64,000 nt of DNA from Sorangium cellulosum (GTDB lineage: Bacteria; Myxococcota_A; Polyangia; Polyangiales; Polyangiaceae). The notes under the pieces were generated by a model. The model had not been told where the DNA came from, made no database searches, and saw only the letters and a list, made by a program, of their open reading frames with translations. The stretch lies in assembly GCF_002950945.1 (NCBI RefSeq), contig NZ_CP012673.1:5455001-5519000 (forward strand), written 5' to 3'. Of this stretch, positions 1-64,000 are shown in pieces; the stretch's first letter is position 1; each line of letters starts with the position of its first letter. A program made the position numbers and the translations under genes.

Positions 1-92
1 GGGATATCGCTCTTGCGGTCGCGCAGCGGGGGCACGCGAGCGGCGCGAAGGCCGGCTGAGCCGTCCGGCGGGGCGCCCCGGGAGGCGGGAAG

Positions 93-1127
93 TCAGGTGG
101 AAGTGCGGGTGCGCCGCCTTCCCGGCTTCCCGCCTTCCCGCTCGAGCGGGGCGCGGGAGGCGGCCTTCTCCGGGCCGCGCGCGCCGCCGAACCCGCGCCG
201 GCGCGGGGGCGCGGGATCCCGCAGCGCGGCGATGACGATCTCGCGGAAGCAGCGCGCGCCCTCGTCGAGGTGGGTTCGGTCGTGCCAGACGAGCTGGATC
301 CGGAAGGAGAACCCCGGCATCGGCGGCTCGACGATCGCGAGCGGGGCGAGGCGGAGGAGCGACTCGGCCATGCGGCGCGGCATGCCGGCGACGAGATCCG
401 TGCTCGCGGCGGCGACCGCGGCGGCGGTGAAGGTCGGGACGGTCATGGCGATGTCGCGGTGCAGGCCGTGGGCGGCGAGCTGGTCGTGGGCAGCCCGGTT
501 GCCGATGCCGCCCCGCCCGAGCGCGACGTGGATGTCGATGTGGCGCAGCGCATTGAACACCTCGCGTGTCATCGGGCGGCGGGCGCACGGGTGGCCGCGG
601 CGGACCACGAAGACGCTGTCCTGCTCGTAGAGGTCCGCGGCGTGGTGGCCGGGCGCGAGCGGGTGCGCGGGCGCGAGCGCCGCGTCGATCTCGCTGCCGG
701 CGAGGCCCCCGGCCGCCTCGAGGTGGTCGACGCTCGCGACGCGGAGGACCGCGCGCGGCATCTCCGCGGCGAAGGCCCGCGCGAGCGCCGGCAAGCTGCA
801 GATCTGGTCGACGTCGGAGCACGCGATCGCGAACGCGCGCGAGGTCGCCCGCGGGTCGAACGCGCGGTCCCCCTCGATGGCGCCGGCGATCTCGCCGAAC
901 GCCGCCCGGAGCCGCGGCGCGATCTGCTGGGCGCGGGGCGTCGCGACCAGGCCGCGCCCGCTCCGCACGACGAGCGGGTCGCCGAGCTGCGCGCGCAGCC
1001 GCGCGAGGGAGTTGCTCACCGCCGACGGCGTGACCCGGAGCCGCCGCGCCGCGCGCGCCGCGCTCCGCTCCTCGAGCACCGCGTGGAGCACGAGCAGGAG
1101 GTTGAGATCGAGCGCCGAGATGTTCAC
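93..1127 (-). CDS. LysR-family transcriptional regulator
   Basis: A 344-residue cytoplasmic transcription factor. The N-terminus (residues 4-65) is a classic LysR winged HTH: it opens with the D-L-N-L-L-L-V-L pattern, then has the recognition helix around TPSAVSNSLARLR and the RSGRGLVATPRA wing. Residues about 90-300 form the LysR substrate-binding (effector) domain, nearest in style to the NodD/PcpR-like branch. The start is GTG (complement of 1125-1127). The last ~35 residues are Pro/Arg-rich and probably disordered. It is divergent from the FAD monooxygenase at 1281, with palindromes between them, so the usual LysR arrangement of a regulator controlling the divergent enzyme gene is likely. 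The effector cannot be inferred. Confidence 0.93.
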   Translation of the reverse strand: MNISALDLNLLLVLHAVLEERSAARAARRLRVTPSAVSNSLARLRAQLGDPLVVRSGRGLVATPRAQQIAPRLRAAFGEIAGAIEGDRAFDPRATSRAFAIACSDVDQICSLPALARAFAAEMPRAVLRVASVDHLEAAGGLAGSEIDAALAPAHPLAPGHHAADLYEQDSVFVVRRGHPCARRPMTREVFNALRHIDIHVALGRGGIGNRAAHDQLAAHGLHRDIAMTVPTFTAAAVAAASTDLVAGMPRRMAESLLRLAPLAIVEPPMPGFSFRIQLVWHDRTHLDEGARCFREIVIAALRDPAPPRRRGFGGARGPEKAASRAPLEREGGKPGRRRTRTST

Positions 1128-1132
1128 CAGCG

Positions 1133-1176
1133 GTGATGATTATCATCACGAATCGTCACTGGCAATGAATGCCAGT
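1133..1176. promoter_or_regulatory. Two palindromes between lysR and monooxygenase genes
   Basis: GTGATGAT and ATCATCAC flank a single T (1133-1149), a perfect 8-bp inverted repeat starting 6 bp upstream of the lysR start. ACTGGCA and TGCCAGT separated by 5 bp (1158-1176) form a second perfect repeat, 9 bp further on. Both lie in the 153-bp divergent promoter region, where LysR regulators normally bind. Autoregulation through the first site is inferred from its position next to the lysR start. Confidence 0.6.
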
Positions 1177-1280
1177 CGCACCCATGCTGGCCCGGACATC
1201 GAGCTTGCGCGGCGCGTGTGGCTCACGCGGCGTGGGTGGTTCGCGCGGCTCACGGGACGGACAAGGGCGGAGGTGGCGGG

Positions 1281-2507
1281 ATGGCACAGCGAGGCGTGCG
1301 GCGGGCGGTCGTGATCGGCGGGGGCATCGCGGGGCCGGTGCTCGGGATGTTCCTGCGGCGCATCGGCGTGGAGGTGACGATCTTCGAGGCGCGCGCGGCG
1401 CCGGCGGAGCAGGAGGGCGCGTTCCTGGGCATCGCGCCGAACGGGATGAACGTGCTCGCCGAGCTGGGCATCGCGGGCGTGGTGGAGGCGCGCGGCGCGC
1501 CGTGTGCGGGCATGCGGTTCGAGAACGCGCGCGGCCGGCGCGTCGGCGTGATCGACCAGCGGGACGCGGCGCGGCGGTTCGGCGCGGGGCTCGTCATGAT
1601 CCGGCGCGGGGCGCTGCACGCCGCGCTCGCGGAGGAGGCGGCCCGGCGCGGCGTCGCGATCCGGTACGGCGCGCGGCTGGAGGACGTGGACGCATCGGAT
1701 CCTCGCGAGGTGGTCGCGCGGCTGCGCGGCGGCGATGAGGCGCGCGGCGACGTGCTCATCGGGTGCGACGGGTTCCGGTCGCGCACGCGGGTGAGCGCGC
1801 TGCCCGGCGCGCCCGAGCCGGGGTACACGGGGCTCATCGACTTCGGCGGCTTCGCGCGCTGCCCCGGCGCGCCCGTCGAGCCCGGCTGGAACGTGATGGT
1901 GTTCGGCCGGCGCGCGTTCTTCGGGGCGTTCGGGGCGCCGGGCGGCGAGGTGTGGTGGTTCCACAACAGCGGGGAGCCCGCGCCGGAGCCTGGCCGCGCC
2001 GCGCCGCCGGGGGCGCCGGGCGGCGCCGCGACCTCCGAGGCGCTCCGCGAGCGCATCCTCGCGCAGCATGAGGGGGATCCGGGCTGGATCGGGGACGTGG
2101 TGCGGGCGACGCCGGAGGTCCTCGGGCCGTGGCTGCTGCACGATATCCTGACGATGCCGCGCTGGCACGACGGCCGGGTCTGCCTGATCGGGGACGCGGC
2201 GCACGCGACGACGCCGCACGCGGGCCAGGGCGCCTCGCTCGCCATGGAGGACGGGATGCTCCTCGCGAGGTGCCTCCGGGACGAGCCCGAGCCGGAGCAG
2301 GCCTTCGCGGCGTTCGAGCGCCTGAGGCGGCCGCGCGTCGAGGCGATCGTGCGGCAGGCGCGCCGGCAGGGCAGCAACAAGGCCGTCTCCGGGCCGGTGG
2401 CGGGGTGGCTCCGCGACCGGGCGCTGCCGCTGTTTCTGAGGATCGGCGCGGCCGCGCAGGCGCGCGTGCACGCGTACCGGATCGACTGGGAGGAGCGGGC
2501 TGCCTGA
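1281..2507 (+). CDS. FAD-dependent monooxygenase (PHBH-type)
   Basis: A 408-residue flavoprotein of the p-hydroxybenzoate-hydroxylase-like class A monooxygenases (FAD_binding_3), which hydroxylate a substrate using NAD(P)H and O2. The Rossmann motif GGGIAG is at residues 13-18, and the second FAD motif GDAAHATTPHAGQG begins at residue 304, followed by the family's ASLAMEDG helix. An in-frame ATG exists 21 codons upstream, but the ATG at 1281 is preceded by GGAGG at 6-nt spacing and places the Rossmann strand at the normal distance from the N-terminus, so it is chosen. The gene stands alone, divergent from the LysR regulator. Substrate unknown. Confidence 0.92.
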   Translation: MAQRGVRRAVVIGGGIAGPVLGMFLRRIGVEVTIFEARAAPAEQEGAFLGIAPNGMNVLAELGIAGVVEARGAPCAGMRFENARGRRVGVIDQRDAARRFGAGLVMIRRGALHAALAEEAARRGVAIRYGARLEDVDASDPREVVARLRGGDEARGDVLIGCDGFRSRTRVSALPGAPEPGYTGLIDFGGFARCPGAPVEPGWNVMVFGRRAFFGAFGAPGGEVWWFHNSGEPAPEPGRAAPPGAPGGAATSEALRERILAQHEGDPGWIGDVVRATPEVLGPWLLHDILTMPRWHDGRVCLIGDAAHATTPHAGQGASLAMEDGMLLARCLRDEPEPEQAFAAFERLRRPRVEAIVRQARRQGSNKAVSGPVAGWLRDRALPLFLRIGAAAQARVHAYRIDWEERAA

Positions 2508-2544
2508 GGGCGGGTGCGCGGGGAGGGGAGGTGGGGAGCGTCGT

Positions 2545-2658
2545 TTACGGGAACCTGCCTCGCAGCGCCTCTTCGCGTCGAATCTCGACGACGAGGGGTC
2601 GGTTCATCCGGAGCAGCGCCACGGTGGCGCGTCCTGTCGGCGTCTTGCCGAGGAGCTC
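2545..2658 (-). pseudogene. Remnant of an HNH endonuclease C-terminus
   Basis: Immediately beyond the stop of the small gene at 2657-2890, one frame reads about 36 codons ending in TAA (2545-2547). They include ELLGKTPTGRATVALL and RMNRPLVVEIRREE. The pattern G-x-T-x-x-GRAT-x-x-x-L-x-MNRP is what I know from the C-terminal tail of a family of small HNH endonucleases whose genes often overlap a ~75-residue small ORF. The HNH catalytic part that should lie upstream is absent, replaced by the small gene, so this reads as a deletion remnant. Recognition is from memory of the family pattern, not a search. Confidence 0.45.
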
Positions 2659-2890
2659 ATCTCGCGGGCGTGGGCTCGTTCCGGGATGCGCGAAGCTGCA
2701 GCAAGATGAGCAGCTCGGTCAGGTCGACGAGCCCTTCAGCCTCCATGGCCTCATCCGCCGACAGCTTTTCCCCGCGATCCTGCTTGTCCAGAAGCGCCTG
2801 CAGCCGGCGATCGACCCCCTCCGGGAGACGGAGCTGGGCGAGGTCGGAGGGGAGCTCCACGTCGATGTGAACCGTCGCCGGGTTAGCCAT
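2657..2890 (-). CDS. Small conserved protein, partner of HNH-nuclease loci
   Basis: A 77-residue acidic protein starting at the ATG complementary to 2888-2890, with a GAGGAGC ribosome site just upstream. It carries the pattern V-x-LPSDLAQLRLPEGVDRRLQALLDKQD and a C-terminal leucine-rich helix (EGLVDLTELLILLQLRA). Similar small proteins often precede and overlap HNH endonuclease genes, and here the overlapping downstream frame contains only an HNH tail remnant. Role unproven: an antitoxin-like or accessory function is possible but inferred only from the pairing. It is divergent from the large helicase gene at 2975. Confidence 0.7.
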   Translation of the reverse strand: MANPATVHIDVELPSDLAQLRLPEGVDRRLQALLDKQDRGEKLSADEAMEAEGLVDLTELLILLQLRASRNEPTPAR

Positions 2891-2974
2891 GGTCGAGCTC
2901 CTCGGGAACGTAGCAGGTACGGGGGCGGCGACCAGAGGACACGCCGTTCCTGTCCGAAGTACCATCCCCGGCCG

Positions 2975-5900
2975 GTGGCTTCCCCGTTCCTCGAGGCGCC
3001 CGAGTCGTCCTGGGTCGCGAGCAACTCCCTTGCGTTTGCCTTGCGCGACCGCTTCCCGGTGAGCCTCGGCCACACGCTCGTCATCCCGCGCCGCGTCGTC
3101 GCGACGTGGTTCGAGGCCAGCGCTGAAGAGCGGATCGCCCTTTTCGATCTCGTCGACGTGGTCAAGCGGCAGCTCGACGAAGAGCTCCGGCCCGACGGCT
3201 ACAACATCGGCATCAACGCCGGCGAGGCCGCGGGGCAGACCGTGATGCACCTGCACGTCCACGTGATCCCCCGCTTCCGCGGCGACGTGGACGACCCGCG
3301 CGGCGGCGTGCGCCACGTGATCCCCGGCCGAGGGAACTACCTCGCGGGGAGGCCCGCTCCCCTCGCGACGGGCGGGACCGACGACCCGTTCCTGCGCCAC
3401 ATCGCCCCGATCTTCGCGCGCGCGACGGACGTCGCCATCCTCTCGGCCTTCGTTCAGGAGAGCGGGCTGCGCGTGCTCGAGCGTCACGTGTTCGCGGCCC
3501 TCGCGCGCGGCGCGCGCATCCGTCTCATCACCGGCGATTACCTCCACATCACCCAGGCCAGGGCGCTCCTCTCCCTGCTCGACTGGGCGGGCGGGAGCGC
3601 CGCGCTGGCCGAGGTCGACGGACCCCGGGGGAGCTTCGAGGCGCGCGTGGTCGAGGTCGCGACGCTGCCCGGCGAGACGCGCTCGTTCCACCCGAAGTCG
3701 TGGCGCTTCGAGGGCCCGCGCTTCGGGGCCGCATTCGTCGGGTCGAGCAACATCTCGCACGCCGCGCTCCGCACCGGCGTCGAGTGGAACCTCCGCGTGG
3801 ACCGCCACCGCGATCCCGAGGCGTACCGGGCTGCCGCCGATGCGTTCGAGCGCTGGTGGTCGCGCGCCCTCCCGCTCACGGCCGACTGGGTGGAACGCTA
3901 CGACCGCCGCGCCCGGCAGGCCTCCGCAGCCTTGCCACCCGGCGAGGACGACGCCGAGCCGATCGCGCCGCTTCCGGCGCCGCACGCGGTCCAGCGCGAG
4001 GCGCTCGCGGCCCTCCAGCGGAGCCGCGCGGAGGAGGGCCGCCGCCGCGCGCTCGTGGTGCTCGCCACCGGGCTCGGGAAGACGTACCTCGCCGCGCTCG
4101 ACGTCGCCGCCTGGGCCGAGCAAGAGGGCCGCCTGCCGCGCGTGCTCCTGCTCGCCCACCGCGAGGAGCTCCTCTTCCAGGCGGCAAAGACCTTCCGCCG
4201 CCTGCTGCACGACCGCGCGGCGCGCTTCAGCTGGTGCGCCGGGGACGCCGCCGAGCTCGACGGCGACGTGGTCTTCGCCTCGGTGCAGAAGCTGTCCCGC
4301 CCCGAGCACCTCGCGCGCCTCGCCCCCGGGCGCTTCGATTACGCCATCGTCGATGAGGTCCACCACGGCACCGCGCCGACCTACCGCGCCATCCTCGACC
4401 GCCTCGATCCGGGCTTCCTGCTCGGTCTGACCGCCACGCCCGAGCGCGCGGACGGCGCGGACGTCGCCGGGCTGTTCGACGATCACGTGGCCTACCGCGC
4501 GGACGTCGGCGAGGGCATCGAGCGGGGGCTGCTCGTCCCGTTCGCCTATTTCGGCCTCAGGGACGAGACCGATTATCGAAAGGTCACGTTCAAGGACCGC
4601 AGGTTCGACCCGGCCGAGCTGGAGAAGGCGATCGACAACGAGCGGCGCCTCGAGCAGATGTGGCGGGCGTGGCAGGAGCACCCCGGGGCGCGCACGCTCG
4701 TCTTCTGCTGCTCGATCCGGCATGCGCACCATGCTTGCGACTTCTTCGCGAGGCGAGGTGTGCGCGTCGCCGCGGTCCATTCAGGCCCGGAGTCGGCGCC
4801 CCGCGAGGACGCGCTCGATGACCTCCGCGCCGGGAAGCTCGACGCGCTCTGCGCGGTCGACCTCTTCAACGAGGGCGTCGACGTGCCGGCCGTCGACCGC
4901 GTGGTGATGCTGCGCCCGACGGAGTCGCCGGTCGTCTTTCTCCAGCAGCTCGGCCGCGGGCTGCGCACCGCGGACGGCAAGGCGCGCCTCATCGTGCTCG
5001 ATTTCGTGGGCAATCATCGCGTGTTCCTCGACCGCGTGCGGACGCTCGTCTCTCTGGGACCGGAGCCGGCCGATCTGCGGGACTTCCTGGGAGGCGTCCG
5101 CGCCGCGCGCCTGCCGCCGGGCTGCTCGGTGGAGCTCGAGCTCGACGCCAAGGATCTCCTGTTCAGCCTGCTCCGTGCGCGGGGCAAGAGCGAGGTGGAG
5201 CGCGCCTACCGCGATCTGCGCGACGCGCGCGGCGAGCGCCCGACGGCGGGCGAGCTCCACCGGGTGGGGTACCGGCCTTCCACGCTGCGGTCGGCCCACG
5301 AGGGCTGGTTCGATTTCGTGGCCGCCGAGGGGGATCTGAGCGCGCCGGAGCGCCGGGTCCTCAGCGCCGCCGGCGCGTGGCTCCGGGAGCTGGAGACCAC
5401 GCCGATGAGCAAGTGTTACAAGATGGTCACGCTCGAAGCGATGCTCGAGGCCGGCGCGCTCTTCGAGGGGATATCGATCGGGGAGCTCGCGCAGCGAAGC
5501 CACGCCCTCCTCGCCCGGTCGCCGGAGCTCTTCCGCGATCTCGACGACGTGGCCTCGCTCGGCGGGGACCGGGCGTTCGATCCGCACCGGTTCGTGGGTT
5601 ACTGGAAGATCAACCCCATCGCCGCGTGGACCGGGGGACCCGGGCGGCGCTGGTTCGCGCTCGACGGCGAGCGGCTCGTCTCGAAGCTGTCGTGTCCTCC
5701 CGGCGACGAAGAGGTGTTCGCCGAGATGACCCGGGAGCTCGTCGATTACCGGCTCGCCATGTACCGTGCGCGCCGCCGCGAGGAGGGCTCCGGCGCGTCG
5801 TTCTCGGCCAAGGTGACGTGGAATCAGCGCGATCCCATCCTCAAGCTGCCATCGCGGAGCGTGCGGAGCGATCTTCCCTCGGGGAACACGGACGTTCGCC

Positions 5901-6865
5901 TGCGGGGCGGCGAGGTGTGGCGCTTTCGCTTCATGAAGGAGTTCTGCAACGTCGCTCACCGCGTGGGCTCACAGCGCAACCAGCTTCCGGATCTGCTGCG
6001 CGGCTGGTTCGGCCCGGCGGCCGGCCGCCCTGGAACGGCGTTCCACGTTCGCTTCGTCCGCTCGCCCGACGGCCTCTGGGCCGAGCCGGAGAGCCTCGAG
6101 GGCGCCTCCACGGCGCCGCGAGGTGGGGTCGTCGCGTTCCCCGACCTGCGCGCCGCGGCCGGTGCGGCGGGCGCGCCAGCGGCGCTCTCGCCGCAGGCCG
6201 AGGTGGTGCGGCTCCCGATCGCGGCGTGCGGGGAGGGGATCTTCGCGGTGCGCGCGGCGGGCGACTCGATGGATGGCGGAAAGCGGCCCATCCGCGACGG
6301 CGACTGGCTGATCATGCGGTTTGCCCGCGGCGCCTCGTGCGAGGCGCTCGACGGCAAGGTGGCCCTGGTGCAGATCCCCGATCGCGATCTCGGGTTTGCC
6401 TACCAGATCAAGCGGGTCGTGCGCGACGGGGCGCGGTGGCGGCTCCGGTCGGACAACCCTGAAGGGCCGACGTTCGAGGCCACGGCCGAGACGGTGCCGA
6501 TCGCGACGTTGCTCGAGGTCGTCCGGCCCGAGGACATCGGGCCGAGCCCGGGCGAGCGCTTCGAGGACGACGAGGCCGCAGCGCGCGCGTTCGGCCTGGA
6601 GGAGCCGCCGCGGACCGGCCGCGTCGGGGGGCACCTCTTCTTCTGCATCGAGGCCCCTGGGGCCCTGGTGGCGCCGGATCGCATCCGATGGCCGATCCAC
6701 GATCGCCGCCCGGGAGAGACCGCCTTCGTCCTCGCGCGGCCTCCTGGCGAATCGACCTGGCGATACCTGGGCGTGGCGAGATACCTCGACCGCGAGGGGC
6801 TATGGGCCTGTCCGGGGAGCGATTACGCCGCGTACCGCGCCCTGGGTCATGGTCGCCCGCGATGA
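2975..6865 (+). CDS. HIT-PLD-SF2 helicase-DUF3427-S24 fusion protein
   Basis: A 1,296-residue multidomain protein. Domains in order: a HIT (histidine triad) domain with HLHVHV at residues 92-97; a phospholipase D-like nuclease half-site with HPK at 239-241 followed by GSSN; an SF2 helicase with Walker A ATGLGKT (~364), DEVHH (~459), LTATP and the QQLGRGLR arginine-finger motif (~656); a DUF3427-type C-terminal helicase extension; then an S24/LexA-like domain with Ser1098 (GDSM) and Lys1146 (IKR) as the likely catalytic dyad; and a ~110-residue tail. GTG 2975 is chosen because HIT homology begins immediately after it; the frame is open far upstream without homology. Cores combining PLD, SF2 helicase and DUF3427 are familiar from defence-associated genes, so nucleic-acid surveillance is a reasonable inference. 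It is not in an operon. Confidence 0.92.
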   Translation: MASPFLEAPESSWVASNSLAFALRDRFPVSLGHTLVIPRRVVATWFEASAEERIALFDLVDVVKRQLDEELRPDGYNIGINAGEAAGQTVMHLHVHVIPRFRGDVDDPRGGVRHVIPGRGNYLAGRPAPLATGGTDDPFLRHIAPIFARATDVAILSAFVQESGLRVLERHVFAALARGARIRLITGDYLHITQARALLSLLDWAGGSAALAEVDGPRGSFEARVVEVATLPGETRSFHPKSWRFEGPRFGAAFVGSSNISHAALRTGVEWNLRVDRHRDPEAYRAAADAFERWWSRALPLTADWVERYDRRARQASAALPPGEDDAEPIAPLPAPHAVQREALAALQRSRAEEGRRRALVVLATGLGKTYLAALDVAAWAEQEGRLPRVLLLAHREELLFQAAKTFRRLLHDRAARFSWCAGDAAELDGDVVFASVQKLSRPEHLARLAPGRFDYAIVDEVHHGTAPTYRAILDRLDPGFLLGLTATPERADGADVAGLFDDHVAYRADVGEGIERGLLVPFAYFGLRDETDYRKVTFKDRRFDPAELEKAIDNERRLEQMWRAWQEHPGARTLVFCCSIRHAHHACDFFARRGVRVAAVHSGPESAPREDALDDLRAGKLDALCAVDLFNEGVDVPAVDRVVMLRPTESPVVFLQQLGRGLRTADGKARLIVLDFVGNHRVFLDRVRTLVSLGPEPADLRDFLGGVRAARLPPGCSVELELDAKDLLFSLLRARGKSEVERAYRDLRDARGERPTAGELHRVGYRPSTLRSAHEGWFDFVAAEGDLSAPERRVLSAAGAWLRELETTPMSKCYKMVTLEAMLEAGALFEGISIGELAQRSHALLARSPELFRDLDDVASLGGDRAFDPHRFVGYWKINPIAAWTGGPGRRWFALDGERLVSKLSCPPGDEEVFAEMTRELVDYRLAMYRARRREEGSGASFSAKVTWNQRDPILKLPSRSVRSDLPSGNTDVRLRGGEVWRFRFMKEFCNVAHRVGSQRNQLPDLLRGWFGPAAGRPGTAFHVRFVRSPDGLWAEPESLEGASTAPRGGVVAFPDLRAAAGAAGAPAALSPQAEVVRLPIAACGEGIFAVRAAGDSMDGGKRPIRDGDWLIMRFARGASCEALDGKVALVQIPDRDLGFAYQIKRVVRDGARWRLRSDNPEGPTFEATAETVPIATLLEVVRPEDIGPSPGERFEDDEAAARAFGLEEPPRTGRVGGHLFFCIEAPGALVAPDRIRWPIHDRRPGETAFVLARPPGESTWRYLGVARYLDREGLWACPGSDYAAYRALGHGRPR

Positions 6866-7087
6866 GGTCCGGAAGAACGGCGGGTTGCTCGACGAACAAC
6901 GGGTCAACCGCCTGCGGTACCTGGAGGGGACACCCAGGGGGGCGACGCGGTGGATCGATACGGGGTGGGCGCTCTTGCTCGCCGCAGAAGGTGTTGCCGC
7001 TGGCGATGGATGACGGCGCGGCCCTAGCTGTCTCCCACGCTGCGTGCTCTCGTGGGATCCAGCGCGGCGCAGCGCTCGGTCCGCCCA

Positions 7088-7507
7088 TCAGTTCTCGTCG
7101 TCGGACTGGACGACGTTGTGGGGCACGCCCATGGCGACGGGGCCCAGCCCCTTGCCCTTGAACCGGTTGTGCCACAGGCTCTGGCCGGCGAGCGAGAAAC
7201 ACTCGATCTCGCCCTGCTTCGCGACGAAGAGCCGGTGACCCTCCAGCAGGAGCGTGGCGCGCCCGAGCACGATCGTCTTGGCATGCCAGAGCAGCTCGCC
7301 CGTCGGGTAACGCAGGCAGGCGACGGTGCTGAAGGACGCGGCATAGATCACCTCGGGCGTGATCAGGAGCGCCGTCGAGGCGCCGGTACCGGAATCCAGC
7401 TTGTGTTCCCAGATCACCTGCCCGGTGACCGGATCCACGCCGAAGATCTGACCGACGAACGCCGCGACCACCACCGGCGGCGCCGCGATCTCCCGATACT
7501 GGCTCAT
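7088..7507 (-). CDS. PQQ-like beta-propeller fragment protein
   Basis: A 139-residue protein with about three blades of a PQQ-binding-like propeller (repeats ending GQVIWEHKL, GELLWHAKT and GQSLWHNRF, each with the G-x-x-x-W signature). A full propeller needs six to eight blades, so this is either a partial domain that oligomerises or a small cytoplasmic scaffold. There is no signal peptide. The ATG start has GGGAG at 7-nt spacing. The preceding interval 6866-7087 holds no gene I can support. Confidence 0.8.
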   Translation of the reverse strand: MSQYREIAAPPVVVAAFVGQIFGVDPVTGQVIWEHKLDSGTGASTALLITPEVIYAASFSTVACLRYPTGELLWHAKTIVLGRATLLLEGHRLFVAKQGEIECFSLAGQSLWHNRFKGKGLGPVAMGVPHNVVQSDDEN

Positions 7508-7836
7508 CTCTGCATCTCCCGTCCTGTGGATCCGAAGCGCATATCAGCGAGACCGCACCGCCGCAAGAAAAGCGCCTGCGCAAGAGGAGCTACACGGGGT
7601 CCGCCGCCTCCGGCTTGACATACATGAACGTTCTGGCGTTTCCTACCGCGGACGGCAGCGCTCCCCTGCCGCGGCAGCGCCTCTCGCGATGGTCGACCCC
7701 CGTACGGGTGCCCTGGACCCTCTCCGGTAGCTCACCCCATGACACATCCCTGGCTCTGGAGATGGCCGCTCTCGGACGTCGGCTACGGACGGATCTGCCC
7801 TGTGCGTGTACAGCAGTTCTTGCAGGACTCCCTGTT
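7508..7836. other. Intergenic region without a recognisable gene
   Basis: This spans the divergent starts of the PQQ-like gene and the lipoprotein at 7837. A TTGACA hexamer at 7615-7620 is a possible -35 box for the plus strand, but no good -10 follows at normal spacing. A frame is open across it, but it is low-complexity and lacks homology or codon bias, so it is not called. Confidence 0.4.
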
Positions 7837-8703
7837 TTGAAGCGCGCCTTCGCCCCGGTCGTCTGCGCCGCGTTCGCGGCGGCGCTCGCAGGAGGTCAGC
7901 TGGGTTGCCATCGAGAGCGCCTGCCTCGAGGCAGCGGCGCGACGGGCGCGCTGACCGCGTCGGCCAGCGCGCCGATCCCGACGGCAGCGCCTGCTTCACC
8001 CGACGGCAGCGCTCCCGGGGCAGGGGAGGGCCTCGCCGACGGCGATACCTCGCGCCCGGGCATCGCTGGATCTCCTCACGTGGGATCGCCGCCTCCGCCG
8101 GCCGCTGGCGCGGCTCCGGCTCCGCCCGCCGCCGGGACGACCACCGGTCCGAGCGCGCCGGTGGACAGCCCGTTCGACCAGGAGGCCTGGCTGAACGCGC
8201 GCGGTGTCGCGTGGCGCCCGGACGCGTCGTGCTGGTCGACCCTCGCCACGAACCCGCCGCAGCGCATCAACCTGTGCACATGCCGCAACGCGCTTTCCCT
8301 CCCCGAGATCGAGCTGCTGGTGTGCTCGCGTGGGCGAGAGCAGGAGTCCGGAGCGGTGCCCTTCGTGACGCACACCGTCCTTTATGCGCCGCGAGGCGGC
8401 GCGCTCCACGTGGTGCTCGACGCGCCGACCGGCGCCTCGCTCGATGAATGCGCGCCGGGAACCCCGATTCCCTGCGCGGTGGCGCTCACGCTCCGGGTCG
8501 AGGGCGGCGCGATCCACCTCGAGGACACAGCGGGGACGCCATCCGCGTGCGACGACCCGTGGATCGCCGGGAATAAAGCCCTCCCGGTCGGCTCCTCCTG
8601 GAACAACACTTCTGCGCAGCACGTGCGCGGCACGTACCGGCGCGTCTGCGCCTCCCGCGGCCAGTACGTCTGGCAACGCGGCGCGCTCCGCCGCGCGCCG
8701 TGA
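7837..8703 (+). CDS. Putative secreted or lipid-anchored Cys protein, unknown
   Basis: I do not recognise this family. From the TTG at 7837, which has AGGA about 10 nt upstream, the product is 288 residues and begins with KRAFAPVVC and a hydrophobic stretch ending GGQLGC, a plausible but non-canonical lipobox. A Pro/Ala/Gly-rich linker of ~85 residues follows, then a globular domain with seven or more cysteines (SCW, LCTCRN, LLVCSR, DECAP, IPCAVA, SACDDPW, RVCASRG), suggesting disulfides and an envelope location. The frame is open further upstream to 7615, but the signal-like segment argues for the internal start. Confidence 0.65.
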   Translation: MKRAFAPVVCAAFAAALAGGQLGCHRERLPRGSGATGALTASASAPIPTAAPASPDGSAPGAGEGLADGDTSRPGIAGSPHVGSPPPPAAGAAPAPPAAGTTTGPSAPVDSPFDQEAWLNARGVAWRPDASCWSTLATNPPQRINLCTCRNALSLPEIELLVCSRGREQESGAVPFVTHTVLYAPRGGALHVVLDAPTGASLDECAPGTPIPCAVALTLRVEGGAIHLEDTAGTPSACDDPWIAGNKALPVGSSWNNTSAQHVRGTYRRVCASRGQYVWQRGALRRAP

Positions 8704-8835
8704 GGCGCCGAGAGCAGCTCGCGACGCACCTGCCGTTCCTGCGCCCGGCTCATCTGGCGCCCGGCGGCCGCGGGTCGCGCTCCTCGACGGCGCCGTTCCC
8801 TCGCGCCACCTCGATGACGCCCGCGGTCACTGCGG

Positions 8836-9639
8836 TCAGGCGCGCCTGCGCCCCGCCGGGATCAGGTAGCCGCAGCGCCGCGCGAACCACCGGAGCACGT
8901 CGAGCGACGACAGGATCCCGACGACCTTGCCGTCGTCCGAGACGATCGGGAGCCGGTGCACGCCCTCGTACGCCATGAGCGCCGCCGCCTGCCGGATGCT
9001 CGCGCTCTCGTGCAGCTTCACCACGACCGCCGTCATCACGTCGGACGCGGTGAGCGGCACGGGATCGAGCACGCGGAGGCCCGGCTCGATCTCGAGCAGC
9101 GCGCCGTCGTCGAGCCGCGCCGTCACCCGCGCCGCCTCGGCGGTGTCGCCGCGCTCCTGCGCTGCCCGGAGCACGTCGGCGCGCGACACCATGCCCACCG
9201 GCTTGCCCGCTTCGTCGACCACCGGCATGCCGTTGATCCCGTGGCGGACGAGCAGGGCCACGATCTGGTCGAGATCGACGTCCGGCCGCACGCAGAGCAC
9301 GTTCCTCGCCATCACCTCCGCGAGCGGCGTCTCCGGATCCACGGGCCTGCCCATGTCGCGCAGCAGCTCGGCCTGATCCCCATGCGCGCTCGCCGCGCTG
9401 CCGTCGGAGGCCGCCTGTCCGGTGTGGCAGACGACCGACGTGGCGCGCGCCCCCGCGCCGGCGTGCAGCGCGTGGAAGCGCTGGCACGCCTGGCACTCGG
9501 CGAGCGCGGCCGAACGCTCCTGCGCGGGGCAGTAGACGGTCGCCACCGTCGACACCTCGCCGTCGGCGCCGGCGATATGCGCGCTGCGGAGCGGCTGGCG
9601 CGGCGTGGGAAGCTCTCCATCGGTCGTTTCAGGGCTCAT
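8836..9639 (-). CDS. Twin CBS-domain protein with N-terminal Cys cluster
   Basis: A 267-residue cytoplasmic protein. Residues 1-100 hold a Cys cluster (C37, C49, C52, C71: C-x11-C-x2-C-x18-C) that could bind metal. Residues ~110-160 and ~200-255 are two CBS motifs (MARNVLCVRP...MPVVD...GMVSRADVL and VMTAVVVKL...LPIVS...GILSSLDVL), forming a Bateman module that usually senses adenine nucleotides. The ATG at 9639 is preceded by GGAGAGAG. It is divergent from the universal stress protein gene, and CBS plus USP pairing is common in anoxia/energy-stress responses, so joint function is plausible. Confidence 0.93.
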   Translation of the reverse strand: MSPETTDGELPTPRQPLRSAHIAGADGEVSTVATVYCPAQERSAALAECQACQRFHALHAGAGARATSVVCHTGQAASDGSAASAHGDQAELLRDMGRPVDPETPLAEVMARNVLCVRPDVDLDQIVALLVRHGINGMPVVDEAGKPVGMVSRADVLRAAQERGDTAEAARVTARLDDGALLEIEPGLRVLDPVPLTASDVMTAVVVKLHESASIRQAAALMAYEGVHRLPIVSDDGKVVGILSSLDVLRWFARRCGYLIPAGRRRA

Positions 9640-9737
9640 CGATGACTCTCTCCGATCGCCCTTGGCTCGCTTGTCCGAGGCGCGTCGCCAGGAGCGGAGC
9701 ACCGGGCGTGCCACGCGCGAGTCCCTGCGGCCCGGCG

Positions 9738-9825
9738 GCGCCTCCAGCGACTGCCGCGCGCGAAACGGGGGCGTCGTCGCCGCGCCTCCAGCAACTGCCG
9801 CGCTCGCAACGGGGACGCCCTCGCC
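9738..9825. repeat. 44-bp imperfect tandem duplication
   Basis: Two head-to-tail copies begin at 9738 and 9782 (GCGCCTCCAGC followed by ACTGCCGCGC and ACGGGG), differing at about eight positions. They lie in the 409-bp region between the CBS and USP genes, upstream of the sigma-54 sites, where an enhancer-binding protein would be expected to bind. Function unknown. Confidence 0.65.
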
Positions 9826-9919
9826 GCGCCCTCCGCGCGCCGTTTGCGCGGCCGCGAAAGAGGTGCAGGTCGCCCGCGAGCGCCGCGCAGAGAGCCGGTC
9901 GGGCCGCGCGGAGGACGCG

Positions 9920-9957
9920 TGGCACGCCACGTGCGAATTGCGTGGCACGCCGCGTGC
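9920..9957 (+). promoter_or_regulatory. Tandem sigma-54 (RpoN) promoters of usp gene
   Basis: Two copies of the -24/-12 pattern TGGCACG-N4-GTGC lie at 9920-9934 and 9943-9957, 23 bp apart. The RpoN consensus is TGGCACG-N4-TTGC, so each differs by one base and keeps the invariant GG and GC at the correct spacing. Start sites would fall near 9946 and 9969, giving a leader of roughly 80-100 nt before the usp start at 10049. Confidence 0.7.
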
Positions 9958-10048
9958 GAACGCTGATGAAGACAGCGCGTGCAAGCGCAGCGAGCCCAAG
10001 GGGAAACCCCTGAAGAGACGGTCTCGCAGCGAGGCCGAGGAGACTGCC

Positions 10049-10717
10049 ATGTCGAGCACAACGAGCCGTTTCATCATCGTCGCCGGGATCGACTTCTCGG
10101 AGCTGAGCAACCGCGCGCTCGACCAGGCGCTCGAGGCCGCCTGCCTGCGCCAGAACGCGGAGGTGCACGCAATCTACGTCGAGCCGGAGAGCTGGACCGG
10201 CGCGGGGCCGTCGAGCACGCCCGCCCCCGGCACCAGGACGGAAACGGCGCTCCACCAGATCCAGGAGCGAGCCAGCGAGCGCGTGCGTTTCATGGGGGGC
10301 AAACTCGACAGCAGGCGGCTGAAGCGCGTCGTCGTCCACTTCCGCCGCGGCGCCCCGGCCGAGCACATCGCCCAGCTCGCCGCCGACCTCGACGCCGACC
10401 TCGTCGTCGTCGGCTCGCATGGCCGCCGTGGGCTCGAGCGGCTCCTGCTCGGCTCGGTCGCGGAGCGCGTCTCCCGGCTCGCTCGCTGCCCGGTGTGGAT
10501 CGTCCGGCCGAAGGATCACGCGACCGCGGGCCGGATCCCCGAGATCGAGCCGCCCTGCGCCGACTGCGTGCGGCGCCGGAACGAGACGGGCGGCGGAGAG
10601 CTCTGGTGTGTGCGCCACTCGGAGCGTCACCTCCGTCCGCATCGGTACTCTTACGCGACGAACGGCGTCTATGCGTCGTCGAGCGCCGCGTACCAGGCGA
10701 CGCCGGACATGACATGA
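10049..10717 (+). CDS. Universal stress protein with C-terminal Cys/His tail
   Basis: A 222-residue UspA-family protein. The ATP-binding signature G-x2-G-x9-G-S is present (GSHGRRGLERLLLGSVAERV, residues 122-141), so it is the nucleotide-binding type. The family is normally ~145 residues; here residues 160-222 add a tail with C170, C173, C187 and H190 (a possible zinc site), then a Tyr-rich end. The ATG has a GAGGCCGAGGAG ribosome site. Tandem sigma-54 promoters upstream suggest activator-dependent control. Confidence 0.95.
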   Translation: MSSTTSRFIIVAGIDFSELSNRALDQALEAACLRQNAEVHAIYVEPESWTGAGPSSTPAPGTRTETALHQIQERASERVRFMGGKLDSRRLKRVVVHFRRGAPAEHIAQLAADLDADLVVVGSHGRRGLERLLLGSVAERVSRLARCPVWIVRPKDHATAGRIPEIEPPCADCVRRRNETGGGELWCVRHSERHLRPHRYSYATNGVYASSSAAYQATPDMT

Positions 10718-10785
10718 CGCTGGCGCGCCGGTCGCACGCAGTGCCGCATTGACGGTGAGCGCGGCACGCGCAATAGGATTTCACG

Positions 10786-12120
<1,335 letters not shown>

Positions 12121-12145
12121 GCGCACCGGGGGCGGCAGCGCGAGG

Positions 12146-12220
12146 TCATCGTGAAGCGGCGCGACCGGCGCTGAGCGCACGGGGTGCGGTCAGCGCCGGA
12201 TCATCGTGAAGCGGCGCGAC
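12146..12220. repeat. 20-bp direct repeat in 3' spacer
   Basis: TCATCGTGAAGCGGCGCGAC occurs at 12146-12165 and exactly again at 12201-12220, in the 229-bp spacer between the convergent esterase and Cys-rich lipoprotein genes. Otherwise this spacer shows nothing I can name. Confidence 0.6.
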
Positions 12221-12349
12221 AGCGCGGCGCGTGAAGGGCGGTGGCGCGGGGTCGCCTGAGCCGCCCGGGGGGCGCGAAGGGCGCTGAGGCCGCCGTTGCG
12301 GCTCCCCGGCCCTTCGTCGCCGTCGCCCGCCGCGCTCTCTAGGCTGCGC

Positions 12350-13597
12350 TCAGGGCTCCTCGGGCTCGCCGCCCGGGAGGCACACGCCCTCGCCGGTCTC
12401 CTCGCCTTCCGCATCCAGGAGGCCGAAGCAGGCGTAGCCCTCGCGGCAGGGGGCCGTGTCGCTGCACGATTCGAGGCAGAGGGCGAAGTCGCCCGTTTCC
12501 GACACATTGACGCAGATGCCGCCGCCGTAGCAGGCGTTGTTGTCGGTGCAGACCGCGGAGCAGTAGCCGCCCTCAAAGCCTTCTTCCGCGGTGAGGCAGA
12601 TCCCGCCCTCACACGCGTCGTCTTCCGTGCAGCCGACGCCGTCTGCGCGCGCCGGAGCGAGGCAGTTCCCCTCGCCCGTGTTGCAGATGCCGGTCGTCGG
12701 GCACTGCGCGTCGGTCTCGCAGGCCGGCACGCAGACCATCGCGCTGCCGTCTCCGGCGAGGTCGGCGCACTCATAGCCGTCGCGGCAGGGGTCCGATTCG
12801 CTGCACGTCGCGAGGCAGATGCCGTCACCGGTCTCGGTGGTGGGGATGCAGAGGCCGCCGCCGGCACAGGGGCCGCCCGCCGTGCACGCGGCTGAACAGG
12901 AGCCGGAGGGGAAGCCGCCCGTCTCGACGAGGCAGAGCTCGCCTTCGCAGTCGGCGTCCGCCTCGCAGGCAACACCGTCGACCCCGGGCTCACCGCCGCC
13001 TGCGCCACCCGCGCCGCCCTCGCCGCCTGCGCCGCCGTCGCCGCCGCCGGTCGTGCTGGTGGTGGTCGTGCTGGTGGTGGTCGTGCTGGTGGTGGTCGTG
13101 CCACCGCCGTCACCGCCGCCGCCGTCACCGCCGCCGGTCGTGCTGCTGGTGGTGGTGGTGCCGCCGCCGCCGCCGTCACCGCCGCCGGTCGTGCTGCTGG
13201 TGGTGGTGGTGCCGCCGCCGCTACCGCCGCCGCCGTCGCCGCCGCCGGTCGTGCTGCTGGTGGTGGTGGTGCCGCCGCCGCTACCGCCGCCGCCGTCGCC
13301 GCTGTTACCGCCGCCGCCGTCGCCGCTGTTACCGCCGCCGCCGTCGCCGCTGTTACCGCCGCCGCCGTCGCCGCTGTTACCGCCGCCGCCGTCACCGCCG
13401 CCGGTGCCGCCGCCGCCGGTGCCGCCGCCGCCGGTGCCGGTGCCGGTCCCCGTGGAGGCGCTCGTCGAGGTGGAGCCGTCGCCGCCCGCGCCGCCCTCGC
13501 CACCAGCGCCCCCGCCGCCAGGGGTCGTCGAGTCATCGCCGCACGCCGCCGTCGTCAAGCCGAGCACAAGGAGACACACCAAGGATCGCATCTTCAT
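12350..13597 (-). CDS. Cys-rich repeat lipoprotein with Gly/Ser/Thr stalk
   Basis: A 415-residue putative outer-surface lipoprotein. The ATG at 13597 has GGGAGAG upstream and gives a signal peptide ending in lipobox TAAC (Cys ~19) followed by GDDS. Next comes a ~190-residue low-complexity stalk of Gly-rich septamers alternating with runs of Thr/Ser, encoded by 21-bp repeats (around 13290-13400). The C-terminal half is a Cys-rich region of repeated ~40-residue units with C-x-x-D-x-x-C, GGICL and YCSAVC motifs, like those of other myxobacterial surface proteins. Function unknown; adhesion or matrix role is only a guess. Confidence 0.85.
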   Translation of the reverse strand: MKMRSLVCLLVLGLTTAACGDDSTTPGGGGAGGEGGAGGDGSTSTSASTGTGTGTGGGGTGGGGTGGGDGGGGNSGDGGGGNSGDGGGGNSGDGGGGNSGDGGGGSGGGTTTTSSTTGGGDGGGGSGGGTTTTSSTTGGGDGGGGGTTTTSSTTGGGDGGGGDGGGTTTTSTTTTSTTTTSTTGGGDGGAGGEGGAGGAGGGEPGVDGVACEADADCEGELCLVETGGFPSGSCSAACTAGGPCAGGGLCIPTTETGDGICLATCSESDPCRDGYECADLAGDGSAMVCVPACETDAQCPTTGICNTGEGNCLAPARADGVGCTEDDACEGGICLTAEEGFEGGYCSAVCTDNNACYGGGICVNVSETGDFALCLESCSDTAPCREGYACFGLLDAEGEETGEGVCLPGGEPEEP

Positions 13598-14383
13598 CCG
13601 CCGCTCTCCCGCCAAGAAGGTCTGCTGACGCGTCGCCTGAACTCGGAGGTACGGCGCCGCCGCGCAACACGCGCGCCCCATCATCGGTCGAAACGAGCAC
13701 AGATGCCAACGTATCTTTTGGATTCCTGGCTCTCATGACGCGGATGTCATGCGGAGATCCACCGAGAACCCTGCGGAATTTCCCTGGACCGCCCTCGCCG
13801 CGGGCCGGAACAGCGCAGGTTTCCGACGGGTGTTCGCGAGCGATCCGCGCGCCCGCGCCCCGGCGCCTCGAGCCGACTCGGCAGCTGCAAGGCCCCTGTT
13901 TCGGCCGCGCCCGACGCGTGTTCTCGCCCTGGTTTCGTGCTTTTTTCAACTGCGCATCGGGCTCATCGGTCGCCAGCCGCGCCACGCCACCCCGACCCTG
14001 CTGGTCCTCGTCGCCGGCCCGCGTGCGCTCGAGCCCGCCGCACGCCCGGCGGGCCCATCCTCGCGTCCTCGCGCGCGGCTCCCCCCGCGCAGCGTCGGCC
14101 GATCGCGCGAGGGCGACCGCACGACCCCCATGGATCGCCGGGCCGAGCGCTCTCGACAATTGACCGGCCGACTCCGGAAGTGGTAGGGGTAGCTGTTTTC
14201 TTGGGGTTGAAATTTACAGTCACATTTCAAACGAGAGATGGTCGAGCGCAGCGTGCGCCTGAAGAGGGCTAATTGGAGCGTCCAGCGTCCAGTCATGGGG
14301 GATGTCGCCCTCACCGGCTTTGCGGCGGTGTCCGCGCCTCGGCAGGAGGATCTCTCGGTTTCGCCAGAGGATGAGGAGAGCAC
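13598..14383. other. 786-bp divergent intergenic region with inverted repeats
   Basis: No gene is supported. Two inverted repeats are visible: CATGAC and GTCATG separated by 6 bp (13734-13751), ~140 bp upstream of the minus-strand lipoprotein, and TTGAAAT and ATTTCAA separated by 10 bp (14207-14230), ~155 bp upstream of the plus-strand lipoprotein. The second lies in an AT-rich patch that stands out from the surrounding sequence and could be an operator. Also present is a GCGTCCA tandem repeat near 14278. Confidence 0.45.
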
Positions 14384-15448
14384 ATGCGCATCCGACACGT
14401 GATGATCACATTCGCTGTCGCCAGTCTGTTCGCCGCCTGCGCCAGCTCGGAGGGCGGGGGAGGCGGCGACGAACCCACGTACGCGACGGTCTGCCTGGCC
14501 CGCTGCGCCTGCGAGGAGTGCTCCGCGGACGACGAGGAGCGCTGCCAGGACGAGCAGGACGCCATCGAGGACACGGCCGAGCAGGAGCGCTGCGATGACG
14601 AGCTCCTGGCGTACAACGAGTGCGTCCGCCTGGAGGGCCGGTGTGTGAACGGCCACCACGTGGCCGAGGTGTGCAATGTGCAGGCGGCGGCCCTGGCGGG
14701 CTGCCTCCGCCCGGACGAGAGCTGTCCCACCGCGGGCGACGGCGTCTGCGACGAGGCGCAGGGCACCGGCCTGTGCCCGACCGGGACCGATCCGGCCGAC
14801 TGCCTCTCTTACTGCCCGTACACGGGCAACGGCAAGTGCGACGGGCCCGAGGGCAGCGGGCTCTGCCCGCCGGGCACCGACGTCGACGACTGCAAGCTCC
14901 CGCCGTGCGAGTACACCGAAGACGGCACGTGCGACGAGCCCGAGGGGACCGACCGGTGCGTGGAGGGGACCGACGTGGTCGACTGCGCCGCCGTGCTCTG
15001 CGAGACGCAGAACAACGACGTGTGCGACGAGCCCGAGGGCACGGACCGGTGCCCCGAGGGCACCGACGTCGCGGACTGCGCCGCCAGGACGTGCAGCCGG
15101 ACGAACAACGGCGTGTGCGACGAGCCCGAGGGGACGGACCTGTGCGACGAGGGCACCGACGTCGCCGACTGCAGCGGCGCGGCCAGCTGCGACGCTCCCG
15201 ACGTGTCGTGCGACGCGTGCAACGAGTGCGCGAACGAGGCGGGCTGCGCCGACGAGCTCGACGCCTGCATCATCGACGACTTCTGCGCCCTGTTCGTGGA
15301 GTGCATGGCCTCCTGCGGCGACAACGACGCCTGTCTCGAGGATTGCGCGGCGGCCTACCCGTCCGGCTCGGACCTCTACGCCGACTACGCGACCTGCGTG
15401 ATGTGTGATGAATGCTACGTCTCGTGCGGCGGCGCGCTTTCGTGCTGA
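14384..15448 (+). CDS. Cys-rich lipoprotein with repeated CDEPEGTD units
   Basis: A 354-residue lipoprotein; ATG with GAGGAGAG upstream, signal peptide with lipobox FAAC (Cys19). The centre consists of about five ~30-residue repeats of the form N-x-VCDEPEGTD-x-CPEGTDVADC, each with three conserved cysteines and many acidic residues, resembling calcium-binding disulfide modules of myxobacterial surface proteins. A Cys-rich C-terminal domain follows. It is probably cotranscribed with the next lipoprotein 36 bp downstream. Precise function unknown. Confidence 0.88.
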   Translation: MRIRHVMITFAVASLFAACASSEGGGGGDEPTYATVCLARCACEECSADDEERCQDEQDAIEDTAEQERCDDELLAYNECVRLEGRCVNGHHVAEVCNVQAAALAGCLRPDESCPTAGDGVCDEAQGTGLCPTGTDPADCLSYCPYTGNGKCDGPEGSGLCPPGTDVDDCKLPPCEYTEDGTCDEPEGTDRCVEGTDVVDCAAVLCETQNNDVCDEPEGTDRCPEGTDVADCAARTCSRTNNGVCDEPEGTDLCDEGTDVADCSGAASCDAPDVSCDACNECANEAGCADELDACIIDDFCALFVECMASCGDNDACLEDCAAAYPSGSDLYADYATCVMCDECYVSCGGALSC

Positions 15449-15484
15449 TCCGTGGCTTAACCCAGCGCTGCGGAGGAGATGAAC

Positions 15485-16258
15485 ATGCTTGATCGACGAA
15501 CCATTCGTGCGCTCTCGGCTCGCGCCGCCCTCCTTGTGTCCCTGGCCGGCGCCGCGTCCTGCGGCGGCCCCTCCGCGGGCGACTACACGATCTACCGGAT
15601 CGCCCTGGAGGAGCAGCAAGACGAGCCTGGCTGCTTCCCCAAGGACGAGTCGCCCCTCGCCGAGGCGTACGACTCCACGACGTTCCGGACTGGCCAGACC
15701 TTGATCCTCTACCTCGCGACCGACGACGACGCGATGCTCGACACCGGGGGGCTCGTGCTGAGGGGCACCACGGACGACGATCCGTACAGGTTCTCGGGTC
15801 AGGCGGAGGACGTCGAGTTCCCCTTCAGCGACGACGTCGTCGACTCGGATCGCGACGGCATCGCGGATCGCCTCGATCCCTTCGTCGACGCCGACAGGGA
15901 CGGCAAGGACGACTCGGAGATGGCGAAGGACTCCTCGGTGGACACCGACGGGGACAACGTGGACGACCGCGAGGACGACGACTTCGTCGACGCGGACAGC
16001 GACGGGGACGACGACAGGTACGGGGAGATCGTGAGCGACATGAGGACGATCGCCACGCTCAAGGTGAACGTCGAGATGACGGTCGACGGATCGACGGTCA
16101 GCGGGGTCATGGAGCAGACGTCCGAGCAGCGATGCGAGGGCAAGTTGTGCCCGCCCCGCCTCGACGCGCCGTGCCTCAGCGTGCAGCGGTTCCGCGGCAT
16201 CGAGATCGAGGACGCGGATCTGGTCCTGGACAGCAGCTCACCGGCGCCCACGCCCTGA
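15485..16258 (+). CDS. Acidic lipoprotein with Asp-rich calcium-type repeats
   Basis: A 257-residue lipoprotein. GGAGGAG overlaps an upstream ATG (15479) too closely, while the ATG at 15485 has normal 8-nt spacing, so the latter is preferred. The signal peptide ends at GAASC. Residues ~115-185 are a run of D-x-D-x-D-G and DTDGDN motifs (DSDRDGIADRLDPFVDADRDG and so on), i.e. thrombospondin type-3-like calcium-binding repeats. A C-terminal domain with two to three cysteines follows. It probably forms an operon with the preceding lipoprotein. Confidence 0.85.
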   Translation: MLDRRTIRALSARAALLVSLAGAASCGGPSAGDYTIYRIALEEQQDEPGCFPKDESPLAEAYDSTTFRTGQTLILYLATDDDAMLDTGGLVLRGTTDDDPYRFSGQAEDVEFPFSDDVVDSDRDGIADRLDPFVDADRDGKDDSEMAKDSSVDTDGDNVDDREDDDFVDADSDGDDDRYGEIVSDMRTIATLKVNVEMTVDGSTVSGVMEQTSEQRCEGKLCPPRLDAPCLSVQRFRGIEIEDADLVLDSSSPAPTP

Positions 16259-16327
16259 GCGGGGCGGCGGTCCACGGCGCACGGCGCGCGGCGCGCGCCG
16301 TGCGCCAGCGAAGCGCGCGCCGCTTCT

Positions 16328-16345
16328 GGTAACATCGCCGCGTTG
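16328..16345 (+). promoter_or_regulatory. Extended -10 promoter, leaderless start of Rieske gene
   Basis: TGGTAACAT (the TAACAT hexamer at 16330-16335 with the upstream TG) is followed by only 7 nt (CGCCGCG) and then the TTG start codon, with no ribosome site. This spacing puts transcription initiation at the start codon. The same arrangement recurs before the genes at 51048 and 62050. Confidence 0.6.
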
Positions 16346-17494
16346 CCGGAGCTCCCGCTCTCCCCAGCCGATCTCTCCGCGGTCCTCGCCCCGCTCCCGG
16401 GCGCCCGGCCGCTGCCCGCGCGCGCCTACTGGGACGAGGACGTCTTCGCCTTCGATCAGGCCGAGATCTTCGGGCGCTCGTGGCTCTGCGTCGGCCGCGA
16501 GGACGAGATCGCCCGCCCTGGAGAGTGGCTGCTCGCGCCGCTCACGCCGGCCGGGATCCTCGTCGTCCGCGGCGCGGATCTCGCGATCCGCGCGTTCCAC
16601 AACGTCTGCCGCCACCGGGCGGCGACGCTGCTGGAGGGGGCCTGCGGCCGGCTCGCCCACCTCGAGTGCCCCTACCACGGCTGGACCTACGAGCTCTCCG
16701 GCGCGCTGCGCTCCGCGCCGCACGCGCCGCCGGGCTTCGACCGGGGCGCGCACGGGCTCTCGCGCGTGCGCGCGGGCGTCCACCTCGGCTTCGTCTTCGT
16801 CGCGCTGGATCCCGGCGCCCCGGAGCTCGAGCGCGCGGTCGGCGAGGCGCCGCCCTGGCTGGCGCGCCCGGAGCTGCGCTCGCTCCGGCGCGGCCGGCGG
16901 GTGGAGTACGAGGTGGGCGCGAACTGGAAGCTCTGCGTGGAGAACTTCCAGGAGTCCCACCACTTCCCGCGCGTGCACCCCGCGCTGGAGCGGCTCACGC
17001 CGTGCGACGACGCGGCTTCTTGGGGCGGGGGCGGCGGGGGCGGCCCGTGGCTCGGCGGGGTCATGGAGCTCGCGCCGGGCGCCGAGACGGTGTCGACCGG
17101 CGCGGCGCGCGGGGGGCGCCCGCTCATCGTCCCCGAGGCGGACCGGCGGCGCGTGCGCGACGCGATGCTCTTCCCCGGCCTGCTCACGAGCCTCCAGCCC
17201 GACTACCTGCTCACGTACCGGCTCACGCCGCGCGCGCCCGACCGCACGTTCGTCGTGGCCGACACGTACTTCCACCCGGCGGCGTTCGCGCCCGGCTTCG
17301 ACCCAGGGGACGTGTTCGCCTTCTGGGACGGCGTGAACCGGGAGGATCGCGCGATCTGCGAGCGCCAGCAGCGCGGCGTGCGGTCCGCGGGGTACACGCC
17401 GTCGACCTACGCCATGGTGGAGGACGGGGTGCACGCGTTCGATCGCCTGGTCGCCCGCCGGTACCTCGCCGCCCTCGGCGCGAGGACGGCGTGA
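16343..17494 (+). CDS. Rieske non-heme iron oxygenase, alpha-subunit type
   Basis: A 383-residue aromatic-ring-hydroxylating-dioxygenase-like enzyme. The Rieske [2Fe-2S] ligands are C89-x-H91 and C109-x2-H112 (CRHR...CPYHGW). The mononuclear iron site is in NWKLCVENFQESHHFPRVH, with H207 and H212 spaced HxxxxH. Length and order match single-component Rieske oxygenases (choline/carnitine-type), which act on small substrates by hydroxylation or demethylation. The start is TTG 16343 at an apparently leaderless promoter. Its stop overlaps the GTG of the next gene (GTGA), so the two are translationally coupled and probably act on the same substrate. Confidence 0.95.
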   Translation: MPELPLSPADLSAVLAPLPGARPLPARAYWDEDVFAFDQAEIFGRSWLCVGREDEIARPGEWLLAPLTPAGILVVRGADLAIRAFHNVCRHRAATLLEGACGRLAHLECPYHGWTYELSGALRSAPHAPPGFDRGAHGLSRVRAGVHLGFVFVALDPGAPELERAVGEAPPWLARPELRSLRRGRRVEYEVGANWKLCVENFQESHHFPRVHPALERLTPCDDAASWGGGGGGGPWLGGVMELAPGAETVSTGAARGGRPLIVPEADRRRVRDAMLFPGLLTSLQPDYLLTYRLTPRAPDRTFVVADTYFHPAAFAPGFDPGDVFAFWDGVNREDRAICERQQRGVRSAGYTPSTYAMVEDGVHAFDRLVARRYLAALGARTA

Positions 17495-18309
17495 GCAAGC
17501 TCTGCGGCCTGTGGGGCCGCCCCTACATCGACCTGTCGCCGTGGATCGACACGTCCTGCTTCGTGGACCTCGATCGCGAGATCGTGCTGGGTCTCTGCCG
17601 GGTCGAGCCGTCGTACACCGGCGGCAGCCTGAAGTGGATGGGCGTGGTCGCCCCGTGGGTGCACGAGGACCCCTACGTGGATTACGGCCAGGTCATCGGC
17701 GGCTTCTCGCGCGAGGAGTTCCGCGACTTCATCGCGCTGAGCGAGGACCCGTCCGCCTTCGACCTCGACCGGCACCGGGAGTACACGTTCGGGGACGAGA
17801 CCGATCACCCGCTGACGCGGGCGCAGATGCTCTATCTGAAGTACCGCTACCGCGTCTATTTCCCCTGGAAGGTCTGCTATCACCTGCTCGAGAACGACCG
17901 CTGGGAAGACAAACACTCCGGCGCCGGCAAGGATTTCTCGGAGGAGGCGCGGGCGGTGTTCCCCCGGACGGTCGAGTTCATCCGCGGCCTGCCGTTCGTG
18001 GAGATCGGGCGCTGCGTGATCTTCGGCCTGGAGGCGAACGATCACGCGCCCGCGCACCGCGACACCGAGCCGGGGCGCGCGCTCGGGCCGGCGCAGTCGA
18101 TCTCGTTCGCGCCGCGGGGCGACAAGCGCTTTTACCTGTGCGACCGGGAGGGGGAGGAGCGCACCGTGGTGCGCGCGCCCATCTACTGGTTCAACGACAT
18201 GGATTACCATGGCGTTGAGCCGGATCCGTTCTTCCGTTACTCGATCCGCGTGGACGGCGCGTTCGATCCGGCGTTCCTGCGCCGGCTCGAGCGGCGCCAC
18301 CGGCGGTAG
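17491..18309 (+). CDS. Fe(II)/2-oxoglutarate-type oxygenase A
   Basis: A 272-residue putative cupin-fold oxygenase. The facial triad is visible as H189-x-D191 (AHRD) and H240 (YHGVE), followed by an Arg-containing strand (FFRYSIRVDG) that would bind the 2-oxoglutarate carboxylate. It is clearly paralogous to the protein at 23239: both share RPYIDL near the N-terminus, YTGGS, FPWKV, GKDF, GLEANDH and WFND-x-DYHGVE. Its GTG start overlaps the Rieske stop by 4 bp. This is not a family whose substrate I can name; it appears to be a distinct subgroup. Confidence 0.9.
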   Translation: MSKLCGLWGRPYIDLSPWIDTSCFVDLDREIVLGLCRVEPSYTGGSLKWMGVVAPWVHEDPYVDYGQVIGGFSREEFRDFIALSEDPSAFDLDRHREYTFGDETDHPLTRAQMLYLKYRYRVYFPWKVCYHLLENDRWEDKHSGAGKDFSEEARAVFPRTVEFIRGLPFVEIGRCVIFGLEANDHAPAHRDTEPGRALGPAQSISFAPRGDKRFYLCDREGEERTVVRAPIYWFNDMDYHGVEPDPFFRYSIRVDGAFDPAFLRRLERRHRR

Positions 18310-18330
18310 GCGCCGGCGGCGCGCGGCGCC
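18309..18330. terminator. Hairpin between convergent genes
   Basis: GGCGCCG and CGGCGCC flank an 8-nt loop, a perfect 7-bp GC stem overlapping the stop region of the oxygenase and just before the stop of the convergent Uma2 gene. No T-tract is present, so factor-independent termination is uncertain. Confidence 0.45.
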
Positions 18331-18331
18331 G

Positions 18332-19075
18332 CTAGGCGTCGTCCGGATCGATGCCCATCGCCCGCAGCCGGGCCGCGAGGCGCTCGGCGCGGGTCTCGGC
18401 GGTCGCCGCGCGGGTCTCGGCGGTCGCCGCGCGCTCGGCCCCGGTCGGCACGACGCGCCCGTCCCGGGTGCACCAGCGCAGCCAGGCGCCGGAGGTCCCC
18501 TCGAACGAGCCCTCCCACTCGACGAGGCCGAGCCCCACGCTCTCGAACCACGGTCGCTCGACGGGCACGTAGAGATCTCCTCGCGCCTCGAACGTGCGCA
18601 GCGTCGGCCCGCCCAGCTCGCGCAGGGGGTCGTAGACCACGTAATAGGGGACGTGCAGGCGCCGGTAGCGCCGGAGCTTCTCGTCGAGCTCGCCTCCCTC
18701 GCGGTTCGAGACGATCTCGATGACCACCTCGGGCCCCTTGCCGAATCGCCACATGAAATAGGAGCGGTTCTTTTTCTCGGAGAAGTCCTCCGGGAGGGTC
18801 ACGTCGAGGCTGAGCATCACGTCCGGCACGATGGGCGGCTCGGTCGGGCTCATGAAGAGGCCGACGTTCGCGAGCGCCGCGAAGGGGCGGGAGCTCTGGC
18901 CTTCCTCCGGCGGGGGTCCCGACCAGGAGCTGTACAGGGGCTCGGTGAGAAGGCGCTGCTGCTTCTCGGAAAGGATGCTGTCCACGGGGGTGTCGTCCTC
19001 CGTCACGAGCCCGGAGACGTCGGGGTCGTCGACGTCATAGGCCGTCTGGGCCGGGGCGTTCGTCGCAGGTGCCAT
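18332..19075 (-). CDS. Uma2-family (DUF820) nuclease-like protein
   Basis: A 247-residue protein of the Uma2 PD-(D/E)XK fold family, abundant in cyanobacteria and myxobacteria. Visible core: IVPDVMLSLD (the Asp), GPEVVIEIVSNREGG (E-x-V-S motif), then the D-E-K-L-RRY-R-x-x-x-VPYYVVYDP block. The C-terminus has a coiled-coil of ATAETRA heptads encoded by a 21-bp duplication (~18389-18430), typical of this family. The ATG at 19075 is used. The biological role of Uma2 proteins is unsettled. Confidence 0.92.
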   Translation of the reverse strand: MAPATNAPAQTAYDVDDPDVSGLVTEDDTPVDSILSEKQQRLLTEPLYSSWSGPPPEEGQSSRPFAALANVGLFMSPTEPPIVPDVMLSLDVTLPEDFSEKKNRSYFMWRFGKGPEVVIEIVSNREGGELDEKLRRYRRLHVPYYVVYDPLRELGGPTLRTFEARGDLYVPVERPWFESVGLGLVEWEGSFEGTSGAWLRWCTRDGRVVPTGAERAATAETRAATAETRAERLAARLRAMGIDPDDA

Positions 19076-19518
19076 GAGGAAACCATTTTCCTGTCGAGCG
19101 GCTGCCGTCAAGCGGGTCGCGAGCGGTTCGACCAGCCGCGCGTGCACGGCGCGCTCGCCCGCGCCGTTCCCGCACCCATCCCGCACTGCGCCCAACCATG
19201 GGGACTGCGGTGCCGCGTCGCGTCAAACTCAGGAGAAGCCTTATTCCAGGTGCATCTCAGGTGATCCGCGCAACAGCTCTCAGCATGCAGTTAGCGCGCT
19301 CTCAATCGGACACGTGTGCAGAGCGGCGGTTCCTCCACACAGCCTCGTTCTCTTCATCTGCTGATCATCTGCTGACACACAGCGGCTGCCGCTGGCGGCC
19401 GACGCGGTGAAACGCCCGGCGACGGCGAACCAGGGCTGGATGGCGCGCTGGAATACGCGTTAACTTGAGAGGCTCGTGTCTTGACGCTGAAGGCAGCCCT
19501 GGTGAGGAGGAACCATCC
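19076..19518. other. 443-bp divergent intergenic region
   Basis: No gene supported. Contains a short direct repeat (ATCTGCTGA, near 19357 and 19367) and the ribosome site GAGGAGG of the following gene. TTGACG near 19481 may be a -35 element for the hydrolase gene. Confidence 0.4.
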
Positions 19519-20940
19519 ATGAAAACGAGGTCTTTCATCGTGTCTTTCGTGGCGGCCCTGGCATGTCTCGGCGCGGGGGACGAGGCGCGCGCGCTCCTGT
19601 CTCAGCCGTCGAGCGGCGCGTGGCCCCGCAGCCTGCAGCACGCCGCGCCGGAGTCGGTGGGCATGAGCAGCGACGCGCTCTACGACGCGGTCGCGGCGCT
19701 GGAGGACGCGGTCGTCGAGGGCGACATCCAGGGCGCGGTCCTTCTCGTCGCCCGGCGCGGCCGGATCGTGCTCCACGAGGCGCTCGGCGAGCGGGACGGC
19801 TTCAACGCGGGGTGGCCGGACATGCCCTCGCCGCCGATGCCCCGCGACGGGATCTTCGATCTCGAGTCCATGACGAAGCCGTTCACCGTGTTCCTGGCGC
19901 TCCGAATGCAGGAGTCCGGACACTTCCCCGGCTTTCACATCGACGACCGGGTGGTCTCCTATTTCCCGGAGTTCGCGGACCCGTCGAACCCCGCCAAGAG
20001 CCTCGTGACCGTGAGGGATCTGATGCGCTACGCGTCGGGGGAGGACGTCGACGCCGGCGGCGTCCTCGGCGCCAGCGACCGCTGGCACACGATGCTCACC
20101 GCCCCGCTGCTCTACACGCCGGGCCAGCGGGTGCTCTACAGCGACCTCGGGTACCGCATCCTCGGGCACGTGCTGGAGAAGGTCGGCGGCGGCTCGCTCC
20201 AGAGCCTGATGAAGGCCTACATCTTCGATCCGCTCGAGATGTCGAGCACGAGCTACCGGCCGAAGGTCTACCTGCCGAGGAAACACGACCGCTTCGTCGG
20301 CACGGCGTGGTCGGGCGTGCGCGGCCGCTACCTGCGGGGCGAGGTCCAGGACGAGACCGACTACGATATCGAGGAGAACACGGGCACCTGCGAGCACGAC
20401 CAGCTCACCGGGTGCGACGGCCTGTTCTCGACCGCGCGCGACCTGGCGACGTTCGGGCAGGTGCTGCTCAACCGGGGCGTCCACGTCCGGGGCCTCGACG
20501 TGCTCTGCAACCCGCTCATCGCCGTCTGCCCGGCCGAGCGGCTGCTCTCGCGGTCGTCCGTGGCGAGCATGACGACGCTCCAGACTGGCGATCTCGGCCT
20601 CCCGACGCCGGCCGCGACGTTCGCTCAGAACCTGTTCTACTCGAGCAAGGGGTACGGGTGGGAGCTCTACGACCCGGGCGCGTGGCCCGGCGGCGATCAC
20701 ACCTCGACCGCCGCCTACAGCAAGACCGGCGGCGCCGGGACGCTCATGGTCATCGACCCGGATCCGGCGCGAGATCTCATGATCATCCTGCTCACGAACC
20801 ACGGGCTCCCGGGGCACGAGCACCTCGGGATCGACGCGGACCAGAGGCTCTACTGGGACGAGTTCGACGCGATGATCGAGGCCATCCGGGCGGAGGAGGT
20901 CAACGACGCGGTGAACCTGTCGCTGATGGGCGTTCCCTAG
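19519..20940 (+). CDS. Serine hydrolase, class C beta-lactamase family
   Basis: A 473-residue exported enzyme of the beta-lactamase/DD-peptidase-like (EstB/AmpC) family. A signal peptide (KTRSFIVSFVAALACLGAG) precedes the catalytic motifs S117-M-T-K120, Y207-S-D209 (in the YxN position) and KTGG late in the chain. Such enzymes hydrolyse esters or peptides and rarely act as antibiotic lactamases. The ATG 19519 has GAGGAGG at 8 nt; the open frame upstream is ignored. It lies between the Uma2 gene and the convergent ATP-grasp gene, with only 7 bp to the latter's stop. Confidence 0.92.
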   Translation: MKTRSFIVSFVAALACLGAGDEARALLSQPSSGAWPRSLQHAAPESVGMSSDALYDAVAALEDAVVEGDIQGAVLLVARRGRIVLHEALGERDGFNAGWPDMPSPPMPRDGIFDLESMTKPFTVFLALRMQESGHFPGFHIDDRVVSYFPEFADPSNPAKSLVTVRDLMRYASGEDVDAGGVLGASDRWHTMLTAPLLYTPGQRVLYSDLGYRILGHVLEKVGGGSLQSLMKAYIFDPLEMSSTSYRPKVYLPRKHDRFVGTAWSGVRGRYLRGEVQDETDYDIEENTGTCEHDQLTGCDGLFSTARDLATFGQVLLNRGVHVRGLDVLCNPLIAVCPAERLLSRSSVASMTTLQTGDLGLPTPAATFAQNLFYSSKGYGWELYDPGAWPGGDHTSTAAYSKTGGAGTLMVIDPDPARDLMIILLTNHGLPGHEHLGIDADQRLYWDEFDAMIEAIRAEEVNDAVNLSLMGVP

Positions 20941-20947
20941 CGCGGTC

Positions 20948-22192
20948 TCAGCGGATCAGCGCCGGCGCGCTCAGCGCCGTCGCGTCCGTCATGCCGGCCT
21001 GGACGCGCGCGTAGATCCCGCACGCCTCCCCGGCGACGAGGTAGACGCCGTAATTGACGGCCTCCCGCCGCTCGTTCTCGAGCGCGGCGAAGTACCGCTG
21101 CGCGATCCAGCGCCCCTCCCGGGCCTTGGCCAGCGAGGCGCGCCAGACCTCATGGGTGGCGTGGCGCCCGAGGATCACCTCCTCGCCCTCGGCGCCGTAA
21201 TCGCTCTTCAGGACCCACTCCTCGCGCTGGGCGAGCAGCATCTCGGCGTGCAGCGTCTCCAGCCGCGACGTCACCGGGACGTAGCGCTCGATCGCCGCCT
21301 GCGCGCGCGGCGAGAAGCGGTGGAGGTGCTCCCACATGAACGCCATCGAGCGCTTGTTCTGCGGCAGCACCGAGCCGAGCGGGTTCACGATCGCCGCGCG
21401 GCCGTTCGCGAACGCCGTGAGCACCGCGCCGAGCGGGCCGACGAGCGGCTCCGCGTCGGGGATCTCCTCGTCGGTCCACACGCTCGAGCGCTCTCCCCAC
21501 CAGTCCGTCTTGTAATGGCGGAGCAGGATCGAGAAGGGGATGTCGAAGAGCGACAGGCCGCGCTCGTCGTGACCGAGGTTGTACGGCGAGCCGAGGACGA
21601 CCGTGTAGCCGCGCTCCTCGAGCCAGCGCTGGTAGAGGCGGATCACCGAGAGATCTTCGGTGAACTCCGTGGGATAAACGAAGCCGAGGCGCCGCGTCGC
21701 GCCCTCGCCGAGGATCGCGCGGGCGACCTCCTCCACCATCGCGCAGAACCGGGCGCCGAGCTCGCCGTTGGGGTCCCGCGCGCCCGGGTGCGCCGGCGCG
21801 GCGAGCGCGCTCAGGACGACCGCCTCCGCCTCGCCGGTCGGCGTGTCGCAGTTCAGCTCGGCTATCGCGGGGCCCTCGGCCGTCAGGAAGACGTCGGCCC
21901 GCGCGATGCCGTGCCACACCGGCTGCGACGAGAGCCACATCGCCTTCTGGCAGGGCGTCATGCAGAAGAAGCCGTCGAGCAGGGACGGCTCGTCCGCGAC
22001 CAGGAGGCACAGCTCGTTGTAGACGGCCGCGACCTCCTCGGCGGCCCGGTAGAGCGCGCGCTGCTCGGCCTCGGTGACGAACACCGGCGCCTCGCGGAAG
22101 CGCGGCGCGCCGTCGATCCAGGGGTCGGTGATGAGGCCCGTCTCGACGATCCTCGCGGCGAACGCGTCGTAGGCGCGGGCGGCGTCGCTCAT
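20948..22192 (-). CDS. Glutathionylspermidine-synthase-like ATP-grasp ligase
   Basis: A 414-residue enzyme of the GSPS-type ATP-grasp superfamily, which forms amide bonds between a carboxylate and an amine. Key features are AELNCDTPTG (Mg/ATP-binding E-x-N-x-D), WVLKSDYGAEGEEV (the ATP-binding Lys and glycine loop) and the terminal VNYGVYLVAGEACGIYARVQ block. It lacks the N-terminal amidase domain of E. coli Gsp, so it is a stand-alone ligase. Its ATG overlaps the stop of the DUF350 gene upstream, and the pairing GSPS-like ligase + DUF350 is a known widespread gene neighbourhood proposed to modify peptides or make novel amides. Substrate unknown. Confidence 0.93.
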   Translation of the reverse strand: MSDAARAYDAFAARIVETGLITDPWIDGAPRFREAPVFVTEAEQRALYRAAEEVAAVYNELCLLVADEPSLLDGFFCMTPCQKAMWLSSQPVWHGIARADVFLTAEGPAIAELNCDTPTGEAEAVVLSALAAPAHPGARDPNGELGARFCAMVEEVARAILGEGATRRLGFVYPTEFTEDLSVIRLYQRWLEERGYTVVLGSPYNLGHDERGLSLFDIPFSILLRHYKTDWWGERSSVWTDEEIPDAEPLVGPLGAVLTAFANGRAAIVNPLGSVLPQNKRSMAFMWEHLHRFSPRAQAAIERYVPVTSRLETLHAEMLLAQREEWVLKSDYGAEGEEVILGRHATHEVWRASLAKAREGRWIAQRYFAALENERREAVNYGVYLVAGEACGIYARVQAGMTDATALSAPALIR

Positions 22193-23040
22193 AGGAGGCG
22201 CGCGATGGCGATCGCGGTCGCGAGGTAGGTCGCCGCCTCGAGGGCGCCCATGCCCTCGTTCCGGTCGGCCGCGATGCCGGCGTCGAGGCGGCCGCCGCGC
22301 AGCGAGAGCGGCGCGCCGAGCAGCACGCTCTGCACGAGCAGCTGCCGGACCGGGTAGAGCGCGAAGAGGTAGAGCAGCACGCCGCCGTAGCCCTTCAGCG
22401 AGATGAAGAGGCCCTCGAAATCGCCCTCCAGCGCCCGCGCGATGACGATCGCCACCGCGATCGACGCGCCGGAGTAGCTCAGCGCCGCGGCGAGGTTCTC
22501 GCCCTGGATCTGCTCGGCGTCGTCGTAGGTGGTGAGCGCCCGGAAGAGCAGGATGAACACGTGCAGCGTGACCTGCGCGAGCAGGAAGAAGCCGAGCGAC
22601 AGGGCGAGATCGCCGAGATCCCGGCCCGCGATGGCGCGCGAGGTGATGAGGCCCGTGGCGACGTAGTGCGCCCCGGCGGCGACGCCCGCGGCCGCGTTGC
22701 CCCGCTCGATCTCGGCCGGGAGCTGCGACCTGAGCAGGAGCCGGATCCCGAGGTGGCCGGTCACCATCACGAGGACCAGGCCCATGGCGGCGAACGCGCC
22801 CACCCAGAGGACGTCGCGCGCGAAGCCGGAGCCGTCGAGGCAGTTCTTGACGGCGTTCGCGGCGACGAGGAACACCGCGAGGACCTGGCCGACGGTGAGC
22901 AGCCGGCGCGCGGCGTTGCTCTCCGTGAGGTCGCGGGCGACCGTGTGCGCCGGCGAGAAGATCCGCTGCCCGATGCGCAGCAGGGCGAGCAGAGCGAGCG
23001 TGGTGCCCAGCCCGAACCCCATCACGTAGGACAGCTCCAT
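22189..23040 (-). CDS. DUF350-family membrane protein, duplicated domain
   Basis: A 283-residue polytopic inner-membrane protein with about eight hydrophobic segments. It carries two to three copies of the DUF350 core in which a helix reads E-x-GN-x-AAG-x-x-x-G-x-x-x-A-x-GLI (GNAAAGVAAGAHYVATGLI; GENLAAALSYSGASIAVAI; EATYLATAIAIARLL). The ATG at 23040 is preferred to the GTG three codons upstream. It is the first gene of a two-gene operon with the ATP-grasp ligase (ATGA overlap), divergent from the oxygenase operon 199 bp away. DUF350 proteins are thought to accompany amide ligases at the membrane; mechanism unknown. Confidence 0.9.
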   Translation of the reverse strand: MELSYVMGFGLGTTLALLALLRIGQRIFSPAHTVARDLTESNAARRLLTVGQVLAVFLVAANAVKNCLDGSGFARDVLWVGAFAAMGLVLVMVTGHLGIRLLLRSQLPAEIERGNAAAGVAAGAHYVATGLITSRAIAGRDLGDLALSLGFFLLAQVTLHVFILLFRALTTYDDAEQIQGENLAAALSYSGASIAVAIVIARALEGDFEGLFISLKGYGGVLLYLFALYPVRQLLVQSVLLGAPLSLRGGRLDAGIAADRNEGMGALEAATYLATAIAIARLL

Positions 23041-23238
23041 GGGTCGCACGCTACAGAACGCGCCGCGCCGTCACAAGCCCCCTGCGCGATCGCAGCGGGC
23101 TCTCTGGCGCGCGGCGGCGATACGGAGACTCGTGGGCGCGAAGGCAGGCGCGAGCACCGACGACCCTTTCGGGGAGGCCGGCTCTTTGTGATATGGGTAG
23201 ACCGGCCGGTCGCGACGATCCGGCTCCTGCGACGGACC

Positions 23239-24147
23239 ATGGCCGAAACTTCCCGCGACTCCGGCATCCAGGGCATCTTCGCGCGGCCCTACATCGATCT
23301 CGAGCCGTACCTCGATCTCTCCCCGCTGGGCGAGATCCACGAGGAGATCTGCCTCGGGCTCACGCAGGTGCCCATCGATTACACGGGCGGCAGCCACCGC
23401 ACGATGGGCATCATGCCGCCGTCGCGGCTCGGCGAGGCGCTCGCCGACTACGGCGAGGTGATCCGCGGCCTCAGCGACGCGGAGTTCCTCACGTTCCAGC
23501 GGCTCTCGGACGACCCGTCCGCCATCGACCGGTCCGCGCGCGCAGCGCTGGAGTTCGGGGAGGAGCGCGACATCCCTCTCTCCCGGCGGCAGATGCTCTG
23601 GCTCAAGTTCCGCCATGGGGTCTACTTCCCCTGGAAGGTGTATGTCGAGCTCATCCCGAACCGCACCTGGAGCGAGAAGAGCCGGAGCGAAGGCAAGGAT
23701 TTCACCCGGCTCGCGCGGTCGTTCTTCCCGAGGACGATCGCCTACGTGAAGAGCCTGCCGTTCGCGTCGATCGGGCGCTGCAACATCATGGGGCTCGAGG
23801 CGAACGATCACGGCACCGTGCACCGCGACGGGGAGGGGGATCAGCCCGAGCCGGATCACTTCATCACGCTCTGCCCGGCGGGCAACAAGCGCCTCTTTCT
23901 GTGGGACGAGCGGGCGCGGCGCAAGACGGTCGTCTCCGGTCGGGCCTACTGGTTCAACGACCACGACTACCACGGCGTGGAGGCGGCCCCGTTCTTCCGG
24001 TACTCGCTGCGCGTCGACGGCGTCTTCACGCCGCAGTTCATCGAGGCGCTTCGACGTGACGTGCGGGACGCGCGCGGCGGGCGCGGCGCGGACGAGGCCG
24101 GGGACGCCGGGCCGGCGCCCCGCGACCGCGAGGAGGCCGCCGCGTGA
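23239..24147 (+). CDS. Fe(II)/2-oxoglutarate-type oxygenase B
   Basis: A 302-residue paralogue of the oxygenase at 17491. Metal ligands: H195-x-D197 (VHRD) and H245 (YHGVE), then FFRYSLRVDG. Shared blocks with A include RPYIDL, YTGGS, FPWKV, GKDF, FFPRT, GLEANDH and WFND-x-DYHGVE, with roughly half the residues identical by eye. The C-terminus has an extra acidic tail. ATG 23239 is chosen because homology to A starts ~12 residues later; the long open frame before it has no matching homology. Its stop overlaps the GTG of the next gene, forming a three-gene operon divergent from DUF350/ATP-grasp. Confidence 0.92.
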   Translation: MAETSRDSGIQGIFARPYIDLEPYLDLSPLGEIHEEICLGLTQVPIDYTGGSHRTMGIMPPSRLGEALADYGEVIRGLSDAEFLTFQRLSDDPSAIDRSARAALEFGEERDIPLSRRQMLWLKFRHGVYFPWKVYVELIPNRTWSEKSRSEGKDFTRLARSFFPRTIAYVKSLPFASIGRCNIMGLEANDHGTVHRDGEGDQPEPDHFITLCPAGNKRLFLWDERARRKTVVSGRAYWFNDHDYHGVEAAPFFRYSLRVDGVFTPQFIEALRRDVRDARGGRGADEAGDAGPAPRDREEAAA

Positions 24148-25502
24148 GCAAGCTGGACGAGCCGTTCGAGCGGGCCGATCTCGTCAACAAGCCGGGGATC
24201 CTCGGCGCGCGCTGGTGGCACGAGGGCCTCGCCGAGGCGCCGAAGGACGTCTCGAGGCGGCGGGCGATCGCGATCGCGCTCGGCGCCGCGGGCGTCGCGG
24301 GGCTCGGGGTGATGTTCGCGGCGGCCGCCGACGGGTGCTCCGGGGACGATCACGAGGTCCAGCGGAAGCGGGCGCTCGATCTGCAGCGGGATTTCGGCTG
24401 GAGCTTCGGCGCCGCCGCGGAGAGCGTGACGTTCAACGGCGAGTCGACCGCGCCGTTCGACCGCGCGGCGCTCGCGCGCATGGCCTCGGACCTGCGCCCG
24501 GGCGACGAGGCCCTGCGCGTCTACTACGCGCCCGCCCTGTTCGAGGCGCCGTCCGCGCAGCCGAGGCTCGTCGCCGAGGAGGACCGGACGCCGATCACGC
24601 CGCTCCGCGACGTGCTCCGGCCGATCTTCACGCCGGCGATGGACCGCGCCTACCGCAGCGGCAAGGCGCTCGCGTCGCTGTTCCTCGGCGCCGCGGCGGA
24701 CAGCGTCCGCCGGGACATCCTGGTCGTCGTGGATCTCGACGGCCCCGAGGCGGTGGCCTTCGCCGCCGGCGCGGCGGCCGCGTTCGACCCGGTGTTCGTC
24801 TTCGACAACTGGCCGCACCCGCGCGGCGTCGTGAAATCCCACCTGACGCTCGCCGCGGCGGCCTATTATCAGCCGCTCTTCGCCCGCCCGTCCGAGCGCC
24901 GCCGCGCGCCCATGATCGTGCTCGATCGGCAGCGGCTCTCGGACTACACGGACGACGCCACGCAGTTCGACAACCGCTATGTCGCAAAGATGCCGTCCGC
25001 CGCGGCGCTCTCGGAGCTCGGCGTCCGCCACGTGCTCTACGTCGCGCCCACGGCGTCCGACACGCTCGAGTCCGCCGATCTCAACGAGGACTTCGTGAGC
25101 TACCAGGGCCGGATGATCGACGTGAAGATGCTGGCCGCGACCGTCTTCGCGCCCGACCTCGCGATCCCGAAGCCCGCCGGCGACACCGGCGACTGGCCCG
25201 CTCACTACTACGGCGGCGCCGCCGCGTCGCACGGCTGGTTCTGGGTGGATTATCCCTGGGAGCCGCCCCCGCCCCCGCGGCCTCCGCCCGTCGAGCCGGC
25301 CGTGCAGCGGCCCGGCAAGAGGTATGTGCCCGCGCTGCGCGCGACGCCGTTCTCCAGCGCGACCCTCGGCGCGCCGCGGCCGATGCCGCCGGGGTTCGGG
25401 ACGGTGCCTGTCCTGGTGGCGCTGGGCACCGGCGTGGTCCTCGGCGCGGCGCTCGGCCGCAGCGGCTCGTGGAACCGGGCTTCGGGGGGATACGGAGGCT
25501 GA
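24144..25502 (+). CDS. Membrane-anchored protein of unknown function
   Basis: A 452-residue protein I do not recognise. About 40 cytoplasmic residues precede an SRRRAIA motif and a hydrophobic segment (~residues 39-60), resembling a Tat-type signal anchor. The main domain (residues ~75-360) mixes alpha/beta segments with strands such as DILVVVDLDGPEAVAF and MIVLDRQRLSDYTDD. A Pro-rich stretch (PPPPPRPPPVEP) and a C-terminal hydrophobic helix (VPVLVALGTGVVLGAAL) close the chain. Its GTG overlaps the oxygenase B stop (GTGA), and the next gene starts 1 nt after its stop, so it belongs to this operon and is probably a substrate, transporter partner or membrane scaffold. Confidence 0.87.
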   Translation: MSKLDEPFERADLVNKPGILGARWWHEGLAEAPKDVSRRRAIAIALGAAGVAGLGVMFAAAADGCSGDDHEVQRKRALDLQRDFGWSFGAAAESVTFNGESTAPFDRAALARMASDLRPGDEALRVYYAPALFEAPSAQPRLVAEEDRTPITPLRDVLRPIFTPAMDRAYRSGKALASLFLGAAADSVRRDILVVVDLDGPEAVAFAAGAAAAFDPVFVFDNWPHPRGVVKSHLTLAAAAYYQPLFARPSERRRAPMIVLDRQRLSDYTDDATQFDNRYVAKMPSAAALSELGVRHVLYVAPTASDTLESADLNEDFVSYQGRMIDVKMLAATVFAPDLAIPKPAGDTGDWPAHYYGGAAASHGWFWVDYPWEPPPPPRPPPVEPAVQRPGKRYVPALRATPFSSATLGAPRPMPPGFGTVPVLVALGTGVVLGAALGRSGSWNRASGGYGG

Positions 25503-25503
25503 C

Positions 25504-26076
25504 GTGGAGCACTCGATCTTCGCGATGGAAGTGTGCGCGCGCATGGACCCCGGGAGTTATCTCCATCGCACGCTCTTCGAGTCGGTCCAGGGCCACTGCG
25601 AGCGGATGAGCCTGAACCAGAAGTGGCACCAGTACCGCCGCGCGCAGATGGCCCTGCTCTCCAGCCTGCAGCTCGTCGAGAAGGGGTGCTGGGACTACTT
25701 CGACGACGACGCCCGGGCGCGCAAGGACTTCGCCATGTGGACCGGCGGCATGACCACCGAGGAGGGCGCGCGCAAGGCCCCGTCCGGGATGCCCGACGTG
25801 TACCGCGGCCAGCCGCGTTATCTGACCTTCACGATGGCGTTCCTGCTGGTCCAGGGATCACCGACGGATCGCATGCTTCACACGATCTGCAACGTCCCCC
25901 AGGCGCGGCTCTGGCATCGCGACGTGTTCGGCCACCTCCTCCAGAACCTCGGGAACGTGAGCTTCGCCAGCGTCGCGTCGGACGTCATCTACCTGATCCC
26001 GCGCGACGACGGCTGGGGGCTCACGCCGGAGGACCTGATGGACCCCAAGTTCCACTACCTGCGGCCGCTCGTCTGA
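25504..26076 (+). CDS. Unknown cytoplasmic protein, third gene of oxygenase operon
   Basis: A 190-residue protein without a signal peptide or recognisable motif. It is helix-rich, with conserved-looking aromatic and Cys positions (WHQYRRAQ, GCWDYFDDD, PRYLTFTMAFLL, ICNVPQARLWHRD). The GTG start sits 1 nt after the preceding stop, indicating translational coupling. It ends convergent to oxygenase C. Being in a tight operon with an iron oxygenase suggests a partner or substrate-binding subunit, but this is inference only. Confidence 0.84.
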   Translation: MEHSIFAMEVCARMDPGSYLHRTLFESVQGHCERMSLNQKWHQYRRAQMALLSSLQLVEKGCWDYFDDDARARKDFAMWTGGMTTEEGARKAPSGMPDVYRGQPRYLTFTMAFLLVQGSPTDRMLHTICNVPQARLWHRDVFGHLLQNLGNVSFASVASDVIYLIPRDDGWGLTPEDLMDPKFHYLRPLV

Positions 26077-26082
26077 GGTCCT

Positions 26083-26096
26083 GCGGGGGCGCCCGC
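26083..26096. terminator. Short GC hairpin between convergent genes
   Basis: GCGGG and CCCGC flank GGCG in the 20-bp gap between the convergent stops. A small hairpin that may help terminate both transcripts; no T-tract. Confidence 0.35.
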
Positions 26097-26861
26097 TCAG
26101 AACCACGTCTCCCAGCGCCCGCTGTCGAGCTCGGCGGCGTGCACGGTGGCGGAGATGCGGTCGCGGCCGCCCGGGAAGGGCTGTATCTGGTGGAGGCGGT
26201 AGCTGTCGATGACGAGCGCGCCGCCGGGGCTGTAGCTGGCGATGTCGCTGCGGGCGGAGCGCGCCTCGTCCTCCGCGTCGTCGCGCCCGTCGTACAGCGC
26301 GTCCCACAGCTTGAGCCCGCCGTCCGCGTCGGGGAGCTCCAGCATCACGACCACGGTGATCGCGCGGAGCCGCCGGGCGAGGTGGTAGTCGGAGAGACCT
26401 TCGGTGTCGAAATGGACGACGCCGCCCTCGCGCGCGACCTTCTCCCCGGCGGGGAAGATGTGCACGCCGGGCCCGCAGAAGCCGCGCCGGGGCTGCGCGG
26501 GCGCGCCGGTGATCGCGGCGACGAGCTCGCGCATCCGGCGCTGGAGGCCGGGGAGGTAGCGCTCCACGCGCGCGTCGGAGGCGGCCGCGTCGGCGAAATA
26601 ACGCCGGGAGAGCCCCTGCTCCAGGTGCGTGTAGAAGGCGCGCCCGAGCGAGAACTGCTCGCCTCCGAAGTCGGGGGTCCACTCGGCGCGGGCGGCGTAG
26701 ACCCCGGCGACGAGCGCGGCGCGCTCCGCCTCGGAGAAGACGCGCGGCACCTCGAGGGCGAAGTGGCGGCGGAGGTGGGCGATCGGCGGGGCGGGGGAGG
26801 GCGCGGCCGGGGGGAGGCGCGGGTCGATCCGCCGTACGGAGGCGCGGCGCGCGGTGGGCAT
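26097..26861 (-). CDS. Fe(II)/2-oxoglutarate-dependent oxygenase C
   Basis: A 254-residue protein of the prolyl-4-hydroxylase-like 2OG-Fe(II) superfamily, not closely related to oxygenases A and B. Metal ligands appear as H150-x-D152 (VVHFDTEG) and H224 (SYRLHQIQPF), with R233 or R235 (GGRDRIS) for 2-oxoglutarate. The segment between contains typical strand pairs (AITVVVMLELPDADGGLKLWD). ATG 26861. It is convergent with the operon of oxygenase B and has its own promoter region next to the recombinase gene. Together with A, B and the Rieske enzyme it gives this 10.5-kb stretch four non-heme iron oxygenases. Confidence 0.92.
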   Translation of the reverse strand: MPTARRASVRRIDPRLPPAAPSPAPPIAHLRRHFALEVPRVFSEAERAALVAGVYAARAEWTPDFGGEQFSLGRAFYTHLEQGLSRRYFADAAASDARVERYLPGLQRRMRELVAAITGAPAQPRRGFCGPGVHIFPAGEKVAREGGVVHFDTEGLSDYHLARRLRAITVVVMLELPDADGGLKLWDALYDGRDDAEDEARSARSDIASYSPGGALVIDSYRLHQIQPFPGGRDRISATVHAAELDSGRWETWF

Positions 26862-26971
26862 GGCCCAACGACGGTTAGCATCGCCCGGGGCGACCAGCCA
26901 ACCGGGGACGAGCGGGCCCGCCGGCGGCTCCGGCGGCTCCGACGGCTCCGACGCCTCCGACGCCTCCGACG

Positions 26972-28714
26972 TTAAGACGCCCGGAGAGACAGCCGGTTTT
27001 TCCGTGCGGTTGCGGGGCGAGCCGAAGAAACGTTAACCATTTCAATCACTTCTGGATGTTCTGCCACCGCGCTAGGCGCCGGTGTGGCCCAACGCGGGCC
27101 CAACGCGGCCCGGTCGGCCGCCGCTTCGTCCTCTGCCGCGCAGGCAGCCGGTACATCTGCCGATGCCGGCATCTGGCCCTGAGGCGCGGCGCCGAGGGAG
27201 CCTCCGTCGCCCGCCGCCGCGGCCTCCGCTCCCCCCGACAGGCGAGCGCCTCCGACCGCTCGGCCCTGGCCGCGCAGCTCGGGGATCGCCTCATCAAGGG
27301 GCGCGAAGTCTCCCAAGCCGAGCTCCGCGACCTTACGTGCGGCGCGCTTGTAGTGGTGGATCTGGCTGCTCGACTTGTGCCCGGTCCGATCGGAGATCCA
27401 CGTCTCGGTGCGCCCGTTCGCTAGCTTGATGGTGATGAAGGTCGCGCGAGTGTCGTGCAAGCGAATGTTCAACCGAGATTCCGTGGTCTCGAACAGTTCA
27501 GGCCTTTCGATACCGGCGCAACGCAGGTGATTTCGAAAGCTATTCGCCCCATCACGACCGGGTAAGGGTAGCCCGCTTGGCCTAGAGAAAACACGCTCCT
27601 TTGGGGGACACATCGCAAAGTAGACGCGCAGCGCGCGCACGACATCGGGCGAGAGCGCCCACGCGCGCGGGTCATCGGTCTTGTTCTCGTCAAGAACTAT
27701 GGCGCCTCGCTCGAGATCCAGATCAGACGGCTCCAACCTGCCTGCTTCGTCTGCACGCATTCCCTCACGGATCAGAAACCCATAATAGATCCGATAAGAT
27801 AGTGGAATATCCACCGCGGCCATGAGGCGCCTATCCTCGTCGGGGTACAGAGAGCTTTTGGCCTTGTTGTTGTCCGCCTTGGGAATCCATCCACGTGGTA
27901 ACGGATTATTCGATATGATACGCGCCGGATAGGTCGCGAGCGCGAGTATTCGGTGAATAATTTTTGCGACGCCTTGACGCGAAGAGGCCCCAAGATGTGC
28001 CGGCAACATAGAGACTGCGCGATCCGCGTGGTCGACCGTGAAGCGAGGAAGAGGGACGGGGCCGAGCACTCCCAGAACATGATTCAGCTTATGTCGGTAC
28101 TGTTCCGGATGTCGAAGTGGTTTCACATGCAGCGGGTACTGGTCAGCAAGCTGGCCAGTTAGCACCCGCTCAGCGAACTCGGCGAAGGTGGTGTCCCCGG
28201 ATGAGCGGGGACGCGCCTCGCCCTTGCACAGCTGGTCGATCGCGAGCCGAACATCGCGGAGCGCGGTCCCCTCGCGCGCGGCAGCCTGCTCCAGCAGCGG
28301 CACGCCGACCACAACCTGCCCGGCGGCGAGCAGGCGCCCGGCGAACTCGGACAGCACCTCCAGCCGCCCGTTGGCTTCTTGCTCGGTCCGGCACGTCGGC
28401 AGGCTGAACGTGCATCGCCCGGCCTCGCCGAGGCTGAGGCGTGCGGTCCACGTCCTCCCGCGCAGCCGCACGGAGCCGGAGCCGTTGGCGCGCTTCTCTC
28501 CTGCTGCGCCGACTGCCGGCTTCGGGCGGTCCGTCGGGCTCGCCGGGCCCGGCAAACCCGCACCGGGCGCAGCTTTCTCCGTCGGCGGCGACGGGCGCCC
28601 GGCAGAGCGGCTCGAACGCGTCCGCCGGTCGGTCGATGTGGATGCGGAAGGGGGCGATGAAGGGACGGCAGGCGAGCGCTTGGCGCGCGCCCGCCGCTGC
28701 GGTACGTCGGTCAT
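26972..28714 (-). CDS. Tyrosine recombinase (site-specific integrase)
   Basis: A 580-residue phage-type integrase. After a low-complexity N-terminus, residues ~75-110 look like an arm-binding region (GSGSVRLRGRTWTARLSLG) and ~175-270 like a SAM-like core-binding domain. The catalytic residues are R320 (GMRADEAGRL), H420-x-x-R423 (LHDTRATF), a His in TGHKSSSQ, and nucleophile Y455 (HHYKR). A 125-residue Ala-rich tail follows. Start ATG 28714 (MTDVPQ). It defines an integrated element and is followed by an HTH gene; neither an attP core nor matching tRNA could be found next to it. Confidence 0.92.
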   Translation of the reverse strand: MTDVPQRRARAKRSPAVPSSPPSASTSTDRRTRSSRSAGRPSPPTEKAAPGAGLPGPASPTDRPKPAVGAAGEKRANGSGSVRLRGRTWTARLSLGEAGRCTFSLPTCRTEQEANGRLEVLSEFAGRLLAAGQVVVGVPLLEQAAAREGTALRDVRLAIDQLCKGEARPRSSGDTTFAEFAERVLTGQLADQYPLHVKPLRHPEQYRHKLNHVLGVLGPVPLPRFTVDHADRAVSMLPAHLGASSRQGVAKIIHRILALATYPARIISNNPLPRGWIPKADNNKAKSSLYPDEDRRLMAAVDIPLSYRIYYGFLIREGMRADEAGRLEPSDLDLERGAIVLDENKTDDPRAWALSPDVVRALRVYFAMCPPKERVFSRPSGLPLPGRDGANSFRNHLRCAGIERPELFETTESRLNIRLHDTRATFITIKLANGRTETWISDRTGHKSSSQIHHYKRAARKVAELGLGDFAPLDEAIPELRGQGRAVGGARLSGGAEAAAAGDGGSLGAAPQGQMPASADVPAACAAEDEAAADRAALGPRWATPAPSAVAEHPEVIEMVNVSSARPATARKNRLSLRAS

Positions 28715-28784
28715 GGATCGGTCTCCGGTGATGCGGGGGTCGATCAAGGGCTCGTCCGGCGTGCTACCGCCGAGCGAGCCCGCT

Positions 28785-29312
28785 CTACTTCGGCGGCAGC
28801 CTACCACGGCTTGCACGTTCAGGAGGGGCGCTAGCTCGGCCGGTGCGCGAGCATCGGACAGGTTCGAGACCGGCAGCAGCCAGGACGGCCGCAACCCGCG
28901 TGCGCTCGTCCTCCTCTGCGGCGCTGCGCGACGCCGGCTCCTCGGCCAGCGCCAGCAGGTAGGCGACGAACGCTTCGCGCGAGACCAGGCGCAGCTTGCC
29001 GAGCTTCGTGACCGGCAGGGGGAAGCCCGGTGCGCGGATCGTGTCGAGGAAGACACGCGCCGGGATGCCGGTGACTGCCTCGACGTTCTTCTGCGAGAGC
29101 GTCTCCGGCGGCGCCGCCGTGATCGTGAGCCCGTCCAGCGGGATCGCGAGCGTCGCGGTGGCCGTCGCCGTCGCGGGCTGGTCGGTCACCTTGCGGCCGA
29201 ACCGTCCGCCGGCGGGTGTCTCGAGGACCTGAGCCTGGACGGCGAGCATGCCGCTGTCCGCCTGACGCAGAGCAAGCTGTGTCGATGCACGCGCGAGCGC
29301 TGCTCGTGCCAT
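28785..29312 (-). CDS. HTH protein, possible excisionase or regulator
   Basis: A 175-residue protein whose central segment (LSQKNVEAVTGIPARVFLDT, then LPVTKLGKLRLVSREAFVAYL) has the shape of an excisionase/MerR-like winged helix that reads a promoter or attachment site. The N-terminal third is Ala/Thr-rich and the C-terminus is basic. ATG 29312 has GGAGGTAAGG upstream. It is immediately upstream of and cotranscribed with the recombinase (70-bp gap), the usual position for a directionality factor. HTH assignment is by pattern only. Confidence 0.72.
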   Translation of the reverse strand: MARAALARASTQLALRQADSGMLAVQAQVLETPAGGRFGRKVTDQPATATATATLAIPLDGLTITAAPPETLSQKNVEAVTGIPARVFLDTIRAPGFPLPVTKLGKLRLVSREAFVAYLLALAEEPASRSAAEEDERTRVAAVLAAAGLEPVRCSRTGRASAPPERASRGRLPPK

Positions 29313-29375
29313 GCCTTACCTCCATGCGTTTTGAGTTCGCGCGCAACCGTGACCGACGCCGCCAGAGGAGGCCCG

Positions 29376-29564
29376 AAAAGGTAACTCTGCACAAAAGGTA
29401 ACTCGACACGAGATACCCTTGTAGGCTCGTCGGGCAAACCGTTGGCGTGTCGGGGGGTTAGGTGTTCTGGCAAGCGCCTCCGAGGGGCCGAAAAGGGGGG
29501 TAACCGAAGGGGTCAATTTGGTAATTCTGAGCGCCCCCGCGATCGGCGCGTCGGGCAGACCGTT
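29376..29564. repeat. Direct-repeat cluster upstream of recombination genes
   Basis: AAAAGGTAACTC occurs at 29376-29387 and 29393-29404 (17-bp period). A second pair, CGTCGGGCA-x-ACCGTT, is at 29428-29443 and 29549-29564 with one mismatch. Additional GGTAAC and GGTAAT words lie between (near 29500 and 29521). The cluster is just upstream of the HTH/recombinase operon, where arm-type integrase or excisionase sites are expected. Confidence 0.55.
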
Positions 29565-29752
29565 ACCCGCGCGCCCGCATCGAGACGCGCCACGACGAGC
29601 AGGATCTCGTCGCGACGCGTCCGCGGCGCCCGTGTAGGACGCCCAACCACCTCAGTACGGAAGATCGGCAACCGGTCGACCCGCGGCGCGCTCTCAACGG
29701 TCGTCGGCTCGTCCTCGGCAGCCGCCGCGGTCGTCCCGCCGACGGCCGACAT
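29513..29752 (-). CDS. Small hypothetical protein
   Basis: A possible 79-residue Arg- and Ala-rich product with no homology I recognise and no clear ribosome site. It overlaps the repeat cluster at its 3' end. Codon choice is compatible with coding, but two other minus frames are also open here, so confidence is low. Confidence 0.3.
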   Translation of the reverse strand: MSAVGGTTAAAAEDEPTTVESAPRVDRLPIFRTEVVGRPTRAPRTRRDEILLVVARLDAGARVTVCPTRRSRGRSELPN

Positions 29753-30002
29753 CCCGCCTGCGGGCGCCGCCTTGACCGCCCGCGGCCGCGGTACTTCCCG
29801 CTACCAGCAGGAACATACGGCGGCCGCCTGTCATCCCCGCTCGTGGCGCCGTTCGGGCCTTTGTAGACTCTGCCCGGCGCCGGATCGCGCACGCCCGCGT
29901 GCTCGTCTATGAGGGCTTCGCCGCCTTGACCCGCTCCGCGATCCGCATCGCAAGCAGCAAGACGGCGTCGATCGTATTGGTCTGGTAGGGGCCGGAGCAT
30001 GA

Positions 30003-30221
30003 TCACAGGCGCCCTCGTGCCCGCTCGATGCGCTCGAAGTCGTCGAACGTGAGCGGCGCCGCTGAGGCATCCGGGATCCCCCGCCTGGCTCGGTGGCGCG
30101 CGCGAGCTTCATCTTTACGATGTTTGCACAGCGGGCATCGATACGCAGGTTCCCAGCGTACTCCGCAGTCCGCACACTGGCCGTTGTTGCGCCGCTGTGC
30201 GCGGAGCTCTGCTCGTGTCAT
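30003..30221 (-). CDS. Small zinc-ribbon protein
   Basis: A 72-residue protein with C16-x2-C19 and C29-x2-C32 (QCADCG and CPLCKH), a four-Cys zinc ribbon embedded in a basic segment (RAELRAQRRNNG, RARHRARRG). ATG 30221 has AGGAG at 5-nt spacing, which decides the start; the frame extends 43 codons upstream. After the stop, the same frame continues for another ~33 codons (TNTIDAVLLLAMRIAERVKA) before the next stop, so the gene may have been shortened by a point mutation. Such short zinc proteins are common in phage and plasmid modules. Confidence 0.75.
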   Translation of the reverse strand: MTRAELRAQRRNNGQCADCGVRWEPAYRCPLCKHRKDEARARHRARRGIPDASAAPLTFDDFERIERARGRL

Positions 30222-30767
30222 CGCATCTCCTGAGTCGCCCTGACGGCGACGAAAGAGTTGGTAGTGCGCTCGATAAGGCCCACGCGGCGTCGTCGGTGGA
30301 TTCCCACCGGCACTGACGCGCACTCGGGCGATGGGCCTCTCGGTGCTCAATAAGTATCGTTCAGCGCGGAGGCAGACAACTTGCGAAAACTAACGCACAC
30401 GACGAGAGCTCGAGACGGAGGCTAAAAATTGGGTGCCGAGGTTTCCCTGGATCCCGTAATCCTAGGTCATTGAACGTCCTATGTACTCGAGATTTCACGG
30501 TGGTGAAGGCTGCGAAGTAGCCTCCACCACCGGCGGGGTTCGGCTGCCGCCCGTGTGTTCGACTTTCGGACTCCGGGCTTCCGCAGTCTCAACTTGTGGA
30601 CAAAGATGAACTGTCCAGCCTTCTGAGCCCGGAGGAAGGCCGTCGTCGCTCACGCGCACGCGTCTACGGTGCCCTCACGGAAGCCCTGGCGCTGTTGGAG
30701 CTGCCGCACGCAGCAGTGCTGCCGATTGTGGTGGCGTGCCGTCGAGGCGGGGAAGGCGTAGCCGGCG
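30222..30767. other. Non-coding gap at the end of the 12-gene operon
   Basis: A 546-bp interval between the last gene of the minus-strand operon and the zinc-ribbon gene, with several AT-richer patches. No ORF in it is convincing. Its most notable feature is the hairpin at 30499-30531, listed separately. Confidence 0.45.
30499..30531. other. Strong 13-bp hairpin in the intergenic gap
   Basis: GGTGGTGAAGGCT and AGCCTCCACCACC pair with a single A-C mismatch around a 7-nt loop (GCGAAGT). It lacks a T-tract on either strand, so a classical terminator is unlikely. A structured RNA, processing site or recombination site are alternatives. Confidence 0.55.
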
Positions 30768-30965
30768 CTACAGCCGTCGCGCTCGCGCCCGGCGCGGCTG
30801 CACCGGTGCGCGCTTCTTCGGCGCTGCCTTCCGCTTCCGCGGCTTCTGCCGCACCTTCTGCACTCGCACGCGCGACTTGATGCCTGACGCAGCCCGTAGC
30901 ACGCGCTCCAGCCGCGTCGGCGGAATCAGCGCGTCGAACATAAGCCGCAGTCTGACCGGGTCCAC
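30768..30965 (-). CDS. Small basic protein, last gene of phage-like operon
   Basis: A 65-residue product: an N-terminal amphipathic half (DPVRLRLMFDALIPPTRLERVLRAA) and a strongly basic C-terminal half rich in Lys, Arg and Pro. It begins 3 bp after the preceding stop, so it is part of the operon. The basic tail suggests nucleic-acid binding. Not recognised. Confidence 0.6.
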   Translation of the reverse strand: MDPVRLRLMFDALIPPTRLERVLRAASGIKSRVRVQKVRQKPRKRKAAPKKRAPVQPRRARARRL

Positions 30966-30968
30966 CGG

Positions 30969-31613
30969 TCACCTCTTGCGGCGCGACGGCGCGCGCTTCT
31001 TCGGCGCCTTCTGGGGCTTCCTCGTCGTGAGGAGGCGCTTCACGTCCCGCACTTCGCGCTCCAGAGCGGACTCCGCCTTCGCCGGGCGGCAGACGTAGGT
31101 CACCCCCCGCACCACGCGCGGCCCGCGCTTGGGCGCCGTCGCGCGCGCCTTCCGCGGGGCTCTCTTCCTCGCCGGCTTCGGCGCCTCGGGGGCCGCGCGT
31201 GCGGTTCGGGTGCGCACCTTCGCGGCGCGCGCCGTCGGCGTCACCTCGACGGCCCTCGGCGTGTTCGCCTTCCGCGCGGTGCTGCGCTTCCGCGGCGTGC
31301 TCCGCTCGGGCGTGCGCCTCGGCCGCACGGTGGTAGTCGTCGCGCGCTCCGTGGTCGTGCGCCTCGGCACCACCGGCCACCCGGCAAGCGGCCTGCTCCC
31401 CGCTAACACCAGCCCGCGGCCCGGCGCCCCAGGCGTTCCCGCCGGCAGGAGCAGCGGCGCCGGGCGCCCTGGCGGCAGACGGAGCGGCCGCGCCGGGAGC
31501 TCGTTCACCTCGGCCTGCACTTCGATCGCGCGCCCGCGGCGGGGCTTGCCCTTGCCCTTCCGGCGGCGTTTCCCGCCTCCCTCCACGTCTAGCAACGACA
31601 TTTGCTCCTTCAT
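30969..31613 (-). CDS. Highly basic Lys/Arg/Ala protein, histone-H1-like
   Basis: A 214-residue protein of extreme basicity. A KRRRKGKGKPRRGR patch lies near residue 18, a Pro/Leu-rich middle follows, then ~100 residues dominated by Arg, Lys, Thr, Ala and Pro (for example RKRAPRKARATAPKRG), resembling the C-terminal tails of histone H1/HU-like or phage internal DNA-condensing proteins. ATG 31613 overlaps the upstream stop (ATGA). In a putative virion operon this is the most likely DNA-binding component; function inferred from composition only. Confidence 0.75.
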   Translation of the reverse strand: MKEQMSLLDVEGGGKRRRKGKGKPRRGRAIEVQAEVNELPARPLRLPPGRPAPLLLPAGTPGAPGRGLVLAGSRPLAGWPVVPRRTTTERATTTTVRPRRTPERSTPRKRSTARKANTPRAVEVTPTARAAKVRTRTARAAPEAPKPARKRAPRKARATAPKRGPRVVRGVTYVCRPAKAESALEREVRDVKRLLTTRKPQKAPKKRAPSRRKR

Positions 31614-32557
31614 GACGCCTCCTCGGCTCCACTGATCCCTTCGAACCAGGGCCGCACGAGGGCGGCCCACACCTTCGGCGCGAGCTCGGTCGCGTGCCCC
31701 GCGTGGCTGTAGCGGGCGCCGTAGTCGAGCAGGTGCACGCCGCCGCCTCCCCAGCTGCGCTCCGGCGCGGGCAGGCCCGCCAATGCTTCCTCGCCGAGGC
31801 GCACCCGACCGCCGAGCGCGCGCGCGATTGCGGCCAAGGTCTGCGCCCCGGTCGGGTGCTGCTTGTTTGGCGCGCTGCTCGCCGTGGCCAGGAACAGGCG
31901 CGCGCCGCCCGCCGCCTCGGCCGCGTAGTCCACGAGCGACCCGATCGGCGCCGCGAGCTCGTGCGCGCGGTCGGTCCACTCCGTCGTGTAGGTCGCGTCC
32001 GCGAGCACCACGGCCGCGACTTCGGCCCGGTCGCGCGGGTGGGCGAGCAGGCGCTTGACGATGTGCCCGCCGGCCGAGAAGGCTGCGACCACCAGCGGCC
32101 CCGCCGGCAGTCCGAGCGCGCGCCGGCAGCCCGGAAGGCGCCTCCCGTCGCCATCGAGCCAGCTGTCCGCGATCTGGCTGCACGAGGGCGAGCCGTCGCC
32201 CGTACATGTCCGGTGCACCACGGGCACGCCCGCGAGCTCGGCGCCCGCGACCTGCGCCGAGCTCACGGGCCCGAGCCACGCGACGGCTACGGGACGCGGC
32301 CGCACATGGACAGAGCTCGTTCGCCCGGACGGCTCACTCGCGCCCGGCGTGTCCTGGCCCCGGCTCTTCGCGATGACAGTGCCGATCACGCCCGCTGCGA
32401 ACGCAACTCCCCCCACGGCGACTTTGACTCGATGGCGCGCGAGCTCGTGCGCGGTCGCAGGTGAGACGCCGAGGGCGCGGAAGCGACGGGACCAGGTATC
32501 GATCGCCCGCGCCTCGCGGGTCGTGTGCGGCGGCGGCAGCGGCGCGAAGCGCGTCAC
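31610..32557 (-). CDS. Membrane-anchored alpha/beta-hydrolase-like protein
   Basis: A 315-residue protein with one transmembrane helix (residues ~45-63) followed by an extracytoplasmic domain of ~250 residues. The nucleophile motif F-S161-A-G-G sits after a hydrophobic strand (GPLVVAAF), a VVLADATY strand supplies a possible Asp, and YSHAGHATEL near residue 287 a possible His, consistent with a serine hydrolase triad. The GTG start and the ATGA at its end both overlap neighbours by 4 bp. It may cleave lipid or cell-wall esters during entry or exit of the element. Confidence 0.8.
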   Translation of the reverse strand: MTRFAPLPPPHTTREARAIDTWSRRFRALGVSPATAHELARHRVKVAVGGVAFAAGVIGTVIAKSRGQDTPGASEPSGRTSSVHVRPRPVAVAWLGPVSSAQVAGAELAGVPVVHRTCTGDGSPSCSQIADSWLDGDGRRLPGCRRALGLPAGPLVVAAFSAGGHIVKRLLAHPRDRAEVAAVVLADATYTTEWTDRAHELAAPIGSLVDYAAEAAGGARLFLATASSAPNKQHPTGAQTLAAIARALGGRVRLGEEALAGLPAPERSWGGGGVHLLDYGARYSHAGHATELAPKVWAALVRPWFEGISGAEEAS

Positions 32558-33093
32558 CGCGGCCTCCGCTTGCGCCGCGTGGCCTCGACCACCCGGTGCA
32601 CTCCGTAGAGGGTGAGTCCTCCCGCCGCGGCCCCGGCGCCGAGCTGCACGCCCCGTGGCAGGCCCTTGAACGCCTGGACCGCGCCCTTCGCCAGGTCGGG
32701 CAGGGTGTTCGGGCCGATCACCGACGGCGGAATCCCCACGGCCGTTGCAGCGCGGCTCACCGCCGCCGCCGCCTTCAGTGGCCCGGTAGCGTCTTCGATG
32801 CTCGGGACCCGCACCTGCGGGCCGCCGCCGGCGAAACCCTTCTCGCGCGCGTACTCCTCGGCCACCTTGAGATCGGCCGACATCGCCGACAGCGCGGTCA
32901 CGTCCTCGTCGCCGGCCTCCCACTTCGCCGAGAACTCCCGCCACGCGTCGAGTTGAAAGCGGACGTTCGGGAGCTTGTCCACCACGCCCCAGGCGAGGAG
33001 GGCATCCCAGCGCCGCCGCAACTCGACGTAGGTCTCCTTTGCCTCCTGCGAGACCCACCACGCGCCAACATCACCCTCTTCGTTGTTCCTCAT
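32554..33093 (-). CDS. Unknown protein with C-terminal hydrophobic segment
   Basis: A 179-residue protein not recognised. The N-terminal ~85 residues are helical and Trp-rich (GAWWVSQEAKETYVELRRRW). The C-terminal third has a Gly/Ala-rich hydrophobic stretch (VQLGAGAAAGGLTLYGVH) ending in a basic cluster, suggestive of a membrane helix. ATG 33093 overlaps the upstream stop by 4 bp (ATGA), and its own stop overlaps the next GTG. Confidence 0.8.
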   Translation of the reverse strand: MRNNEEGDVGAWWVSQEAKETYVELRRRWDALLAWGVVDKLPNVRFQLDAWREFSAKWEAGDEDVTALSAMSADLKVAEEYAREKGFAGGGPQVRVPSIEDATGPLKAAAAVSRAATAVGIPPSVIGPNTLPDLAKGAVQAFKGLPRGVQLGAGAAAGGLTLYGVHRVVEATRRKRRPR

Positions 33094-34922
33094 CGCAGCA
33101 CCTCCACGAGCCACGGCGGCAACGCGCCGCCGAGAAGCAGTTCCGAGCCCCGCGCGAGCTCGTCCACCAGGTCGATCGCCTCGCCGTCCCGCGTCGCTTG
33201 GCGGTGCACCGGCGCCCAGAGCTGAGACCAGTCCTTGTGCGCGTCGTCATGCGCGTGGCCCGGCCGCTGCCACACGGCGCCGCCCTCACGCCGCAGGCCG
33301 TAGTTCACCGCCTGTCGTTCCTTGAGCTGCGGCTCGAGGATCCACTCCTTCCACGGGCCATCCAGGAGCGCGGCGGACTTCGGCCCGATCCGCTTGCTCC
33401 ACTCGCGCGCCTGCGCCTCGAGCGTGGGGAAGCGTTCTAGCAGGGCAGGTAAGCCAGGGGGGCCGAGCGGTGCGAGCACCACCCGCCGCGCCGCGGCCTG
33501 CCAGCGCGCGTCGCAGATCGCACGCGTCGGCGGAAGGTAGTGCGACGTCCGGCAGAGCTCGAGCACCTCGCGGAACGTGACCGGCAGCCGCACGCCCCGC
33601 ACGCTCAGCGCGTCGGTGGCGACGCGCAGCCGGTACGGGCCGAGCTCCAGCTCGGTCCAGTACACGTTGTCCACGAGCCCCTCTTTCCACCCCTCCACCA
33701 CGCTCGGCAGCGGCAGGGCGGCCGGCGCTCCGGCCACCGCGCTGCCCGCGTCGGGCAGCGCCCACGGGCGCTCGGCGTTGCGGGCGCCGGCGCGGATCGA
33801 CACGTGAAGGTGGCGCGTGTGCGGGTTCGTCCCGTCGTACGGACGCCACGCGCCGCCCTGGATCTGGCGGTTCGCGATGCGCTTGTTCCAGATCACGTAC
33901 GTCACGCGCGGGTCGGCGAGCAGCCGCTCAGCGAGCGCGTCGAGGTCGGGGCCCCGTTCTGGATCGTGCGTCACGTCGAGCGCGTTGCCCTCGTTGTGGT
34001 CGCTCTTCCTCGCCTGGTGCGCGGCGTCGCCCAGGAGGCCGTCGCTCGCGCGGCTCCGGCCAGGCCAGCGCTCGTTGAGCTGGCGCACGAGGGCCCGGAG
34101 CGCCGGGGCCACCTGCGCAGGTGGTGCCGGTGGCGGACCGGAGACCTGGGGCGCAGGGCGCGCGTTCTGCGCGGCAGGCGTCGGAGCGTCGACCAGCTGT
34201 CCTCCGATCGTGACCCACTTGCCCTTCGCGCGGCCCTCGACATCGCGCACGACACGCTCGACGTCAGCCCACGTGAAGAAGCCTTTTTTCTCGTTCGCGT
34301 TCGGGTGGTCGAAGCCTGGGTTCGCGGCGTAGACCGCGCCCTTAGTCAAGGTGACGCCAGGCACCACGGGCTCTTTGCTGTCCCGCACCGCGATCTGAGC
34401 GTCGAGCGGCAGGCCCACGGCGGCGGGCAGGAAGTTCCGCTTGTACACGTCGAACGCGCTCCATGACGGCGAGCGCCCCGCGAGCCGAGCGAAGTAGGGG
34501 CGCACGAGTTCGCGCAGCTGTCGCTCCGCGCTCCACGTGCGCGCAGCCCACACGCGCTCGGGCGTGTCGAGCCCCGGCAGGCCTGCGCGCTCGGTCACCT
34601 GGTTCAGTCCCGCGCGCGGCGTCCCCGTGGCCAAGCGCGGCGCGCCCGGATCCCAGCCGCTCTCGAGCTCGATCACGGTCGCGAGCGCCGCTGGCGACAG
34701 ATTGAGCTCGGAGGCGACCTCCAAGAGCGTCGTGCGCACCGCGGGCGTCGCGCTCACCAGCCCGCGGTAGGCCGGCGCGACGGGCGTGCTTTCGTCGGCC
34801 GCACTGTCCGGCGTGCCCGCGCCGAGAGCACGCCGCGCCCGGTGCCGGACGTACGCCAGCCCCGCCGGAAGCCCGGCGGAGGCCACGTAGCCCAGGCCGA
34901 CGAGGATCGTCAGCGGTTCCAC
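33090..34922 (-). CDS. Two-headed cell-wall hydrolase (lytic transglycosylase + M15-like)
   Basis: A 610-residue protein. A membrane helix at residues ~3-25 precedes a lytic-transglycosylase-like domain with catalytic E85/E87 region ATVIELESGWDP and a GLNQVT block. Residues ~280-385 form an M15-type peptidase: the zinc motif SxHxxGxAxD is exact at S307, H309, G312, A314 and D316, and the second ligand pair is RHLHVS near residue 372. A C-terminal ~200-residue domain (DALSVRGVRLPVT...QAVNYGLRREG) is of a type I have seen in other bacterial proteins but cannot name. Virion-associated or membrane-tethered wall hydrolases with this plan serve entry or assembly in phages. GTG 34922 start. Confidence 0.88.
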   Translation of the reverse strand: MEPLTILVGLGYVASAGLPAGLAYVRHRARRALGAGTPDSAADESTPVAPAYRGLVSATPAVRTTLLEVASELNLSPAALATVIELESGWDPGAPRLATGTPRAGLNQVTERAGLPGLDTPERVWAARTWSAERQLRELVRPYFARLAGRSPSWSAFDVYKRNFLPAAVGLPLDAQIAVRDSKEPVVPGVTLTKGAVYAANPGFDHPNANEKKGFFTWADVERVVRDVEGRAKGKWVTIGGQLVDAPTPAAQNARPAPQVSGPPPAPPAQVAPALRALVRQLNERWPGRSRASDGLLGDAAHQARKSDHNEGNALDVTHDPERGPDLDALAERLLADPRVTYVIWNKRIANRQIQGGAWRPYDGTNPHTRHLHVSIRAGARNAERPWALPDAGSAVAGAPAALPLPSVVEGWKEGLVDNVYWTELELGPYRLRVATDALSVRGVRLPVTFREVLELCRTSHYLPPTRAICDARWQAAARRVVLAPLGPPGLPALLERFPTLEAQAREWSKRIGPKSAALLDGPWKEWILEPQLKERQAVNYGLRREGGAVWQRPGHAHDDAHKDWSQLWAPVHRQATRDGEAIDLVDELARGSELLLGGALPPWLVEVLR

Positions 34923-35311
34923 AGCGCCCGCGCCCGCGTCCAGAACTCGCGCACCCGCGGCGCCACCTCTCGCCCGAAGCGCAAAACGTCCGCGACCAGG
35001 GCCGCGGCCTCCGGATCGAGGTGCGCCGTCGGCAGGCCTCCGTAGAACGCCGGGACCTCAACCGGCGGCTTCGGCGCCGCTGCCTCGGGCGCGCGGGCGC
35101 GCTCGTCGCTCTCCTTGCCCTTGCGCCCCTCCCGGCTCGTCTGCGGCTCGCGGGTCTCCTGCTTCACCTGCGGCGCCTTGGCGGCGCCGTGCGCCTCCGT
35201 GGACTCGCTGTTCGCACGGTGCTTGTCGACCTCCTCGACCGTGCCGCAGCTCGCACACATGCGGTGACCGTTCACGAACGTTTGCGGCCCACTGCACACA
35301 GAACACATCAT
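34910..35311 (-). CDS. Zinc-ribbon protein with hydrophilic linker
   Basis: A 133-residue protein. The N-terminus is a four-Cys zinc ribbon (C4-x2-C7 and C19-x2-C22: CSVC and CASC). A ~65-residue highly charged, probably disordered linker follows, then a ~40-residue helical domain (PEAAALVADVLRFGREVAPRVREFWTRARALW). ATG 35311 has AAGGAAGG upstream. It overlaps the start of the wall hydrolase by 13 bp. Function unknown. Confidence 0.8.
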   Translation of the reverse strand: MMCSVCSGPQTFVNGHRMCASCGTVEEVDKHRANSESTEAHGAAKAPQVKQETREPQTSREGRKGKESDERARAPEAAAPKPPVEVPAFYGGLPTAHLDPEAAALVADVLRFGREVAPRVREFWTRARALWNR

Positions 35312-35347
35312 GGGTTCACCTTCCTTCGGTCTTCTCTTCGACGCGTC

Positions 35348-35890
35348 TCAAAGCATCGTCCCGGACTGCCAGTAACCTTGAGCGTTGATCTCCGACTCCG
35401 GCGCGAGCCCGACGGGGTAAATCACGTTCGGCGTGAGCGCGTAGTCGCCTAGCGTCATCTGGCCGGTGATCAGCCGGAAGTGGCTAACGAAGGGCGGAAA
35501 GCGCAACGCCTGCTCTTTCTCGTAGAAGTGGGTCAGCCAGAAGGCCTGCGGCTCGTTCCACACGCCTGTCTCGTCTTCTGCCGACCACACGTTTACCTCC
35601 CACCTGCCAACTCCCCCCTTCAGATACAGATCGCCGCCCGTGCGGAGGTAGTAAGCACCGCAGCCGCTCCAGAGCTCGACACGCCCTGAAGGCGCCGCAA
35701 CCGCCTCGACCGCGAACGCACCCGTGCGCGGGAGTACCCAGCGACAGTGCAGCGCGTGGCCCTCGCCGTTGAAGGCTCCGCCCCGAGTCGTCTTGCGCGC
35801 GTGCACCCAGACGCGCACGGGCCGGCACCACGACCTGACAAATAGCGGCTGCTGGTTCAGCGCTGCGTCTTCGATGACTACCGGGCCCAT
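35348..35890 (-). CDS. Beta-rich unknown protein, possible structural subunit
   Basis: A 180-residue protein predicted to be nearly all beta by eye, alternating hydrophobic and polar residues (LFVRSWCRPVRVWVHARKT, GHALHCRWVLPRTGAFAVEAV, GDLYLKGGVGRWEVNVWS). It has no signal peptide or enzyme motif. The size and pattern would suit a jelly-roll or spike-like protein. It lies 4 bp downstream of the preceding gene in the same operon. Assignment as a virion protein is speculative. Confidence 0.8.
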   Translation of the reverse strand: MGPVVIEDAALNQQPLFVRSWCRPVRVWVHARKTTRGGAFNGEGHALHCRWVLPRTGAFAVEAVAAPSGRVELWSGCGAYYLRTGGDLYLKGGVGRWEVNVWSAEDETGVWNEPQAFWLTHFYEKEQALRFPPFVSHFRLITGQMTLGDYALTPNVIYPVGLAPESEINAQGYWQSGTML

Positions 35891-35893
35891 GGC

Positions 35894-36358
35894 TCACCTG
35901 ATCGCGCACGTTCCAGGGCAGCCGACGCGCTGGGCGATCCCCTCGACGTCTTCCGCCCACCCCTCGAAGTCGAACGGGCCGAAATAGTCGTCCAACGCGT
36001 CCTCCTCCTCGCGCTCGACCTGGACGCGGCGCCGCGGCGCGCGCTCGGGCGCGGGAGCGGCTTCCGTGGGAGCTGTCTGCGTCGGCTGAGCCGGTGCAGG
36101 CGGGGCCGGTGCAGCGGGAGCCGGCGCCGACGGAGCTGCGTTCGGCCGCGCATCCTCGATCGGCAGGCGGTAGTTGAGCTTGCGCAGCGCCACCGCCGCC
36201 GCGAGCAGCCGCGCGCGATCCGCGGGCGCCGGATCCTGGGCCGCTGGGGTCGCGAGTCGACGCCGGATCGCGCGCTGCACCTTCGGGTCGGGGCTCGACA
36301 CGGCGGCGAGCGCTGCGTGGGCCTTGGCCTGCTCCGAAGCCCGCGGAGCCGCTTTCAT
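35894..36358 (-). CDS. Unknown protein with Ala/Pro-rich linker
   Basis: A 154-residue protein: an N-terminal helical domain of ~70 residues (AHAALAAVSSPDPKVQRAIRRRL...LLAAAVALRKLNYRLP), a Pro/Ala-rich linker, then an acidic C-terminus (DALDDYFGPFDFEGWAEDVEG). No recognisable family. Encoded 6 bp downstream of the peptidase-like gene. Confidence 0.78.
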   Translation of the reverse strand: MKAAPRASEQAKAHAALAAVSSPDPKVQRAIRRRLATPAAQDPAPADRARLLAAAVALRKLNYRLPIEDARPNAAPSAPAPAAPAPPAPAQPTQTAPTEAAPAPERAPRRRVQVEREEEDALDDYFGPFDFEGWAEDVEGIAQRVGCPGTCAIR

Positions 36359-36364
36359 CGCCTG

Positions 36365-37411
36365 CTACGCGGCCGCGTGGACCGCCGTTGCGTCGTTCCG
36401 CTTCGGGTCCTTCGGGTGCGGGCGCCTGGCCTTCTTGGCCGCCTTCTCAGCCTCCGCGACCGCCGTCGCGACCGCACCTGTGGCGGCCGCTACGCCAGCT
36501 CCTGCGGCGGGCGTCGCGACCGCGCCGACGACCACCGACGCGACGGTGCCCACCGCGCGCACGACGTCGTCCCAGAAGCCCACGTCTTCGGCGTCCTCGG
36601 GCACCGCAGCGCGCCCGGGTTCCTCGAGCTCGCCGCCCTCCTCGTCGCCCGTGCCCGCCACGGCGCCCTCGCCCCGCTCAGCCGCGTCGAGCGCGGCCAG
36701 CGCCGCCTGCCGCAACTCCTCCGCCTCGGCAGGCGGCAGCGTCGCCGATACGCGCTCGACCTCCGCAAGCACCTCCTGGTGGATGGCCTCTTGCTCGCTT
36801 CGCGCGAGGGCCGCCAGGGGTACGTTGACGCTGCGCAGGGCCAGGCGCGCCGCCTCGCCCCCACGGCCCGCGGCGCGCCGGACCGCCGCACTGAGGCGCA
36901 CCGCGGCGGGCGGCCGGATCTGGGAACGCGCCGCCCCGTCGTACGCGCTCGGCGGCGGCTTCGGCATGCCGCCCTTCACGCTCGGGTCGTCGACTCGGCC
37001 CGCGTCGTCGATGAGGAAGACGTGAAAGCCGCGGCCATTGGGCACACGCACGCAGCCCACCCAGCGGCCCCGGTGCCCGCCGGCCGCCCGCGTCAGCCCG
37101 TCGCAGTCGTCGCCGCCCTTGTGCTCCACCTCCTCCGGCGCCGCGAAGTAGTCGCCCCCCTTGTCGGGCGTGTACTTCAGGCCCTTGAGCGAGACCTTGA
37201 CCCCGCGCCGCAGGTCCCCGCGGATGAGCGCTGCCAGGACGTCCGCGATCGCCTGCGGATCGCGCGGGATGGAGACGGTGGGCCGAATGCCGGCACCACG
37301 GCGAATCGCCTCCAGCCTGCGCGCGCTCTCCTTCATGTCGACTGCTGCCCCACCGCTCACGTCGTCTGGCTGAGGCGCAGCGTCCTCGTCGCGCCAGTCA
37401 TCTTGCAGCAT
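36365..37411 (-). CDS. Transglutaminase/papain-like cysteine peptidase-like protein
   Basis: A 348-residue protein. Residues ~50-145 match the transglutaminase-like core found in phage structural operons: DPQAIADVL, then GGDDC103DG (catalytic Cys), RGFH130VFL (His) and VDDPS (Asp141/142). The C-terminal 200 residues are Ala-rich helical with a possible membrane segment (VGTVASVVVGAVATPAAGAGVAAATGAVATAVA) and a basic end. ATG 37411 has GGAGG at 9 nt. In tailed and other phages such domains act in head maturation or as wall peptidases; the exact role here is inferred. Confidence 0.84.
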   Translation of the reverse strand: MLQDDWRDEDAAPQPDDVSGGAAVDMKESARRLEAIRRGAGIRPTVSIPRDPQAIADVLAALIRGDLRRGVKVSLKGLKYTPDKGGDYFAAPEEVEHKGGDDCDGLTRAAGGHRGRWVGCVRVPNGRGFHVFLIDDAGRVDDPSVKGGMPKPPPSAYDGAARSQIRPPAAVRLSAAVRRAAGRGGEAARLALRSVNVPLAALARSEQEAIHQEVLAEVERVSATLPPAEAEELRQAALAALDAAERGEGAVAGTGDEEGGELEEPGRAAVPEDAEDVGFWDDVVRAVGTVASVVVGAVATPAAGAGVAAATGAVATAVAEAEKAAKKARRPHPKDPKRNDATAVHAAA

Positions 37412-37461
37412 CGCTGTTGCCCTCCGTATCCGCCCTCGGCCCTGCCGCGCCCCTCAGCCGC

Positions 37462-38295
37462 TCACTTGAACAGCTTGAACCGCGGCCGCGCCTTCGGTGC
37501 GAGCGACCGACGGCGCTTCGCGGCGCTGAGCAGCTCACGGGTGAGGCCCCGGAAGTCGAGCTCTCCCACGCCCGGCATGAAGATCCGACCCGTCGAGCAC
37601 TGCCGCTCGAAGTAGAGCAGCGTAATCCCGTAGAACGGCATTGCGGGCGCAGTGGCCGGCGCGTCAAGGTAGACGGAGCAGGTAAACTCCGTGTCGTCAC
37701 CGAAAGACTTGCCGATGAGCGAAGCGAGGGGCGTGTCCTTGGTCACGAGCTCCGTGCGGAACTGCGTCAGCGAGATGTCCTGGGGATAGGCCTTGGCCCG
37801 GTCGTCGCTGAACCCGAGCGAGCCACCCACGATGCAGAAGCGCTGGGCGCAGTCGACGGGATCGGTGCGCACGCCGAAAAAGGTCATCGTCCGGGTGAAC
37901 TTGAACGGCGTCGCCTGGCGTGCGCCGTTAACCCGCGGCCGCAGATCGTAGACCTGCCCCCCTTGGCACGGGGTACCCCGGTCCGTCGCGTAGAGCGTGA
38001 CCGAGCTGTTCGGACGCTGCTCGGCTGCGACGAGCCTCGTCGCGCCCACCGTCGCGTACGCCTTCTCCAGCGCTGTGTTCGCCTTCGCGAGCTTGCGCGA
38101 AAGGGACTGCGCCACGTCTCTGCTGACGCCCGCTTTGCGCTGGATGTACGCCCCTACCTCGTCCTCGTCGGCCAGGAGCAGCCCTTCCACCTCGTCGTCG
38201 TCCTCGTCGTCGAGAACCTCGGCGATGCCCTCCACCGCATCGTCGAATCGCACACCGATGGCTTCGTACGTCTCTTCCAGATCCTTGTCTCTCAT
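37462..38295 (-). CDS. Beta-rich protein, candidate capsid/structural protein
   Basis: A 277-residue protein. The N-terminal ~80 residues are acidic and helical (FDDAVEGIAEVLDDEDDDEVEG), the rest mostly beta (SSVTLYATDRGT, PFKFTRTMTFFGVRT, CIVGGSLGFSDDRAK, ITLLYFERQ) ending in a basic tail. No enzyme motif. ATG 38295 overlaps the upstream stop (ATGA). Size, acidic N-terminal scaffold-like segment and beta-rich body would fit a coat protein, but there is no detectable homology by eye. Confidence 0.84.
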   Translation of the reverse strand: MRDKDLEETYEAIGVRFDDAVEGIAEVLDDEDDDEVEGLLLADEDEVGAYIQRKAGVSRDVAQSLSRKLAKANTALEKAYATVGATRLVAAEQRPNSSVTLYATDRGTPCQGGQVYDLRPRVNGARQATPFKFTRTMTFFGVRTDPVDCAQRFCIVGGSLGFSDDRAKAYPQDISLTQFRTELVTKDTPLASLIGKSFGDDTEFTCSVYLDAPATAPAMPFYGITLLYFERQCSTGRIFMPGVGELDFRGLTRELLSAAKRRRSLAPKARPRFKLFK

Positions 38296-38831
38296 GCCGT
38301 GCCTCCGAGGCCCGCGGCCCAGTCGACCACCGCGAGCCAGTCCTCTGTCCCCACGCGCGCCTGGAGGCGCGCGCACAGCTCTTCGTCCTCCAGCACCTTG
38401 TCCAGCGCTCGCCTTAAGGGGGCGAGCTTCGGATCTGCTGTGCCCCCCGGCAGCATCGATGCGACGCGCTCAAGGGGCACCTGGAGCACCTTGTACATCT
38501 GGACGTCGCGATCCCGAGAAGCTTTGAGCCGCTCGATCGCGATCTCCTTCTGACCCTGTACGATGGCGAGCGAGGCATTGGTCGCTGCCGACTTGGTAAG
38601 GAGCTCGTTGGCGGCCTCCAAACGGTCGTAGAGTGCAGCGATCCTTTCGTCCCTCTCCTTGATCGCAGCCTCGCGAGCCTGCACCGTTCTTTCTAGCGCG
38701 TCGATCTGCGCGCGCGCGTCCGATGCCCCGCGGCTGTACGCTGCCGCGAGTTCCCCCGTCAGGAGGTGAACGTCGACGTTCATCGTCTGCTGCGTGACGA
38801 CGGACGACGAGTTGCGCGCTTTGCCGGGCAC
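38292..38831 (-). CDS. Coiled-coil protein, possible scaffold
   Basis: A 179-residue protein with a long coiled coil (residues ~40-110: ALERTVQAREAAIKERDERI, ALYDRLEAANELL) and a helical C-terminal domain. GTG 38831 start, 2 bp after the preceding stop; its stop overlaps the next ATG. Coiled-coil proteins encoded directly upstream of coat proteins are often scaffolding proteins, which is the reason for the suggestion. Confidence 0.83.
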   Translation of the reverse strand: MPGKARNSSSVVTQQTMNVDVHLLTGELAAAYSRGASDARAQIDALERTVQAREAAIKERDERIAALYDRLEAANELLTKSAATNASLAIVQGQKEIAIERLKASRDRDVQMYKVLQVPLERVASMLPGGTADPKLAPLRRALDKVLEDEELCARLQARVGTEDWLAVVDWAAGLGGTA

Positions 38832-38833
38832 GA

Positions 38834-39256
38834 CTACGCCTTCTCGCCGTTACGTCCGCGCTTCGGCTCTTCTGCAGGCCCCGTGCGCTGCTCGGCGCGG
38901 CGGCGCTCCGCCTCTGCCTTGTGCTTCAGGCCCATCGCGCGGCCCGCGTTCGCGCTGATCGCGTTCGTGGCCCCGATCGCTGCCGCACGACAGATTGCCC
39001 GCACGCCCGGGTTCTCGTCGCCGGCGAGCACGGCTCCGAGGCCGCTGACCGCGGCCACCGCGACCTTGACCGTGTCGCCGTCATTGTGCCGCGCATCGGC
39101 GTAGGCCACGCTGCCCGCGATGACGTTGGTGAGCGGGACTTCGATGGCGAGCGGAAGAGCCTCGTTGGCCTGCGCCTCTTCCAGGGCGACGACGAGATCG
39201 GCTTTGGATGCGCTCGACAGGGCGGCATCCGTGGGAAGCGAAAGAGTACCGGCCAT
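38834..39256 (-). CDS. First gene of phage-like operon, small helical protein
   Basis: A 140-residue protein. ATG 39256 has AAGGAGG at 6-nt spacing; the TTG two codons upstream is rejected. The central segment (VAYADARHNDGDTVKVAVAAVSGLGAVLAGDENPGVRAICRAAAIGATNAIS) is Ala/Gly-rich and moderately hydrophobic, and the C-terminus is highly charged. It heads the operon just downstream of the palindromic operator, and its strong ribosome site suggests abundant synthesis, as expected of a structural or regulatory protein. Not recognised. Confidence 0.84.
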   Translation of the reverse strand: MAGTLSLPTDAALSSASKADLVVALEEAQANEALPLAIEVPLTNVIAGSVAYADARHNDGDTVKVAVAAVSGLGAVLAGDENPGVRAICRAAAIGATNAISANAGRAMGLKHKAEAERRRAEQRTGPAEEPKRGRNGEKA

Positions 39257-39335
39257 AGACAACCTCCTTCGGTGACGTCCGGTGTCCGGACAACCGATGC
39301 TGAAGTCTAGCGCGCCGGCGCAGGCCTCTCGTATT

Positions 39336-39374
39336 TTGTACTCTACGGGTGGTGTACTCTACCGTAGAGTACAC
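39336..39374. promoter_or_regulatory. Palindromic operator with extra half-site
   Basis: GTGTACTCTAC, then C, then GTAGAGTACAC form a perfect 11-bp inverted repeat at 39352-39374. A further half-site GTACTCTAC lies at 39338-39346, 16 bp from the same word in the palindrome, and a third copy with one mismatch (GTACTCCAC) is at 39455-39463 inside the plus-strand gene. It sits between the divergent starts of the 12-gene operon and the gene at 39432. This is a textbook arrangement for cooperative repressor binding controlling both directions. Confidence 0.78.
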
Positions 39375-39411
39375 GTCCTGGTCCGCGTCGGTTTCCCGTG
39401 GAGAGTCGCGG

Positions 39412-39420
39412 TGCTATACT
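39412..39420 (+). promoter_or_regulatory. Extended -10 promoter of gene at 39432
   Basis: TGCTATACT matches the extended -10 pattern TGnTAnnnT with a near-perfect TATACT hexamer, ending 11 nt before the ATG at 39432. The operator palindrome lies about 40 bp upstream. Confidence 0.58.
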
Positions 39421-39431
39421 TGGCACTGCCT

Positions 39432-39833
39432 ATGCCGAACCGTCGCGATAAAATGTACTCCACAGCGGTTGCCTGGGTACGGTCGGATCCGCGCGTACGG
39501 GCGCCCCTCAGCCGCTCTCTCAGGAGCGACTACCGGCGGATTGCTGCGCTCGGGGACACCTGGGGGGGTGCCCTCGATGCGCTGGGCGCGCCGTACTACC
39601 TGGTCAGGTGGGTCGCCGGCCCCGGGCTGAGGGATGTCGAGGAGCGTGAGCGCCGCTACCGCGCCGCGTGCGAGGCACTCCGGCGCGAGGTGCCGTGGAC
39701 CCTGGCCGCTTGGCGCGCGCTGAAGGCCACCGAGCGACCGATTCGGCCCGCGGCTCCGAGGCACAGGCTGCGGGCGCTGTCGGTTTCTGTCGAGCCGACA
39801 CCGCCGGCCTACTCCGATTCCGGAGCGTCCTGA
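39432..39833 (+). CDS. Basic protein divergent from phage-like operon
   Basis: A 133-residue basic protein (MPNRRDKMYST...). It is helical, with segments VAWVRSDPRVRAPLSRSLRSDYRRI and DVEERERRYRAACEALRREVPWTLAAWRALK. It has no HTH I can identify with confidence, but its position, alone and divergent across the operator, is that of a regulator. ATG 39432 follows a strong extended -10 box; no ribosome site is evident, so a near-leaderless message is likely. Confidence 0.68.
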   Translation: MPNRRDKMYSTAVAWVRSDPRVRAPLSRSLRSDYRRIAALGDTWGGALDALGAPYYLVRWVAGPGLRDVEERERRYRAACEALRREVPWTLAAWRALKATERPIRPAAPRHRLRALSVSVEPTPPAYSDSGAS

Positions 39834-40073
39834 CAGAGCCGCTGCGACGTTGATCGAGCAGGCGCAACTGGCCGCTGTAGCGAGCCCGGAACGATGCCCG
39901 GCGAGGCGGCTCGTACGAGGACCGATGCCCTTTACGCTCAACCGTAGGCGACTGTGTGTACATCGGCCCTCTTATCGCCCATAACAATCGGGCACGTCCC
40001 GACTAGGCCCCGCCTGCTGTTATGGAGGATCCTCTTATGGGTAGGATGCCCGTTGCTGAAGAAGGGTGAGCAC

Positions 40074-41351
40074 ATGACGAAAACCACTACGAGCTGGCTG
40101 CGCGGTTCCCATGCGCTGGCAGCAGCCGTGATCACGATTAACCTGGGTGCTTGTGCGTCTTTTCCGGACGATGAGGAAGATGTCGGTATCGATCAGTCCG
40201 CGGTTGAAGGCGTGCATACAGAGATCGATGGCGTTCATACCTGGGCACACTTCACAAACCCATCCGGGAACGAAGACCTGAAAATCATAAATCATCTGAT
40301 CCAGCTAATCAAAGACACTCCCTCGAATGAAACGATTCAGGCGGCTGTTCACAGTCTAAACATTAGGGAGGTTTACAAGGCACTGGAAGAGGCCAAGCAA
40401 AAAGGTGTGAACATCCAGGTAGTACACAACGGCGCCGATCAGCTTCACAAACCCGGTAAGCCCTGGGAGACAGAGGACAAGTTCCCAGACAAACTGCATC
40501 TCCGACTCGGAGAGCGCGATGGCCAGAACGACGAAACATTTCATATCTTCTGCGGAGAAAACAAAAATAAGCAAAATCGTGCCGCAAACCATGGGTGCAT
40601 CACGAAGGCAAAGAGTGGAATGATGCACGCTAAGTTCTTCGTCTTCAGCAAGACGATTGTCGAAGATGGTGCTGGGGCGCTCGACGTGCGCGACAATGTA
40701 GTATGGTTCGGCTCGTCGAACCTGACTCATCACTCCGCAAAAACGTTCAACAACGCGATCACAATCTATGGAGATGCTGACCTGTACCTCGGGTTCGTTG
40801 GTTATTTTGGCGATCTTGTCGATCTGAACAAGTCTAAGCACAAGCACGTAGAACACCCCGACTACTACAACGACGAGATAACCCCAAAGAAGGGATTCTG
40901 GAAGTCGGGCTCTGGCAAAGTACGGGTCTATGCGTCACCCGAGAGAGACGGCAATCTAGTACTGAGACAGCTGAAGAAGATCAAAGCAGAATTAGGATGC
41001 AAGGTGCATGTAGCTCAGGCAATGATTACCGATGTTGACCTGGTCAATCGCCTGATAAAACTGTCGCAAGACGGATGCACAGTGAAGGTGGCTACAACAA
41101 AGAGAACGAAAGTCGTGAAGAAGCTCAAGAGGAACAATATCTCCGTAAAGATAAACAAAGACATTCACGACAAGAGCATTCTTGTATACGCCAGATTTAA
41201 TTCGCCAGAATTTCGTTATTTTGTATTTACTGGTTCACACAACTGGGTTCCTTCGGCGGACAACAAGAATGACGAGATTCTCGTGAGGCTGGAGAGCGAG
41301 AGCCTCTACTATGCCTACCGCGACCATTTCTACAGATCATACAACGATTAG
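40074..41351 (+). CDS. Phospholipase D-family lipoprotein
   Basis: A 425-residue exported enzyme. The ATG at 40074 (AAGGGTGAG upstream) gives a signal peptide with lipobox LGAC. Two HKD motifs are visible: H185-A-K187 (MMHAKFFVF, with GSSNLT after it) and H365-D-K367 (IHDKSILV, with FTGSHNW), so a complete PLD active site can form within one chain. Base composition is close to 50% GC by eye, far below its surroundings, with AT-rich codons (AAA, ATA, AAT) used freely: a clear sign of recent transfer. It could be a secreted phospholipase or nuclease used against prey or competitors. Confidence 0.93.
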   Translation: MTKTTTSWLRGSHALAAAVITINLGACASFPDDEEDVGIDQSAVEGVHTEIDGVHTWAHFTNPSGNEDLKIINHLIQLIKDTPSNETIQAAVHSLNIREVYKALEEAKQKGVNIQVVHNGADQLHKPGKPWETEDKFPDKLHLRLGERDGQNDETFHIFCGENKNKQNRAANHGCITKAKSGMMHAKFFVFSKTIVEDGAGALDVRDNVVWFGSSNLTHHSAKTFNNAITIYGDADLYLGFVGYFGDLVDLNKSKHKHVEHPDYYNDEITPKKGFWKSGSGKVRVYASPERDGNLVLRQLKKIKAELGCKVHVAQAMITDVDLVNRLIKLSQDGCTVKVATTKRTKVVKKLKRNNISVKINKDIHDKSILVYARFNSPEFRYFVFTGSHNWVPSADNKNDEILVRLESESLYYAYRDHFYRSYND

Positions 41352-41830
41352 CATGTGTCTCCCTGTCGTCGTTTACCGCGCGATCCGCTCAATGAAGAGC
41401 TGTCGCGATCATCTCCGTCCGCGTCGGGCGATGACGATGTGGATGGCCGCGCGAACGGCTGGACGAGTTGCTGCCCGCCGCCTGGGCGCGAGCGCCTCTC
41501 GCGGCTCCGGCCGCTGGCGACGCCGACGCCTCCTGAGCGACGCGGACCTCGATCTTCGACGCCGGCGGGGCAGAGCACCTCGCCGGCCCCTCTTGTGCCC
41601 GCCCGGGTCCGACCGGGCCGTGGGCAGGCGCTGCCCCGCGCCCAGCATCGTCGACCCCGGCGAGCGCCGCAACTGGCCACGACCATGGCGATGGGTGGGC
41701 GGTTACGCTGTAGCGACACTACTGACGGCGTCATGACGCGATCATGACGGGGACCAGCGCGGCGCTGGACACGGCGGAGGGCGCTCGGGGCCGCGTTCGA
41801 AAAATCGGCGAGGAGGCGAGTGCGCCGCCT
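41352..41830. other. 479-bp gap without a supported gene
   Basis: Convergent spacer between the PLD gene and the first Gly-rich lipoprotein. Several frames stay open across it in both directions, but they are Arg/Pro-rich, mutually overlapping and without homology or ribosome sites. GC content returns to the genome norm right after the PLD stop. Confidence 0.45.
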
Positions 41831-43354
41831 CTATTCAGGGAAGCGCTGCGTTTCGACGGCGTTGCCGTCTTCGGCGTATACCAGGCTGCCGTCGCGATTA
41901 TCACTGATGCCGCCCTTGCCTGGCGGTCCGAGCTCGAAGGTGACGTCCTCCAGCGTGAGCTGGTCCTCGTCGAGGTAGGCGATACCGATCGAGTCGCCTC
42001 CGCGCCCGGGGCCGCCGGGGCCGCCGTATCCTCCTGTGCCGCCAGCGCCGCCGCCGCAGGTCATCGTCCCGTCCGCCAGAGCAATGTCCGGTGCTCCTCG
42101 GCCGCCTTTGCCGCCGCGCTCGGCTAACCCGCCGGCTCCGCCCCCGCCACCGTGGAGGGTTGTGATTACGCTGGCCCGCACCGTCACCTTGGCGTGGAGC
42201 GCGAGGATGCCGATGGTCGGGTTTCCGTTCCCGCCTCCTCGGCCGCCCCTACCTCCGCAGCCGCCAGCGCCTCCGGAGCCGCCGCCGGCGCCTCCAAGGG
42301 AGGCGACCCCACAGGCGGCTAACCCGCCTCGACGGCCGCCGCCACCGCCGCCGCCTTGGCCCGGAATGCCTCGGCTACCGTCGCCTCCTTTGTCGCCCTC
42401 CCATCCGGCCTCGCTGATGCGTCCGATACCCCGGCCGGCGGCACCCATCGTGCCTGGCGCGCCGTCGCTCCCATAGAGCCCTTGTATGCAGTGGCCTTTC
42501 GTGTCGCCGTCTCCTCCCCAACCGTCTGGGTCTGGGTCCCACGTCGGTGTCGGTTGCCCGTCCTCCCCGTCGTCACCGCCGTCGGGAAGGCCGTCCCCTC
42601 CCTTCCCGCCGATGCTCGGGATTCCACCCTCGCACTGGTTCACCGGCGCAGAGCCGCCAGCGACGATGGCTGCAGAGCACGCATCTCCACCGGACACGCC
42701 GTCCGCTCCGTCCGGCGCATGGAACGGCGGGGGATACTCTCCCCCCCAGTCGCCTCCCCATGCATCGGCAGTGCGAATCTCGCTTCGGATGATCTCGACG
42801 GCGGTGTCGGACCGAACGAGCATCGCGGTCGAGTGGCCTGCCAGAAGGCTCATGTCAGCGATCGTCGACACGCCGTCCGCGGCGCCCGTATCTCCGGCGC
42901 TCGCCGGTACGACGGTCACGATGGAGGACAGCTTGTCGCTCTGAAGAACCGAGCGCGTGCCGGGCGTGCGCTTCCAATCCCAGCAACTGAATCCCCCGAT
43001 GAGATCCACGCCCGACGGCAGCGTGAGGGGACCGACGAAGTCGCCGGCGCAGACGAACACACGCCCTCGACCGGTTCGGGCGAGCTCAACGGCGCGCTGC
43101 ACCGTGCGCACCGGCGTACCCTTCGTGCCAGGATTGGTATCGTGCCCGCAGCCAAGGTCGTCAGCCACGAACACGCCGCAGCCATCCTCCAGCACACCGG
43201 CGGCGAGACGCTCGAGACAGACGGACTCCGGCGGAGCCTCACCTTGAAACGGGACCACGTAACACGCCGCTGGGCGTTCGTCCGCCGCATTGCCGCAGCC
43301 GGAGGCGACAATCAGCAGCACAAGCGAAAGATGGCTCGCTCTTCTGGTTTGCAT
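41831..43354 (-). CDS. Gly-rich beta-helix surface lipoprotein 1
   Basis: A 507-residue lipoprotein. ATG 43354 (GAGGAAG upstream) starts a signal peptide ending VASGC. Residues ~60-200 resemble the N-terminal cap and first coils of a right-handed beta-helix (DUF1565-like: DTNPGTKGTPVRTVQRAVEL...GRVFVCAGDF...LPSGVDLIGGF). The rest is a Gly-rich array (GGKGGDG, GGGGGGG, GGAGGCGGRGGRGGG) interrupted by hydrophobic beta-helix strands (IGILALHAKVTVRASVIT). The C-terminus VETQRFPE is shared with the next gene. Repetitive Gly arrays of this kind are common on myxobacterial surfaces; the function is unknown. Confidence 0.88.
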   Translation of the reverse strand: MQTRRASHLSLVLLIVASGCGNAADERPAACYVVPFQGEAPPESVCLERLAAGVLEDGCGVFVADDLGCGHDTNPGTKGTPVRTVQRAVELARTGRGRVFVCAGDFVGPLTLPSGVDLIGGFSCWDWKRTPGTRSVLQSDKLSSIVTVVPASAGDTGAADGVSTIADMSLLAGHSTAMLVRSDTAVEIIRSEIRTADAWGGDWGGEYPPPFHAPDGADGVSGGDACSAAIVAGGSAPVNQCEGGIPSIGGKGGDGLPDGGDDGEDGQPTPTWDPDPDGWGGDGDTKGHCIQGLYGSDGAPGTMGAAGRGIGRISEAGWEGDKGGDGSRGIPGQGGGGGGGRRGGLAACGVASLGGAGGGSGGAGGCGGRGGRGGGNGNPTIGILALHAKVTVRASVITTLHGGGGGAGGLAERGGKGGRGAPDIALADGTMTCGGGAGGTGGYGGPGGPGRGGDSIGIAYLDEDQLTLEDVTFELGPPGKGGISDNRDGSLVYAEDGNAVETQRFPE

Positions 43355-43484
43355 GGTTCTTCCTCGACGTTGCGCGACACGGTTCGAAACGCTCAACGGG
43401 GTGGTCCAGAATCGGAAGATGGAATCAAACGTAAGGCATAAACTGGCCATGGGCTCCCGTGGCGATGTGGTGCTTGCGCCGCTA

Positions 43485-45041
43485 CTATTCAGGGAAGCGC
43501 TGCGTCTCGACGGCGATGCCGTCCTCGCCCGTGATCACCTCGCCAGACCACTCCCAGCTCGTGCCGCCTGGGCCCGGCAGCCCCAGCTCGAAGGTGACCC
43601 CCTCCAGCGTGAGCTGGTCCTCGTCGAGGTAGGCGATGCCGATCGAGTCGCCGCCGCGCCCGGGGCCGCCGTAGCCGCCGTCGCCTCCGCGGCCGCCGTT
43701 GCCACCCTGGCAGGACCACATGCCGTCCCCCATGGCGCCTCCTGGAGCGCCTCGGCCGCCGTAGCCACCTTCCTCCGGCTCCCCGCCGTCGCCGCCTTGG
43801 CCCCCGTCGTGGCTGGTGATGGTGCTATCGCGCACCGTCACCTTGGCGTGGAGCGCCACGATCGCGATGCTCGGTTGGCCGTTCCCGCCCCCTCGGCCGC
43901 CCCGCCCCCCGCAACCGCCCGCGCCTCCGGAGCCGCCGGCGGCGCCGCCCTTGGTGGCCACGCCGCACACCGCGAGCCCACCGCGACGCCCGCCGCCCCC
44001 GCCGCCGCCTTGGCCCGGCATCCCCCGGGCGCCGTCGCCGGCCCCGTCGCCATGCCATCCGGTCTCATCGATCCGCCCGCGGCCCTTGCCCGCCACGCCG
44101 GCGGCGCCCCACATGCCGCTTTTCCCGGGGCCGCCGCTGCTGCAACCACCGTCTGTCCGGTTGCCACGTCCTCCTGTCCCATCGTGGTTGGGGTTCGGCT
44201 GCGGTACTGGCTCGCCGTCCTCCCCATCTCCAGCGTCGTCGGCGAGCCCGTCGCCCCCCTTGCCACCGACGCTCGGGATCCCTCCCTCACAGGAGTTCAC
44301 CGCCCGAGCGCCGCCCGGGACCATCGCTGCGGAGCACGCGTCTCCCCCATACTGCCCGTCCGGCCCCAACGCTGCCCGGCCCGGCCATTTCTCCCCATCG
44401 CGGCCCCCCAATCCGTAGTCGGCTTTGATGATGCTCCCGATGATCTCCACCGCGGTGCCCGACTGAACGATCATCCCGACATGCGTTGAACTGCGGAGGC
44501 GCACGTGATCGATGATCGAGACCCCGTCCGCTGCCCCCGTGTCGCCGGCGCGGGCTGGCTCGACGATCAGCGCGATCTGCCCGACCGAGGGGGGATCGAC
44601 CTTGGCCATGCCCTGCACCGGGAGTGGAGTCTCCTCCAGGCGTTCCCATCCGACTACATTGAAGCCTCCGTAGATATCCACCCCGGAGGGCAGCCTGATG
44701 GACTCCTCGAAGCCATCGTTCGGGACGAACACGCGACCGCGCCCGGTGCGCGCAAGCTCGATGCCGCGCTGGATGGAACGAACCGGCCTGTCCTTCGTGC
44801 CGGGGTTCGCGTCGTCACCGCCGAAAAACGGATGGTTGACGAACACGCCGCAGCCGTTGACCACCTGACCCCTCGCAAGCTGCTCCAGGCAGACGGACTC
44901 GGGGATCGGATCACCTGCGCACGTCGATGGATCGTCGCACGGCGGCGCACCGTTCGGGTCGTCCACCCCCGGTGCGGTTCCGCAGCCAACCGAGGCGAGC
45001 GGCAGAGCAAAGATTAGGAGGATCGTGTAATTCAGGTTCAT
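43485..45041 (-). CDS. Gly-rich beta-helix surface lipoprotein 2
   Basis: A 518-residue paralogue of the neighbouring protein, sharing the ESVCLEQLA-x-G...NGCGVFV, NPGTKDRPVRSIQRGIEL, GRGRVFV and LPSGVD-x-x-GGF blocks and the terminal TLEGVTFELG...VETQRFPE. GAGGG spacing favours ATG 45041 over the ATG at 45047. Lipobox SVGC. The Gly-rich middle differs in repeat number. Likely arisen by tandem duplication with gene 1 (130-bp spacer). Confidence 0.88.
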   Translation of the reverse strand: MNLNYTILLIFALPLASVGCGTAPGVDDPNGAPPCDDPSTCAGDPIPESVCLEQLARGQVVNGCGVFVNHPFFGGDDANPGTKDRPVRSIQRGIELARTGRGRVFVPNDGFEESIRLPSGVDIYGGFNVVGWERLEETPLPVQGMAKVDPPSVGQIALIVEPARAGDTGAADGVSIIDHVRLRSSTHVGMIVQSGTAVEIIGSIIKADYGLGGRDGEKWPGRAALGPDGQYGGDACSAAMVPGGARAVNSCEGGIPSVGGKGGDGLADDAGDGEDGEPVPQPNPNHDGTGGRGNRTDGGCSSGGPGKSGMWGAAGVAGKGRGRIDETGWHGDGAGDGARGMPGQGGGGGGGRRGGLAVCGVATKGGAAGGSGGAGGCGGRGGRGGGNGQPSIAIVALHAKVTVRDSTITSHDGGQGGDGGEPEEGGYGGRGAPGGAMGDGMWSCQGGNGGRGGDGGYGGPGRGGDSIGIAYLDEDQLTLEGVTFELGLPGPGGTSWEWSGEVITGEDGIAVETQRFPE

Positions 45042-45078
45042 GGGCATCCCTCGATGGCCGGGTGTCGCGCGGCGCGAT

Positions 45079-46749
45079 TCAATGAATCGGCTCGCTTGCC
45101 GCTGGGAAGGCATACAGAGGACCTTGTGGGCCGGTTTTCCCATTGCCTATCTCGTCTTCCGCGCCGGCGTTCCCCGCGGGGCCGCCTGAACCGGCGTCTC
45201 CGGGAACAATCGTGGTCCCGGGTCGAATGGCGAAGTTGGGCACCACGTAGGCGATGCCGACGGAGGCGCCTCCGAGCCCGCCGCCGGCATCGCCTCCGCG
45301 GCCGCCGGCGCCTCCAGAGCCGCCACGACAAGCCTCCCACATGCCGTTTGGACCGAAGCCCTGCCCACCGTACCCGCCCCGTTGACCAATGCCGCCCGGT
45401 TGACCCGTCCCGCCAACCCCGCCGTTGCCGCCCTTGCCCGTGAACACGTCCGTGTCCGCGACGGTTAGGTCAGTGCCCTCCAGCGCGATGATACCGATGC
45501 TCGCGCCGCCATAGCCGCCGCCCCCGCCTCCCTTGCCGCCGCAACCCCCGCTTCCCCCCGAGCCGCCGGCCGCACCACGTTCTGGGCGGCTTGTCGGACA
45601 CGCAAACATCGGCCCGCGCGACTTGCTGCCGCCGCCGCCGCCACCGCCCTGGCCGACGCCGCCCTTCTTCCCGTCCTCACCACGGACACCGATCCATCCA
45701 TCTTCGCTGAGGAAACCGGGGCCAAAGGCGCCACCTGCACGACCACCGTCAGCGCCATCTGCGCCATCGTTCCCATCGCTGCATCTCGTGAGATCCGCGC
45801 CGAGACCTCCGCGGCCGTCGCGCTCCGAATTTCCCCCGAGCGCCGGCTGTCCCGGTGCGCCATCGCCGCCGACGTCGAGCCCGCCGTCGCCGCCCTGGCC
45901 ACCCGTCGACTCGATGCCGTCTTCGCACATGGTGACCACCGGAAGGGCGCCCACGGTGGCGTCCGCGGTACATGCGTTCGCGCCGTTGTTGCCTAAGACG
46001 CCAGCCATCGCCCGGACGCTGAACGCGTCCCCGCCCGGCTCCCCGTCCTTACCGTCGCCCGCGATGATTTTGCTGTCCGACACGATCACCCTGGCCCCGG
46101 TGCTCAAAATCATCGCGATCGACGACTTGCCATCGGGCGCTGAGGCGTCCGCCGCGACAATTCGCACGCCGGCGATCACCGATGTCGCGTTGTCCCCCGC
46201 GAGCGCCGTATCCTCCACCCCGAGGACCCGCAGCGGGATCTCCCGTGGCGGAGCGATGATCGTCGGGTGATCCGGCCCGCCGAATGATCCCTGATACGAC
46301 CAATCCCCGTCGTCACACCGACGCCCGCCCCAGAGGTCGACCCCCGAGGGCAGCGTGATCTTCTCCTCGAACAGCCCGCTGCACGCGTACACGCGCCCGG
46401 TCGGCTTCTCGCTGTCGCCTCGTCCGCGTGCCGCGAGCCCGATCGCGTGTTGCAGGGTCTTCACCGGAGCGTCCTTCGTGCCAGGGCTCCTGTCGTCACC
46501 CGACAACGGGCTGACGAACACCCCGCAATTGTCGAGCGCCGGCGCCGTAGCGGGGTGTCCCTCGCACGGGCCGGGCGGAGGCTCCGGATCGGGAGGACAC
46601 TCCAGCCTTTCCCAGCAATCGTCGGAGTATGAGCTGCATGCTGTCAGCATGCCGGCGCCCCACACGCAGACTGCAACAGCAGCGACCGACGTAACCGCGG
46701 ATCGGCGCGACAGCGCCCCCATCCCCTTGGCCTCCTGCACGCTCACCAT
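45079..46749 (-). CDS. Gly-rich beta-helix surface lipoprotein 3
   Basis: A 556-residue, more diverged paralogue of the two previous lipoproteins. Lipobox LTAC; NCGVFVSPLSGDDRSPGTKDAPVKTLQHAIGLA, GRVYACSGLF and LPSGVDLWGG align with them. The Gly-rich array contains repeated GGxGGxGG units and the hydrophobic coils IGIIALEGTDLTVADTDV and VGIAYVVPNFAIRPG. ATG 46749 overlaps the stop of the PEGA gene (ATGGTGA), so the two are translationally coupled. Confidence 0.88.
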   Translation of the reverse strand: MVSVQEAKGMGALSRRSAVTSVAAVAVCVWGAGMLTACSSYSDDCWERLECPPDPEPPPGPCEGHPATAPALDNCGVFVSPLSGDDRSPGTKDAPVKTLQHAIGLAARGRGDSEKPTGRVYACSGLFEEKITLPSGVDLWGGRRCDDGDWSYQGSFGGPDHPTIIAPPREIPLRVLGVEDTALAGDNATSVIAGVRIVAADASAPDGKSSIAMILSTGARVIVSDSKIIAGDGKDGEPGGDAFSVRAMAGVLGNNGANACTADATVGALPVVTMCEDGIESTGGQGGDGGLDVGGDGAPGQPALGGNSERDGRGGLGADLTRCSDGNDGADGADGGRAGGAFGPGFLSEDGWIGVRGEDGKKGGVGQGGGGGGGSKSRGPMFACPTSRPERGAAGGSGGSGGCGGKGGGGGGYGGASIGIIALEGTDLTVADTDVFTGKGGNGGVGGTGQPGGIGQRGGYGGQGFGPNGMWEACRGGSGGAGGRGGDAGGGLGGASVGIAYVVPNFAIRPGTTIVPGDAGSGGPAGNAGAEDEIGNGKTGPQGPLYAFPAASEPIH

Positions 46750-47873
46750 AGCCCCTCGATGTGCGCACCGATTTCGTTGCTCGTCGCCACGGGCGAGACA
46801 CGGATCCGATCCCGAGCGGGCGAGAGTCCCAGGAAGGAGAAGTCCGTGAAGAAGGAAGCGGCAGTCACCGCGCCGACCACACCGCCCGTGATGACCATGG
46901 CCACGCCCGCGCGGCCGGACAGGTTGCGCGCGTCTTGCAGCCGCGCAAGCTCGGCACATGGCGAGTTCGGAGGCGCGCGCCAGCACGTCGACGAACTCGA
47001 AGACGGCTCGCCCAGGAGCCGGTTACGCCGGGCGGTCAGGTCGTCGTCGAGCCTGCCCGCCCGAATCATGAGGATGGTGCCGATCGACGCGCCGGCCGTC
47101 GCAGCGGCGATCCCTGTGACGCGCAGCGTCCCCGGCCAGGAAGCCCACGGGTCGGGCTCTTTCGCGCGTGCAGTGGGCACAACGCGCGCGGTCTTCGGCA
47201 CCGCCGGGGCCTCCTTGGAGCTGCTCACCGCCGGGCCCGGAAGCTTCATCGAGATCTCCTGCTTATCACCCGGCTCGCCGTTGAACGCGTGAAAGCCATC
47301 CTCGCGACCCGGCGCCCGGGCCCGCACCATGTGTCGTCCGGGCTCGAGGAACAGCTTGTAGGTCCGCGCGGTCCGACCGATCTTCTGGCCGTCGATGAGG
47401 ATCTCGGCGTCCGGCGGGTCGACGGAGAGCACGAGCTCAACGACGTAAAACGCGGCCTTCCGCTGGCCGTTCAGGAATCGTTCTTGAAAATGAGCCGGCA
47501 GCGCCCAATCCCGCTCAAGACTCCAGGTCAGGTGCTCCGCCGCGTCACGGTACTTACGCAGCTCGAGCTCGCAGAGGCCGAGTTCACCGGCGATCTCGGC
47601 GGGATCGAACGCCCCGCGGTCGACTTCGGCGCGGTCGAGCTTCATGCCGGGCGGCACGTTTGCGGCATCAAGGGCCGCCTTGTAGGCTTCGTAGGCCTCC
47701 GTCCAGTTGCCGCGGTCGCGGGCTTTCCGAGCACGGCGAACAAGGTCCTTCACCGTCAACCCGTCGCTTCTCCCCGAGGCCGGAGACCGCTGCTGAGCAT
47801 CGGCCGAGCTGACCAAGCCCGTTGAAGCGCCAAGCGTAAGCAAAATGAAAAACAGGTGCGCACCGCAACGCAT
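46743..47873 (-). CDS. PEGA-domain secreted protein with TPR-like region
   Basis: A 376-residue exported protein. ATG 47873 is preferred because it gives a clean signal peptide (MRCGAHLFFILLTLGAS...SADAQ). Residues ~35-130 look like a TPR/tetratricopeptide unit (RRARKARDRGNWTEAYEAYKAAL, LGLCELELRKYRDAAEHLTWSL). A PEGA domain follows (VELVLSVDPPDAEILIDGQKIGRT...LEPGRHMVRARAPG). Two hydrophobic helices near the end (VTGIAAATAGASIGTILMI and VAMVITGGVVGAVTAASFF) place it in a membrane. This architecture is common in myxobacteria. It is divergent from the sigma factor at 48110 and coupled to lipoprotein 3. Confidence 0.87.
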   Translation of the reverse strand: MRCGAHLFFILLTLGASTGLVSSADAQQRSPASGRSDGLTVKDLVRRARKARDRGNWTEAYEAYKAALDAANVPPGMKLDRAEVDRGAFDPAEIAGELGLCELELRKYRDAAEHLTWSLERDWALPAHFQERFLNGQRKAAFYVVELVLSVDPPDAEILIDGQKIGRTARTYKLFLEPGRHMVRARAPGREDGFHAFNGEPGDKQEISMKLPGPAVSSSKEAPAVPKTARVVPTARAKEPDPWASWPGTLRVTGIAAATAGASIGTILMIRAGRLDDDLTARRNRLLGEPSSSSSTCWRAPPNSPCAELARLQDARNLSGRAGVAMVITGGVVGAVTAASFFTDFSFLGLSPARDRIRVSPVATSNEIGAHIEGLW

Positions 47874-48017
47874 GCAGCGACGGTACTTACGCCGAGCACG
47901 CGACGTCAACCGGAAGAAAATGCTGGAAAGCAGCGCTTTAGGAGAGAATTCTCAGGAGAATGGCGGAATCGAGTCATCCGTCCCATGTGTCGGCGATCTT
48001 CCAGCCGACCCGGGTGA

Positions 48018-48040
48018 AATGTAGCGCTTTGTACTACATT
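48018..48040. promoter_or_regulatory. Inverted repeat between PEGA and sigma-factor genes
   Basis: AATGTAG and CTACATT separated by 9 bp, in the ~240-bp divergent region. Its AT-rich arms stand out. It overlaps or adjoins the likely promoter of the sigma-factor gene and could bind a regulator of both units. Confidence 0.55.
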
Positions 48041-48109
48041 GTCCGACCAAAATGATCACGGCCGTGCATTTTGCTGACCCCGAGGGGGTCGCTCAGACGT
48101 GCTACCCGC

Positions 48110-49219
48110 GTGGGCAACCCGTCGAGCATCTCCAGCAGCTTCGAGCTCTTCCGGCGCCTCGCGAGGCGTCTCGGCGTTCCGGCACGCCACGCCGAGGACG
48201 TGGCGCAAGACGCGCTCCTGCGCGGGTTGGAAGCGGACCAGCGGATCGCTCCGGGCGGAGACGCGGCGGCGTACCGCGTCACGATCGCCATCAACCAGGC
48301 GCGCGACCATGTGCGGACCGCGCGCCGTCGCGGAGAGGTCCTGACATCGTTCGACGAGAGCGAGCTCCGAGCCCAGTGCCCGAATCCAGAGGAGCTGGTA
48401 CGCGGGAGCCAGCGGCACGCGCTCACGCGCCGCCTGATCAACCGGATCGACCCGAAGTACCGACACCTCCTGATCAAGCATGACCTCGAGGAGATCCCGC
48501 TCGCCGAGATCGCCGGCGAGCTCGGCCTCACGACGGAGGCGGTGAAGACGCAGCACCGGCGGGCGCTCGAGCAGCTCGCCGAGGAGAAGCGCCGCTATAC
48601 GGCCGAGCAGCATGCACGGGGACGGGACGCAGAGGCGTGCGTCCCCGTGGCGCTCGGCCTCTACCGTCGCGAGTCGTGGCTGGCCACGCTGCGGCGCCTG
48701 GTCTTCAGGATCTTGGCACAGGGTGCGCTCGTCATCCTGACGGGCGCGCTGCTCTCCGGGCTGTCGCGCAGCTTGGAACCCTGGATGTTGCCCGCGGCCG
48801 CTCGCGCGCCCGGCTCCACGCGCGGCGCGCAGGAGGTCACTGCGTCTACCCGGGAGGACGGCGCGAGCGCCGCCGCGGAGATCAGTGCGCCAGCCGCGCG
48901 CGAGGTGGCGCCGTCCGCGCCGCAAGGCGACGCTAGCGCTCTGGCCGCCGTGGATAGGCCCGCGGCGTCGGCCGAGGCTGCCCCTCGTACCGAGGTGCCC
49001 GGGAGTGTTGTGCGCCGACGCGCGGCGCCCGGGGGCGCCGTGCATCCGACCGTCAGCGAACGCGAGCGGCGCCTGATCCGTGACGCCCGCCGCGCGCTGG
49101 ACGCCCACACCGCCCTCGCTGACCTTGAGGCGCGCCAGCTGCTCGAGATGCACAAGCAGGAGTTCCCGCAAGGGTGGCTCGCCTTGGAGCGCGAAGCGCT
49201 GCTCAAGCAGATTCGCTGA
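48110..49219 (+). CDS. Membrane-tethered ECF-type sigma factor
   Basis: A 369-residue fusion from GTG 48110 (a TTG at 48071 is also possible). Residues ~10-80 are sigma region 2 (ELFRRLARRLGVPARHAEDVAQDALLRG, then YRVTIAINQARDHVR), residues ~105-160 region 4 with an HTH (IPLAEIAGELGLTTEAVKTQHRRALEQL). Then, unusually, a transmembrane helix (~residues 195-217: RILAQGALVILTGALLSGL), a Pro/Ala/Ser-rich linker and a C-terminal helical domain (RDARRALDAHTALADLEARQLLEMH) like those of myxobacterial TPR-type envelope proteins. The tether suggests release by proteolysis or signalling at the membrane. Confidence 0.85.
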   Translation: MGNPSSISSSFELFRRLARRLGVPARHAEDVAQDALLRGLEADQRIAPGGDAAAYRVTIAINQARDHVRTARRRGEVLTSFDESELRAQCPNPEELVRGSQRHALTRRLINRIDPKYRHLLIKHDLEEIPLAEIAGELGLTTEAVKTQHRRALEQLAEEKRRYTAEQHARGRDAEACVPVALGLYRRESWLATLRRLVFRILAQGALVILTGALLSGLSRSLEPWMLPAAARAPGSTRGAQEVTASTREDGASAAAEISAPAAREVAPSAPQGDASALAAVDRPAASAEAAPRTEVPGSVVRRRAAPGGAVHPTVSERERRLIRDARRALDAHTALADLEARQLLEMHKQEFPQGWLALEREALLKQIR

Positions 49220-49226
49220 CTCATCG

Positions 49227-49242
49227 GCTGTCGATCGACAGC
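49227..49242. promoter_or_regulatory. 16-bp perfect palindrome downstream of sigma-factor gene
   Basis: GCTGTCGATCGACAGC lies 8 bp after the sigma-factor stop and ~100 bp before the next start. It can form a short hairpin (attenuation or processing) or bind a dimeric protein; no T-tract follows. Confidence 0.5.
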
Positions 49243-49339
49243 TAGCAGGCGGCGGCGCTGGTGATGCCCTTCGGGCAGCACAAGGCCGAGATCCGCCTTG
49301 CGTCGGACACGAACGCTCACGACTAGGAGGCGACGTTCA

Positions 49340-50242
49340 ATGGAGGACATTCTAGGTGCGATGTGGCTCGCTTCACCGCTCGGTCTCGCGATGATGGCCT
49401 GTGTGGCGATCGGCTTCGCTGTCACGGCGCGCGAAGCGCTAGGCCGAGAGCGCGGGCTGCGCGCGGCCGGCGAGCAGAGGCACGAGGACGAGGAGTCGGC
49501 CCTCGCCGACGCGAAGGAGGACGCCGAGCGCGAGCTGCTGCGACACCGGCGCCTGCTGGACTGCCACGTGGATGCGCTCATCGCGGCGATAACCAGCCCA
49601 CGCGCGCGCCCGGTGCCGTTGCCAGGCCGCGTCCTCGAGACGTTCTGCGCCACCATCCCCGGCTGGCAACGAAAGCTGGCCGAGAGCACCGGGCTGGTTC
49701 CGAGGGACCTGGAGCGGCTGCTGAAGAGCGACCTCCCGATCACGCCCGTCCTCGCGAGGCAGCTGGAGGCCTTCACGGGCACGCCTGCTCGGTACTGGGA
49801 GTTCCTCTGGTGTCTGCATGACGACTATCGAACAGACGCGGAGGAGACGCAGCTGATCCAGCTCAGCGAGCCCGCCACCAAGCGTGAGAACTCGGCGCGT
49901 CCGCCGGCCGCGCCGGCGCCGACCTCCGCGCGGCCGGGTCCAGCTGCGGTTCCCGAACGCGCGCCCGATGTTCCTCCGCCTGTGGTGGCGATCCCCGATC
50001 TGGTCGCCAGGAGCCCGCGGGCCAAGCTCCCGTCGCCTCCACAGCCGCGGCTTCAGTCTCCGCTCCCGTCCCGCGCAAGCTCGGGGGCCGAGCCCGAGCG
50101 GCGTGCTGCCAGGCTGACGAGCTTCCCCGTACAGCGCGACGACGGCGGGTCCAGCACTGCGCGCGGCGCCGATTGGGAGGACATCGAGGGGTCGCCCCTG
50201 AACACGACGCTGCCGGGCGTAGGAAGCCATGGAGCAGCGTAG
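49340..50242 (+). CDS. Membrane-anchored XRE/HigA-like HTH protein
   Basis: A 300-residue protein. The N-terminal helix (WLASPLGLAMMACVAIGFAV) would anchor it in the membrane. After a short coiled coil, residues ~100-160 resemble an XRE/HigA-type HTH (WQRKLAESTGLVPRDLERLLKSDLPITPVLARQLEAFTGTPARYWEFL). The C-terminal half is Pro/Ala-rich and probably disordered. TAGGAGG at 9 nt fixes ATG 49340. Its end overlaps the start of the sigma factor at 50229 by 14 bp; a regulatory partnership (for example anti-sigma activity) is an inference from that coupling. Confidence 0.82.
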   Translation: MEDILGAMWLASPLGLAMMACVAIGFAVTAREALGRERGLRAAGEQRHEDEESALADAKEDAERELLRHRRLLDCHVDALIAAITSPRARPVPLPGRVLETFCATIPGWQRKLAESTGLVPRDLERLLKSDLPITPVLARQLEAFTGTPARYWEFLWCLHDDYRTDAEETQLIQLSEPATKRENSARPPAAPAPTSARPGPAAVPERAPDVPPPVVAIPDLVARSPRAKLPSPPQPRLQSPLPSRASSGAEPERRAARLTSFPVQRDDGGSSTARGADWEDIEGSPLNTTLPGVGSHGAA

Positions 50243-50828
50243 CTGCTGCAACGGCCGTTGGCTGGGAACGTGCACGGACGTGGAAGTCCGCGTACTATTC
50301 AGCTCGATCGCGCGGGACAGGAGGGTTCTCCGTCGGATCTTGCGTAAGTTTGAGGTTCCCGCTTGCGATCGGGCCGATGTAATGCAGGACATCCTCCTGA
50401 CTGCCTGGCGCAGGATGCAAGAAGGGGGATTCCAACCCGCTCATGTCGACGAAAAGTACGTGCTTAGGCGATGGCTGGTCGGGATCGCGTGGCGTCAGAT
50501 CTTGCGCTACAAGGAACACGAGTGTCGGTGGCACGAATGCATTGCGATTATCAGCAACTCAAAACCGTCGTGCCAAGCGTCGCCGCTTGACCAAGTGGAC
50601 GCCCGGTTGGCGCTCTGTGTCTTGGAGCGGCTCACGCCTGAGTTGCGCGCAGTGCTCTCCGAAGCCGCCCTGGGCTCCACCGCCACGGAGATAGCCGCGG
50701 AGCTGCACAAGAACCCTCATACAACGCTCAAGCGGCTCCACCGCGGCAGAATGCTGTTTTGCGAGGCGCTCCTCCGTTGGCGGCGGCTGAGGCGGTCCGC
50801 CGGGCCGAAGCACGGCCGCGCGCGCTGA
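50229..50828 (+). CDS. ECF-type RNA polymerase sigma factor
   Basis: A 199-residue sigma-70-like protein. Region 2 is at residues ~20-90 (FSSIARDRRVLRRILRKFEVPACDRADVMQDILLTAWRRM, then RRWLVGIAWRQILRYKEHE) and region 4 at ~130-185 (LERLTPELRAVLSEAALGSTATEIAAELHKNPHTTLKRLHRGR). ATG 50229 lies inside the end of the XRE gene. It is a second ECF factor within 2 kb, diverged from the one at 48110. It has no obvious anti-sigma gene beyond the upstream membrane protein. Confidence 0.87.
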   Translation: MEQRSCCNGRWLGTCTDVEVRVLFSSIARDRRVLRRILRKFEVPACDRADVMQDILLTAWRRMQEGGFQPAHVDEKYVLRRWLVGIAWRQILRYKEHECRWHECIAIISNSKPSCQASPLDQVDARLALCVLERLTPELRAVLSEAALGSTATEIAAELHKNPHTTLKRLHRGRMLFCEALLRWRRLRRSAGPKHGRAR

Positions 50829-51032
50829 GCCGCCTCGGCGCGAGGTCGGGAGCTCTCCAGGCTCGCCGAGGAGCGCGGCTCTACGCCGAAGGAATCCAAG
50901 CCGACTGAGCCGCGTCGCTTGCCGACCGTGGCGCGCTCAAGCCACAGCGCACCACGGTCGCCTGGACACGCTCTTGCCGGCCTGCGCGAGGCACGAGCCA
51001 GCTGCGCGGCGGCACGGCCTGCCCGCGGCGTC

Positions 51033-51050
51033 TGGTATGCTCGCAGCGTG
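51033..51050 (+). promoter_or_regulatory. Extended -10 promoter, leaderless start
   Basis: TGGTATGCT (TATGCT hexamer at 51036-51041 preceded by TG) is followed by 6 nt (CGCAGC) and GTG. The same layout as before the genes at 16343 and 62050. Confidence 0.55.
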
Positions 51051-51242
51051 CGTCCCGCTCGCTACCCCCGCTCCGCCGCCGCGATCCTACGTTCCGTGCC
51101 GCAGCGCGACCGCGCTCTGCTGCTCCGGCTCGGCCTCGACCTGGACAACCCCGCCCACGCGGAGCTCTTCGTCGAGGGCGTACGTGCCGCGGACGACGCG
51201 ATCGCGGACCAGGTGCGGTGGGAGCGGGAGCGGCTGCGCTGA
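51048..51242 (+). CDS. Small protein with apparently leaderless start
   Basis: A 64-residue product starting at GTG 51048, directly after an extended -10 promoter. It is helical and amphipathic: PRSAAAILRSVPQRDRALLLRLGLDLDNP, then a charged C-terminus (AADDAIADQVRWERERLR). No recognised family. The promoter position is the main reason to call it; the frame is open further upstream but without supporting signals. Confidence 0.6.
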   Translation: MRPARYPRSAAAILRSVPQRDRALLLRLGLDLDNPAHAELFVEGVRAADDAIADQVRWERERLR

Positions 51243-51702
51243 GGGCCGCCCGTGTCGATGGCTCCGCGAGCGCATCGACTGCCGGCTCGGCCCAGGCCTC
51301 GCCCCTGGCGCCCTTCCGCGGGCGCTTCACCTACACCTCCTGCAGCAGGCCGGCGGGCCCGTCTACGGAAGGGGAAGCGAACGGGCGGGGGGCCCGTCCT
51401 GAAGACGGCTCGGTTCCTTGGCCCGTCAGAGGGCGTAAGTATACAACGGACACGTCGGACCTCGGGTTGTCGGGGTTCGGCCACGCCGCCCGTAGTGTTA
51501 CCAGCACCCGCGGGCGTCAGTTTGCTTGTCCGGCGAGCTTATGTGGTCAGCACGAGAAGGGCAATCGATACGCATACTCGTCGACGACCAAAACGCGCCG
51601 CTCGGGTATCTGGCAACGAGACGGTCGTCTCGTTGCCACTCTATCCACACGAAGCAGCAGACATTGAAAGCGTTGTCACGCATTCATCTACGGTGAATTT
51701 GC
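51243..51702. other. 460-bp gap before FRG gene
   Basis: No gene supported; short overlapping open frames only. GC falls gradually toward 51.7 kb, marking entry into a transferred segment. Confidence 0.4.
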
Positions 51703-52498
51703 ATGTATGACTTTCAGTTCCTTCCGCAAAATCTCCTCGATCAGGCACCGGCTCCGACGACAACACACGAGCTCATTGAGGAGCTAACGAGCTGGGAAAC
51801 GACTGAGAGCGTCTGGCGCGGGCAGCCTCGTACGTGGGCCTTGCATTCCGGGGCCGCCAGAGTCGCCTTACGAGCCCGGTCCGAGGTACCTTTGCACGCT
51901 AGTCGCCAACTGGAAGATCTGGTGTCTATGTATGAAGATGCTCTTCTTGCCGAGGCGCGCAGCCGTGGGTACTTCGGTCCCGAGACGGCAGACCTCGCCG
52001 CACTTGCCATCCTACAGCACAACGGCGCGGCGACTCGCTTTCTGGATGCTACAACGAACCTTCTCGTTGCCGCATGGTTCGCATGCAGCGCTGACAAGGA
52101 CGATGATGGCCTGCTCATGCTCCTTCCTCGTGGGAAAGAGATTGGCGGCGATGAGCTTCGCGTGCCGTATAGACATTCTTCGCGACACGGACAATGTACG
52201 CTCGTTTAGGCCACCGACATCGCTACTTCGTGCCGTCGCCCAACACTCGATCGTTCTCTTCGGTGGGACGACGGAATCTCTGGCATGCTCTATGCCGCTC
52301 GATCTAGATCCGAACTGCATCGTGCGAGTCTCTCCGAGGCTTAAGACATCACTAAAGTCATCGTTCAATTCGATCTTCCGAATGGACGAAGCTGCGCTAT
52401 TCCCGGATTTGCTGGGCTTCTGCGCTCAGTACTCCTCGCGCTCAGATTGGGGAACCGGCGTCGTGGGCGCCGCTGCGCTCGAAAAAATCCTCCGCTGA
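51703..52498 (+). pseudogene. FRG-domain gene disrupted by a frameshift
   Basis: Two frames together encode one FRG-domain protein of about 265 residues. Frame 1 (51703-52209) contains VWRGQPRTW and the family signature ILQHNGAATRFLDATTNLLVAAWFAC. The second part (RIDILRDTDNVRSFRPPTSLL, VAQHSIVLFGG, LLGFCAQY) is in the next frame and ends at 52498. The switch must lie around 52130-52190. FRG domains occur in defence- and toxin-associated proteins. It is lower in GC than its neighbours. A sequencing error could also explain the shift. Confidence 0.72.
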
Positions 52499-52681
52499 CT
52501 AGAACGCGTCCGGAGCATGAGAATATTCGAGTTGCCGCGCTCGGTCGGAGTCAATCCCTTCGGTCCACTGCCCGCCCGCGTCAATACGCTGCTGTCGATC
52601 CCGCATCCACGATCATTGGCGATTGAAATGGCTTTGTGGCTCGACCGGCTCAGGAGATCTGCGAAAACCGCTAGCGCCGCG

Positions 52682-53140
52682 GCTGCCCGCCGCACCGGCT
52701 GCGCTCCGCGCCGAGTTCGATCAACCTGCCCGCGTCAGCGCAGGGCGCGCCGAGTAGGCGCCCGATGGCCTCGTGGGCGCTGCGTGCCGCCTCGACGCGG
52801 CCCGCAGTGAGCGCCACCACCGCCGCGGGCGCTACCCGCCGCGCCGGCTGCGCTCGAGGGCGAGGTCGACGACGCCGCGCGCGTCGGCCTCCGGCGTACC
52901 GAGCAAGCCCCCGATGGTCTCGTGCGCGATGCGCGCCGCCTCCGCGTCGCCCACGGCGAGCGCGGGCCCAGCCGGGGCTGCCGGGGCTACCCGCCGCGCC
53001 GGCTGCGCTCGGCCGCGAGGTCGATGACGCCGCCCGTGCCGGCCCCGGGCGCGCCGAGCAGCCGCCCGATGGTCTGTATGCGTTCGGCGACCCGATGGTC
53101 TCGTGGGCGATGCGCGCCGCCTCCACGTCGCCCTCGGCGA
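52682..53140. repeat. Three degenerate ~150-bp tandem repeats
   Basis: Copies start at 52682, 52831 and 52986, each opening with GCT(G/A)CCCGCCGC(A/G)CCGGCTGCGCTC. On the minus strand each reads like the C-terminus of a short protein: EAARIAHETIG, LLG-x-P, then LAAERSRRGG and a stop. Indels have destroyed a common frame, and an extra duplication of CCCGATGGTCT is present near 53070-53110. A related coding block occurs at 59852-60142. Confidence 0.65.
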
Positions 53141-53259
53141 GCGCCGCCCTCATGGCTTCCGCGAGCTGGCCGAGCAGCACCGTCCGCGGGTCCGCCGGTT
53201 TCGTCTGTGATTCGTCCGGCTCACGAGGTTTCGCGCACTTACCTGCGTATTCCGGGCTG

Positions 53260-53432
53260 ACGTGACGGCCGATTCCGACCGCACGTGACGGCTCGTTCCG
53301 ACGGGACGTGACGGGGCGTTCCGGGCCACCCGACGGGGGGTTCCGACACACCCGACGGCTCGTTCCGACGCACGTGACGGGCCGTTCCGAGGGACGTGAC
53401 GGACCGTTCCGACGGGGGTGACGGCCCGTAGG
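53260..53432. repeat. 22-bp-period repeat array at IS21 left end
   Basis: Eight units of the form ACGTGACGG-xx-CGTTCCGACG begin at 53260, 53283, 53306, 53328, 53350, 53372, 53394 and 53416. Two related units lie inverted at the right end. IS21 elements are known to carry multiple terminal transposase-binding repeats, but eight units in near-perfect helical phase is a large number. Confidence 0.82.
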
Positions 53433-53463
53433 CGGCGCTCGCGGTCGCAGCCTCATCGCGTAC

Positions 53464-55146
53464 ATGGGCGCGATGTCGGAGCGGCTATCGATGCGTAAGG
53501 TTCGAGAGATTTTGAGGCTCAAGTTCGAGTGCAAGCGCAGCCGAGCGGAGATCGCGGCGGCGGCCTGCATCGGCGAGAGCACGGTGAGCGGCTACCTGGC
53601 GCGCGCGGCGAAGGCGGGGCTGACGTGGGAGGTCGCCCAAGAGATGACCGACGCCGAGATCGAGTCGCGGCTGTTCCGCGACGTCGGTCGCAACGAGCCG
53701 CCCGCGCGCGTGCCGATCGACTTCTCCTGGGTCCACCGCGAGCTGTCGAAGCCGTGCGTCACGCTGCAGACGCTCTGGCTCGAGTACCGCGAAGCGAGCG
53801 CGGCACAGGCTCCGCTGAAGCCCTACGAGTACAGCCGGTTCTGCGACCTGTACGCAGGCTGGAAGAAGAAGCTCGGCGTCGTGATGCGTCAGGTTCACCG
53901 CGCCGGCGAGAAGGTCTTCATCGACTACTCGGGAAGGAAGCCGCACCTCGTCGACCGGACGACCGGCGAGGTGATCGAGGTCGAGCTGTTCGTCGCGGTG
54001 CTCGGCGCGAGCAACTACACGTACGCCGAGGCGACGCGCTCGCAGAAGCTCGCCGACTTCGTCGGGTCGACGGTGCGGATGTTCGAGTACTTCGGTGGCG
54101 TGCCCGAGGTGCTCGTCCCGGACCAGCTCCGCAGCGCGGTCTCCGGGCCGGATCGGTACGAGCCGGACATCAACCCGACCTACCTCGAGATGGCGCGGCA
54201 CTACGGCGTGACGGTCATCCCGGCTCGGCCCCGGAAGCCGCGCGACAAGGCGAAGGTCGAGGGCGGCGTGCTCATCGCGCAGCGCTGGATCCTCGCTTCG
54301 CTCCGGCACCGGACCTTCTTCAGCCTCGCCGAGCTCAACGACGCGATCGCGTCGCTGCTGGAGCGGCTGAACGCGCGGCCGTTCCAACGGCTCGACGGCT
54401 GCCGGCGCACGGCGTTCGAGACCATCGACAAGCCCGTGATGCGGCCGCTACCGGCGCGGCGGTACGAGCTCGCCGACTGGAAGCACGCCAAGGTCAACAT
54501 CGACTACTGCGTCTGCTACGACGACCGGCTCTACAGCGCGCCGTACACGCTGGTCGGTGCGCGCGTCGAGATCCGAGCGACGGCCTCGGTCGTGGAGCTG
54601 TTCCACGACGGCGTGCGCGTCGCGTCGCACGCGCGCAGCTACGGCCGGAAGGGGTCGGCCGTGATCGTCGACGAGCATCGCCCCAGAGCCCATCGAGACT
54701 ACGGCAAGTGGCCGCCGGAGCGCGTGGTGGCGTGGGCCGAGACGATCGGCCCGAACGTCGGCGAGCTCGCGCGTGCGGTCATGCGCCACCGCACCCACCC
54801 GGAGACGGGCTACCGGACGTGCCTGGGCGTGATCCGGCTCGCGGACAAGTACGGTCGCGAGCGCGTCGACGCTGCGTGCGCGCGTGCGCTCCGCATCGGC
54901 AGCCCCACCGCCAAGAGCGTGACCGCGATCCTGAGGAACGGCCTCGACCGCGCGCCGCTGGTCGAGCCGCCGCCCCGGGGGGCGCTGGCGCACGAGAACA
55001 TTCGCGGTGCTGAGTACTTCAACAAGGAGGAGAGGAGTGATCTTGGAAGAGACGATTCAGAAGCTGGTCGAGATGAAGCTGAACGCGATGGCGGCGATGC
55101 TGAGAGAGAGGGCGGCAGCGCCGTCGACGGAGCCGCTCTCCACTGA
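53464..55146 (+). CDS. istA: IS21-family transposase IstA
   Basis: A 560-residue DDE transposase. N-terminal HTH (RKVREILRLKFECKRSRAEIAAAACIGESTVSGYLARA), then the RNase-H-like core with the triad in FIDYSGRKP (first Asp), VPDQLRSAV (second Asp) and KAKVEGGV (Glu), and the IstA-specific C-terminal domain. ATG 53464 or 53473 may start translation. The 3' end overlaps istB by 110 bp, ending with an unusual charged tail (DDSEAGRDEAERDGGDAERE) read from the istB start region. It inserts the IS together with IstB. Confidence 0.95.
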   Translation: MGAMSERLSMRKVREILRLKFECKRSRAEIAAAACIGESTVSGYLARAAKAGLTWEVAQEMTDAEIESRLFRDVGRNEPPARVPIDFSWVHRELSKPCVTLQTLWLEYREASAAQAPLKPYEYSRFCDLYAGWKKKLGVVMRQVHRAGEKVFIDYSGRKPHLVDRTTGEVIEVELFVAVLGASNYTYAEATRSQKLADFVGSTVRMFEYFGGVPEVLVPDQLRSAVSGPDRYEPDINPTYLEMARHYGVTVIPARPRKPRDKAKVEGGVLIAQRWILASLRHRTFFSLAELNDAIASLLERLNARPFQRLDGCRRTAFETIDKPVMRPLPARRYELADWKHAKVNIDYCVCYDDRLYSAPYTLVGARVEIRATASVVELFHDGVRVASHARSYGRKGSAVIVDEHRPRAHRDYGKWPPERVVAWAETIGPNVGELARAVMRHRTHPETGYRTCLGVIRLADKYGRERVDAACARALRIGSPTAKSVTAILRNGLDRAPLVEPPPRGALAHENIRGAEYFNKEERSDLGRDDSEAGRDEAERDGGDAEREGGSAVDGAALH

Positions 55147-55795
55147 GGAGGTGATCGGGTTGCTCGTCGACCGCGAGTGGACGGCGCGTGAGAACAAGCG
55201 ACTCCATCGCCTGCTGAAGGATGCGCGGGTGCCGGGGGGCGCGTGCATGGAGGACTTCTCCTGCGAGGCGGGGCGCGGCGTGGACAGGCCCTTCGCCCGG
55301 GTGCTGGGCTCCTGCCAGTGGGTCCGCGCGAAGCAGAACGTGATCGTGCTGGGAGCGACCGGAGCCGGGAAGAGCTTTCTCGGCGGCGCGCTCGCGCAAG
55401 CCGCCTGCAGGCAGGGCTTCCGCGCCCTCGTCATCCGCGCCCCGCGCCTGCTCCAACAGCTCGCGGTCGCGCGTGCCGACGGGACCTACGCGAACGCCCT
55501 CGCGCGCCTCGCCAAGGTCGCCGTGCTGGTCCTCGACGACTTCCTGCTCGCGCCCATGACCGACGTCGAGAGGCGCGATCTGCTGGAGGTCCTCGAGGAT
55601 AGATATGACAGGTCGTCGACCGTGATCACCTCGCAGATCCCGGTGAAAAGTTGGCACCAGGCCATCGGAGAGGCGAGTATCGCCGACGCGATCTGTGACC
55701 GCGTCGTCCACAACGCGCACCTGGTGACGCTCCGCGGTGGATCGATGCGGAAGAAGAAGGCGGTGGCTCCCGAGGTGACCGAGACGAAGACCTGA
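55037..55795 (+). CDS. istB: IS21-family helper ATPase IstB
   Basis: A 252-residue AAA+ ATPase. Walker A GATGAGKS (~residues 111-118), Walker B VLVLDDFLL, sensor-type STVITSQIP and the arginine-rich C-terminus (AICDRVVHNAHLVTLRGGSMRKKK). GTG 55037 with AAGGAGGAGAG upstream is the start, located inside istA, so the two are coupled. IstB helps IstA select target DNA and assemble the transpososome. Confidence 0.95.
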   Translation: MILEETIQKLVEMKLNAMAAMLRERAAAPSTEPLSTEEVIGLLVDREWTARENKRLHRLLKDARVPGGACMEDFSCEAGRGVDRPFARVLGSCQWVRAKQNVIVLGATGAGKSFLGGALAQAACRQGFRALVIRAPRLLQQLAVARADGTYANALARLAKVAVLVLDDFLLAPMTDVERRDLLEVLEDRYDRSSTVITSQIPVKSWHQAIGEASIADAICDRVVHNAHLVTLRGGSMRKKKAVAPEVTETKT

Positions 55796-55973
55796 CCGCG
55801 CTCGTCGCTGCGCTCCGGTCCACGTCACGCCGGACTGGGCCGTCGCGTCGCTCCGGAACGAGCCGTCACGTCCGTCGGAATACGCACTTACCCGCCGTCG
55901 ACGGCACGGTTGCCGCTCCCGACCCATGCGGAAACCTACGCGATCCCAGCGGATCCCCACCTTTGGCAGGCGT

Positions 55974-55996
55974 TTCGATTCCCGGCGCCTCCACCA
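55974..55996 (+). other. tRNA 3'-end remnant (putative att site)
   Basis: TTCGATT, CCCGG, CGCCTCC then ACCA exactly match the T-loop, the 3' T-stem strand, the 3' acceptor strand and the encoded CCA of a tRNA (the acceptor partner would be GGAGGCG, as in serine tRNAs). The sequence just before it (GGCGT) does not pair with the T-stem and no anticodon arm is present, so only the last 23 bases remain. An intrinsic terminator follows directly. This is the structure left at one end when an element integrates into a tRNA gene's 3' end. Confidence 0.72.
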
Positions 55997-56000
55997 CGAA

Positions 56001-56028
56001 GACACGGCGAGAGCCGTGTCATTTTTTT
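56001..56028 (+). terminator. Intrinsic terminator after tRNA remnant
   Basis: GACACGGC and GCCGTGTC form a perfect 8-bp stem around GAGA, followed by A and seven Ts (56022-56028). The best Rho-independent terminator in the window, 4 bp after the tRNA CCA end, so it is presumably the original tRNA terminator. Confidence 0.85.
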
Positions 56029-56528
56029 GGCGTGTGCCCTGCGTGTGACCTGAAAAATTTCGGCGACGCTGGATTTGGGGCGGGACCGGTGTAGGCGGGA
56101 TCACTGGGAGCAGGCGCGGCGGGTGACGCGAGGGTACGGGGCTCCACGGAACTCCACGGCGGGCACCAGGCCGGCGCGGACGACCCCGGGTCCGAGCCTG
56201 CGGCGCCGGAGGTGACCAGCAAGCCAAGCGAACGGACACTGCCTTGCCAGGCTGCGGGCAGCAGGTGGGGTCCTCGCCCTGCGAGGCCGGTCTTCGCCGA
56301 CCGGCGCCTGCCTGCCGAGCGCATGCCCCGTCTTGACACGGGACGGCATCTCCGCTGGCCTCGCAGAGTCGGGTGGCCATGGGGGTAGCTGGAGCAGCGG
56401 CGAGAGCCAGAGGGATGTCTTTAGATGCCTACGCAAATTGCTATGCGTCCTGCGTCACCACGACGCTGACTGCAAGGACTGAAGTCACTCTCGCCTGAAC
56501 GCTAGTCCTCATCGGAGAGGCGGAACGA
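56029..56528. other. 500-bp gap downstream of tRNA remnant
   Basis: No gene recognised. Minus-strand frames here are Pro/Ser/Arg-rich shadows. The last 60 bp are AT-richer and contain GGAGAGGCGGAACGA, the ribosome site of the following gene. Confidence 0.45.
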
Positions 56529-57242
56529 ATGAGCGACAGCAAAGAGAATGATAACGGCGAGACCCCGGACGCAGCGGCCAACCAGGGCGACGACCTCAGT
56601 ACTTCAGACAGCGAACTCAAACCTCGGTCCGTGACAATCGGTGTGTTGGCGGCTTCTGTGATCGCCTTGGTCGGAGCTATCGTTTATGGCTGGCTCCTCC
56701 ACAATCGCTGGGAGCATTTGGAGAAGTGGGGTGCCGCAGGAGACTCGGTCGCGCCACTGACCGCACTCATCAACGCCGGAGCTCTACTTGCGGCGTTATG
56801 GTCCATTGCTGCACAGCGCCAAGAGCTTCGTTTGCAGCGCAACGAACTGCGCCTTCAGCGACGAGAGTTCGAAATGCAGCGAGAGGAGATGCAGGAAAGT
56901 CGTCAGGTGTTCGAGGCGCAGCAAGAACAGCTTACTCGCACTGCCGCGGCCCAAGAACGCCTGGCCGAAGCTGAGGAAGCAGTTGCACGGGAGCAACGAA
57001 ATGCAAACAGAGCAACTGCGTCTTTGGAGCACGCCCAACGTTGCGCAACTATCGCGCAGCTTCACTTAGCTCTCGCGACTCTCGATGGAGCCATCACCAA
57101 TCTCAGCATGGCGGGATCACACGGACAGATGCAAGTTGATATAACACTCCGTCCGAGGTATGATGCGCTGAGTCGGCGGCTTGAACTTGAGGAGCGGTCC
57201 GAACGACAGCTAAGAGATCTTATGGCACGTGGGCAGACATGA
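56529..57242 (+). CDS. Membrane protein with long coiled coil
   Basis: A 237-residue protein. An acidic N-terminus of ~30 residues precedes two transmembrane helices (SVTIGVLAASVIALVGAIVYGWLL and VAPLTALINAGALLAALWSI), then a strong coiled coil (~residues 95-160: RQELRLQRNELRLQRREFEM and onward) and a helical C-terminus. Proteins with this two-helix plus LQR-repeat layout are often found in defence or toxin neighbourhoods, though their role is not established. Lower GC than the chromosome average. It is separated from the nuclease gene by ~490 bp. Confidence 0.82.
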   Translation: MSDSKENDNGETPDAAANQGDDLSTSDSELKPRSVTIGVLAASVIALVGAIVYGWLLHNRWEHLEKWGAAGDSVAPLTALINAGALLAALWSIAAQRQELRLQRNELRLQRREFEMQREEMQESRQVFEAQQEQLTRTAAAQERLAEAEEAVAREQRNANRATASLEHAQRCATIAQLHLALATLDGAITNLSMAGSHGQMQVDITLRPRYDALSRRLELEERSERQLRDLMARGQT

Positions 57243-57361
57243 TCAGCTGCGCTCATCGGCAAACCTCCTGCCAGGCAACGTAGGCCAGCAGCTCCGCGAC
57301 GGAAACCTGCCCCCGTCCGACGTCGCGCAGCCGGTGCCGCCGTCCGGTCGACACCTCGGGC

Positions 57362-57544
57362 ATGATTGATCCTGATGAGCTCGACGCCATCACTGAGGCT
57401 GTTCTCGCGGAGAAAGCCGAGATTTTCTCCCTATCCGTCGCCCCCGGCTTCGTGCTGGAACTCGCCTACGACGGCTGCGGGCTGTCCGCCGCGACCTGGG
57501 GGGCCGGGTCATCGTGGCGGGTGGCCGACATCGGGGAGGCGTGA
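57362..57544 (+). CDS. Small acidic protein, uncertain
   Basis: A possible 60-residue acidic product (MIDPDELDAITEAVLAEKAEIFSL...) with a plausible amphipathic helix. No ribosome site, no known family. Kept because the amino-acid composition is protein-like and the codon pattern is consistent; could be spurious. Confidence 0.38.
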   Translation: MIDPDELDAITEAVLAEKAEIFSLSVAPGFVLELAYDGCGLSAATWGAGSSWRVADIGEA

Positions 57545-57730
57545 TGCCTTGCCTCGCGTGCCTGCGGCAGGCAGGACTCCGGAGGCCCCGCGTACACCCA
57601 CAGCGGAACGACCCGGGCCGCTGGCGGGGAGCACAGCTGGCCGGATCCCTCCCCTGTGGGAGTACCGAGGCCGTAGCTACGCCTCTCTGTGTGGCTTCCG
57701 TTCCTACAGACATGGCCGTATCATTTGGCC

Positions 57731-59419
57731 ATGGCGTCGAAGGCCAACATCCCGAAGGGGCGAAGCGCGAGTCTGACCGCAAAGCAGCGCGAGCAGGCTG
57801 AACTCACCGAGTTCATTGGAGACCTTGGAGAGGACCTGTTTGTACCATGGTGCACCAAGGCAGAGTTGCTGGCCACAAAGCCCGGTCGTGACCGCAAGGG
57901 CTGGGACTACTATGTCGAGGACAATGCGAAGGGACGGTCTGACGCACCGCTCGACGCCAGACCACCAGAGTTCAGCTGTAAGGTCCAGGTGAAGGCCACG
58001 ACGGCTGGCAAGCGACAGATCCAGATCAAACTCGACAATTGGGAGCGCGCGGTCAAGGAACCTATACCATGGTTCTTTCTCGTCTACGTGTTCGAAGGTC
58101 GCACCGTGCAAGCTGCATACATCACACACGTAGGCGATAAGCTTATTGAACGCGTATTGAAGCGTCTACGGGAACTCGACACGCCGAGTAACACCAAGCC
58201 GCTACATAAGCAGTCGATATTGCTCACCTGGACCAATAAAGATCGCATTGATCATAACGACGGAACAGCACTAAGAGCATTCATTCGGGACCACATTGGC
58301 GACGACACTCTTGCTTACGTTCTTCACAAAGCGAAGCTTCAAACTACATCCGGATTTGATCGAAGGCCGACACAGGTAACACTCACAATGCCGCCGATGC
58401 ACCGCGCAGCGGCTTACGATCTTATGGCCGATTTTGCCATAGGACTTGTAGAGCAGATGCCCGTTTCTACAATTCGAACAGTAGAATCACGATTTGGAAT
58501 TCCTCGAGAGATTAGGAACGCCAGTACCGAGGCGACATTGTCCTTAAAAGACAGGCCGTCCGAGGGAGTGACTCGCGTTACATTTTCGAATCCGGATCGA
58601 ACATCCGCAGCAACCGTCGACTGCGACCGATATCTAGCCCATTCAGTGTTTCCATTCCTTCCACAGTCCCACTGGAAGCTCCGCCTCAGATCCCCGTTTG
58701 TCTCGATGATCCTGTATCAAAGACGGATGAGCATAAGCACAAGCTTCGACGCAGATCGAACGCTACCAATTGCAGATCTGTCAATTGTGAGCAGACTACT
58801 AGAATTGATAAATTCATCCGATTCGGACGGGCTTCGCGTTGAGTTTGATCACGGACAAGGGCGGCGAAGCCGGATCGGTCCGTCAAAGACCACGTTTGGA
58901 GTTCCGTCAGACGTTCTCGAAAACGTGAGAACCTGCCGTCAGTTCGCAATGTTGGCTGCGCATTTTGGTATTCCAGATTCCACGTTGATAAGACCTATAG
59001 ACATAATACTACACCGCGATATTGTCGCATGTATGGCTGGATTTTTCGACCGGTCCGCAGGCAACGTTAGCGTGCGGATTCCGTTTAACAAGCACAATAC
59101 GCAACTGCGTTACGCCATCATGCTTCCAGCTTTTTTGCCCGTGGCAGACGATCTTCTTGCGGCAATATTTGCCGTGGTTGGACCTGCGACGGTCGTCGCA
59201 GACGATCATAGTGGCGAAGAGATGCTGGAGGTTCAGGGCGAAGTGCGCTGTCTATCTAAACAAGTTGTTCCTAAAAAAGAATGGCAAAACCGCGATTTTA
59301 AGAAAAGGATAAGAAGCTTAGCTGCATCGCTCGATGCGGAAGGGTTGATCGTTTCTATGCCACGCGACGTAGCCGAGCCTGAGGCGCGCAGAGCCAAGAA
59401 GGGCCGGAGCTCTAAGTGA
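57731..59419 (+). CDS. DUF4365-like PD-(D/E)XK nuclease with large C-terminal region
   Basis: A 562-residue protein. Residues ~25-110 have the DUF4365/Mrr-like nuclease pattern: G-D-L-G-E34-D-L-F, GWDYYVE (D59) and FSCKVQVKAT (Q86-x-K88). The remaining ~450 residues match nothing I know and are probably a recognition or regulatory part with several beta strands. Base composition is about 50% GC, well below its surroundings, implying transfer. The ATG lies 6 nt after TATCAT (57719-57724), so the message may be leaderless. A stand-alone restriction-like or abortive-infection nuclease is the favoured interpretation. Confidence 0.85.
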   Translation: MASKANIPKGRSASLTAKQREQAELTEFIGDLGEDLFVPWCTKAELLATKPGRDRKGWDYYVEDNAKGRSDAPLDARPPEFSCKVQVKATTAGKRQIQIKLDNWERAVKEPIPWFFLVYVFEGRTVQAAYITHVGDKLIERVLKRLRELDTPSNTKPLHKQSILLTWTNKDRIDHNDGTALRAFIRDHIGDDTLAYVLHKAKLQTTSGFDRRPTQVTLTMPPMHRAAAYDLMADFAIGLVEQMPVSTIRTVESRFGIPREIRNASTEATLSLKDRPSEGVTRVTFSNPDRTSAATVDCDRYLAHSVFPFLPQSHWKLRLRSPFVSMILYQRRMSISTSFDADRTLPIADLSIVSRLLELINSSDSDGLRVEFDHGQGRRSRIGPSKTTFGVPSDVLENVRTCRQFAMLAAHFGIPDSTLIRPIDIILHRDIVACMAGFFDRSAGNVSVRIPFNKHNTQLRYAIMLPAFLPVADDLLAAIFAVVGPATVVADDHSGEEMLEVQGEVRCLSKQVVPKKEWQNRDFKKRIRSLAASLDAEGLIVSMPRDVAEPEARRAKKGRSSK

Positions 59420-59540
59420 GGCAGCGCCGCCGCTTGAATACTGCGGCAAGGCGCCTGCGCCCTCGGCGGAGCCGCCCGAACGCGGTCCCGATGGGCACCC
59501 CGAGGCTCCAGGCGACCTCCGACACCTGCTCGCTCTCGCC
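59412..59540 (-). pseudogene. Decayed ECF sigma region-4 fragment, copy 1
   Basis: One minus frame ending at TAG 59412 reads SEQVSEVAWSLGVPIGTAFG and RLRRGRRRLAAVFKRRR, the HTH of a myxobacterial ECF sigma factor. The rest of the gene is absent. It overlaps the end of the nuclease gene on the other strand by 8 bp. Confidence 0.5.
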
Positions 59541-59562
59541 GATCTGGCCGGGAAGATGTGGT

Positions 59563-59795
59563 CTACCGCAAGCGACGCCAGCGCTTCAGCACGTGCGCGA
59601 GGTGCTTGCGGCCGAGGCGGATCCGGGAGAAGGCGGTCTCGACGGGCACGCCGAGGCCAGTTCTCGGGTGACCTGGCTCACCTGCTCGCCCTCGCGACCA
59701 GGAGCAAGACGATGGCCTCCCGGGGCCTGAGCAGCCGGAACTGCTCCAGGAGATCGCGCGCCTCGACGGGCCCGTGGGGGGGACGGCGCCTTACT
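59563..59795 (-). pseudogene. Decayed ECF sigma region-4 fragment, copy 2
   Basis: Reading from 59795 toward the TAG at 59563-59565, ARDLLEQFRLLRPREAIVLL, then (after a frameshift) EGEQVSQVTREL, then (after another) GVPVETAFSRIRLGRKHLAH and VLKRWRRLR. These three pieces join into one continuous sigma region 3/4 end, so at least two indels broke it. Related to the adjacent copy: a duplicated and decayed sigma-factor tail. Confidence 0.6.
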
Positions 59796-59851
59796 GCTCG
59801 GCCAAGCGGTGCGGGTCCGCGAAGGCCACCTCCCGGTGCCGGTAGGGCTTG

Positions 59852-60142
59852 CTATCGTCGCGAGCTTGCTCGCGCCTCCGGTTCCAGGCCAAGCAGCCGG
59901 CCGATGGCCTCGTGAACCACCAGGGCCGCCTCTCCGTCCCCGAGGGCGACGGCGCGGCTCAGGGTACCGGCGAGCGAGGCAACCACGGCGGCCCGAGGCG
60001 ACGGCTCGACCATCGCGAACTCTCCAGACCCGAGTCCCCTCGGTTGGGCCGGGGTTGGGTCCATGCCTTCCGAGGGGGTGCGGTCGGTCTTCGCGCCCCC
60101 CCGAAAACCCGCGAGAAGTGACGGATCGCGACGGTTCGCCAC
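59852..60142 (-). CDS. Small hypothetical protein with repeat-family tail
   Basis: A 96-residue product from GTG 60142. The C-terminal half (LAGTLSRAVALGDGEAALVV, HEAIGRLLG) matches the block EAMRAALAEGDVEAARIAHE, TIG encoded by the degenerate repeats at 52.7-53.2 kb. The N-terminal half is unstructured. It has no clear ribosome site. It may be a mobile or repeated sequence rather than a functional gene. Confidence 0.4.
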   Translation of the reverse strand: MANRRDPSLLAGFRGGAKTDRTPSEGMDPTPAQPRGLGSGEFAMVEPSPRAAVVASLAGTLSRAVALGDGEAALVVHEAIGRLLGLEPEARASSRR

Positions 60143-60235
60143 CGCGGCGGAATCCAGCCGGTTTTTCCGGCGCGCGCGTCGGGATCCAGGTTACCATGCC
60201 GCCGCGGGATCACCTCTTTGGAAGCGAGGACAGCG

Positions 60236-61099
60236 ATGGTGTCGGGCAGGCGAGGCGAGAAGCGGCAAGAGCAGCAGGCGTTTGCGCTCAAGGGCACGAT
60301 GCCCGCCCTCACGATGATCTGTTTGCGGACCTCGGACGTGGGGGCCATCGAGCGCCAGCTCGCGGACCACATCTCGCAGATGCCGCACTTCTTCCTGCAC
60401 CTGCCGATCCTGCTCGAGCTCGACGCGCTGGGCGACGAGCCCGTCGACCTCGGCGCCGTCGCCGGGGTGCTGAGGAAGCACAACCTCGTGCCCATCGCCG
60501 TGCGCAACCCGACCGACGCCCAGCGGGAGCGGGCCGTCGCCGCCGGCCTCGGCGTCCTGCGGGCGCCGCACGCGCGCGGGGCGCGCCAGCCGGCGTCGTC
60601 CGAGGGGAACACGCCCACGCCGGGGCCGGTGGCGGCAGGGCCGGTGGCGGCAGGGCCGGTGGCGGCAGGGCCGGCGGCGGCAGGGCCTGCCCCGGCGGAG
60701 CGCGGGGCGTCCGGGCCCACCCGGCGCCCGAGGGACGCCGCGCCCCCGCCGGACGCGGCCGGCGAGCCGCCGCCGGCGGGGCTGACGGTGCGGCAGCCGG
60801 TGCGCAGCGGGCAGGTCGTCTACGTGCCCCACGGAGACCTCGTGGTCCTCTCGCCGGTCAGCTCGGGCGCGGAGCTCATCGCGGACGGCAACATCCACGT
60901 CTACGCGCCGCTCCGCGGCCGCGCCATGGCGGGCGCGCACAACAACGCGGACGCGAGCATCTTCTGCATGAGCCTCGAGGCGGAGTTCGTCTCCATCGCC
61001 GGCCGTTACCTCATGGCCGACGAGATCCCGGACGAGCACCGCGGCAAGCCCGCGCGCATCTCCGTGCAGAACGAAGGGCTCGTGGTCACGCGGCTGTGA
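60236..61099 (+). CDS. minC: Septum site-determining protein MinC
   Basis: A 287-residue division inhibitor. The N-terminal MinC domain (residues ~15-115: FALKGTMPALTMICLRTSDV, then FFLHLPILLELDAL) antagonises FtsZ; the C-terminal beta-helix domain (~185-287) carries the family's RSGQ-V-x-x...GDLVVL, SSGAELIADGNIHVYAPLRGRAMAG and DASIFC blocks, which bind MinD and self-associate. The linker contains four 15-bp repeats coding GPVAA (60623-60684). ATG 60236 has GCGAGGAC upstream. No minD or minE follows, which is unusual since they usually form an operon. Confidence 0.95.
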   Translation: MVSGRRGEKRQEQQAFALKGTMPALTMICLRTSDVGAIERQLADHISQMPHFFLHLPILLELDALGDEPVDLGAVAGVLRKHNLVPIAVRNPTDAQRERAVAAGLGVLRAPHARGARQPASSEGNTPTPGPVAAGPVAAGPVAAGPAAAGPAPAERGASGPTRRPRDAAPPPDAAGEPPPAGLTVRQPVRSGQVVYVPHGDLVVLSPVSSGAELIADGNIHVYAPLRGRAMAGAHNNADASIFCMSLEAEFVSIAGRYLMADEIPDEHRGKPARISVQNEGLVVTRL

Positions 61100-61186
61100 G
61101 GCGCGGGCGGGCCCGCCGCCGGCGCGGCCGGTCGCTGCGCGCCCCACGCTCCACGCGGCGCCCGGGCGGGCCTCCCGGCCGAGGGG

Positions 61187-61912
61187 TCAACGGCACAGGA
61201 ACCGCGCCTCGCCGGTGCTCTTGCAGGCCTGATCGCAGCTGACCTTGGCGCAGCCGCAGCGGCGCAGCGCGCCGGGATCGCGGGTGCGTTCGGAGCACTC
61301 CTTGCTGCGGCTCTCGCACTCGGCGTCGCAGATCGCGACCTCCGCGGCGCCCGGCGGGCAGTCGACGTCGGCCGGCTGAGCCACGGAGTCCGCGGAGTCC
61401 GCGGCGCGGCAGAGCTCGATCGCTGCGACGTTCTCGAGGAGCGGAATGCGCCCTCCTCTCAGACACTGTGCTTCCGGCTCGCAGACGTGATCCCGCAGCG
61501 AGGCGAGCACGCGGACTCGCCGCCCGCGCAGCGCGCGCCAGCCCGGGCCGAGCAGGCGCTCGGCGTCCTCTCGTGACATCAGCCTTCCGGCGATGATGGG
61601 CTGCTCGCCTTTCGTCAGCTCCAGCGTGCCCACCCAGCGCTCGCGCTGGATCATGTCGCCAGGCGGCCTGCGCTCCGCTGGCGGGGGCGCGGGCGGCGCG
61701 GGCGGCGCGCCGCCGGGCGTTGCGCTCGCCGTTGCGCTCGCCGCCGGTGCCGGGGCGGCAGGCGGGGTCGCAGGCTGCGGCGCGGTCGCCGGCGGGCTCG
61801 CCGTGCAGCTCATCGTCAAGGCCCAGCAGCCGCCGGCCAGCGCGCCGGCGCGGCGCCGCCGTCGGGCGCCCGACGCGCCGGGATCGACCCGTGATGCTCT
61901 GTTCACAACCAT
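61187..61912 (-). CDS. Cys-rich lipoprotein, unknown
   Basis: A 241-residue protein. ATG 61912 gives an Arg-rich, Tat-like N-terminus (ASGARRRRRAGALAGGCWAL) and a lipobox LTMSC (Cys36). A Pro/Ala-rich stretch precedes a domain with EDAERLLGPGWRALRGRRVRVL and a C-terminal Cys-rich tail of about ten cysteines. No family recognised. The start lies inside a perfect palindrome ACAACCATGGTTGT. It is convergent with minC. Confidence 0.78.
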   Translation of the reverse strand: MVVNRASRVDPGASGARRRRRAGALAGGCWALTMSCTASPPATAPQPATPPAAPAPAASATASATPGGAPPAPPAPPPAERRPPGDMIQRERWVGTLELTKGEQPIIAGRLMSREDAERLLGPGWRALRGRRVRVLASLRDHVCEPEAQCLRGGRIPLLENVAAIELCRAADSADSVAQPADVDCPPGAAEVAICDAECESRSKECSERTRDPGALRRCGCAKVSCDQACKSTGEARFLCR

Positions 61913-62034
61913 GGTTGTATTACCGTCCTGTGCCACTGGCGGGACTCGGGGTCCAGCGCCAAGCTCCGGCAGGTCACCCGGAGAGGGGTCGATCCGGCGC
62001 TGACCGCGCCGCGATCGAGGCCGCGCCGGGGTTG

Positions 62035-62052
62035 TGGTAACTTCGCCGCATG
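62035..62052 (+). promoter_or_regulatory. Extended -10 promoter, leaderless start
   Basis: TGGTAACTT (TAACTT hexamer 62038-62043) then CGCCGC and the ATG at 62050. Nearly identical to the element before the Rieske gene (TGGTAACAT-CGCCGC). Confidence 0.6.
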
Positions 62053-63246
62053 ACCAGCGCGAGCGTGACGCTGATGGCCCCTGTCGCCACGTCGCGCCCC
62101 GGCGCCCTCCGGGGGCGCCTCATCGAGTTCCTGCTCGTCGGGGGGGCGACGCTCGTCCTCTTTCCTCTCGCCTGGATCCTCCGCAGGAGCGTCGGGCTCG
62201 ACACATCGGAGCTCGCGCTCGGCTTCTTGACGTTTCACGCGGCGTCCGTGATCAACGACCCGCACTTCGCGGTGACGTACCTCCTGTTCTACAAGGACGT
62301 GAGGAGCCGCGCCCTGGGCCGCGTGTTCGCCCCGACGCAGCGGATGCGGTACGTCGTCGCCGGGTTCCTGGTGCCGCTCGCGCTCCTCGCGTGGGCGGTC
62401 GTGGCGCTGGCGACCGGCTCCGCCCGGACCATGGGCTTCATGATCCAGCTCATGTTCTTCCTCGTGGGCTGGCATTACGTGAAGCAGGGCTTCGGCGTGC
62501 TGACGGTGCTCTCGGCCCGGCGCGGGTTTCGCTTCAGCCCGCTGGAGCGCAGGGTGGTCCTCGGGCACTGCTTCGCGGCGTGGGCCTATGCGTGGGCGAG
62601 CCCGGCCGATCCGGGCAGGGAGCTCGAGGAGAAAGGCGTGGTCTACACGTCGCTCGCGCACCCGCCGGCGCTCGAGCCCGTCACCCAGGTGATCTTCGGG
62701 TTGAGCGCGCTCGCGCTGGTCTGGACGCTCGCGCACAGGTGGCGGAGGGAGAGGCGGCTGCCGCCCATCGCGCCGCTCGCCGGGTTCTTGATCACGGTCT
62801 GGCTCTGGACGGTCTACTCGAGCCTCGACCGGCTCATGATGTACCTCATCCCCGCATTGCACTCCGTCCAGTATCTGTACTTCGTCTGGCTCCTGAGGCG
62901 GAACGAGGCGCGCGAGGCCGAGGGGCCGCCGTCGTTCGGGAGGCCGACCGGCGTGCGGCTGGCGTTCCTGGCGGCCTCGGCCGTCGGCCTCGGATGGGTC
63001 GTGTTCCGCGGCGCGCCCGCGCTCCTCGACGGCGCGCTCGTGATGAGCGCGAGCGACGGTGAAGCGACGTCAGGCCTCGGCGAAACACCGTATTTAGCCG
63101 CCATCTACGTGTTCGTGAACATCCATCATTACTTCATGGATCACGTGATCTGGCGCCGCGAGAACCCGGACACGGGCTATCTGCTGCACACAGGCGAGCG
63201 AGAGGCGGCGTCAGGCGGTGGGAGGCAGATGGCGGTCGAGGGCTGA
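62050..63246 (+). CDS. Polytopic membrane protein with conserved His motifs
   Basis: A 398-residue integral membrane protein with about eight hydrophobic helices. His-bearing motifs at helix edges, NDPHFAVTYLLFY, GWHYVKQGFG, LHSVQYLYF and VNIHHYFMDHVIW, resemble those of membrane-bound di-iron enzymes or of an uncharacterised family that I recall as a conserved hypothetical with WHY-x-KQ and NIHHYF-x-D motifs. An oxidase or desaturase-like role is an inference. The promoter directly abuts the start codon; the preceding gene is divergent. Confidence 0.87.
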   Translation: MTSASVTLMAPVATSRPGALRGRLIEFLLVGGATLVLFPLAWILRRSVGLDTSELALGFLTFHAASVINDPHFAVTYLLFYKDVRSRALGRVFAPTQRMRYVVAGFLVPLALLAWAVVALATGSARTMGFMIQLMFFLVGWHYVKQGFGVLTVLSARRGFRFSPLERRVVLGHCFAAWAYAWASPADPGRELEEKGVVYTSLAHPPALEPVTQVIFGLSALALVWTLAHRWRRERRLPPIAPLAGFLITVWLWTVYSSLDRLMMYLIPALHSVQYLYFVWLLRRNEAREAEGPPSFGRPTGVRLAFLAASAVGLGWVVFRGAPALLDGALVMSASDGEATSGLGETPYLAAIYVFVNIHHYFMDHVIWRRENPDTGYLLHTGEREAASGGGRQMAVEG

Positions 63247-63266
63247 ACCCGCCTCACCAACCGCCG

Positions 63267-64000
63267 TCACGGGACCTTGGGACCGCTGACCAGCGCCCCC
63301 GTCATCGGCCCCCCGGCCCACGCGAGGGTCCAGTAGACGTTCGACCCGTCCACGGCGATGCCCCACGGATAACCGAGGTTACGTGCCCGCGTCGCGAGAT
63401 CGGTCCCGTCGAACCGCGCGCTCTGCACCTGGCCGTCGATCTCCCGGGCCGTCGTCCAGTAGACCCGCGTGTCGTCGAACGCGAGCTGCGCGGGGGTCTG
63501 CGGCAGATCCGAGACGACCCTGCGCACGGGCGTCCCGGGCGAGAAGGTGGCGATCCCCTCGCGCTCGATGAACCAGAAGGCGCCGCCGTGGGCGCGGAGC
63601 GCGCGCGGCTCATCGAGCTTGTCGTGGAGCCCCTCCGGCGCGCTCGGCGCGATCCCGTCGCGGGCGACCCGGTAGATCGCGCCCTGGGCCTCTCCGGTCC
63701 CGGCGGCGGTCACGTAGACGTGGTCGGCGTCGAGCGCGATCCCGCTGGCGAAGCCCGGGACGGTGGCGAGCTTCACCTTCGTCGGCTCCGCGCCGGGGTC
63801 CAGCGGGGCCGCGAACAGCCCGCCATCCTCGAACGCGGGGGGCGTTCCCGCCTCGACCCAGTAGAGCGTGCCCTGATCCACCGCGAGCCCCGCGACGCCG
63901 CGCGCGCCCGGCGCGAGCTCGGTCGGCTCGCCGCCGGCCTTGGGGACGGCCGCGATGCCCCCCTCGTGCGAGAAGTACACCGCCGCCTCGTCGAGCGCGA
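63267..64000 (-). CDS. Beta-propeller protein, 5' end outside window
   Basis: At least 244 residues of a protein truncated by the right edge of the window; the frame is open to base 64000 (ALDEAAVYFSHEGG precedes the internal GTG at 63980). Repeats of ~45 residues with strand motifs LYWVEAG, VYVTAAG, FWFIERE, VYWTTAR and VYWTLAW, each preceded by a small, hydrophobic residue pattern (GLAVD, GIALDAD, LAFDD, GIAVDGS), are those of an NHL/SMP-30-like or YncE-like propeller common in myxobacterial secreted proteins. The signal sequence, if any, lies outside. Confidence 0.85.
   Translation of the reverse strand, partial: ALDEAAVYFSHEGGIAAVPKAGGEPTELAPGARGVAGLAVDQGTLYWVEAGTPPAFEDGGLFAAPLDPGAEPTKVKLATVPGFASGIALDADHVYVTAAGTGEAQGAIYRVARDGIAPSAPEGLHDKLDEPRALRAHGGAFWFIEREGIATFSPGTPVRRVVSDLPQTPAQLAFDDTRVYWTTAREIDGQVQSARFDGTDLATRARNLGYPWGIAVDGSNVYWTLAWAGGPMTGALVSGPKVP

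What the first reader, a model, noticed from the sequence alone, without database searches (positions are those of the whole stretch)
30768..39256. Twelve-gene phage-like operon without recognisable head-tail genes
Seen: all genes on one strand, 4-bp or near-zero gaps, several membrane-anchored products (31610, 33090, 32554), a two-domain wall hydrolase, a C-H-D transglutaminase-like protein, a coiled coil directly upstream of a 277-residue beta-rich protein, another beta-rich protein of 180 residues, a zinc ribbon and a histone-like basic protein, all next to a tyrosine recombinase. No terminase, portal, protease or tail gene is visible. Inference: a satellite, a tailless membrane-containing virus or a domesticated particle. 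The absence of a packaging ATPase argues against a complete tectivirus-like phage.
Basis: partly seen in the sequence, partly recalled or inferred. Interest (0 to 1): 0.76.

Follow-up and report, generated by a model that had tools for sequence, protein, structure and literature searches.

The report
Possible tailless proviruses in soil myxobacteria
This gene cluster is an uncharacterised module carried by mobile DNA elements that insert into the chromosomes of Sorangium and Polyangium soil bacteria, and it most likely builds a tailless, membrane-containing virus-like particle of a kind not seen before, although no particle has been observed.

Summary
The operon is real. It is one of seven related cassettes found only in Polyangiaceae (Sorangium, Polyangium). 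In the window it lies in a 33.2-kb island with 15-bp terminal repeats (26990, 60155), a tyrosine recombinase, and a matching empty site in So0157-2. A full second copy (30-57% protein identity) sits in the same genome within a tRNA-Leu(CAG) integration, and a third sits at a tRNA-Leu(CAG) gene in Polyangium fumosum. Four more diverged cassettes keep the gene order; two flank tRNA-Arg(TCT). Clade-B genes are under purifying selection (dN/dS 0.03-0.32).

The 277-aa protein belongs to a family whose smaller members are predicted confidently as one beta-barrel behind N-terminal helices. The best-covered top PDB matches are archaeal virus virion proteins (Z 5.8-6.4, suggestive only). The operon also encodes a wall hydrolase with a phage-type transglycosylase domain, single-TM proteins, basic proteins and, in P. 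fumosum, a phospholipid-synthesis enzyme. No terminase, portal, tail, packaging ATPase or known replicase was found.

Most likely these are proviruses or satellites of a new group of tailless membrane-containing particles. A non-viral envelope device carried on islands is not excluded. No relative of the barrel protein appeared in the viral, phage or PDB collections searched.

The parts
26990..27004 (+). attL: 15-bp direct repeat CAGCCGGTTTTTCCG
   Evidence: identical copy at 60155-60169; matching core in the empty site of So0157-2
26972..29056 (-). tyrosine recombinase (start codon uncertain)
   Evidence: PF00589, E 5.2e-14; 91.6% nucleotide identity to the sister island of So0157-2
30768..30965 (-). 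65-aa very basic protein (net charge +20), may belong with the next ORF
   Evidence: ORF and composition
30969..31634 (-). basic, histone-like protein (221 aa, net +48)
   Evidence: C-terminal motif EVRDVKRLL resembles EVKDVKRIL in copy 2 by inspection
31610..32503 (-). membrane-anchored alpha/beta-hydrolase-like protein (297 aa)
   Evidence: TM 26-47; 56% identical to copy 2; hydrolase assignment by inspection, no Pfam hit
32554..33093 (-). membrane protein with C-terminal hydrophobic segment and basic tail (179 aa)
   Evidence: homologues in copy 2 and clade B
33090..34922 (-). N-anchored cell-wall hydrolase: SLT-like, M15-like and conserved C-terminal domains (610 aa)
   Evidence: 57% identical to copy 2 by BLAST, 62% in alignment
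34910..35311 (-). zinc-ribbon protein (133 aa)
   Evidence: weak PF08271 match and C-x2-C pairs; zinc-ribbon ORFs at the same place in copies 2 and 3 by inspection
35348..35890 (-). beta-rich protein 2 (180 aa); candidate spike or minor capsid protein
   Evidence: conserved in copies 2 and 3; positional counterpart exchanged between alleles in clade B
35894..36358 (-). C-terminal half of the transglutaminase-like protein, split off in this copy (154 aa)
   Evidence: fused to the next ORF in copies 2 and 3
36365..37411 (-). transglutaminase-like protein with C-terminal TM (348 aa)
   Evidence: C103/H130/D141-142; TM 283-302
37462..38295 (-). beta-rich protein 1, candidate capsid or penton protein (277 aa)
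   Evidence: homologous to the clade-B protein (hhalign E 5.8e-6), whose barrel is modelled at pLDDT about 80-92 over most of its length and matches single-barrel virion proteins
38292..38831 (-). coiled-coil protein (179 aa)
   Evidence: 39% identical to copy 2
38834..39256 (-). first operon gene, glycine-rich hydrophobic protein (about 140 aa)
   Evidence: homologue in copy 2; N-terminal remnants left in two deleted islands
39352..39374 (.). operator-like near-palindrome GTGTACTCTACCGTAGAGTACAC, with a further half-site at 39338
   Evidence: comparable repeats at the same place in copies 2 and 3
39453..39833 (+). divergent gene d, candidate repressor of the operon
   Evidence: 52-57% identical in copies 2 and 3, 23-27% in clade B
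39876..60154 (.). accessory part of the island: PLD-like protein, Gly-rich proteins, PEGA/TPR protein, ECF sigma factor, IS21
60155..60169 (+). attR: 15-bp direct repeat

Best explanation
The operon is the particle-building module of a family of integrated mobile elements (proviruses or satellites) of Polyangiaceae. Shown: the elements sit between direct repeats with their own tyrosine recombinase, at tRNA-Leu(CAG), tRNA-Arg(TCT) or another site. Inferred steps follow. In the integrated state gene d, reading away from the operon, binds palindromic operators in the shared promoter region and keeps the operon silent. After excision or stress the operon is expressed as one unit. Single-TM proteins and the coiled coil form a raft in the cytoplasmic membrane. 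The single-barrel protein, anchored through its N-terminal helices, and the second beta-rich protein build an icosahedral shell around a membrane vesicle. The basic proteins condense the DNA. The transglutaminase-like protein crosslinks or trims the shell. The membrane-anchored SLT/M15 hydrolase opens peptidoglycan at entry or exit. Replication and packaging functions are unrecognised, host-supplied, or come from a helper.
For: Mobility: 33.2-kb island between 15-bp repeats, with flanks adjacent in So0157-2; copy 2 at tRNA-Leu(CAG) with a 17-bp repeat and an adjacent recombinase-like protein; copy 3 at tRNA-Leu(CAG) with repeat and integrase; clade-B element of G370 with a 145-bp repeat covering tRNA-Arg(TCT). 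Seven cassettes share order and homology. Purifying selection. Beta protein 1: single barrel at pLDDT about 80-92 behind N-terminal helices; best-covered top matches 6h82_b (Z 6.4, 114 residues; by its residue range probably the HHIV-2 penton, cf. PMC6414509) and 6oj0_A (SPV1, Z 5.8, 115 residues). Hydrolase N-terminal domain resembles phage baseplate-hub transglycosylases. A CDP-alcohol phosphatidyltransferase lies inside the P. fumosum operon. Exchange of beta protein 2 between otherwise close cassettes, as expected of a receptor-binding protein.
Against: No particle, induction or expression data. Z of 6 for a beta-barrel is not decisive; unrelated jelly-rolls score the same. The window protein itself was modelled poorly (pLDDT 48). 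No packaging ATPase, replicase or recognised capsid gene. No free relative in IMG/VR or phage genomes. The elements vary in size (about 20-35 kb).
Confidence: 0.58

Rival explanations
1. Non-viral envelope or antagonism device carried on genomic islands: membrane-anchored, wall-active proteins with beta-barrel adhesins that help a predatory myxobacterium or protect the element, with no encapsidated genome.
For: No ATPase, replicase or classical capsid gene; several products are single-TM or wall-active; the C-terminal domain of the hydrolase also occurs in shorter proteins elsewhere in Polyangiaceae; some cassettes lie close to restriction-modification genes.
Against: Sporadic distribution, site-specific integration in every well-resolved copy, basic DNA-condensing-type proteins, barrel with helical N-terminus most like virion proteins by coverage, phage-type SLT domain.
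Confidence: 0.25
2. Satellite (a subset of the best explanation): the element makes its own tailless coat but depends on a helper virus for replication and DNA packaging.
For: No replicase or packaging ATPase recognised in complete elements of 19.7 and 24.3 kb; restriction genes near clade-B cassettes.
Against: No helper identified; FLiP- and Odin-group viruses also lack the ATPase (PMC5894146, PMC7654751); a small replication protein of unknown type could be present (a DnaA-C-like gene in copy 2 is weak).
Confidence: 0.2
3. Domesticated gene-transfer or predation particle kept by the host.
For: Purifying selection; several decayed relatives of the island in the same genome.
Against: Absent from nearly all relatives, variable sites, intact integrases; So0157-2 holds an empty site and a sister island with the cassette deleted.
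Confidence: 0.08
4. Decayed tailed prophage that lost its head and tail genes.
For: Next to an integrase; SLT domain shared with tailed phages.
Against: The cassettes lack terminase, portal, HK97 capsid and tail genes yet keep order and selection.
Confidence: 0.03

Closest known systems
Finnlakeviridae and the FLiP group (FLiP, phiCjT23)
   Same: Small tailless membrane-containing bacterial viruses; in FLiP all genes in one orientation, lytic transglycosylase in the virion, no packaging ATPase (PMC7654751, PMC9719478)
   Different: They have a double jelly-roll MCP and FLiP has a rolling-circle Rep-like gene; here a single barrel is predicted and no Rep was found; the barrel protein matches no phage record
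Sphaerolipoviridae, Simuloviridae and Matsushitaviridae (HHIV-2, HCIV-1, P23-77)
   Same: Single-barrel capsid or penton proteins, two beta-rich proteins, many small membrane proteins; related proviruses lie between integrase and tRNA genes (PMC5332951)
   Different: They encode an FtsK/HerA-type packaging ATPase, which was not found here; hosts are haloarchaea or Thermus; no sequence similarity detected
Portogloboviridae (SPV1)
   Same: Single jelly-roll protein structurally comparable to the barrel (6oj0_A, Z 5.8)
   Different: Archaeal virus; no shared genes detected
Tectiviridae and Corticoviridae (PRD1, PM2)
   Same: Tailless, membrane-containing, wall-active virion proteins (own knowledge)
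   Different: Double jelly-roll MCP and packaging ATPase, neither found here
Chromosomal islands and satellites (PICI/P4-like)
   Same: tRNA-targeted integrase, similar size range, restriction genes nearby
   Different: These use a helper's coat and do not carry a coat-type gene set of this sort (own knowledge); no helper-interference genes recognised here

Membership tests
Integrated mobile element (provirus, satellite or island) | Flanking direct repeats, integrase and empty site | tested here: met
   window repeats 26990/60155, integrase, empty site in So0157-2; repeats for copies 2, 3 and G370
Helvetiavirae / Halopanivirales (single jelly-roll viruses) | Single jelly-roll capsid proteins, usually two | tested here: inconclusive
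   single barrel predicted; HHIV-2 and SPV1 chains at Z 6.4 and 5.8, tied with unrelated jelly-rolls; second beta protein not modelled
Helvetiavirae / Halopanivirales (single jelly-roll viruses) | FtsK/HerA-type packaging ATPase | tested here: not met
   no Walker A motif in any predicted gene of the complete copy-2 and copy-3 elements; in the window island only IstB of IS21 plus one unconvincing motif in a Gly-rich protein. Motif scan of predicted genes only.
Finnlakeviridae / FLiP group | Double jelly-roll MCP | tested here: inconclusive
   clade-B homologue of 209-223 aa models as one barrel of about 120 residues; smallest known DJR MCP has 239 residues (PMC9719478)
Finnlakeviridae / FLiP group | Rolling-circle Rep | tested here: inconclusive
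   no Pfam Rep hit among the ORFs scanned; not every small ORF was scanned
Finnlakeviridae / FLiP group | Virion-associated lytic transglycosylase | tested here: inconclusive
   the SLT-like domain is present; its presence in a virion is untested
Membrane-containing viruses in general | Icosahedral particle with internal lipid membrane | not testable with these tools
   needs electron microscopy and lipid analysis
Caudoviricetes (tailed phages) | HK97 capsid, portal, large terminase, tail genes | tested here: not met
   no significant PHROG or Pfam hit to a capsid, portal or terminase among the cassette proteins scanned; the only tail-related hit is the transglycosylase domain of the clade-B hydrolase

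The most novel reading that the evidence does not exclude
A new family-level (or higher) lineage of temperate, tailless, membrane-containing viruses with single-barrel capsid proteins and no packaging ATPase, infecting mesophilic predatory soil bacteria of the phylum Myxococcota.
Probability: 0.4. Interest if true: 0.88.

Novelty: new variant of a known kind. Interest (0 to 1): 0.72.

Why it matters
If the module builds a particle, it adds a tailless membrane-containing virus lineage to a large bacterial group in which my literature searches found no such virus, with a single-barrel coat in a mesophilic Gram-negative host. Single-barrel viruses known so far (own knowledge and PMC5332951) infect archaea and Thermus, and they bear on how double-barrel capsids arose. 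Standard phage detection would miss it because it has no terminase, portal, ATPase or recognised capsid gene. Seven natural copies, including two in one strain, make it directly testable.

Tried and rejected
First structure model of the window's own 277-aa protein (3 sequences) was poor (pLDDT 48), so its fold searches were discarded.

PDB sequence searches with profiles gave only chance hits.

Weak hits of the 277-aa profile in G340, G378, G402, G388, G416 and G447 had marginal E-values; those inspected had no cassette neighbour and were rejected as chance.

Sixty-three IMG/VR contigs matched the hydrolase, essentially only its M15 part. The best, L018, is an ordinary tailed phage, and none of L018-L080 carries significant beta1, transglutaminase or beta2 relatives.

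A tRNA-Val call at the So0157-2 empty site (83 nt) looks spurious and was not used.

A 15-bp tRNA-end match at G436:C178:29215, which would make a 12.9-kb element, is doubtful because the sister element in G370 has a 145-bp repeat; not relied on.

No integrase was found near the So0157-2 clade-B cassette in the Pfam search.

The best-ranked PDB row overall was a plant protein domain (7vrr_B, HDT1, Z 6.5), which shows how little a Z of 6 discriminates.
Full report
OBSERVATION. The twelve minus-strand ORFs between 30768 and 39256/39262 exist with gaps of 2-50 bp and overlaps of 4-25 bp. Pfam and PHROGs give no significant head, tail, portal or terminase hit for the ten of the twelve ORFs scanned; the one strong hit is the hydrolase to an unnamed phage family, phrog_32486, E 5e-25. 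The window lies in a 14,557,589-bp single-contig genome. One congener, G445, has exactly the size published for Sorangium cellulosum So0157-2, 14,782,125 bp (PMC3696898), so I call it So0157-2 by inference.

A SECOND AND THIRD COPY. A search of the same genome with the 277-aa protein found a second locus at 7.28 Mb, 40% identical. BLAST of the cassette proteins against its ORFs shows nine of them in the same order: hydrolase 57%, alpha/beta-hydrolase-like protein 56%, others 30-46%. A third copy in G435, identified through the record as Polyangium fumosum DSM 14668, carries the hydrolase (44%), transglutaminase-like protein and 277-aa homologue. In copies 2 and 3 the 154-aa and 348-aa proteins are one ORF, so the window gene is split. 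Gene d, transcribed away from the operon, is 52-57% identical between the window copy and the other two. Operator-like repeats lie between d and the operon in all three clade-A copies.

DISTANT COPIES. A profile of the hydrolase C-terminal domain (A5) found more distant relatives in Polyangiaceae. Four of these loci, in So0157-2 (L132), G370 (L131) and G436 (L129, L130), have the same order: glycine-rich protein, coiled coil, beta protein 1, transglutaminase-like, beta protein 2, hydrolase, membrane protein, with gene d upstream and divergent in L130, L131 and L132. For three of them beta protein 1 matches the clade-A protein directly at E 1e-3 to 1e-4; profile to profile the two clades match at E 5.8e-6, probability 85%. 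Among the nearly identical clade-B cassettes dN/dS is 0.03-0.32 for seven genes. Beta protein 2 of L129 has dS 1.1-1.2 against 0.1-0.3 in the genes before it and 0.3-0.4 in the hydrolase, so this gene was exchanged. I read that as what a receptor-binding spike would show; this is inference.

MOBILITY. In So0157-2 the sequences flanking the window's 26953 and 60154 are adjacent: the window carries a 33.2-kb insertion bounded by a perfect 15-bp direct repeat at 26990 and 60155, with the tyrosine recombinase at one end (PF00589). A sister island elsewhere in So0157-2 is 92% identical to the recombinase side and to 39111-39876 but lacks 29802-39110, the cassette, and keeps the first part of the first operon gene. 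Since that gene is complete in copy 2, and a full-length positional counterpart is present in copy 3, this is a deletion in the sister island, not an insertion here. Another such deleted island with a broken gene d lies at 1.73-1.75 Mb of the window's own genome. Copy 2 sits between a tRNA-Leu(CAG) gene and a 17-bp repeat of its 3' end, with a 658-aa protein related to the copy-3 integrase (30% identity) next to the cassette. Copy 3 sits at tRNA-Leu(CAG) too, with a 17-bp repeat 24 kb away and a PF00589 integrase. The flanking chromosomal genes of copies 2 and 3 look alike by inspection, so it is probably the same chromosomal site. The G370 element lies between 145-bp repeats covering part of tRNA-Arg(TCT), 34.5 kb apart, with an integrase beside it. 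The G436:C178 cassette also sits beside an integrase and tRNA-Arg(TCT).

WHAT THE PROTEINS LOOK LIKE. The first structure prediction (window protein, 3 sequences) was poor, pLDDT 48. With the So0157-2 member first and all seven homologues aligned, the domain 70-190 was predicted at block-mean pLDDT of 64-92, mostly 80-92, as a beta-barrel behind N-terminal helices of low confidence. Re-alignment to PDB chains gave a flat list of jelly-roll-like proteins at Z 5-6.5. Two of the top seven are virion proteins of tailless archaeal viruses, and they have the longest alignments of those seven: 6h82_b of HHIV-2 (Z 6.4, rmsd 4.2, 114 residues) and 6oj0_A of SPV1 (Z 5.8, rmsd 3.9, 115 residues). Chain b starts at residue 43, and PMC6414509 reports that the first 40 residues of the HHIV-2 penton VP9 are disordered, so it is probably VP9, a single barrel whose N-terminal helix faces the membrane. 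The viral library gave its best match, E 6.8e-5, to D5L2E8 of an uncultured virus. The tool warns that Z under 8 may mean only a common arrangement, so this supports a jelly-roll but not a function. A double jelly-roll is unlikely given the size of the clade-B protein (PMC9719478).

The hydrolase's first domain matches phage baseplate-hub transglycosylases in its clade-B form (phrog_196, E 4.8e-13; Klebsiella phage lytic transglycosylases, E 1e-11). Its M15-like middle is shared with genes of IMG/VR phage contigs and found no counterpart in the clade-B proteins. The P. fumosum operon carries a CDP-alcohol phosphatidyltransferase between the glycine-rich protein and the coiled coil (PF01066, 32.5 bits against a cut-off of 22), which fits a membrane-containing particle. 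No Walker A motif occurs in predicted genes of the complete copy-2 and copy-3 elements. ATPase absence is also known for FLiP- and Odin-group viruses (PMC5894146; PMC7654751).

DISTRIBUTION. The clade-A profile finds only the three copies in 318 genomes of the class, and the same three plus one chance match in 184 of the order; the clade-B profile finds its four plus marginal matches. Nothing in IMG/VR, INPHARED phages or the 84,980-species genome set beyond P. fumosum. In the window's genome several further d-like genes lie beside copies of the island's right-hand gene block, which suggests repeated past integrations.

JUDGEMENT. That this is a family of integrated mobile elements with a conserved, selected module is shown. 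That the module makes a tailless membrane-containing particle is inferred from the barrel, the phage-type wall hydrolase, the membrane proteins, the phospholipid enzyme and the switch-like regulation. Autonomous virus, non-viral device and satellite remain open, in that order of likelihood.

Noticed in passing
window 41831-49219: Block of Gly-rich proteins, a PEGA/TPR protein and an ECF sigma factor, present in many paralogous copies across Sorangium genomes, several beside d-like genes or decayed islands.
   Followed up: partly
G000 1.7344-1.748 Mb (L160): Related island in the same genome: recombinase 69% identical, cassette deleted, gene d broken by stops, N-terminus of the first operon gene left.
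   Followed up: partly
L134 9129-9323 (G446): Remnant of the hydrolase C-terminus, 79% identical to the window protein, in another Sorangium genome: trace of a lost cassette.
   Followed up: no
L131 12356-17970; L130 13241-16672; L129 14721-17987: Type I and type IIG restriction-modification genes next to clade-B cassettes; the L129 gene was assigned by similarity to L130.
   Followed up: partly
G370:C20:678041-679161: A second d-like gene lies just beyond the right att repeat, suggesting a tandem second element at the same tRNA-Arg.
   Followed up: no
L011 4961-9784: 1607-aa ORF with repeated CGARHASGLxC motifs in the P. fumosum element, no Pfam match.
   Followed up: no
window 53464-55795: IS21-type transposase and IstB inside the island.
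   Followed up: no
window 26072-26101: Integration hotspot: two other Sorangium genomes (G444, G447) carry different insertions about 870 bp from the window's island.
   Followed up: no
window 39954-41351: PLD-like protein of markedly lower GC (GC3 0.60), probably a recent acquisition.
   Followed up: no
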